This document shows positions 1 to 32,745 of a stretch of 32,745 nucleotides of DNA, one piece after another; position 1 is the first letter of the stretch; each line of letters starts with the position of its first letter. Where the stretch lies: the IMG/VR virus record IMGVR_UViG_3300030390_001165, positions 4,870 through 37,614 of that record, one strand, 5' to 3'. The DNA is from a virus. Position numbers and translations under genes: made by a program. The notes below the pieces were generated by a model, which saw only the letters and a program-made list of their open reading frames with translations, ran no database searches and was not told the origin of the DNA.

Positions 1-1494
1 CGTCCAAAATCTGAACTTGCATATAGAGTTCCAGCTTCTAAATTCACTAGAAAGAAAATTACAACAAACGAAAAGCTAGAAGACTTAGAAGGTTTAGATA
101 CAACTATAGACTGGAAAAACACAGGTGATAATAGTTATGATGGTGAAAAACTAAAACTACTAGTACATGATGAGAGTGGTAAATGGGAAAGACCCGATAA
201 TATTTTAAATAACTGGCGAGTTACCAAAACATGTTTACGATTAGGTAGTAGAATTATAGGTAAATGTATGATGGGCTCAACATCAAATTCATTAGACAAG
301 GGTGGAGAAAACTTCAAAAAACTATACAACGCATCAGACGTTAATAAGCGAAACAGAAATGGACAGACAGCATCTGGTCTATATTCTCTTTTTATCCCAA
401 TGGAGTGGAACTACGAAGGATTTATTGATGAACACGGCAGTCCAGTCTTCGATAGTCCAGACCATGATGTCTTTGACCCACACGGAGAGTTAATAGATGT
501 AGGTGTTGTAGACAATTGGCAGAATGAAGCTGATGGTTTAAAAGGTGATCAAGATGCGTTAAACGAATTTTATAGACAGTTTCCAAGAACTACAGAGCAT
601 GCGTTTAGAGACGAGGCTAGTAATAGTATATTTAACTTAGTTAAACTATATGAACAGATAGATTACAACGAGGAAACTAGAGCTACAGTAAACATTGGTA
701 GTTTTCAATGGGTGAATGGCGTTAAAGATACAAGCGTTATATTTTATCCAGATCCAAAAGGTAGATTTAAAGTAAGCTGGGTACCACCAACAAACCTACA
801 AAATAGAGTTATAGTTAAAAATGGTGTTAGACATCCAGGTAATGAACACATGGGTTCTTTTGGTTGTGATAGTTACGATATATCAGGAACTGTAGACGGT
901 AAAGGTTCTAAAGGTGCTTTACATGGGTTAACAAAGTTTAGTATGGAAGACGCACCAGCTAACACGTTTTTCTTAGAATACTTAGCAAGGCCACAAACCG
1001 CAGAGATGTTCTTTGAAGACGTTCTAATGGCATTAGTATTTTATGGGATGCCTATACTCGCAGAAAATAATAAACCTCGTCTATTGTATTATTTAAGAAG
1101 ACGTGGTTACAGAGGTTACAGTATGAATAGACCTGATAAAGTATGGAACAAATTATCTGTAGCAGAAAAAGAAATAGGTGGTATACCAAATTCAAGTGAA
1201 GATATAAAACAAGCTCACGCTGCAGCTATTGAAATGTATATACAAGGTCATGTAGGTATGGCACAAGATGGTACTTTTGGAAATTGTTATTTTAATGAAC
1301 TACTAAATGACTGGGCAAAATTTGACATTAACAAAAGAACAAAGCATGATGCGTCTATTAGTTCTGGTTTAGCCATAATGGCAAACAACAGACATCTTTA
1401 TAGACCAAATGCTAAAGTAGAAAAACCAAAACTAAATATAAGTATTGCTAAGTACGAAAACAAAGGCAATACATCTAAATTAATTAAAAAATAA
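1..1494 (+). CDS. terL: Terminase large subunit, C-terminal part (5' end outside window)
   Basis: This is the packaging motor subunit that pumps phage DNA into the procapsid and cuts it. The frame is open from base 1, so the N-terminal Walker ATPase motifs lie upstream and are not seen; an internal ATG at 268 is not a credible start. Counting from base 1 (497 residues), MMGST at about 90-94 looks like the end of the ATPase domain (coupling motif). A RuvC/RNase H-like nuclease domain follows: GCDSYDISGTVDG holds the first likely metal-binding Asp (D290), and KHDASISSGLA near 449-459 gives the third acidic position (D450). The stop TAA is two bases before the portal ATG, as in terL-portal operons. 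The family call rests on motif recognition and gene order. Confidence 0.88.
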   Translation, partial: RPKSELAYRVPASKFTRKKITTNEKLEDLEGLDTTIDWKNTGDNSYDGEKLKLLVHDESGKWERPDNILNNWRVTKTCLRLGSRIIGKCMMGSTSNSLDKGGENFKKLYNASDVNKRNRNGQTASGLYSLFIPMEWNYEGFIDEHGSPVFDSPDHDVFDPHGELIDVGVVDNWQNEADGLKGDQDALNEFYRQFPRTTEHAFRDEASNSIFNLVKLYEQIDYNEETRATVNIGSFQWVNGVKDTSVIFYPDPKGRFKVSWVPPTNLQNRVIVKNGVRHPGNEHMGSFGCDSYDISGTVDGKGSKGALHGLTKFSMEDAPANTFFLEYLARPQTAEMFFEDVLMALVFYGMPILAENNKPRLLYYLRRRGYRGYSMNRPDKVWNKLSVAEKEIGGIPNSSEDIKQAHAAAIEMYIQGHVGMAQDGTFGNCYFNELLNDWAKFDINKRTKHDASISSGLAIMANNRHLYRPNAKVEKPKLNISIAKYENKGNTSKLIKK

Positions 1495-1496
1495 AT

Positions 1497-3905
1497 ATGA
1501 TTGTAAAAAGTTATTTTCCTTCTCAAGTTGTTAGTGATGTGGAGAAGATGAGCTATGATTACGGTTTAAAAGTTGCTAAAGCTATTGAAGCTGAGTGGTT
1601 TCATACTGAAAGAGGTAGCAATAGGTATAAAACAAACCACAACAACTTTCACGAACTTAGATTATATGCTAGGGGTGAGCAATCAATACAAAAGTATAAG
1701 GACGAGTTATCTATAAACGGTGATTTGTCCTATCTTAATTTAGACTGGAAACCAGTGCCTATCATACCTAAGTTTGTTGATATAGTTGTAAACGGTATTT
1801 CAGAAAGAACTTATGATATAAAAGCTTATTCTCAAGACGAATATGGAGTAAGCAAAAGAACTGCATATATGGAGTCTATTATAAAAGATATGCAGACTAA
1901 GGAGCTAAACGATTATGTTAACAATGCTTTTGGTATTAACTTGTATGAGAATGATCCAGAAGTTTTACCAGAAACTCAAGAAGAGTTAGATCTTCATATG
2001 CAGTTAACATACAAGCAAGCTGTAGAAATAGCAGAAGAACAAGCTCTTAATGTTTTAATGGAAGGTAGCGATTACGAGTTAATAAAGAAAAGATTTTACT
2101 ACGACTTAACAGTATTAGGTATTGGAGCTGTAAAAACTAGTTTCAATACATCTGAAGGTGTTGTTATTGATTATGTTGATCCAGCTGATTTAGTATATTC
2201 ATATACTGAGTCTCCATATTTTGATGATATATATTACGTAGGTGAAGTTAAAAATATACCTATTAACGAGCTTTCTAAACAATTTCCACATCTAACTCAA
2301 GAAGACTTAGAAGACATAGTTAAAAACAAGTATTACGACAAGACTAATTATAATCAAGGTTATAATGATGCTGAACAAGATAGTAACAAAGTTCAAGTTT
2401 TATATTTTAATTATAAAACATATATGAACGAAGTTTATAAGGTAAAAGAAACTGGTAGCGGTGCTGATAAAATACTAGCAAAAGACGATAGCTTTAATCC
2501 ACCAGAAGATGCTGATAACTTTGGCAAGCTACAAAGATCAATAGAGTGCTTGTACGATGGTGCTTTAGTATTAGGAACTGGTAAGTTGTTGAAGTGGGAA
2601 ATGGCTAAAAACATGATGAGACCTAAAAGTGATTTTACTAAGGTTAAAATGAATTATGCTATTGTTGCTCCACGTATGTACAAGGGTCGTATTGAATCCT
2701 TAGTACAGCGTATCACCGGTTTTGCCGATATGATACAGTTAACACATTTGAAATTACAACAAGTGTTATCACGTATGGTGCCAGATGGTGTTTACTTAGA
2801 TGCTGACGGTTTAGCTGAAATAGATTTAGGTAATGGAACAAACTATAATCCACAAGAAGCGTTAAACATGTTTTTCCAAACAGGTTCTGTTATAGGTAGA
2901 TCATTTACTTCTGAAGGTGATATGAATCCAGGTAAAATACCTATACAAGAAATAACTAGTGGAAGTGGTGGTAATAAAATGCAGGCGTTGATTGGTAATT
3001 ACAATTATTATCTACAAATGATTAGAGACGTAACCGGATTAAACGAAGCTAGAGATGGTAGTACACCTGATAAAAACGCTTTAGTAGGTGTGCAAAAATT
3101 AGCAGCAGCTAACAGCAATACAGCTACAAGACACATATTACAGTCTGGTTTGTTTTTAACAAAAGAAGTAGCTGGGTGTTTGTCACTTAGAATATCTGAC
3201 ATACTAGAATATTCACCAACAGCTAATGCTTTTGTACAACAAATAGGTGCTCATAACGTTGCTACGCTTGAGGAAATGTCTGAACTTCATCTTTATGACT
3301 TTGGTATATTTATTGAGTTAATGCCTGATGAAGAAGAAAAAGCAATGCTTGAAAACAATATACAGATGTCTATTCAACAACAAAGTCTTGACATTGAAGA
3401 TGCTATTGACATTAGAGAAATTAAAAATCTAAAACTTGCAAATCAAATATTAAAACTTAGAAGAGTTAAAAAGCAACAAAGAGATCAACAAGCTCAACAG
3501 CAGAATATACAAGCGCAAGCTCAAGCTAATATGCAAACTCAACAAGCTGCTGCTCAAATGGAAATACAAAAAGACCAAGCTAAAGCACAAACACAAGCAC
3601 AGCTTGAACAAATGAAGATGCAATTTGACATGCAGAAACAAGCTCAAGAAGTTGAATACAAAAAACAACTTATGCAGTTAGAGTTTCAAATGAACATGCA
3701 ACTGAAAAGTGTAGAGGTTGATGGTCAAAAATCAAAAGAAAAAGAAAAAGAAGATCGTAAAGACGAAAGAACTAGAATACAAGCGTCACAACAAAGTGAG
3801 CTTATAGATCAAAGAAAAAGTGAAAAAGCACCTAAAAACTTTGAGTCTGCAGGTAATGATATACTAGGCAGCGGATTCAATTTAGGTAGTTTTGATCCAA
3901 GATAA
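1497..3905 (+). CDS. Portal protein (802 aa) with Gln/Ala-rich C-terminal barrel
   Basis: This is the dodecameric ring at the capsid vertex through which DNA enters and leaves. It lies directly after terL and before the scaffold and capsid genes, the standard position. The N-terminal half contains the stretch LDWKPVPIIPKFVDIVVNGI (about 81-100), which I recognise from portal proteins of uncultured marine phages. The central part is mixed alpha/beta. Residues from about 655 to 740 are a helical, Gln/Ala/Met/Lys-rich repeat-like stretch, followed by a basic/acidic segment (KEKEKEDRKDERTR). Its composition suggests a long C-terminal helical barrel reaching into the capsid, as in the P22 portal; that comparison is inference. 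The start is the first ATG after the terL stop and has no Shine-Dalgarno sequence. Confidence 0.87.
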   Translation: MIVKSYFPSQVVSDVEKMSYDYGLKVAKAIEAEWFHTERGSNRYKTNHNNFHELRLYARGEQSIQKYKDELSINGDLSYLNLDWKPVPIIPKFVDIVVNGISERTYDIKAYSQDEYGVSKRTAYMESIIKDMQTKELNDYVNNAFGINLYENDPEVLPETQEELDLHMQLTYKQAVEIAEEQALNVLMEGSDYELIKKRFYYDLTVLGIGAVKTSFNTSEGVVIDYVDPADLVYSYTESPYFDDIYYVGEVKNIPINELSKQFPHLTQEDLEDIVKNKYYDKTNYNQGYNDAEQDSNKVQVLYFNYKTYMNEVYKVKETGSGADKILAKDDSFNPPEDADNFGKLQRSIECLYDGALVLGTGKLLKWEMAKNMMRPKSDFTKVKMNYAIVAPRMYKGRIESLVQRITGFADMIQLTHLKLQQVLSRMVPDGVYLDADGLAEIDLGNGTNYNPQEALNMFFQTGSVIGRSFTSEGDMNPGKIPIQEITSGSGGNKMQALIGNYNYYLQMIRDVTGLNEARDGSTPDKNALVGVQKLAAANSNTATRHILQSGLFLTKEVAGCLSLRISDILEYSPTANAFVQQIGAHNVATLEEMSELHLYDFGIFIELMPDEEEKAMLENNIQMSIQQQSLDIEDAIDIREIKNLKLANQILKLRRVKKQQRDQQAQQQNIQAQAQANMQTQQAAAQMEIQKDQAKAQTQAQLEQMKMQFDMQKQAQEVEYKKQLMQLEFQMNMQLKSVEVDGQKSKEKEKEDRKDERTRIQASQQSELIDQRKSEKAPKNFESAGNDILGSGFNLGSFDPR

Positions 3906-3933
3906 AAATTATTAACTATTATTATATTATATT
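3906..3933 (+). promoter_or_regulatory. AT-only leader before the scaffold-like gene
   Basis: The 28-base gap between portal and the next gene is almost pure A/T and ends in ATTATATTATATTATGG. The same leader, with the same first codons (ATGGCAAAAAA), recurs at 6723-6746 before the 273-residue gene. It may be a promoter or a translation enhancer for a host that does not use Shine-Dalgarno pairing. There is no clear -35/-10 pair, so the role is open. Confidence 0.3.
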
Positions 3934-5124
3934 ATGGCAAAAAAGAAAAAACAAGAAGTAGTCGAAAAGGCTGCTGAAGACAACGTAACAAAAGTTGATC
4001 TTAAAAAAACAAATCAAGATGACGGAGTCATCAAAGTAAATTTAGACAAACCACCAACACCAAAAGAAAATGAAACCACAGAAGAAGTTACAAAAGATAA
4101 CGCTGACGATAACAGAGTGGTTGAACTCGTTGAGGATGCCGACACCACAGAAAAACAAGAAGAAGTACAACCGGAAGCTGAAACACAAGAAACTCCAGTA
4201 TTAGAAGAAGTTACTGAAGAAGATGTTAAAGAACAAGTAGACAACTTAGAAGAAGAAGCTCAAGCAGCTATGTTAGAGTCTCAAGAGACTGGCAAAGCTT
4301 TACCTGAGAATTTACAAAAAGTTGTAGATTTTATGGAAGAAACTGGTGGTACACTAGAAGATTACGTACGTCTTAATCAAGACTATTCTAGTTATGATGA
4401 CATGGCAGTTCTTAGGGAATACTACAAACAAACAAAATCTCACTTAACAGATGATGAAATTAGTTTTCTAATGGAAGACTCTTTCTCATACGATGATGAT
4501 GTTGATGAAGAGAGAGAGATTAAGAAAAAGAAAATAGCGTTAAAAGAGCAAGTTGCCAACGCTAAAAGCCACCTAGACGGGCAAAAGTCTAAGTACTATG
4601 AAGAAATTAAGGCTGGTTCTAGGTTAACTACCGAACAACAAAAAGCTGTAAACTTCTTTAATAGATACAACAAAGAGTCGGAAGAGACTAATAAGATAGC
4701 GGAAAAACAAACTAACACTTTTAAATTAAAAACTAAAGAAGTTTTTAACGATAAATTCAAAGGTTTTGAATACAACGTCGGAGATAAGAGATATAGGTTT
4801 AATGTGAAAAATGCTAATGAAGTTAAAGAAACTCAAGGTGATATTAATAATTTTGTCAAGAAGTTCTTGAATAAAAATAATGAAATGTCAGATGCCAAAG
4901 GTTATCATAAATCTTTATTTACAGCAATGAATCCCGACGCTATTGCTAATCACTTTTATGAACAAGGAAAAACTGATGCTATGAAAGATAGTGTTGCTAA
5001 GGCTAAAAACGTAAGTATGGATCCTAGGCAATCATTTTCTAACGATAACACAAGTGGTCCAAAAGTAAGAGTGCTTAACGATGACACTTCTCCAGCTTTT
5101 AAATTTAAAATTAAAAACAAATAA
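3934..5124 (+). CDS. Scaffold-like head assembly protein (396 aa)
   Basis: Probably the internal scaffold that guides capsid assembly and then leaves. The support is position, between portal and major capsid protein, and composition. The N-terminus is Lys-rich (MAKKKKQEVVEK). Residues about 40-130 are highly acidic and low in complexity (repeated EE, VTEE and ETQE). The middle is predicted helical and coiled-coil-like (EEREIKKKKIALKEQ), and the C-terminus ends in a basic KFKIKNK tail, a place where scaffolds often contact the capsid protein. There are almost no Cys or Trp residues. I see no protease catalytic motif, so a protease-scaffold fusion looks unlikely. An alternative is a capsid-associated structural protein. 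Confidence 0.65.
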   Translation: MAKKKKQEVVEKAAEDNVTKVDLKKTNQDDGVIKVNLDKPPTPKENETTEEVTKDNADDNRVVELVEDADTTEKQEEVQPEAETQETPVLEEVTEEDVKEQVDNLEEEAQAAMLESQETGKALPENLQKVVDFMEETGGTLEDYVRLNQDYSSYDDMAVLREYYKQTKSHLTDDEISFLMEDSFSYDDDVDEEREIKKKKIALKEQVANAKSHLDGQKSKYYEEIKAGSRLTTEQQKAVNFFNRYNKESEETNKIAEKQTNTFKLKTKEVFNDKFKGFEYNVGDKRYRFNVKNANEVKETQGDINNFVKKFLNKNNEMSDAKGYHKSLFTAMNPDAIANHFYEQGKTDAMKDSVAKAKNVSMDPRQSFSNDNTSGPKVRVLNDDTSPAFKFKIKNK

Positions 5125-5149
5125 ATAACTAATTTAAAAAAACAAAATT

Positions 5150-6673
5150 ATGGCAATTAATGGAGGTGATAATTTGAACAGTGTACCTGCTCCAAGAAAG
5201 CAAACACTTAATACAAATTATCTAGATTTTACTGGAACTGCGAACTCGTGGGGACAACAATATTTACCAGATCTTATGGAAAAAGAAGCTGAAGTTTTCG
5301 GACCGAGAACTATTTCAGGATTTCTTTCACAAGTAGGAGCTGAAGAGGCAATGCAATCTGATCAGGTTGTATGGTCTGAGCAAGGAAGACTACATTTATC
5401 TTACAAAGGTAAAATAATTTCAGGAAGTGGTGGTACTACTGGTGCTACTGCGGTAAACGGACAAGCTCCTTGTACTATAACAATAGAAAAAGACATTGAT
5501 GGTAATGCTCTTCATTCTAATGGTCACGGTATTAGAGTTAATGATCTAGTTATCGTTTCTGATTCTACAAATGGTATCGTTAAATGTTTAGTTACAGGTA
5601 CTGCAGCTACTACTATTAACGTATTACCTTACAACAGAGGTGCTGCTACTTTATCTGCTTCTGCTACGGCTGAATCAGTACGTGTATTAGTTTTTGGATC
5701 TGAGTATGGTAAAGGACAATCTTACGTTTCTGCTACAGCTACAACTGCTTCAGATACAAGAGGTGCTAATGAGCCAAGATTCACAACTTTTACTAACAAG
5801 CCGATTATTATGAAAGATTACTACGAAGTATCAGGTTCTGATACATCTAGAATTGGATGGGTTGAAGTATCTGCTGAAAGTGGACAATCAGGTTACTTAT
5901 GGTACTTGAAAGCTGAAGCTGATACTAGAGCTCGTTTTAATGATTACATTGAAATGGCAATGCTAGAAAGTGAACTTAATGACGGTTCTTCTGTTCTTGA
6001 TGGTGCTACAGATTATATAGCTGGATCTGCTTCTGGTGATGGAACTGTAGGTACTGAAGGTTTATTCGCTGCTATCGAATCAAGAGGTAACGTAACTACT
6101 GGTGTAACTGGTGTTAATGCTGCTACTGATTTAGCTGAATTTGATGCTATCTTAGCTGAGTTTGATAAGCAAGGTGCTATTGAAGAATACATGATGTTTG
6201 TTAACAGATCTACTAGCTTAGCTATGGACGATATGTTAGCTTCAATGAATTCTTACGGAGCTGGAGGTACTTCTTACGGAGTATTTAACAATTCTGAAGA
6301 TATGGCATTAAACTTAGGTTTCACTGGTTTCAGAAGAGGATCTTACGACTTTTACAAGTCTGACTTTAGATACCTAAATGACTTAGCTACTAGAGGTGCT
6401 ATCAACGCACAATCTTCTGCTAATGCAATTAGAGGTGTCATGATTCCTGCTGGTACTTCTTCAGTTTATGATCAAACTGTTGGACAAAGTATGAAGAGAC
6501 CTTTCTTACATGTTCGTTATAGAGCTTCACAAACTGATGACCGAAGAATGAAAACTTGGGTTACTGGTTCTGTTGGTGCTGCTACAACAGCTTTAGATGC
6601 AATGCAATTACACTTCTTAACTGAAAGATGTTTAATTACACAAGGTGCTAACAATTTCATGTTAATGAAATAA
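5150..6673 (+). CDS. Major capsid protein (507 aa)
   Basis: The main shell protein, assumed to have the HK97 fold. It follows the scaffold-like gene and is followed by a strong terminator. The N-terminal segment LDFTGTANSWGQQYLPDLME (about 24-43) and the later GWVEVSAESGQSGYLWYLKA (about 237-256) are stretches I recognise from capsid proteins of uncultured marine phages; the latter runs into TRARFNDYIEMAMLE. An inserted beta-rich segment at about 85-185 (GTTGATAVNG...) may be a surface domain. Codon use looks different from the neighbours: TAC, TTC and AAC are frequent where adjacent genes prefer TAT, TTT and AAT, which fits very high expression. No N-terminal cleavage site or protease gene is evident in the window. 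Confidence 0.87.
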   Translation: MAINGGDNLNSVPAPRKQTLNTNYLDFTGTANSWGQQYLPDLMEKEAEVFGPRTISGFLSQVGAEEAMQSDQVVWSEQGRLHLSYKGKIISGSGGTTGATAVNGQAPCTITIEKDIDGNALHSNGHGIRVNDLVIVSDSTNGIVKCLVTGTAATTINVLPYNRGAATLSASATAESVRVLVFGSEYGKGQSYVSATATTASDTRGANEPRFTTFTNKPIIMKDYYEVSGSDTSRIGWVEVSAESGQSGYLWYLKAEADTRARFNDYIEMAMLESELNDGSSVLDGATDYIAGSASGDGTVGTEGLFAAIESRGNVTTGVTGVNAATDLAEFDAILAEFDKQGAIEEYMMFVNRSTSLAMDDMLASMNSYGAGGTSYGVFNNSEDMALNLGFTGFRRGSYDFYKSDFRYLNDLATRGAINAQSSANAIRGVMIPAGTSSVYDQTVGQSMKRPFLHVRYRASQTDDRRMKTWVTGSVGAATTALDAMQLHFLTERCLITQGANNFMLMK

Positions 6674-6686
6674 GCACTGTTTATTA

Positions 6687-6722
6687 TAAAGAACCGGGGC
6701 TTCGGCCTCGGTCCTTTTATTT
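6687..6722 (+). terminator. Rho-independent terminator after the capsid gene
   Basis: ACCGGGGC (6693-6700) pairs with GCCTCGGT (6705-6712) over eight base pairs with one G-U wobble, closed by a TTCG tetraloop (6701-6704). The stem can extend outward, after one mismatch, through AAAG/CTTTT. A T-rich run (CCTTTTATTTATT) follows directly. The GC-rich stem stands out sharply in the AT-rich surroundings. It probably stops or attenuates the capsid transcript, setting the capsid gene apart in dosage from the genes after it. Confidence 0.85.
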
Positions 6723-6746
6723 ATTAATTTTATTATATATTATATT
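6723..6746 (+). promoter_or_regulatory. AT-only leader after the capsid terminator
   Basis: The bases between the terminator and the next ATG are nearly all A/T (ATTATATATTATATTATGG) and closely match the leader before 3934. Because transcription is probably weakened by the hairpin just upstream, a new late promoter here is plausible. No Bacteroidota -33 TTTG element is clear in this short stretch. Confidence 0.3.
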
Positions 6747-7568
6747 ATGGCAAAAAAACAAACAAAAGCCTCATACCAAGGAGATCCTGGTGATGAGCAT
6801 ATAGAAAAAGTAGCACCGGTTATGGAAACACCAAAACCTAAAAAAACAACTTGGGAATTAAAAGATAGAGTTTACCATTTAACAGGTAACAAAAAACCTT
6901 TAACATATATGTTGAAAAGTTCTAACGTATATTGGTTTGACGAAGCAAAAGGTTATGAAAGAGAATTAAAATATTGTCAAAATCAAAGAACACCTTTTGT
7001 TGACGAAATGAAAGGAGATCAAAGATTAGATCATGTTATTTTTAGAAATGGCTCTTTATTTGTTGAAAAATCTAAAACAGTATTACAGAAAATGTTATCT
7101 GTATATCACCCTCACAAAAATAAAGTTTACACTGAACATCAACCTATCGTTGAAGCTGCAAGCGAGTTAGATATGCTAGAGTTACAAGCTGATGCAATTG
7201 TAGCAGCAAGAGATCTAGACATAGATATGATGGAAGCAATAATGAGAGTAGAGATTGGTTCTGAAGTGTCTAGGATGAGTTCTAAGGAACTTAAAAGAGA
7301 TTTGCTTGTATATGCAAGAAACAATCCAGACTTATTCTTAGAACTGTTGGAAGATGATAACGTACAGCTTAGAAACTTTGGTATAAAAGCAACTGAAAAT
7401 GGTATTCTAAAATTATCATCTGATAATAGAACTTTTTCATGGGCTACTAATGGTAGAAAACTACTAAATGTTCCATTTGATGAGCACCCATACTCAGCTT
7501 TAGCCGCTTGGTTTAAAACTGATGAAGGTATGGAAATCTATACAAATATAGAAAAGCAATTAAAATAA
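6747..7568 (+). CDS. Unknown phage head-region protein (273 aa)
   Basis: I do not know a function. Residues 1-35 are basic and disordered-looking (MAKKQTKASYQGD...). Residues about 38-110 form a mixed domain (PLTYMLKSSNVYWFDE, VIFRNGSLFV). An acidic helical segment (ASELDMLELQADAIVAARDL) at about 134-153 follows. The last 70 residues (NFGIKATENGILKLS...FSWATNGRKLL...PYSALAAWFKTDEG) look like a compact second domain. The general pattern, YWFDE then KGYERELKYCQNQRTPF, is one I recall from capsid-adjacent hypothetical proteins in marine phages. The gene sits between two GC-rich hairpins and so may be a separate expression unit. Capsid decoration, head completion or DNA-binding roles are all possible. 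Confidence 0.6.
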   Translation: MAKKQTKASYQGDPGDEHIEKVAPVMETPKPKKTTWELKDRVYHLTGNKKPLTYMLKSSNVYWFDEAKGYERELKYCQNQRTPFVDEMKGDQRLDHVIFRNGSLFVEKSKTVLQKMLSVYHPHKNKVYTEHQPIVEAASELDMLELQADAIVAARDLDIDMMEAIMRVEIGSEVSRMSSKELKRDLLVYARNNPDLFLELLEDDNVQLRNFGIKATENGILKLSSDNRTFSWATNGRKLLNVPFDEHPYSALAAWFKTDEGMEIYTNIEKQLK

Positions 7569-7575
7569 TCAAACT

Positions 7576-7611
7576 GTAGAAGCGGTCGCTCTACGGGGCG
7601 ACTGCCACTAC
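7576..7611 (+). other. GC-rich hairpin between two genes
   Basis: GCGGTCGC (7582-7589) pairs with GCGACTGC (7598-7605) over eight base pairs with one wobble, around the loop TCTACGGG. Beyond a two-by-two internal loop, GTAG (7576-7579) pairs with CTAC (7608-7611). What follows is TAAAAAATTT, so there is no proper U tract and it is not a textbook terminator. It may be a weak terminator, an mRNA stabiliser, or a leader structure controlling the 54-residue gene 13 bases downstream. Confidence 0.6.
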
Positions 7612-7624
7612 TAAAAAATTTAAA

Positions 7625-7789
7625 ATGAAATCAAAGGGACTAGGAGATTCAGTAGAAAAATTTACATCAGTAACAGGTATAAAATCATTAACACAATATT
7701 TAAACAAGCAAGGTGTGTTTGGTAAAAAAGGTTGCAATTGTAATAAAAGAAAAGAAACGTTAAACAAAGCGTTTCCTTATAAAAAATAA
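7625..7789 (+). CDS. Small Cys-motif phage protein (54 aa)
   Basis: A short gene filling the gap between the hairpin and the next gene, with ATG at 7625 and TAA at 7787-7789. The protein begins MKSKGLGDSVEKFTSVTGIK and ends with GCNCNKRKETLNKAFPYKK. I recognise this layout (GLGD..EKFT..TGIK, then C-x-C-x-x-RKE.LN..FPYK) from small hypothetical proteins in many marine phages and some Bacteroidota, so it is very likely a real gene. The two cysteines at positions 37 and 39 beside Lys/Arg residues could bind a metal or nucleic acid, though two Cys alone would need a dimer or extra ligands. It stops five bases before the next start. The function is unknown. Confidence 0.82.
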   Translation: MKSKGLGDSVEKFTSVTGIKSLTQYLNKQGVFGKKGCNCNKRKETLNKAFPYKK

Positions 7790-7794
7790 AAAAA

Positions 7795-8502
7795 ATGGTT
7801 AACGTAGACACAGTATATCAAAGAGTTTTAGCTTTAGCTAATAAAGAACAAAGAGGTTATATAACACCACAAGAGTTTAATCTATTTGCAAACCAAGCGC
7901 AAATGGAAACCTTTGAGCAATATTTTTATGACGTTAATCAATATGGTAGAGGACCTGGTAATAGTACAGAGTACTCTGATATGTTAGACATTTTAGACGA
8001 AAAGATTTCTTTGTTTAAAAAACAAAAAGTATTAACAACAATAAGCTCCGCTGCACAGCTTTATAATTTACCTGACAATTGTTATAGGTTAGGTACTTTA
8101 AGTTATAGAGGAAGAGAGGTTGAAGAGCTTGACGCTAAAGAATTAATGTACGTGTCAGCATCTCCACTAGCAAAACCAACAGCTAGAAGACCTGTTTATA
8201 CAAGATACGAAAATCAATCAGGCAACGATATGTTAGAAGTATTTCCAAAAAATCTACTTGGTGGTACTATAGTCGCTACATACGTAAAACAACCAGAAAA
8301 AGTTTATTGGGGTTACAATGTTATTGGTAGTAATGCACTTCACGATGCTACTAACTCAAAGCACTTTGAATTACATAGATCAGAAGAGCATGCTTTAGTT
8401 GTTAAGATATTAGCTTACGCTGGTATAACTTTAAACAAACCAGGTTTAATGCAAATAGGACAACAGCTAGATCAATTAAAAGAACAAAAAGAAAAACAAT
8501 AA
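7795..8502 (+). CDS. Head-tail connector or ring-type protein (235 aa)
   Basis: Probably the first adaptor below the portal. The evidence is position, downstream of the capsid gene and immediately before a second connector-type gene, and the N-terminal pattern DTVYQRVLALANKEQRGYIT followed by PQEFNLFANQAQ, which I associate with connector-like structural genes of marine Bacteroidota phages. The N-terminal half is helical (bundle-like); the middle is beta-rich (TTISSAAQLYNLPDNCYRLG), with a second beta segment near VFPKNLLGGTIVATYVKQPE. The C-terminal tail is helical and charged (QLDQLKEQKEKQ). No enzyme motifs are seen. A gp4-like or crAss-type ring role is an analogy, not shown by the sequence. 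Confidence 0.6.
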   Translation: MVNVDTVYQRVLALANKEQRGYITPQEFNLFANQAQMETFEQYFYDVNQYGRGPGNSTEYSDMLDILDEKISLFKKQKVLTTISSAAQLYNLPDNCYRLGTLSYRGREVEELDAKELMYVSASPLAKPTARRPVYTRYENQSGNDMLEVFPKNLLGGTIVATYVKQPEKVYWGYNVIGSNALHDATNSKHFELHRSEEHALVVKILAYAGITLNKPGLMQIGQQLDQLKEQKEKQ

Positions 8503-8505
8503 TAA

Positions 8506-9903
8506 ATGGGACTACTAAACGCATCACAAAGATATTACTATGAAGGAGCTGACGGAATACAAAACAGTGGAGATGAGAACTATGGTAGTTATCAATTTAC
8601 TTTATTAACAGATATAATAAATCAATTTATAATAGCATACGTTGGTGAAGATAAAATAATCAGTAGAGCTAGAAGAACTGATGTGACGTTTCATGCTATG
8701 AGAGCTTTACAAGAATTAAGTTTTGATACTTTTAAATCAACAAAAGCTTTAGAGTATAATGTACCACCAACATTAAAAATGCCACTACCACAAGACTATG
8801 TTAATTATGTAAAAGTTTCTTGTGTTGATAAAGATGGTATTGCAAGAATTATATATCCAACATCTAAAACATCTAACCCAACTTCATATCAACAAAACGC
8901 TGATGGTAGTTACAAGTTAGAAACAAATAGTTTTATTAGAAAGACAGCTGGTGGTGTTTTTGATCCTGCAACAGGAACTTATAGCTTACCAGCATCAAAC
9001 CAATACGAAGAATATGGTATTACGGCTACAGGTAGAACATCTGCTAGAGATGGTGTAGGTGATATTAAATCAAACAAACTACTACCTAAGTTTGCTAAAG
9101 AAACTAGAGTTTCTGTAACTGGTGCTAGTAGATTAAAAACAAACGGGCAAGCAACAACACATTATCTTGCTTACGGTCCTGGTAGCGGTATGCAAATAAA
9201 CTTTTTTGCATCTCAAGACATAGTAGTTGGTATGACAGTTTATGGTCCTGGTATATCTAAAGACACAACTGTAGCTACCGTAGGTGATTCAACTAGTGGT
9301 AATTTTCCAGGTATGAATATAACATTGACAAACCCCGCTCACGAGCAGTGGTTATTAGATGGTTCTTTAGGAGTAGATCCTGGTGCACCTACAAACACAC
9401 AGATAACAGGTGAAGAGCTTATATTTGTAAACTTAAATAAAGAGTCAGGTTCTTGGTCAAAATATAAATCTAAAACATCTGCCGCAGCGGAAAACAACAG
9501 TGATGATTACAAAGACAATGTGCTTTATCAAAACGAAGGACAGAGATATGGTTTAGACCCACAACACGCTCAAATAAACGGATCTTATTTTATAGACAAT
9601 AACTCTGGCTATATTTACTTTAGCTCTAACATATCTGGTAAAGATGTAGTGCTAGATTATATAAGTGATAGCTTAGGTACTGACGAGGAAATGATAGTAC
9701 ATAAGTTTGCTGAAGAAGCGATGTACAAGTGTATAGCACATGCGATACTAGCAACAAGAGCTAACACTCCTGAATACTTAGTTAACAGGTTTAAAAAAGA
9801 AAAGTTTGCAGCAAAAAGAGTTGCAAAATTAAGGTTGTCAAATATAAAGATAGAAGAATTAAGTCAAATACTTAGAGGCAAATCTAAGCAAATAAAACAC
9901 TAA
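8506..9903 (+). CDS. Connector/tail structural protein (465 aa)
   Basis: A virion structural protein, likely the second ring or head-closure component. The N-terminal domain (TLLTDIINQFIIAYVGEDKI, RRTDVTFHAMRALQELSFDT, VPPTLKMPLPQDYVNYVKVS) and the C-terminal helical domain (GTDEEMIVHKFAEEAMYKCI..., ending LRLSNIKIEELSQILRGKSK) form a framework I recognise from structural genes of uncultured marine phages. Between them, at about residues 220-265, is a beta-rich insertion with VGMTVYGPGISKDTTVATV. This resembles GLSVGMEVIGTGIAGGATIS in the 439-residue protein downstream, suggesting a shared small beta domain. The gene lies three bases after its neighbour and three bases before the next. The role in head closure is inferred from context. 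Confidence 0.65.
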   Translation: MGLLNASQRYYYEGADGIQNSGDENYGSYQFTLLTDIINQFIIAYVGEDKIISRARRTDVTFHAMRALQELSFDTFKSTKALEYNVPPTLKMPLPQDYVNYVKVSCVDKDGIARIIYPTSKTSNPTSYQQNADGSYKLETNSFIRKTAGGVFDPATGTYSLPASNQYEEYGITATGRTSARDGVGDIKSNKLLPKFAKETRVSVTGASRLKTNGQATTHYLAYGPGSGMQINFFASQDIVVGMTVYGPGISKDTTVATVGDSTSGNFPGMNITLTNPAHEQWLLDGSLGVDPGAPTNTQITGEELIFVNLNKESGSWSKYKSKTSAAAENNSDDYKDNVLYQNEGQRYGLDPQHAQINGSYFIDNNSGYIYFSSNISGKDVVLDYISDSLGTDEEMIVHKFAEEAMYKCIAHAILATRANTPEYLVNRFKKEKFAAKRVAKLRLSNIKIEELSQILRGKSKQIKH

Positions 9904-9906
9904 TAT

Positions 9907-12900
9907 ATGCCGGAGATTAAAAACACTTTCACTCAGGGTAAGATGAACAAAGACCTTGATGAAAGGTTAGTACCTAATGGTCAATATAGAGACGCCATGA
10001 ATATACAAGTGTCAACTTCAGATAGTTCTGATGTTGGTGCTATAGAAAATGTGTTAGGTAATAAGCTTTTGATGGCTGGTGATGAGCTAGGTGATTCTTC
10101 TTATTGTGTTGGTACAGTTGCTGATGAAAAAAATGATGCACTGTACTTTTTTATTGCAGGACCTGTTTATGCTGCACTAAACGATACTATTAGCAGAGAC
10201 ATCATATATGAATATAAAGATAATCAAGTAACACCTGTTGTTGTAGATGTTTATCGTATTAGAACTGCTTATGGTAGTCATGACGATACTACAAACACAA
10301 TTTTAGTTCCACCAATATACGATGGTTTAGGTGGTTTTACTCCTTACACTGAAATTCAAGTTGGCCAACACGTTCAGTGGGACGGTCATCAAAGATCTTT
10401 TTTTGGAAACAACCCTATTGTTGCGGTTTCTTCACCAGATGTTGATGGTAACATAACTGTCACTGTTGCAAACCCATTTACAATAACAAACTTTACTACT
10501 CAAGATGGTCAGATGGGATCTTTTATATTCACAAACCCTGGCAATAAAAGAGTATTAAACTTTATTACTCATCAATTAATTACTGGTATAAATATACTTA
10601 ATGATTTTATTTTTTGGACAGACAATAATTATGAACCTAAAAAAATAAGTATACCAAGATGTAAAGCCGGTACTACTAGTATAGACTTACATACAAAACT
10701 TGTAGTTCCTGATAGAAACATAACAGCTGCAAACAATATATTACTAGAAGAAAAGCATGTTACATTAATAAGAAAAGCACCTAGCACTCCTTTACTTATA
10801 AACCCTAAGTTTGATCTACCTATAACAGCAAATGCAACAATTGATTTTGCTCCTAACGCTCAAGATGATTTATTAGAAATAGGAGATTTAGTTGATTCTG
10901 TATTTTCAAACTTTCAAAACGGTATGTCTTTTGAAGTTGGAGACGAAATTAGATTTTTAAGTGGTGCTGGTGAGTTACCTGACGATCACGAGGTAAGAGC
11001 TACAGTCACTGAAAACACTGGTGGCCAATCTTTTAAATTTAAAATACAAAGCATTGCTGGTAATACATCTGTAACTAATACAACTTATAGTGTAATGCAA
11101 ATTCCTGGCGAAGACTCTTTGTTTGAGAAAAAGTTTCCTAGATTTAGCTACAGATATAAATATCAAGATGGCGAATACTCTACGTTTGCGCCTTTTTCAG
11201 ACGTAATTTTTTCTGCGTCAAGTTTTGATTATGATTCTAAAATAGCATACAATAAAGGTATGCAAAACTACATTGAGTCTTTAGAGTTAAGAAACTTTAA
11301 ACCACATGACTTACCCGAAGATGTAGTTCAAATAGATCTCTTATACAAAGAGTCTAACTCCCCTACAATATATATAGTTGATAAAATAAAAGCAACAGAT
11401 ACTAATGGTAACGTTTTAATAAATGGTATAGCGGGCTTTTCTAACTGGGAAGCTAACACGTTTAAAGTTACTTCTGATCTTATATATTCTGTTGTTCCTT
11501 CTAATCAGTTATTAAGACCTTATGACAATGTGCCTAGAGTAGCTTTGGCACAAGAAGTAACTGGCAATAGAGTTGTGTTTGCAAATTATTTACAAAACTA
11601 TAACTTAGACGTAAAGCCAGTTTTAGAAAGTGAGCAAGTGTCAAGGTTTGATAGAAGCTTTGATGGTGGTAGTTTAGTTCAGTATGAATTACTTTTTATG
11701 GGTAACAACACTGACGACGTATCGTTTATAAAAACAAATTATGATTATAGTGATTATAGAGGTTTACCAACATTAAAAACAATAAGAAATTATCAAGTTG
11801 GTGTTACCTATTTAGATACTTACGGTAGAGAAACACCAGTATTTAGTAATCCAGAGTCTAGCTTTTTTATACCTAAAAAACAAGCTGCTGCTAAAACTCA
11901 AATAAAAACAAGAGTATCTACAACACCGCCTATTTGGTCAAAAGGTTTTAAGTTTTATGTAAAAGAAACTTCAAGCGAGTATTATAACTTAGCTATGGAT
12001 AGAGTTTACAGAGCTGAAGACGGTAATGTTTGGTTGGCTTTTCCATCATCTGAAAGAAACAAAGTAGATGAAGAAACATTTTTATACCTTAAAAAACAAG
12101 TTGATAGTAACTCTGCAGTTCCTGAGCAAGCTAAGTATAAAATTATAGCTATAGAAAACGAAGCGCCAGAGTTTATAAAAACAGAAATTAAATTAGTAGG
12201 TAGCTCATCACAAACAGAAACAGATACTTTGTTACAAACATCTGCACCTGTTATTGGTAGTGATTATTTTGAAGTTGATGAAGACACTTGGGTTGCTGCT
12301 AACAATGCAAAGTTAATCGATGTGCTTGAGAAGTTATCATTAAGTTTTCATAAAGAAGGGTTTTTTACTAAAAAATATGATGTTATAAATTTATCGTACG
12401 GTAATGGCGGTGGAATAAGTGGTGGTGGTGTATATAGACTAACATTAGATAGACCTCTTGATACTGATGACCAGTGGATATACCCAAACTTTCCAACAGT
12501 GCTAGCTAACAACATACCTGATTTTGGAAATAATCTTTCACTAAAAGTATATAAGCATGTTGTAGAAAATAAACCTGAGTTTGCTGGTAAATTTTTTGCA
12601 AAAATAAATGGAGACAGTATAACTGAAGATCGTTTAATAGGCGCTGTATCTTCTGAAATACAATACCAAGTTGACGCGCGAATGAATGCTTACTTTTTAT
12701 TAGATGCATTAAACAGTGGTCCTTTTGGAGGCACAAACACAACAGGTGTTAATAAATCAGATAACATAGCTAAAGTAGGTAACAATTTAGATTTTAATAA
12801 TCCAGAAGACGATATTGTTGATAGCGAGTGGTTTATTGATGGCGTGTATTATCCTATGATTCACAAATCAAGCAGTGGTGCAAAAGGAACTGGTTTTCAC

Positions 12901-15900
12901 TTATCAGAACACGATCCATCATCAACTCCTGATGGTACACAAAGTGGTGGTTGGGGTAAAGGAATACAACAAGAATCTAGCGGACAACAAAGATGGTATA
13001 TAGAACTAGCACACTCACAGTTAAAACCAGGCTTTGATGATGAGCAATCATTCATAGGTAGTAGAGTTGGTAATGTAGCAGAACCAGGTGACATAAACTT
13101 TGCTGATATTAATGAAAATTATATTTGGGAAGTTGGTAGTTCATCAAACCCTAGTCATATTTCTGAATCAGCTATTGTAAATGCTATGGCAACAGGCAAT
13201 AAGTTTAGATTTACAGGTGATACAAACCCAGACTCAGTTAATGGAACTGCTAGTCAACTTTACACTATAACAGAAGTACAAAAAATAAGAAGATATAACC
13301 ATACTCGTTGGGGAAGACGTGATGGTACTAAGTTTGGACCTAACTCTTTGCATAAAGTTTGGAAAAATGCACACAATGATCCTTATTATTTAAATAGTAA
13401 CTGGGATAACGCTAGTTATGTAGATTATAAAGAAAATTGGGAAAAATTCATGAGGTCTGACAACAGAAGAATAGTTTACAGAATATATATTGACAAAAAC
13501 CCTTTAACTTCTTCTAGTTTTAACCCTATTGGCGTTGTCACTGGTCTTAGTGAAGGAGCAGATAACGATACTGCAATTGGTATTGAGTTTGTTTCGCCAA
13601 GAACATTTGAAACAGCACCGTTAATAAGTGATAATCCAGCTGTATGGGAAACAGAGCCAAAAGAAAACATAGACTTAAACATATTTCACGAAGCTAGCCA
13701 AGTATATCCTATAAACCTAGATTCTACAAACAATTACTTGTATGTTCCAAAAGGATCAATAGTAACTTTACCTGGAAATAGTCAAGCTTTGTATAAAGAT
13801 TATACAAGTACAGATGTAGACACTACTGTTTTAGGTTGGTTTGATCACGACGGTAATAACCCAGGTGATTTAATAGCGCTTGACAGAGAAATAGATACTA
13901 CTGTAATGGCAGGTAGTCAAGTTTTAAAGTTTACTAGACATAATAACAGTTACACAACATTAACACTTGCAGATCTAACTAAAGTTGGAGTATATCCTAA
14001 TAGTAAGTATGTTTACAAAGTTAATACGGATGTGTCACAAAACGAAGTTGGACTTTCTTGGTATAATGCGTTTTCTTTTAGTAATGGTGTTGAATCTGAT
14101 AGATTAAGAGATGATTTTAATCAAGTAAAACTAGACAAAGGACCAATAGTATCTACAATACTTGATACTGTTTATGAAGAAGAAAGAAGAAGTAGTGGTT
14201 TAATATATTCAGGTATATATAATAGTAATAGTGGTGTTAACAGCTTAAATCAATTTATACAAGCAGAAAAAATAACAAAAGATTTAAACCCTACATACGG
14301 TAGTATACAAAAGTTGTTTAGTAGAAATACTGATTTAATTGCATTATGTGAAGATAGAGTTGTAAGAATACAAGCAAATAAAGATGCAATATTTAATGCT
14401 GACGGAAATCCTCAGTTAATAGCTTCAAATAGAGTTTTAGGTCAAACAATGCCTTTTTCAGGTGATTACGGTATATCTAAAAATCCAGAAAGCTTTGCTG
14501 TAGATAATTTCAGAGCTTATTTCACAGACAAACAAAGATCAGCTGTATTAAGACTTTCTAAAGATGGTTTAACACCTATATCTGATTATGGTATGAGTGA
14601 TTGGTTTGGTGATAATTTACAAAACTACCCTAAACTTATAGGTTCTTTTGATAGCGACAAAGGTGACTACAACTTGACATTAAGAGAGGCACATGTAATT
14701 TATAATAACGAGCCAAAAACTTTAACTTATAACGAGAACGCTAAAGGTTGGGTTAGTTTTAAATCTTTTACTCCTGAACAAGGTGCAAGTATGGGTAATA
14801 GCTACTACACTTTTTTAGGCGGTTATTTATATAAGCATAATGATGAGTCTGTAGATAGAAATACTTTTTACAATAACTTTACTCCTTCTTCAGTAGATGT
14901 TTTATTAAACACACAACCTAGTAGTATTAAAAATTATCAAACTTTAAACTACGAAGGTACTAAATCAAAAGTAACTACAGAGTTTGTACCACCAAGTGTT
15001 TTTTCAAATGAATTTGAAGGTTATGACAAGTTAGTTTCAAAAGAAGGTTGGTTTGTAGAAAGTATAATTACAAACAAGCAGAAAGGACATATTAATGAAT
15101 TTATAGAAAAAGAAGGTAAATGGTTTAATTATATAAAAGGTAATACACTAACAAGTAGTGCTGATATTAAAACGTCTGAATTCTCTTTTCAAGGTATTGG
15201 AAGAGCAACAACAGTTCCACCACCTGCTTTAGGTTGTACAGACTCTTCAGCTTTAAATTACGATCCTCTAGCTAACGTTGATGATGGAACATGTACTTAT
15301 CCAATTCCAGGTTGCATGAACGACAAAGCATATAACTACGATCCTTCAGCACAGGTTGATGATGGTACTTGTATGTTTGTTCTTAGTTATAATTGTGATT
15401 ACGTTAGTCCTCAAGGTGGAATAATTGCTATTTATGATGGCACAGGTACTTATCTAGACCCTGTTGTAGCGGTAAGCAATTGCCCTACTTGTAATGGTGC
15501 TCCTGGTTGTACAGATCCACTTTATGTAGAGTATGATCCGCTAGCAGTTTGTAATGATGGTTCATGTCTTACACTAGCGGTTGATGGTTGTATGGATAGT
15601 AACACTGGACCTCCGTTTTTTCCAGATGTTCATGGCTTTTGTGTAGACGGTGCTTCGCCTGGTAGTAGTGGTAAATGCGACCCTAATAATGGTTATGTTG
15701 TTTGTAATTATGATCCATTAGCTACTACAGACGACGGTAGTTGTACAGTGCCTTATTATGGTTGCACAGATCCACTTGCAAACAATTACGATCCTTGTGC
15801 TTCTTTCTTACAAGGTTGTACGTATGATGTTTACGGTTGTACTGACCCTACTCAATTTAATTATGATCCAAATGCTAATATTGATGATGGTAGTTGTACT

Positions 15901-16800
15901 CCAATAGTTTTAGGTTGTATAGATGCTAGTGCTGTAAATTACAATGCAAACGCAAACACTGACGATGGAACCTGTTGCTTTGTAGGTGGTTGTACAGACC
16001 CTACACAATCTAACTACGATCCTTTAGCTTGCTTTGATGATGGAAGCTGTGTTCCATTTACACAAGACTGGGCGCTGATAGATCCTTGTGTAGGTTGTGG
16101 AAATTATGGTGAAGCTTATCTTATTGCAAACTATCCTAATGCGTTTAGATTTTTAAGCGAACAAGGTTGTGCAGCTGCTGCTTATAATAATTTGTTTGGT
16201 ACTAACATTGGTCCTCAAAATCACCACTACTATTACTACAACGTAGACCCTAGCACTGGCGTGAATATTTATCACTTTTCTTGTAATCAAGCAGAAGGTG
16301 ATGGTTGTACTAATTGGATTCTTGGTTGCACAGACTCTTCACAGATAAATTATGATCCATTAGCAAACTGTTCAGATATTGTCGAAACTTCACCAGGAAA
16401 TTTTTCCAGTACTTGTGTTCCAGTAATATCTGGTTGTACAGATCCAGTAGCTTCAAATTATTATCCAGGTGCTTCAGTAGAAGATGGTACTTGTGTTTAT
16501 CTTGGTTGTGATGATCCTACTCAAATGGGTTACGGTTATATATTAAACTACAATTACAACGGTGGAAGTGGTTCATTAGGTTTAGATGAATATATAGACA
16601 TGCAAACATATACACATACTTTTGCAAACCCTACTAACGTAGGTACAGGTATAAACAATGGTGGACCGTATTATGGTCAAACATTTACATATAGTTATCC
16701 TTCACCACCATCACCGGGTAGAACTTTTAATCCGATACCAGCAGGTGGTAATACGTCTTGTTCATTTATAAACGGTTGGGTTCTTACAAACATAACGTAA
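9907..16800 (+). CDS. Giant tail protein (2297 aa) with C-terminal Cys-rich repeats
   Basis: A very large virion protein, probably the main tail or stabilisation component. The start (MPEIKNTFTQGKMNKDLDER, then LVPNGQYRDAMNIQVSTSD) is a hallmark I recognise in long structural proteins of marine Bacteroidota-type phages. The first 1700 residues are beta-rich with short repeated strand patterns (GNKRVLNFITHQLITGINIL, NDFIFWTDNNYEPKKI), consistent with beta-propeller and Ig-like folds. From residue 1776 to about 2196 there are ten copies, some broken or interrupted, of a roughly 21-residue Cys-rich unit, and a final Gly/Pro/Tyr-rich tail. No signal peptide or catalytic motif is seen. It probably combines a structural N-terminal body with a host-contacting C-terminus; the latter is inference. 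Confidence 0.72.
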   Translation: MPEIKNTFTQGKMNKDLDERLVPNGQYRDAMNIQVSTSDSSDVGAIENVLGNKLLMAGDELGDSSYCVGTVADEKNDALYFFIAGPVYAALNDTISRDIIYEYKDNQVTPVVVDVYRIRTAYGSHDDTTNTILVPPIYDGLGGFTPYTEIQVGQHVQWDGHQRSFFGNNPIVAVSSPDVDGNITVTVANPFTITNFTTQDGQMGSFIFTNPGNKRVLNFITHQLITGINILNDFIFWTDNNYEPKKISIPRCKAGTTSIDLHTKLVVPDRNITAANNILLEEKHVTLIRKAPSTPLLINPKFDLPITANATIDFAPNAQDDLLEIGDLVDSVFSNFQNGMSFEVGDEIRFLSGAGELPDDHEVRATVTENTGGQSFKFKIQSIAGNTSVTNTTYSVMQIPGEDSLFEKKFPRFSYRYKYQDGEYSTFAPFSDVIFSASSFDYDSKIAYNKGMQNYIESLELRNFKPHDLPEDVVQIDLLYKESNSPTIYIVDKIKATDTNGNVLINGIAGFSNWEANTFKVTSDLIYSVVPSNQLLRPYDNVPRVALAQEVTGNRVVFANYLQNYNLDVKPVLESEQVSRFDRSFDGGSLVQYELLFMGNNTDDVSFIKTNYDYSDYRGLPTLKTIRNYQVGVTYLDTYGRETPVFSNPESSFFIPKKQAAAKTQIKTRVSTTPPIWSKGFKFYVKETSSEYYNLAMDRVYRAEDGNVWLAFPSSERNKVDEETFLYLKKQVDSNSAVPEQAKYKIIAIENEAPEFIKTEIKLVGSSSQTETDTLLQTSAPVIGSDYFEVDEDTWVAANNAKLIDVLEKLSLSFHKEGFFTKKYDVINLSYGNGGGISGGGVYRLTLDRPLDTDDQWIYPNFPTVLANNIPDFGNNLSLKVYKHVVENKPEFAGKFFAKINGDSITEDRLIGAVSSEIQYQVDARMNAYFLLDALNSGPFGGTNTTGVNKSDNIAKVGNNLDFNNPEDDIVDSEWFIDGVYYPMIHKSSSGAKGTGFHLSEHDPSSTPDGTQSGGWGKGIQQESSGQQRWYIELAHSQLKPGFDDEQSFIGSRVGNVAEPGDINFADINENYIWEVGSSSNPSHISESAIVNAMATGNKFRFTGDTNPDSVNGTASQLYTITEVQKIRRYNHTRWGRRDGTKFGPNSLHKVWKNAHNDPYYLNSNWDNASYVDYKENWEKFMRSDNRRIVYRIYIDKNPLTSSSFNPIGVVTGLSEGADNDTAIGIEFVSPRTFETAPLISDNPAVWETEPKENIDLNIFHEASQVYPINLDSTNNYLYVPKGSIVTLPGNSQALYKDYTSTDVDTTVLGWFDHDGNNPGDLIALDREIDTTVMAGSQVLKFTRHNNSYTTLTLADLTKVGVYPNSKYVYKVNTDVSQNEVGLSWYNAFSFSNGVESDRLRDDFNQVKLDKGPIVSTILDTVYEEERRSSGLIYSGIYNSNSGVNSLNQFIQAEKITKDLNPTYGSIQKLFSRNTDLIALCEDRVVRIQANKDAIFNADGNPQLIASNRVLGQTMPFSGDYGISKNPESFAVDNFRAYFTDKQRSAVLRLSKDGLTPISDYGMSDWFGDNLQNYPKLIGSFDSDKGDYNLTLREAHVIYNNEPKTLTYNENAKGWVSFKSFTPEQGASMGNSYYTFLGGYLYKHNDESVDRNTFYNNFTPSSVDVLLNTQPSSIKNYQTLNYEGTKSKVTTEFVPPSVFSNEFEGYDKLVSKEGWFVESIITNKQKGHINEFIEKEGKWFNYIKGNTLTSSADIKTSEFSFQGIGRATTVPPPALGCTDSSALNYDPLANVDDGTCTYPIPGCMNDKAYNYDPSAQVDDGTCMFVLSYNCDYVSPQGGIIAIYDGTGTYLDPVVAVSNCPTCNGAPGCTDPLYVEYDPLAVCNDGSCLTLAVDGCMDSNTGPPFFPDVHGFCVDGASPGSSGKCDPNNGYVVCNYDPLATTDDGSCTVPYYGCTDPLANNYDPCASFLQGCTYDVYGCTDPTQFNYDPNANIDDGSCTPIVLGCIDASAVNYNANANTDDGTCCFVGGCTDPTQSNYDPLACFDDGSCVPFTQDWALIDPCVGCGNYGEAYLIANYPNAFRFLSEQGCAAAAYNNLFGTNIGPQNHHYYYYNVDPSTGVNIYHFSCNQAEGDGCTNWILGCTDSSQINYDPLANCSDIVETSPGNFSSTCVPVISGCTDPVASNYYPGASVEDGTCVYLGCDDPTQMGYGYILNYNYNGGSGSLGLDEYIDMQTYTHTFANPTNVGTGINNGGPYYGQTFTYSYPSPPSPGRTFNPIPAGGNTSCSFINGWVLTNIT
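15232..16494 (+). repeat. Coding repeats: GCTDxxxxNYDPxAxxDDGTC units
   Basis: About ten protein repeats lie within the 2297-residue tail protein (residues 1776-2196). Clean units include GCTDSSALNYDPLANVDDGTC minus its last residue, GCTDPTQFNYDPNANIDDGS and GCTDPTQSNYDPLACFDDGS. Others are degenerate (GCTDPLANNYDPCASFLQGC) or split by insertions of 20-80 residues. Each unit has two conserved Cys and an acidic DDG turn, so disulfides and calcium binding are likely. DNA copies have diverged at synonymous sites, so the array is not recent. The same unit is common in surface and secreted proteins of marine Bacteroidota, from which it may have been acquired. Confidence 0.88.
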
Positions 16801-16806
16801 AATAAC

Positions 16807-18126
16807 ATGAAAGAAATAAAAGAAATCATAATAAATCAAGCAGCTATAGATTCTAAAGTGCAAGCAAGAGAATATGTTATAAAAGGTGATCCTGGAGCTG
16901 TGTTTAGTATAACTGTAACTAATGAAGATAATCATTATTATAATTTTCCTGAAAACACTATCATACAAAACTCAGAAACAGAGTCTTTACCCGCACCTGC
17001 TTTTTCAGCTACAACAAACAGACTAAACCCTGTGACAATTGATAGTAGCGGTGTGTATAGCAACACGGTAACTTTTCCAACCGTAACTGATGACGATACA
17101 TATATTTTTACTATATATCCTGAAATGCACTACGATACAAAGCTTAGTGATTTTATGGGTATAGGTTCTTATATATTTGCAAGAATAAATCAGTTAGTAA
17201 ACACAACAATAACGTTTGCACATTTATCAGCAAATGAAGATGCTGGAGATGAGCGTTATGGTACTTACGCTTCTAGTTACACGGTTAGTGGTGGAGATAC
17301 AAGAGTTGGAGACGTATCTAGTAAAACAATTTCAATTTCATGGGCGTTATCTTTAAGTTCGGATGCTATGGAAATAGCTAAACAACCTGATCAAAATGAC
17401 TTTTATTTCACTACAGCAAGGTCTACTAAAACATCAGGCACTGGTACAGATTTAGAAATAACTGATATTTCAGGTTTATCTGTTGGTATGGAAGTAATAG
17501 GTACTGGTATTGCTGGTGGTGCTACAATATCAACTATAACAGCAATAAACAAAGGTTACTACAATGCTGGTAAATCAACTACAGTTTTTCCATTTTATGA
17601 TGTTGCAAAAATAGTTGATAGCTCAGACCCTAACAACCCAACACTAGTTGACTACCCAGGTGGTACTATAACTTTAGCCGCTACTAACAATACTTTTGTT
17701 GCTGGTAGAAGTTTAACTTTTAAAGGCTATGGCCCTGTTATGTCTAAAGTATTTAACAATACTAATTTTAGTATTTCTAATTTTAAAGTAGAACTATCTG
17801 ATGTATTAACAACTGTAAACGATACTGATGCAACTGGAGCAGCTTCTTTAACAGTTTTTGATGTTGCTAGTGTAAATGGAATTAAAGATGATGTTAGTAC
17901 TGTTATTGGCATAGGTATTAGTGATGCTTCAACAACGACTGTAACAAATATAAGTAGTAATACTTTAACTGTAAACACTGCCTTTAAACCTGAAAATGGT
18001 CAAGCTTTACAATTTGCAGGAGCTAGTAGAACTGGTACTATAACAGGTGATGTTACGGTAAGCTCGTTTGGTAGTGACAACATAAGTTTAGTATTTGAAT
18101 TAGATAAAATTTTAACAATAGAATAA
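16807..18126 (+). CDS. Beta-rich tail structural protein (439 aa)
   Basis: Likely a tail-associated structural or fibre protein. It begins with KEIKEIIINQAAIDSKVQAR and has an Ig-like N-terminal region (GDPGAVFSITVTNEDNHYYN, then SGVYSNTVTFPTVTDDDTYI). A Thr/Ser/Asn/Gly-rich second half includes LEITDISGLSVGMEVIGTGI, a small beta motif also present in the 465-residue connector protein. Cysteine and tryptophan are rare and there is no membrane segment. It starts six bases after the giant tail gene and its stop is one base before the next ATG, so it is tightly coupled to tail genes. Its exact place in the virion is unknown. Confidence 0.6.
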   Translation: MKEIKEIIINQAAIDSKVQAREYVIKGDPGAVFSITVTNEDNHYYNFPENTIIQNSETESLPAPAFSATTNRLNPVTIDSSGVYSNTVTFPTVTDDDTYIFTIYPEMHYDTKLSDFMGIGSYIFARINQLVNTTITFAHLSANEDAGDERYGTYASSYTVSGGDTRVGDVSSKTISISWALSLSSDAMEIAKQPDQNDFYFTTARSTKTSGTGTDLEITDISGLSVGMEVIGTGIAGGATISTITAINKGYYNAGKSTTVFPFYDVAKIVDSSDPNNPTLVDYPGGTITLAATNNTFVAGRSLTFKGYGPVMSKVFNNTNFSISNFKVELSDVLTTVNDTDATGAASLTVFDVASVNGIKDDVSTVIGIGISDASTTTVTNISSNTLTVNTAFKPENGQALQFAGASRTGTITGDVTVSSFGSDNISLVFELDKILTIE

Positions 18127-18127
18127 T

Positions 18128-18490
18128 ATGCCATTAATAACAATAGGGTTTAGTCAAGATATAAACGTTTCTTTACAAGTAGGAGATCTTGCTTGGTATG
18201 TGCCTACAAACATACAAGGTGTTCAAGGTAATGAGTACAATACAAACGACATTGATAATATATTATTAATTGGCCCTATAACAGGTATAAGTGGAAACAC
18301 TTTAACTATAGATCAACCATCAGGTCAAGCACCTCCTACTACAGCAGATTTTATCATGTTCTCAAAAGACAATAGAGCAAACATTAGTGGTATATTAGGT
18401 TATTATGCTAGAGTAAAGCTTGTTAATGACAGTAAAGATAAAATAGAGTTGTTTGCTATAGGTTCTGAAATATTTGAAAGTAGTAAATAA
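18128..18490 (+). CDS. Small beta-rich structural protein (120 aa)
   Basis: A short, mostly beta protein with motifs LQVGDLAWYVPTN, LIGPITGISGNTLTID and FIMFSKDNRANISGILGYYA followed by RVKLVNDS. I recall the last motif from small structural genes next to tail genes in uncultured marine phages. The pattern NTLTID resembles strand-turn elements in its upstream neighbour, so the two may assemble together. It begins one base after the upstream stop. No catalytic or membrane features are seen. The role is unknown beyond probable virion part. Confidence 0.6.
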   Translation: MPLITIGFSQDINVSLQVGDLAWYVPTNIQGVQGNEYNTNDIDNILLIGPITGISGNTLTIDQPSGQAPPTTADFIMFSKDNRANISGILGYYARVKLVNDSKDKIELFAIGSEIFESSK

Positions 18491-18533
18491 ACAGCAAAAA
18501 GTGTAACTATAATATATACTTAAGTTATATTAT
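18491..18533 (+). promoter_or_regulatory. Possible promoter before the cupin gene
   Basis: This 43-base gap is longer than most in the block. It contains TATAAT (18508-18513) within an A/T-rich run ending TTAAGTTATATTATATG. The TTATATTAT end matches the leaders at 3934 and 6747. No convincing upstream promoter box is visible, and in such AT-rich DNA a TATAAT is weak evidence. Confidence 0.25.
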
Positions 18534-18995
18534 ATGTTAAAAAATGAAATAAGCTCTAGAAGTAAAATAGTAGAGTTAGAAAAAGCGTTGTTAGACAACG
18601 TTGATCAAGAAAATATTATAGGAAACAATGGTGAGGTGGTAAGGTCAGAAAAGTTTCCATTAAAACATACATTTGCAGACGGTATATACATTAGGCAAAT
18701 GACAATGATAAAAGACTCTGTAGTTGTAGGTGCAATACATAATCACTTACATGTTTGGTTTCTATTAACTGGTCACATTACAGTAGCAACAGAAAATTCT
18801 ACAGAAGATTATATAGCACCTTGTTATGTAGTATCAACGCCTGGTGTTAAGAGAGTTATATATGCAAACGAAGAAAGTATATTTGTAAACGTGCATAAAA
18901 ACCCTAGCAATACACAAAACTTAGATAAACTAGAAGCTGAAATAGTTTCAAAAAATTACAAAGAACATGAAGAGTATACTAACAAAAACACATAA
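18534..18995 (+). CDS. Cupin-fold protein (153 aa)
   Basis: A single-domain beta-barrel protein of the cupin type. After a helical N-terminus (1-37), the core has GAIHNHLHVWFLLTGHITVA (66-85), matching cupin motif 1 with His at 69, 71 and 73. Then comes a second half with TPGVKRVIYANEES (102-115) in the place of motif 2. The usual motif 1 Glu is replaced by an aromatic residue and the motif 2 His by Arg, so a classical metal-dependent enzyme activity is doubtful. I recall similar cupin-like genes near tail genes of marine phages. A structural role, or binding of a small ligand or sugar, is as likely as catalysis. Its stop is three bases before the next start. Confidence 0.7.
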   Translation: MLKNEISSRSKIVELEKALLDNVDQENIIGNNGEVVRSEKFPLKHTFADGIYIRQMTMIKDSVVVGAIHNHLHVWFLLTGHITVATENSTEDYIAPCYVVSTPGVKRVIYANEESIFVNVHKNPSNTQNLDKLEAEIVSKNYKEHEEYTNKNT

Positions 18996-18998
18996 AAT

Positions 18999-19925
18999 AT
19001 GGCATTCGTAGCAGTAGCAATTATAGGAGCAAGTATTGCTGGTGCAGGTGGTCTTGCTAAGTTAGGGGTTTCTTTAGCTGGTCGTAGAGGTAGAATCAAC
19101 GAGCAAACAGCTGCTAAAAACGAAATGGCTAAGATGAAAAAAGAATATGAAAATCTTGATACTAGTAATCTTGCGGCTGGTGTTAGAAATCCTTTTGCAA
19201 ACTTAGAAAACACTTTTGAAGACATGACCGTTAATCAACAGCAAGCACAATTTCAATCACAACAATTTCAACAGTCTCAAGCTAACATTATGGATAGTTT
19301 AGGTGGTGCTGCCGGTGGTAGTGGTATTGCTGGTTTGGCTCAAACTTTAGCAAATCAAGGAATATTATCAGCTCAAAAATCATCTGCTAGTATTGGTATG
19401 CAAGAAGCTCAAAACCAAAAAATGGCAAATCAACAAGCTGCTAAAAACCAAGCTATGGAAGGTCAAGGTGAAATGTATGCTGAGAAAATGAGACAAGCAG
19501 GTGCACAAGAAGCTAGAGGTTTAGAATATCAAAAAACATCTACATTGTTTGGTATGTCACAACAAAGAACTGCGGCTGCTAATAACGCTAGAGCTCAAGC
19601 AAAATCTGATCAAATGAGTGCTATTGGTGATATAGCTAGTGCAGGTGCTTCAATAGCTACTGCTGGTATGAAAATACCAAAGCTACCAGGAGGAGATGTT
19701 GCTGCAAAAGTTGCAAACACAGGCACAGATATTTTAAATCAAGGTATGACAGGTGCTAAAATAAGTAATTTAGGCCAAACTACATTTAATCAATATGATG
19801 GTAAATTAGATACTTCTGGGCTTGATACTTATAACTTGCTAGGAGGTCAAAACGGCGCTGCATTTGGTGGTTCTGGAACATCTCTTTATTATAAGAAGAA
19901 TTTAAAAATAAATAAAAACAAATAA
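18999..19925 (+). CDS. Internal virion / ejection protein (308 aa)
   Basis: Probably one of the proteins packed inside the capsid or tail that enter the host envelope ahead of the DNA, in the manner of T7 gp14 or P22 gp7/gp20. A hydrophobic Gly/Ala segment lies at residues 3-26 (FVAVAIIGASIAGAGGLAKL). Then comes RNPFANLENTFEDMTVNQQQ (about 63-82) and a long Gln/Ala/Met-rich helical region (about 80-200). A second small-residue stretch lies at about 208-222 (MSAIGDIASAGASIA). The C-terminus is Gly/Asn-rich and ends in basic residues. It is the first of three consecutive genes of this type. The assignment rests on composition, order and family resemblance. Confidence 0.68.
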   Translation: MAFVAVAIIGASIAGAGGLAKLGVSLAGRRGRINEQTAAKNEMAKMKKEYENLDTSNLAAGVRNPFANLENTFEDMTVNQQQAQFQSQQFQQSQANIMDSLGGAAGGSGIAGLAQTLANQGILSAQKSSASIGMQEAQNQKMANQQAAKNQAMEGQGEMYAEKMRQAGAQEARGLEYQKTSTLFGMSQQRTAAANNARAQAKSDQMSAIGDIASAGASIATAGMKIPKLPGGDVAAKVANTGTDILNQGMTGAKISNLGQTTFNQYDGKLDTSGLDTYNLLGGQNGAAFGGSGTSLYYKKNLKINKNK

Positions 19926-19926
19926 T

Positions 19927-21540
19927 ATGGCTGTAACTACAAAAGCAGATATGGCCCTAATACAAGGGGCAAGAGATGTAGGTAAAAGTATGGGGCCTGC
20001 AGACTTATCAGGTCTTGATAAAATAACAACAGCCGGAAAAGACATGGCTGTTAGTGCTTTAGGTGAAATACAAAAAATAGAGCAAGCAAAAGTTGATTCT
20101 AACAATGCTTTTACAGAAGCTGCTAATGAAGTTGAATTAGCTTCTGGTTCTTTAGGTGAGGTACTATACAATGATACTGTTGATTTTGCACAACAAGCTA
20201 AACAAAATTATTTAACAGCTTTAAAGGCAGGTGATGATAAAGGTATGATGGCGGCTAAAAAATCAATGCAACAAAGATCTGCTTTTACGCAACAACACAA
20301 AGCATTTGTAACAGATTTAGCTAAATTACAAAAAGATGGTGATTTAAGTTCTGCACATACAAAAGAAGAAAACGAATACATGACAGCTGTTTTAAAAGGA
20401 AACTACTCAGTTAAAACAAATGACAAAGGTCAAATGGTTTTTAACGTTAATGGCGTAGAAAAAACAAATGCTGAGTTTGAAGACATGTATATTTTAAAGA
20501 ATTATGAAGTTGGTAAAACTCTTGGAGAACTAAACGCTCTTAACAAGAAAAACTCTACGTTTGACAGAAATGCAACTACAAATGCACTTGCTCAAATTGT
20601 TCCTAACACTATAAAAGATTTTAGAGCTTCAATATCTGATGATATAGGTGGTGGTAAAAACCTTCCTACCTTGTTAAACGAAGATATTAGTTTAGACGAA
20701 GATATATTAAGAGGTATTGGTGGTTGGGACGAAAATGGTGATAATATTGTTGATCCTGAAGAAAAAGCTAAACTTATAGATGCTATAACAAACACTAATA
20801 ATCCAAATTTTGATTTAGAAACTTCTAGGTCTATAATGACAGATAAACTTGTTAATGCTGTAGAAAACAATCATACTAATCATTGGGAAAAACAAAGAAA
20901 AGCAGCAGAACAAGCTAATAAAGACAAAACCGCTGCGGCTAAAAAAGTTTTTGATGATAAAATGGAGTTAGAAAGATACAAGCAATCTCAACTAAATTTA
21001 AGAAATCCAAACGCTAGAAAAGATCTTATTTTAGATGAAAAAATGGAAGAGTTTAGCTTGCTAGAAGCTAGCAGGGTAGATGCTCAAGGTAATAATACTA
21101 TGTTAGATGCTATTGCACAATATTCAAAAATGGATGAAAAAGGTGGTTCTAGTCTAAGAGGTAATAGTAAAGATTTTAAAATTATCAGACAAGGTGTTGC
21201 AAGAGAAATTAATTGGTATAGAAATAATATTGATCAAAGCGCTGATGTTCGTCATTTATCCGCAAAAGATATTGCAAAAGATTATCCAAACGCAAATCAG
21301 TCTGGTGCTTTTGATGGTACTGGAAATGGTAAATCAGGTTACTATAGAATAGTAGAAGATGGAGATAAAGTAGATAGTAAAGGTAATACAATTTACGTAC
21401 CTGTTTTAATTAATAACGGTTGGCAGCTTGATGGCAATAACCTTACAAATACAATTGATTATGACGCTACGGCAATAAAAGATCCTGATCAAACATCTAC
21501 TAGCACTGGAAGTTTAGACCCTAAAGATGAAAATAAATAA
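19927..21540 (+). CDS. Internal virion protein with EF-hand-like loop (537 aa)
   Basis: A mostly helical protein between the Gln/Ala-rich ejection protein and the giant 2938-residue protein, a position like that of T7 gp15. Charged, coiled-coil-like helices occur around residues 55-140 and 300-365 (NHWEKQRKAAEQANKDKTAA). At 268-279, DENGDNIVDPEE matches the EF-hand calcium loop at positions 1, 3, 5, 8, 9 and 12. It could bind calcium, although a single loop may not do so alone. There is no signal peptide or membrane segment. The start is one base after the upstream stop, and its TAA shares its last A with the next ATG (TAATG). It is likely a partner of the giant protein in DNA ejection; this is inference. 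Confidence 0.62.
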   Translation: MAVTTKADMALIQGARDVGKSMGPADLSGLDKITTAGKDMAVSALGEIQKIEQAKVDSNNAFTEAANEVELASGSLGEVLYNDTVDFAQQAKQNYLTALKAGDDKGMMAAKKSMQQRSAFTQQHKAFVTDLAKLQKDGDLSSAHTKEENEYMTAVLKGNYSVKTNDKGQMVFNVNGVEKTNAEFEDMYILKNYEVGKTLGELNALNKKNSTFDRNATTNALAQIVPNTIKDFRASISDDIGGGKNLPTLLNEDISLDEDILRGIGGWDENGDNIVDPEEKAKLIDAITNTNNPNFDLETSRSIMTDKLVNAVENNHTNHWEKQRKAAEQANKDKTAAAKKVFDDKMELERYKQSQLNLRNPNARKDLILDEKMEEFSLLEASRVDAQGNNTMLDAIAQYSKMDEKGGSSLRGNSKDFKIIRQGVAREINWYRNNIDQSADVRHLSAKDIAKDYPNANQSGAFDGTGNGKSGYYRIVEDGDKVDSKGNTIYVPVLINNGWQLDGNNLTNTIDYDATAIKDPDQTSTSTGSLDPKDENK

Positions 21541-24500
21541 TGAGCAAAAGACCTATTGACCAACTTTATGCAAATGTAAAAGCCGATGGCAGGTTTACTG
21601 GTGGCTACGAAGATTTTGTAGGCGCTATGAAAGACGAGTCATATAGAGATAAAGTGTTTGATAGTGTTTCAAAGTCTGGTGAATATTCTTACAACCAAGA
21701 TAGCTTTCACATAAGGTATAGACCTGAATCTTCAGAGTTTATGCAAGATGGTGATGCTATTATTTTTAATAACGACAAAGAATATACAGAGCGAGATATT
21801 ATTGCTACAGCAGGTGGTACAAACGAGCAGGTAACTGGTATGGGTCAAGATCCTAATACGATTATGGATAAGTTAAAGCCTGTTACAGCAGATTTAATAG
21901 ACATGGACGAGGAAAACGTAGTAAAACACCTTAGACAGTCTTATTCTGGTATGGGTTTTGAGTTTGAAGAAGGAGGACTTGGAGATTATGTTTATGTAAC
22001 TCACCCAGACGCTAAAGAACCATTAAAAATATCTACAGATAATTTTGAGCTAAAACTTGGTGGTAAAAAGCTACTTAATGGAAACCAAAAAAATGCAGAT
22101 AAGTTAAATGAGTTTTTTAACACTTATGGAAACCCTGATGCAATGGCGATTAAAAATTCCCATGCGTTACCTCAGCAACTTACTGTTATAAACGATATGC
22201 TTAATGAAGAAACTCGTGATGAGGGTGGAGAAAACAGATTAAGCAAAGAAGCTCATAACGCTAACGCTGCTAAAGATATAGAAGGTGGTTATATTGCTAG
22301 GTTTGGAAGATTTATTGAAGAAAAAGGCAGTGTAATGAAATACGTGCCTGGTGTTGGAGCTGGTTCTTTTGGAGGTTTAGGTCTACAAAATTTTGACAGA
22401 GCTAGGAAAGTTGTTGGTACTGTAGGTGAAGTTCTTGGAAAAGCAATAAATGCAAATTCAAACAAGCATCTTGAAAATGCAGAAGATTATTTTGAAGATT
22501 TACAAAGATTAGCACCTGAACGTTTTAAAGAGCTAGTGCCAGAAGGTGAAGTAACTCCTGAGCTTATTAAAGAAAAAGCTATACAACTAAGAAGTAACGA
22601 GTTACAAGAAAATGAAAGGATAGAAAGAGTAAATAGTCATTTAACAAACTTATCCTCAGAAGAAGAAGATTATCTTATGAAAGTCTCAGCTAAGCAAACT
22701 GAGAGAATGGGAGCTAGAGTTAAAGACAACAAAATAAAAATAAACAGAGTACTTACGTTAGAAAAGGCGGTTGTTCAAGAAAGCAATGATCTAAACAAAC
22801 TTATTGAGCAAATAAACGCAAGAGCAGAAGGAGGCGAGGTTATATCAAGAAAAGAAATACAAGATTTTAAACTAAGAGAGCAAAAACTTAGAAATACTTA
22901 TAACCTTGTTAACAAAGCTAAATTATCTCACATAGACCTAAATAATAATTTCGAGGCACAAAAAGAATCTTTAGATTATTTAGATAACATTAACAATGTA
23001 ACTGCAAACCAAATATACACGTTTGGTACAGGAAGTATGAAAATGCTTGGTCAAGGTCTTTGGCTTGCTGGAACTGTTACTGATCATCTTGGCACTGCTT
23101 TAGAGAATGCAGGTGATAATAGAGAAAACAAAGGTAAAGGTAAAAACCAAATAAACAATTCAAATGTATCTGCTTTAAAAGTGATAACTTATGGTTTAAG
23201 AGAAGCTAGCAAGAATATAGACAAGATGGAAATGGATAGGTTTAACAAAAAACAACCAGTAGGTTTTTCTGGAGTTAAAAGTACTGTTGAAAAAGGTATA
23301 CTAGGTGTTTTTGAAAATTTACCTAATCTAACACTTGCTTATGTTACTGGTGGAGGAAGTATGGTAGCTAACATGGCTGTTTTTGGTTTATCTGGAGGTG
23401 TTGATAAGCATAAAGAAATGGTTAAAGATGTTGAGTCTGGTAAAAGAAAATATACTACAGATCAATTAATTTTTGCTCCTATAGCTTATGGTGGTTTTGA
23501 GGCAGCAACAATGATACCTGAAATGTTGATGTTAAGAGGAGCTCTTAAAGGATCAGGAACAGGTGTTTTTGGCGAAGTTAGAGATGAACTTTTCAAACCT
23601 ATTCTTGCACCAATTGGTAGATCGTTATTAGGTTTTGGAAAAGCTCAAGCAAGTGAAATAGCTCAAGAAGTATTCACGCAGTTAGGTCAAAATGGTGTAG
23701 ACAGATTTATGCTTGATAAACGAGACGAAAGAGGAGATAGAGTTGAATTAGGTGATGGTTTAGATGCAGACTTTTTTATCAAAACAATTGGATCAACAGG
23801 TGCTTTTCACGTAGGACCAAGAGCTTTGCAAGGTGCTTTAGGTTTAATGACAGGTATGACTCTTGAAGCTGATAATGTTGAAATGAACAAGAGATCTGCT
23901 AAAATGGTTGACTTAAAAGCTAAAATAAAAATAGTAACTGATCAACTTCTTGGTGATGAGTTTTCAGCTGTAAACAACTCTGTTGGTAGAGGTAAAAAAG
24001 AAGCAGAGTTAAACGAACTTGAATTAGAATTATCTAAAGAAGAGTTAGCTTCTGAAACTCAAATTAGTAGTATTATGGCTAGGTTTGGTGGTTTAAACCA
24101 AAGAGGTGTTAACTTACTTAGAGGTTTAGCTAGAGAATCTGGATCATTAAGAGATCAAGCTAGAGAAATAAAACAAAACCCTGACTTGTCAAGAAAAGAA
24201 AAAAGACAAAAACTAAAAATGCTTTCTGACAGGTTTGACAATGTTGAAGCTCAAAAAGAACAATTAATAAATCATGATAAATCTTATCAACTAGAAGATG
24301 GTAAAAAAGTCAAAGATTTAGAACAAAGAGCATTAGCAATTTTAAATGATAAAAATAAAACAGCTCCTACCCAACAACAAGTAGAAAAGCAAGCTCAGAA
24401 AATGTGGGACGAAGAAAACAAATCTAGTGACTCTTCTTATACTCAAGCTAGACAAGGAGTAGCAGATCAAATAAAAAGGTTTGAGTCTGACGTAATGATT

Positions 24501-27500
24501 GGTAAGATAAACGAAATTGATCCTGAAGCACCAATAGAAAAATTTGAAGGTAACACTTTGCAAGAAGCTAAAGACTGGTTAACTAACAATTTAAAAGAAA
24601 AAGGTTTTACTAAAAAAGAAATAGGTGGTTTAGTAAAAGAATTAGAAGATACATGGGAAGATGCAACCGCGTCTATACTTCAACCTAAGGTTAAAAACAA
24701 GGGTGTAAACAAAAAAACAAATAAATTTGACAAGCACCAGCTTATAATTGTTAATGCTAAAAAATCGGCTAAAAACAAAAACTTTGCAGCAAGAGGACAT
24801 GAGATACTACATGCTGTAGTTTGGAAAGCGTTTAAAGCTTCTGGTGTAGGTTTTAAAACTATGGCTCAAGGTATGGAAAGCCTTATAAAATCTCAAGATG
24901 AGGTTGGTGCTAAATGGTTAAAAGACAGAATGAAAGCTTATGTAAATAAAAGTGGTAAGTTAGATAATGATTACTACGAAGAAGTTATAATGGCTATAGC
25001 GGACGGTATTAGAGCTGGTCGTATTAAAAATGATGGTGACACCCAAGCCGCTGTACAGTCTTCTTTAATGAAAGCTATAAAAAAAGTTTTTCCTGGTCAA
25101 GAAGATGCTGGTAGCTTATTGATAAACAATCCTCAAGACATGCTTAATTTAATATCTAAGTATAGCTCAAGCCTAAAACAAGGTGAGCTTGATCTTGATA
25201 TTCAAAAGCTTGTTGCTGGTGATGTTGTTGTTTCAGAAGACTTAAAAATTGTAGAGCAAAAAACAGCAAACCGTAAGTTTAAAAAATCTATGGACGCTCT
25301 TAGTAAATCTGCTAGAGAAGTTTTAACCGAAGCAATACAAGAGTCTAGAAAAATATCTGCAGAAAAAGTTAATGATGTTTATGGTAAGTTTAAAAATGGA
25401 AATGTTGAATCGTTTGACGCTTTAAACGATATAGGCTTAGCTTACGATGCAATGTTTAATAAAGCAATAAAACAGTTTGAGGACGAGCACAACGTTAGGT
25501 TTGGACAAGAGCAAATAGATCAATTTAAATTTGAAGCAATATATGGTGATAGAGGTATAAGAGGTGCTTTGATTTTTGATCCTAAAAAACCTAGAAAAAT
25601 ATTTGATCCTAGCGTTCAAGTTATTATAGATGGTGTATTAAAAGATAATGTTCCAGCTAAATATTTAAATGGTTTATTACCTCAACGTATGATTGAGTTT
25701 GCTGTAAAGGCAATACCAAACCTTGATGAGTATTATGCTAAAGATATTAGCAACATGATAGACTTAGAAGCTGAAGAAACAGCTGACGTTATCGCAGACA
25801 ACACTCAAGAGTACAAAAGAGATAAAAAAGATTTAACAGATTTATCAGTTGTAAAAAAAGAAGCTATTAAAGCCATTAACGATGATGTTAAAAGTATAGT
25901 AAAAAGAGCACTAGCAAACCCAGTACAATCAGCACAAGAAACAATTAACGCTATTGAGCAAAAAATAGAAAAAGAATATTTTAAGCTTATTAAAAAAGAA
26001 ATGGGTGGCATACACCAGTATGGTAAAAGTAAAATTGTAGTTATAAGTGAAGAGTACAAAGCATTTCATGATTTACAACACGACATTGTAGTTAAAGGTT
26101 TACCAGCACAAACTATTAAAAGAAAATATAACACTTTGTTTGATTTAACAAAGCTTGGAAGAGAATTAACTCCACAAGGTAACGCTATATACGATATAAA
26201 GTTATCAAAGCCTAAAGCTGAGTTTATTAACTTTTTTATAAAAGGAAAATATACAACGTTAAAAAACAAACAAGCTTCGCTAGCAAAAGAAGTTGCTCAA
26301 GCATTAGCTTCAAAAGCTGCGTATGAGATTTTAAAAGATCAAGACGTTTTAAATCAAATTGCTGAAATGCAAGATCTGCAAGGATTTACTTCTTTAATAG
26401 GTATAGAAAACGAAATTAAAGAGATTGGTGAAAATTTAGATAAGAAAAAAGGTGAAGAAAGAAAGTTTGATAACATTAAGCTTTCTAAAGATATAGCTGA
26501 ACTTAGTGTTGACGAAAAACAAATACTTTACAAAGGACTACCTAAACTTGGTAATGAATTCATGAAGCGTGGTAAGTCAATGGCTGCAGCTTTTAATGTT
26601 GTATATCCTGAGCCTATGTTTGGTAAGTATAGAAAATCTATAATAGCAGATGCTACTAAGTATATAAAACAATACGAGGTTGATAAGAAAAGGTATGAAA
26701 TAATTGGTAAAGAAATGCCTAGCACAGTAGCAGAAGTTATTAGAGATGAGTTTAAAATGAAGGAAGAAGAAAGCACTATAAAAGAAGTTTTAGGTCTTGA
26801 TGCTTTTTCTATAAACTTTAGAGACCCTAAACAATTGCAAGACGTTAGAGAAGCTGTGGTTAAAATAGCTGATAAAATAGGTATTGAAAAAGCCGCTAGG
26901 TTTTTAACGTTTTTATATGCTTCTGGAAAAATTGGTGGAACTAGACTTGTTAACAATGGTAAAGGTGGTTTAGAAGTTGATCCTGATTTTGAAATAAAAA
27001 GAGCTGCTAAAGGACTAATAGCTAAAGAAACAGAAACTTTAAGATACGGTATTTTTGGTAGTGCTCAAGATTTTACTGCTTTTGTTTTAGAAGGTTTACC
27101 AGGTTATACTAAAAAATATAAAAGTAAAATAGCTAAAGATGCTGCTCAAAACGTTGGCAAGCTAAACAAAGACTTTAACTACGATGATGACTTAGCTTCT
27201 GCTAAAGTAAACAAAGCATTTTTAAAAGAAATAGCTGATGTAATGAGAGATCTTGAGGCTGCTGGAGAGATTACTAAAAATGATATAGGTATGTTTATGA
27301 TGAGTTTGTCTGGCGATATGAGAACACCTCTTGCTGCTGCAGCTCAATTACAATATTACACTGGTGATGGACCTTACTCTGCTAAAACACACGTTTATGA
27401 ACATGTAGTACCTAGAAAAGTTATTAATATGATGTTAGTTGGTTATGCTACTGGTGCTGTTACAGAAGCAGATCTTGACATTATGTTAGATGCTTTTTCT

Positions 27501-30356
27501 GTAGCTGTTATACCTAAAGACCAAGATAACATTGTAGGTAAGTTTTACAAAGACAGTATGCCACCTGCTTATATTGACATACTAGACAGATATTTTAACA
27601 TGAAAACTTTTGGTGATGTTAACATGGTATTAACAGATGCTGCAACTGGACTACCAGTTCCAAAGTCTGAAGCTTTTTCAAAAGCTGCTACAGAAATAAA
27701 TGTTAAGCAAATAAAAAACTCTAAAGACTTACAACAAGTAATAAGCAACCAACCAAACAATAAAGATGCTAAAGGAATTAGTGTTTTTGATTTTGACGAA
27801 ACAGCTGGTATAAGCGATAATTTTGTTATAGCAACTAAAGATGGTGTTACAGAAAGAATATCATCAGATCAATGGCCTATGGTTGGAGATCAAATGGTGA
27901 AAGACGGTTGGTCAATGGACTTTTCAGACTTTAACAAAGTAACAAATGGTAGACCAGGACCGTTAATGCAGAAGCTTAAAAATCAAATTAAAAAATACGG
28001 TAGAAATGATGTATTTATATTAACAGCTAGAGCACCACAAAGTCAACAAGCAATACATGCTTATTTAAAAAGTGAAGGTATTGATCTACCTATAAAAAAT
28101 ATAACTGGCCTAGGTAATAGTACTGGAGAAGCAAAAGCTAATTGGTTTATAGAAAAACTAGCTGAAGGTTATAATGATTTTTATTTTGTTGATGATGCTA
28201 TGCCAAATGTAAAAGCTGTTGATGATTTGTTAAGTCAATTTGATGTTAAATCAAAATCTGTACAAGCTATAATAAAAAACAGCAAGGACATGGATCTTGA
28301 GATTAACGATATAATCGAGCAAAATAAAGGTATTCAGTCTGAGAAAAGATATAAAAGATCTCAAGCTAAAATTCAAGGAAGAAAGCAAGGTAGATGGAAA
28401 CTTTACATACCACCTGGAGCTGAAGACTTTATGGGTTTAATGTACAACATAGCTTCGGCAGCTGGTAAGCTTGGTGAGGCACAGCTTGATTTTTTTAGAG
28501 ACAATATACTAAGACCTTACCAAGAAGGTATAAACAATTTAAACAAAGCAAGACAAGCTGTAACTACTGAGTATAAAGATCTTTTAAAAGCTTTTCCAAA
28601 CGTTAAAGCAAAACTTAACGAGATGGTTCCTGGTACAAACTTTACTTATGACGCGGCTGTAAGAGTTTACTTGTGGGACAAAGCAGGTTTTAAAATACCT
28701 GAAACATCTCAAGCTGCTCAAAAGCAATTAGTCGATGCTATTAAGGCTGATGCTGAGATGCTTGCGTTTGCAGAGTCGGTTGGTTTAATATCTAGAAGAC
28801 CAGAAGGTTATGTAAAACCAGAAGAAGATTGGATCGCTGAAACTATAGTTGCTGACTTAGATAACGCTGTTAATAAAATTGCTAGAAAAGAATTTTTAGC
28901 ACAGTTTCAAGAAAACGTTGGAGTAATATTTTCACAAGAAAATTTAAACAAAATAGAAGCTGCATACGGTCTTGATTTTAGAGAAGCTTTAGAAGACATG
29001 TTACACCGAATGACTACTGGTAAAAACAAAAATGTTGGCAAAACAGATCGTCAAGTTAATAGATGGACAGAGTGGATAAGTAATTCTATTGGTGCTATTA
29101 TGTTTTTAAATATGAGATCTGCTTTACTACAAACTTTATCTACAGTTAACTTTATAAACTGGAGTGATAATAACCCTGTCAAAGCAGCTGCGGCATTTGC
29201 AAATCAAAAAAATTATTGGTCTACGTTTGTAAAAATATTTAACTCTGACTTTCTAAAACAAAGAAGATCTGGTTTAAAAATGGATGTAAATGAAGCTGCT
29301 TTAGCTAATGCAATGAGTGGAAAAGTAAACAAGGCAAAAGCTGTCTTAGCCTACATATTAAAACTAGGTTTTACACCTACACAAATAGCAGATAGTTTTG
29401 CAATTGCAGCTGGTGGTGCAACATTTTTAATCAACAGAACAAATACTTATTTAAAAAAGGGTATGAATAGAGCTGATGCTGAAGCTCAAGCTTTTGAAGA
29501 CTTTACATCTAGAGCGAATGAGAGTCAACAATCTTCTGATCCTTCTTTAATATCTAAACAACAAGCAAGTATACTTGGTAGATTTATATTAGCATTTCAA
29601 AATACTCCTATGCAGTATGCTAGGTTAATGAAAAAAGCTGGAGTTGATTTAATAAAAGGTAGAGGTGATTGGAAAACTAATGTTTCAAGAATAGTTTACT
29701 ACGGTGCAGTTCAAAATATAATATTTGCTAGCTTACAATCAGCACTTTTTGCTTTGGCATTTGCTGGTGATGACGAAGACGAAGAGTTGAAAGATAAAAA
29801 AATAGAGAGATTAGGTAATACTGTTGTAGATTCATTATTGAGAGGTACTGGTATATACGGCGCTGTTCTTGCAACTGCAAAAAACATAATGCTTGAATTC
29901 TGGAAACAAGATCAAAAAGGTTTTAGAGCAGATCACGCTTACACACTACTTGCTTTTGCAAATATATCTCCACCAATAGGTTCTAAAATGAGAAAACTTT
30001 ATAGTGCAACTCAAACTAGAAAGTTTAATAAAGAAATCATGGACACAATGGGTGTAGATATTAATAACCCTATGCTACCTGCTGTTAGTACAGGTATAGA
30101 AGCTTTTACTAATATACCTTTAGGTAGAATAGTTACAAAAGTAAATAATGCTCAAGCTGCTTTAAACGAAGAAAACGCAATGTGGCAAAGAATGGCTTTG
30201 TTGATGGGTTGGAATACTTGGGATGTTGGTGTTAAAAACTTAGAAGTTGAAGAAGCAAGAAGAGCAAGTAAAATAAGGAAGAAAAAAATATCAGCAGCTA
30301 AACGTAAAAGTAAAAGTAAAAGTAAAAGTAAATCAAAAAGATCTTATGACAGATAA
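21540..30356 (+). CDS. Giant multidomain virion protein (2938 aa): protease-like and HAD-like domains
   Basis: A huge polyvalent-type protein, probably ejected with the DNA, as with T7 gp16. Visible parts in order: an N-terminal domain (RPIDQLYANVKADGRFTGGY); coiled-coil regions (about 340-480); hydrophobic segments near 493-520, 595-620 and 644-666; more coiled coil (about 780-960); GHEILHAVVW with HExxH at 1087-1091 and a candidate third ligand in YYEEVIMAIAD (E1147/E1148); an HAD-like domain with DFDET (2084-2088), a Thr in ILTARAP (T2162) and FVDDAMPN (D2218, D2219); a hydrophobic stretch at about 2719-2743; and a conserved-looking end (NAMWQRMALLMGWNTWD, about 2880-2896) before a Lys/Ser tail. 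No lysozyme-like domain is recognised. Activities are predicted from motifs only. Confidence 0.75.
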   Translation: MSKRPIDQLYANVKADGRFTGGYEDFVGAMKDESYRDKVFDSVSKSGEYSYNQDSFHIRYRPESSEFMQDGDAIIFNNDKEYTERDIIATAGGTNEQVTGMGQDPNTIMDKLKPVTADLIDMDEENVVKHLRQSYSGMGFEFEEGGLGDYVYVTHPDAKEPLKISTDNFELKLGGKKLLNGNQKNADKLNEFFNTYGNPDAMAIKNSHALPQQLTVINDMLNEETRDEGGENRLSKEAHNANAAKDIEGGYIARFGRFIEEKGSVMKYVPGVGAGSFGGLGLQNFDRARKVVGTVGEVLGKAINANSNKHLENAEDYFEDLQRLAPERFKELVPEGEVTPELIKEKAIQLRSNELQENERIERVNSHLTNLSSEEEDYLMKVSAKQTERMGARVKDNKIKINRVLTLEKAVVQESNDLNKLIEQINARAEGGEVISRKEIQDFKLREQKLRNTYNLVNKAKLSHIDLNNNFEAQKESLDYLDNINNVTANQIYTFGTGSMKMLGQGLWLAGTVTDHLGTALENAGDNRENKGKGKNQINNSNVSALKVITYGLREASKNIDKMEMDRFNKKQPVGFSGVKSTVEKGILGVFENLPNLTLAYVTGGGSMVANMAVFGLSGGVDKHKEMVKDVESGKRKYTTDQLIFAPIAYGGFEAATMIPEMLMLRGALKGSGTGVFGEVRDELFKPILAPIGRSLLGFGKAQASEIAQEVFTQLGQNGVDRFMLDKRDERGDRVELGDGLDADFFIKTIGSTGAFHVGPRALQGALGLMTGMTLEADNVEMNKRSAKMVDLKAKIKIVTDQLLGDEFSAVNNSVGRGKKEAELNELELELSKEELASETQISSIMARFGGLNQRGVNLLRGLARESGSLRDQAREIKQNPDLSRKEKRQKLKMLSDRFDNVEAQKEQLINHDKSYQLEDGKKVKDLEQRALAILNDKNKTAPTQQQVEKQAQKMWDEENKSSDSSYTQARQGVADQIKRFESDVMIGKINEIDPEAPIEKFEGNTLQEAKDWLTNNLKEKGFTKKEIGGLVKELEDTWEDATASILQPKVKNKGVNKKTNKFDKHQLIIVNAKKSAKNKNFAARGHEILHAVVWKAFKASGVGFKTMAQGMESLIKSQDEVGAKWLKDRMKAYVNKSGKLDNDYYEEVIMAIADGIRAGRIKNDGDTQAAVQSSLMKAIKKVFPGQEDAGSLLINNPQDMLNLISKYSSSLKQGELDLDIQKLVAGDVVVSEDLKIVEQKTANRKFKKSMDALSKSAREVLTEAIQESRKISAEKVNDVYGKFKNGNVESFDALNDIGLAYDAMFNKAIKQFEDEHNVRFGQEQIDQFKFEAIYGDRGIRGALIFDPKKPRKIFDPSVQVIIDGVLKDNVPAKYLNGLLPQRMIEFAVKAIPNLDEYYAKDISNMIDLEAEETADVIADNTQEYKRDKKDLTDLSVVKKEAIKAINDDVKSIVKRALANPVQSAQETINAIEQKIEKEYFKLIKKEMGGIHQYGKSKIVVISEEYKAFHDLQHDIVVKGLPAQTIKRKYNTLFDLTKLGRELTPQGNAIYDIKLSKPKAEFINFFIKGKYTTLKNKQASLAKEVAQALASKAAYEILKDQDVLNQIAEMQDLQGFTSLIGIENEIKEIGENLDKKKGEERKFDNIKLSKDIAELSVDEKQILYKGLPKLGNEFMKRGKSMAAAFNVVYPEPMFGKYRKSIIADATKYIKQYEVDKKRYEIIGKEMPSTVAEVIRDEFKMKEEESTIKEVLGLDAFSINFRDPKQLQDVREAVVKIADKIGIEKAARFLTFLYASGKIGGTRLVNNGKGGLEVDPDFEIKRAAKGLIAKETETLRYGIFGSAQDFTAFVLEGLPGYTKKYKSKIAKDAAQNVGKLNKDFNYDDDLASAKVNKAFLKEIADVMRDLEAAGEITKNDIGMFMMSLSGDMRTPLAAAAQLQYYTGDGPYSAKTHVYEHVVPRKVINMMLVGYATGAVTEADLDIMLDAFSVAVIPKDQDNIVGKFYKDSMPPAYIDILDRYFNMKTFGDVNMVLTDAATGLPVPKSEAFSKAATEINVKQIKNSKDLQQVISNQPNNKDAKGISVFDFDETAGISDNFVIATKDGVTERISSDQWPMVGDQMVKDGWSMDFSDFNKVTNGRPGPLMQKLKNQIKKYGRNDVFILTARAPQSQQAIHAYLKSEGIDLPIKNITGLGNSTGEAKANWFIEKLAEGYNDFYFVDDAMPNVKAVDDLLSQFDVKSKSVQAIIKNSKDMDLEINDIIEQNKGIQSEKRYKRSQAKIQGRKQGRWKLYIPPGAEDFMGLMYNIASAAGKLGEAQLDFFRDNILRPYQEGINNLNKARQAVTTEYKDLLKAFPNVKAKLNEMVPGTNFTYDAAVRVYLWDKAGFKIPETSQAAQKQLVDAIKADAEMLAFAESVGLISRRPEGYVKPEEDWIAETIVADLDNAVNKIARKEFLAQFQENVGVIFSQENLNKIEAAYGLDFREALEDMLHRMTTGKNKNVGKTDRQVNRWTEWISNSIGAIMFLNMRSALLQTLSTVNFINWSDNNPVKAAAAFANQKNYWSTFVKIFNSDFLKQRRSGLKMDVNEAALANAMSGKVNKAKAVLAYILKLGFTPTQIADSFAIAAGGATFLINRTNTYLKKGMNRADAEAQAFEDFTSRANESQQSSDPSLISKQQASILGRFILAFQNTPMQYARLMKKAGVDLIKGRGDWKTNVSRIVYYGAVQNIIFASLQSALFALAFAGDDEDEELKDKKIERLGNTVVDSLLRGTGIYGAVLATAKNIMLEFWKQDQKGFRADHAYTLLAFANISPPIGSKMRKLYSATQTRKFNKEIMDTMGVDINNPMLPAVSTGIEAFTNIPLGRIVTKVNNAQAALNEENAMWQRMALLMGWNTWDVGVKNLEVEEARRASKIRKKKISAAKRKSKSKSKSKSKRSYDR
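30304..30333 (+). repeat. GTAAAA tandem repeat encoding a Lys-Ser tail
   Basis: Five units of the hexamer GTAAAA or a near variant lie at the 3' end of the giant gene and encode alternating Lys and Ser (KSKSKSKSKS). The repeat stays in frame for any gain or loss of whole units, so tail length can vary by replication slippage. A basic tail at this position could bind DNA or membrane. Confidence 0.85.
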
Positions 30357-30357
30357 T

Positions 30358-31404
30358 ATGAAAAAACTAATAATAATAATGTGTATAGCATTGGTTGCTT
30401 GTGCCGCGCCAAAAGATTGTTGTTCACAAAACTTTAAAAAGTATTTTAAGTTTGCTACGTTTTACGCTGCAGCTAATGGTGGTAACTCTATATCAAACAT
30501 AGATGTATTTTCTGTAACTAACGGTTTAGAAACTGTAACAGTAGAAACTCCATACGATTACAACTTAGCTTTAGGTATACGTAAAATCGCTAGGTTTGGC
30601 TACGAAAACAGAGCTAGTACTTTTTACGATGGTACAGAAGAGTCTTGGTCAGATGGTGCTAATGTAGGTAAAGTACGTGGACTAGAATTTTTATTTGAAG
30701 TAGATTATAAAAGACAACAAGGTAATGAATATTTAGATCAGCATCACTTTATAAGATTTGTAGATGACAAGTATATATTAAAAGGCGAATACCTAGAAGA
30801 TGGTTTTGCTGATATAAAATACTTTGAAACATCACAGAGATATAGATATAAAGCTAATGACAAATTGTCTTTCAATGCTGGACTTGCTCAAAGGTTATCC
30901 GAGCCTTATGGTTACGATCCTTTAGCAGAATGGGTGCTCAGCAATGGCAATATACATTACACTTACCTAGCACTACAAGAAGGCTACAACGTCAACGTAG
31001 CTGCTAGTGAGTATATTTCTCCTGATGGAGAGCTCGTTGCTACAAGCAAAGAGGTTTGGGAAGAGGTTGTAATACCAACTGTATTATCTGATTACACAAC
31101 TAGAAAAAGAAGCGAACTTGACAACACTATATTACACTCTGTTGTTTTAGGTTTTGATTACTACCGTTACACTAAATCATTTTGGTCACATGCTTGGGCT
31201 AGTGTAATGCCTTTTCACATAGACAATGGTGAGTTTTCTTATGAAAAATATAACAACGGTCAGTGGCTTGATTATAGTGGTGGTTTAATACTTGGTTATA
31301 AAGTAAATAAGCATTTAGGCACGTTTGTTGAAGGTAAATACAATAAGTACTGGAATAGAGAGTGGTATGACTTTAAATTTGGAGTAAACTACGTAATCTT
31401 CTAA
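30358..31404 (+). CDS. Predicted lipoprotein / outer-membrane-like protein (348 aa)
   Basis: An exported protein. I chose ATG 30358 rather than the in-frame ATG 30346, which would overlap the giant gene, because 30358 gives a clean signal peptide (MKKLIIIMCIALVACAAPKD) and the TAATATG spacing seen at other genes here. LVAC (12-15) fits a lipobox, so C15 would be lipidated. The mature part is rich in alternating aromatic/polar strands (TRKRSELDNTILHSVVLGFD, LGTFVEGKYNKYWNREWYDF) and ends in KFGVNYVIF, like the last strand of an outer-membrane beta barrel. Lipid anchor and barrel together are unusual, so one of the two may be wrong. Four Cys lie within the first 22 residues. I recall similar hypothetical proteins in marine phages. 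Possible roles are envelope remodelling or blocking superinfection. Confidence 0.68.
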   Translation: MKKLIIIMCIALVACAAPKDCCSQNFKKYFKFATFYAAANGGNSISNIDVFSVTNGLETVTVETPYDYNLALGIRKIARFGYENRASTFYDGTEESWSDGANVGKVRGLEFLFEVDYKRQQGNEYLDQHHFIRFVDDKYILKGEYLEDGFADIKYFETSQRYRYKANDKLSFNAGLAQRLSEPYGYDPLAEWVLSNGNIHYTYLALQEGYNVNVAASEYISPDGELVATSKEVWEEVVIPTVLSDYTTRKRSELDNTILHSVVLGFDYYRYTKSFWSHAWASVMPFHIDNGEFSYEKYNNGQWLDYSGGLILGYKVNKHLGTFVEGKYNKYWNREWYDFKFGVNYVIF

Positions 31405-31425
31405 CTATACGCAAAACTATAAAAA

Positions 31426-31707
31426 ATGGCAAAAGAATTAAATGAAGAGACTGGGTTTAATATAAGTATAAAAACAATGATAGCTGTTGGCTTTGCCATG
31501 GTAACTATTATTGGTATGTGGTTTGCTTTGCAAGCTGATATAGCTGAAGCTAAAGAGCTACCTAAACCTGATGTTACGAAGATGGAATTTCAAATGAAAG
31601 ATAAAAACATTAGATTATCTATTGAAAATACAGAAAAAGCTGTAGAAGAGCTTAAAATAGATATTAGACGTATGGAAGATAAAATAGATAGACTAAATCG
31701 AAGATAA
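31426..31707 (+). CDS. One-pass membrane protein with coiled coil (93 aa)
   Basis: A short N-terminus (ELNEETGFNISIK) is followed by one membrane segment at about 16-36 (KTMIAVGFAMVTIIGMWFAL). A charged, heptad-like helix follows at about 50-93 (NTEKAVEELKIDIRRMEDKI). The same layout, ELNEETGFNISIKT then a membrane helix then acidic/Lys-rich coils, occurs in small genes of many marine phages as I recall. The shape fits an inner-membrane spanin-like or pinholin-like lysis protein, or an anchor for the proteins around it. No endolysin gene is adjacent, which weakens the lysis reading. Its TAA overlaps the next ATG by one base (TAATG). Confidence 0.65.
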   Translation: MAKELNEETGFNISIKTMIAVGFAMVTIIGMWFALQADIAEAKELPKPDVTKMEFQMKDKNIRLSIENTEKAVEELKIDIRRMEDKIDRLNRR

Positions 31708-32030
31708 TGAAAAAACTTATACTACTATTTTTAATATGCAGCTCAAGTGTTTCAGCTCAAATAGTTGTTACACATTTTAATGCTGAGTGGAACGATCCAA
31801 ACAAAGTAGCTTACATAGGTAAACTTACTGATTGTGAAATAGTATATGTAGATATAGCTAAAGCACCTAAGCTACAAGAGAAGCATGAGATAGTTGTAGT
31901 ACCAACAGTTGTTATATATAAAGATGGTGAAGAAGTAAAAAGGTTTCAAGCTGACATATCGTTTAGCATGAAAGCAACTAGAAAAGAAATGCAAGCAGTG
32001 ATCGATGAACTATTAATGAGTGACTTTTAG
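31707..32030 (+). CDS. Secreted thioredoxin-fold protein without redox cysteines (107 aa)
   Basis: Residues 1-17 form a signal peptide (MKKLILLFLICSSSVSA), so the mature protein should be periplasmic. The rest follows the thioredoxin fold: strand IVVTHFNAEW, then at 29-32 NDPN replaces the catalytic CGPC; later VPTVVIYKDGEEVKRF (65-80) carries the conserved cis-Pro (P66) and following strands; and a C-terminal helix (RKEMQAVIDELLMSDF). With both active-site Cys missing it cannot be a normal disulfide oxidoreductase. A single Cys at 43 remains in the mature part. It may be a binding module, for example sequestering a host envelope protein or serving as a chaperone. It lies in a tight overlap chain with its neighbours on both sides. 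Confidence 0.75.
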   Translation: MKKLILLFLICSSSVSAQIVVTHFNAEWNDPNKVAYIGKLTDCEIVYVDIAKAPKLQEKHEIVVVPTVVIYKDGEEVKRFQADISFSMKATRKEMQAVIDELLMSDF

Positions 32031-32571
32031 ATTATTAATACTACTACTATTTATATCTTGTGCTAAAGAAACCGATGATCTTGGTTACAGAACTTACATA
32101 ATACCAGAAGGTAAACATCGATCAGGTAGTTTTTTTAATCACCCAGACAACTCTAGAATTAACTTTCACTTTATACTAGACGAATCAGCAGAGTATACAA
32201 CAGAGATACCAGAAAACCAATATGATGTTAACAAGATATATGGTTTTAGCGATTTTGGCAAAACACATAAAAAATACTCTATAAGATTAGGTTGGAGATA
32301 TATTGAAGGTAACATAGAACTTTGTTGGTTAAAACGTGAGAACAATACAATGTCTTCTGGTTTTATAAGAAACATAGATATAAACACGTCGTATGAGGCA
32401 ATGATTGATATAGAAACGTTTTACTACACTATAACAATAGATGGAGATACTACAAGCGTTAGAAGAAGACCTGATGGGTTTTGGGGTACGATTAGAAGGT
32501 ATTACTTATATCCTTATTTTGGTGGAAATGAATTTGCACCTCACGATATAACAATAAAAATTAAAGAATAA
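32020..32571 (+). CDS. Predicted surface lipoprotein with beta-sandwich domain (183 aa)
   Basis: The frame is closed by TGA immediately upstream, so the first start is GTG at 32020, overlapping the end of the thioredoxin-like gene by 11 bases. The N-terminus TFRLLILLLFISCAKETDD is a lipoprotein signal with C14. The Lys-Glu-x-Asp-Asp after the Cys resembles the acidic lipoprotein export signal that places Bacteroidota lipoproteins on the cell surface. The mature part is beta-rich with many aromatics (YSIRLGWRYIEGNIELCWLK, YYTITIDGDT, then YLYPYFGGNEFAPHDITIKI), suggesting a jelly-roll or lectin-like sandwich. I see no clear glycoside hydrolase catalytic motif. Possible roles are glycan binding or masking of a phage receptor. 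Confidence 0.65.
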   Translation: MTFRLLILLLFISCAKETDDLGYRTYIIPEGKHRSGSFFNHPDNSRINFHFILDESAEYTTEIPENQYDVNKIYGFSDFGKTHKKYSIRLGWRYIEGNIELCWLKRENNTMSSGFIRNIDINTSYEAMIDIETFYYTITIDGDTTSVRRRPDGFWGTIRRYYLYPYFGGNEFAPHDITIKIKE

Positions 32572-32575
32572 AATT

Positions 32576-32647
32576 ATGAAAGAAAAAAAATGTGTGTGTG
32601 GTAAAACAAAAGATGCTAACGGTAATTGTGATGGTTCGCATGCGTAG
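32576..32647 (+). CDS. CDGSH-type microprotein (23 aa)
   Basis: A tiny gene: ATG at 32576, TAG at 32645-32647, encoding MKEKKCVCGKTKDANGNCDG then SHA. The pattern C-x-C-x2-T-x6-C-D-G-S-H is the CDGSH iron-sulfur (2Fe-2S) signature, with one more residue than the usual spacing and Asn where Pro is common. Ligands would be C6, C8, C18 and H22. Nothing else is present, so the whole protein is the cluster-binding loop. It starts four bases after the previous stop, following AAAATT as at other starts here, and overlaps the next gene. Chance occurrence of such a motif in the right place is unlikely, but expression is unproven. Confidence 0.7.
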   Translation: MKEKKCVCGKTKDANGNCDGSHA

Positions 32648-32745
32648 TTTATTAACATTTTTAGTAGCGTTTATAATAAGTTTTACAATGACTGCACAAG
32701 GTAGTTATTGTGAAAATACTTTAATAAACATAAATCTAGATCAAT
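32640..32745 (+). CDS. Signal-peptide protein, cut by window end
   Basis: The first 35 residues are visible. MRSLLTFLVAFIISFTMTAQ is a good signal peptide, followed by GSYCENTLININLDQ. The start is taken as ATG 32640; an ATG three codons upstream (32631) is in the same frame and would add MVR. Either way the gene overlaps the CDGSH gene, continuing the overlap chain. It extends the run of envelope-directed genes. The function cannot be told from this fragment. Confidence 0.55.
   Translation, partial: MRSLLTFLVAFIISFTMTAQGSYCENTLININLDQ

Follow-up and report, generated by a model that had tools for sequence, protein, structure and literature searches.

Squeezed between two genes of a marine phage genome lies an open reading frame of 23 codons whose product resembles the metal-binding loop of a CDGSH iron-sulfur domain, with almost nothing on either side of it. 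The locus raises two questions: is so short a frame a gene, and does its product belong to the iron-sulfur family whose motif it carries? The window, meaning the whole stretch of 32,745 nucleotides that was analysed, corresponds to bases 4870-37614 of a 38,810-base IMG/VR virus record. Upstream of the mini-CDGSH ORF, structural genes of podovirus type were recognised by eye; a single 2938-aa ORF (21540-30356), with a weak PHROG match, is probably an internal virion protein, judged by its position. The mini ORF itself lies in a run of genes at the end of the window:

30346..31404, + strand: 352-aa secreted protein, in the same cassette as the mini ORF
31426..31707, + strand: 93-aa protein with one TM segment plus a coiled coil; weak PHROG matches of unknown function
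31707..32030, + strand: secreted thioredoxin-like protein, WNDP replacing WCxxC (Pfam PF00085, E 3e-5)
32020..32571, + strand: predicted lipoprotein, 183 aa, directly upstream of the mini ORF; only some relatives have the gene
32576..32647, + strand: mini-CDGSH (x6) ORF, 23 aa, MKEKKCVCGKTKDANGNCDGSHA; ATG start; same place in L076 and L077
32591..32641, + strand: CxC-G-x-T-x4-G-x-CDGSH motif, codons C6 to H22
32640..32745, + strand: downstream secreted protein, start only, with GCTD..NYDPLANVDDGSC repeats; overlaps the mini ORF

Neither the 352-aa secreted protein nor the 183-aa predicted lipoprotein matches a family in Pfam or PHROG. The signal-peptide ORF that starts at 32640 continues beyond the end of the window; its GCTD..NYDPLANVDDGSC repeats are also found at the end of a 2297-aa tail-region protein (9907-16800), the secreted protein itself being listed at 1550-2851 of L075. 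The WNDP thioredoxin-like protein is a common gene product in these phages, with relatives encoded in at least 267 viral stretches.

The first-pass annotation had described a complete 23-residue frame with four candidate ligands, C6, C8, C18 and H22, set exactly between two genes, and both the coordinates and the residues are correct: the start lies 4 nt past the stop of the upstream ORF, and the last 8 nt overlap the ATG of the next gene. The sequence upstream of the start is A/T-rich, as for other genes in the window. Within the window there is a single occurrence of the ligand motif; 100 dinucleotide-preserving shuffles gave not one, and base composition predicts ∼6e-6 occurrences. The annotation had also proposed that related phages be searched for the same frame. 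Among 18 related loci collected through the upstream gene, independently of the motif, L076 and L077 have the mini peptide in the same position, every ligand intact, and there the mini gene has a dN of 0.018-0.045 against a dS of 0.09-0.51, which indicates coding selection on values that derive from very few sites. The annotation's own refuting condition, a frame lost or Cys/His replaced in relatives, is therefore not borne out. In three other sisters (L079, L081 and L085) the flanking genes directly abut, so that the mini gene has the character of an optional insert; no copy turned up at another position in the records of these three, which are fragments. A second anchor, the thioredoxin-like neighbour, was likewise chosen without use of the motif and gave 80 loci, each inspected out to 6 kb. 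The motif is present in 12 of them, with C, C, C and H intact in 12/12, and no decayed copy with one ligand replaced was found within this distance in the 80 loci. Three of 40 contigs without the motif near the thioredoxin-like gene have it elsewhere. Since most of these relatives do without it, the mini gene is not essential. A chance reading frame, which its very short length and the sister phages without the gene at the same place might have suggested, is ruled out for practical purposes by this conservation together with the motif-free shuffles, and the motif belongs to a discrete class conserved across hundreds of loci.

How far the peptide can be called a CDGSH protein depends on more than its ligands. 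The published consensus is C-X-C-X2-(S/T)-X3-P-X-C-D-G-(S/A/T)-H, with 5 residues from S/T to the third Cys (PMC5859297). The corresponding stretch of the mini peptide, KDANGN, has 6, one residue above canonical spacing as first reported. According to Lin et al. 2011 (PMC3174974), CDGSH domains share C2, C4, S/T7, P11, C13, D14, G15, S/T/A16 and H17, with a hydrophobic residue before the first Cys, an N-strand, a P motif (GP-phi-x-phi) and a beta-sandwich; the domains appear to exist in pairs, and the beta-sandwich/dimer scaffold is held to be obligatory for the cluster. The window peptide, like the class to which it belongs, has the 3Cys-1His set in CxC...CDG(S/T/A)H order, and it has the second shell S/T7, D14, G15 and S/T/A16 of the published numbering. 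It lacks the x3-P-x spacing with P11, having KDANGN instead, and MKEKK before C6 and a single residue after H22 leave it without the hydrophobic residue, the N-strand and the P motif. The Pfam search returned no zf-CDGSH match for the window peptide, and its relatives score 12.9-16.6 bits against a PF09360 gathering cut-off of 29.5 bits. A canonical CDGSH domain is thus ruled out by spacing, absent proline, missing strands and the Pfam cut-off. The peptide resembles the CDGSH metal site, with ligands and second shell kept and proline, hydrophobic position, strand and P motif lost, but is not filed as a member. Of the initial description as 'nothing but a CDGSH iron-sulfur motif', the minimal, ligand-conserved CDGSH-like frame survives; the name 'CDGSH iron-sulfur protein' is not yet justified, because several defining features of the domain fail.

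The longer spacing defines a class, here called x6 (CxCGx[ST]x4GxCDG[ST]H), which was sought in motif scans with fixed spacings. The pattern is found in at least 119 viral and at least 120 bacterial-genome stretches, counts that refer to contigs or distinct sequences among the matches listed and not to independent origins. The form CxCGKTx4GxCDGSH occurs in 74 viral loci, and scans with C1 and H free, or with C2 and C3 free, return the identical 74; no ligand loss is therefore seen where the rest of the motif is present. Where the scans left residues free, the class keeps a signature of its own: x6 is discrete in having Gly at position 11 (80/85 distinct motifs, Pro in 0/85, unforced), whereas the viral class with canonical spacing has Pro in 71/71 distinct motifs, also unforced. 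Positions 6 and 16 are S or T only, R, C and W being allowed by wider scans and never found; the constancy of D and G in CDG was imposed by the scan patterns. Most copies are standalone ORFs of 20-35 aa; counted from the nearest ATG, the frame is no longer than 35 aa in 76/138 distinct phage entries and 90/118 distinct bacterial entries. Viral contigs also commonly carry standalone CDGSH miniproteins of canonical spacing, such as MKKCTCGESQTKPTCDGSHKNKGK (more than 120 stretches; loci L312-L391).

Profile comparison relates the two classes. An x6 alignment matches the canonical viral CDGSH class with 96.5% probability (E 8e-10), and the latter matches solved CDGSH iron-sulfur domains (E 2e-15). 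Compared directly with the PDB, x6 gives only sub-threshold values, with the CDGSH domains 3tbn and 3tbm on top, and its sub-threshold alignment to the Pfam PF09360 model falls on the cluster half. Relative to the NEET/CDGSH domains (PF09360; types 1-7 in Lin et al. 2011), x6 has the same CxC...CDGSH order and the conserved S/T, D, G and S/T, but one extra residue and a Gly in place of the proline, and it is without N-strand, P motif and hydrophobic interface. The type 3 single-motif PcCISD has 53 aa, whereas x6 peptides have 20-30 aa in all. The x6 members of Opitutae are tandem proteins with two motifs per chain, as in type 6 (MmCISD, 3tbn), but with x6 spacing, low-complexity linkers and, in a low-confidence model, no predicted beta-sandwich. 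AlphaFold gave a mean pLDDT of 59 for an x6 tandem and 63 for a 43-aa relative, both of low confidence, and Foldseek found no match with the low-confidence model of the 43-aa relative.

The class appears to be undescribed among the tiny proteins of marine phages and bacteria. Genes this short often fall under the length limits of gene callers, and x6 consequently appears unannotated: the standalone peptides tested are unnamed by Pfam, PHROGs and NCBIfam. A tblastn search of 50,697 GenBank phages with the mini peptide and two longer relatives gave no match, queries this short being weak. No relevant literature was found that ties CDGSH to phage, prophage, holin or YceI; x6 forms may have been mentioned earlier among the orphan CDGSH sequences in the supplement of Lin et al. 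2011.

Genomic context links the phage copies with the lysis region and the bacterial copies with YceI. When the neighbours of 172 phage loci were clustered, the commonest separate genes were a 3-TM holin (phrog_3427, E 1e-12) and an M15 endolysin (PF08291; phrog_894). Of 116 standalone copies, 82 have a holin or M15 gene no more than 1 kb away, where random placement in these loci would give 30; related phages are not independent counts in this figure. The M15 neighbours divide into a singleton and three groups that share less than 50% identity, and several gene orders recur: TM-coiled-coil/mini/M15/holin; holin/mini; M15/holin/mini; and M15/93-aa TM protein/mini/thioredoxin-like. The window's 352-aa, 93-aa TM and thioredoxin-like genes belong to the lysis region in relatives, most completely in L049; relatives of the 93-aa protein adjoin the M15 endolysin in L012, L019, L042 and L049, and in many phages the thioredoxin-like type adjoins x6 minis. 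An M15 gene is absent from the window record, whose holin lies at the opposite end from the mini gene; L004, the closest relative, has one 3.3 kb downstream of its mini gene. The canonical-spacing viral set, considered as a control for the lysis link, was dropped because its zero holin/M15 matches may only reflect different holins. The lysis region may be a mere permissive insertion site. The thioredoxin-like neighbour was considered as a redox partner, but its signal peptide and its WNDP where WCxxC would stand weaken that reading.

In further phage copies x6 is joined to an XkdF-type protease or a SAP-like segment, which shows that it works as a protein module. The mini module is the C-terminal tail of an XkdF-type prohead protease in L008, L010, L054, L064, L234, L252, L253 and L256 (Peptidase_S78_2 in L234), the fusion gene standing directly before likely scaffold and capsid genes. 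A phage family of ∼109 aa carries the module at its N-terminus (L003, L007, L014 and ∼20 similar loci); the next genes are one that looks GroES-like by eye, with no Pfam match, and then DUF3310.

Bacterial copies are abundant, which rules out a gene unique to phages. The GTDB genome stretches with x6 come from marine Flavobacteriaceae, Polaribacter, Cryomorphaceae, Paenibacillus (for example the 25-mer MGKCACGNTQNAEGNCDGSHAKKDK), Brevibacillus and Opitutae. The spread is patchy: x6 is present in 13/199 sampled genomes of one family and in 1/296 sampled genomes of the phylum, namely the centre genome. Among the matches listed, the gene immediately upstream, on the same strand, encodes YceI (PF04264) in 60/120 bacterial loci, in marine Flavobacteria, and in a separate bacterial sample the same holds for 9/15 loci. 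The outer flanks of the YceI/mini pair vary (MarR, FMN reductase, pirin, HxlR and others). YceI is fused to the mini module in L120 and L135, and a PSP1-domain protein in L111 and its relatives L201 and L212. No YceI gene was found in the record of the window phage, and a phage-encoded YceI partner was dropped as a candidate.

The best explanation overall, to which a probability of roughly 0.5 can be given, is that the mini ORF encodes a microprotein, translated and under selection, in which three Cys and one His would bind one metal centre. Metal binding taken by itself is highly probable. As the cofactor, [2Fe-2S] would be about as likely as Zn, or slightly likelier, given that the cluster site retains its second shell. 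Zinc knuckles (CCHC) and tiny CCCH modules hold 3 Cys and 1 His in fewer than 20 residues, alone or fused; x6 is like them in its ligands and differs by its spacing and its conserved CDGSH second shell. It is conceivable, though the weaker bet, that CxC...CxxxH binds one structural Zn(II) and that the peptide acts as a small adaptor, an inhibitor or a donor of zinc, with the adjoining M15 endolysin, an enzyme that is zinc-dependent by family, as a plausible partner. The tiny size, the M15 genes beside mini genes and the occurrence as a fused module, including with the SAP-like segment, are in keeping with such a knuckle. The second shell (S/T6, D14, G15, S/T16) would be needless for a plain Zn site, however, and most bacterial copies lie beside YceI and not beside a known zinc enzyme.

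Two further readings were considered. Interference with the host, already raised in the first-pass annotation, by a decoy that mimics CDGSH/NEET proteins and disturbs cluster delivery, would suit a phage-encoded, cytoplasmic peptide similar to host modules such as CQCGKTKDPNGNCDGSH of L135, but is improbable: bacteria themselves encode the same peptides in conserved YceI operons, and the phage copies keep to the lysis region. More improbable still is an inert peptide from a leader ORF, in which translation of the short Cys-rich frame would regulate the overlapping downstream gene. The overlap is there, but the ligands are invariant over many unrelated downstream genes and gene orders, and the fusions to YceI, PSP1 and XkdF are hard to square with a leader.

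The mini ORF is thus most likely a minimal 3Cys-1His metal microprotein, putatively an optional gene of the late/lysis region. The extra residue and the Gly (NPDG, DANG, AEDG) suggest a turn in place of the proline bend: in the x6 module, a one-residue-longer turn ending in Gly would replace the canonical proline turn, and the beta-sandwich would be absent. The gene would have been inserted between two genes of a secreted/lysis-region cassette, is probably translationally coupled to the gene behind, and would be expressed late together with the lysis genes, each peptide presumably holding one metal centre. A role in lysis or envelope timing has about an even chance. In many relatives the x6 mini is encoded in the same cassette as small lysis proteins such as holins and spanins; the window peptide, which is mostly polar over its 23 residues and has no lysis match in Pfam or PHROG, differs from holins, spanins and endolysins in having no membrane segment, signal sequence, lipobox or lytic domain. 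The favoured working mechanism, itself less likely than not, is that the cytoplasmic peptide exposes a labile cluster or metal, and either reports the redox or iron state or hands the metal to a partner from the same late operon, for example the M15 endolysin or the holin step.

The broadest reading is more speculative: x6 peptides of ∼25 residues might be unrecognised CDGSH-variant Fe-S microproteins, ranking with the smallest Fe-S proteins in nature, which act in a YceI-linked redox operon in marine bacteria and as a redox- or iron-responsive part of phage lysis. The mini peptide is short enough for chemical synthesis, and two testable functional links follow from where such genes lie, among the lysis genes of several phage groups and next to YceI in hosts. 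If the peptide binds a cluster, a CDGSH site would work without the dimeric beta-sandwich that has been thought obligatory.
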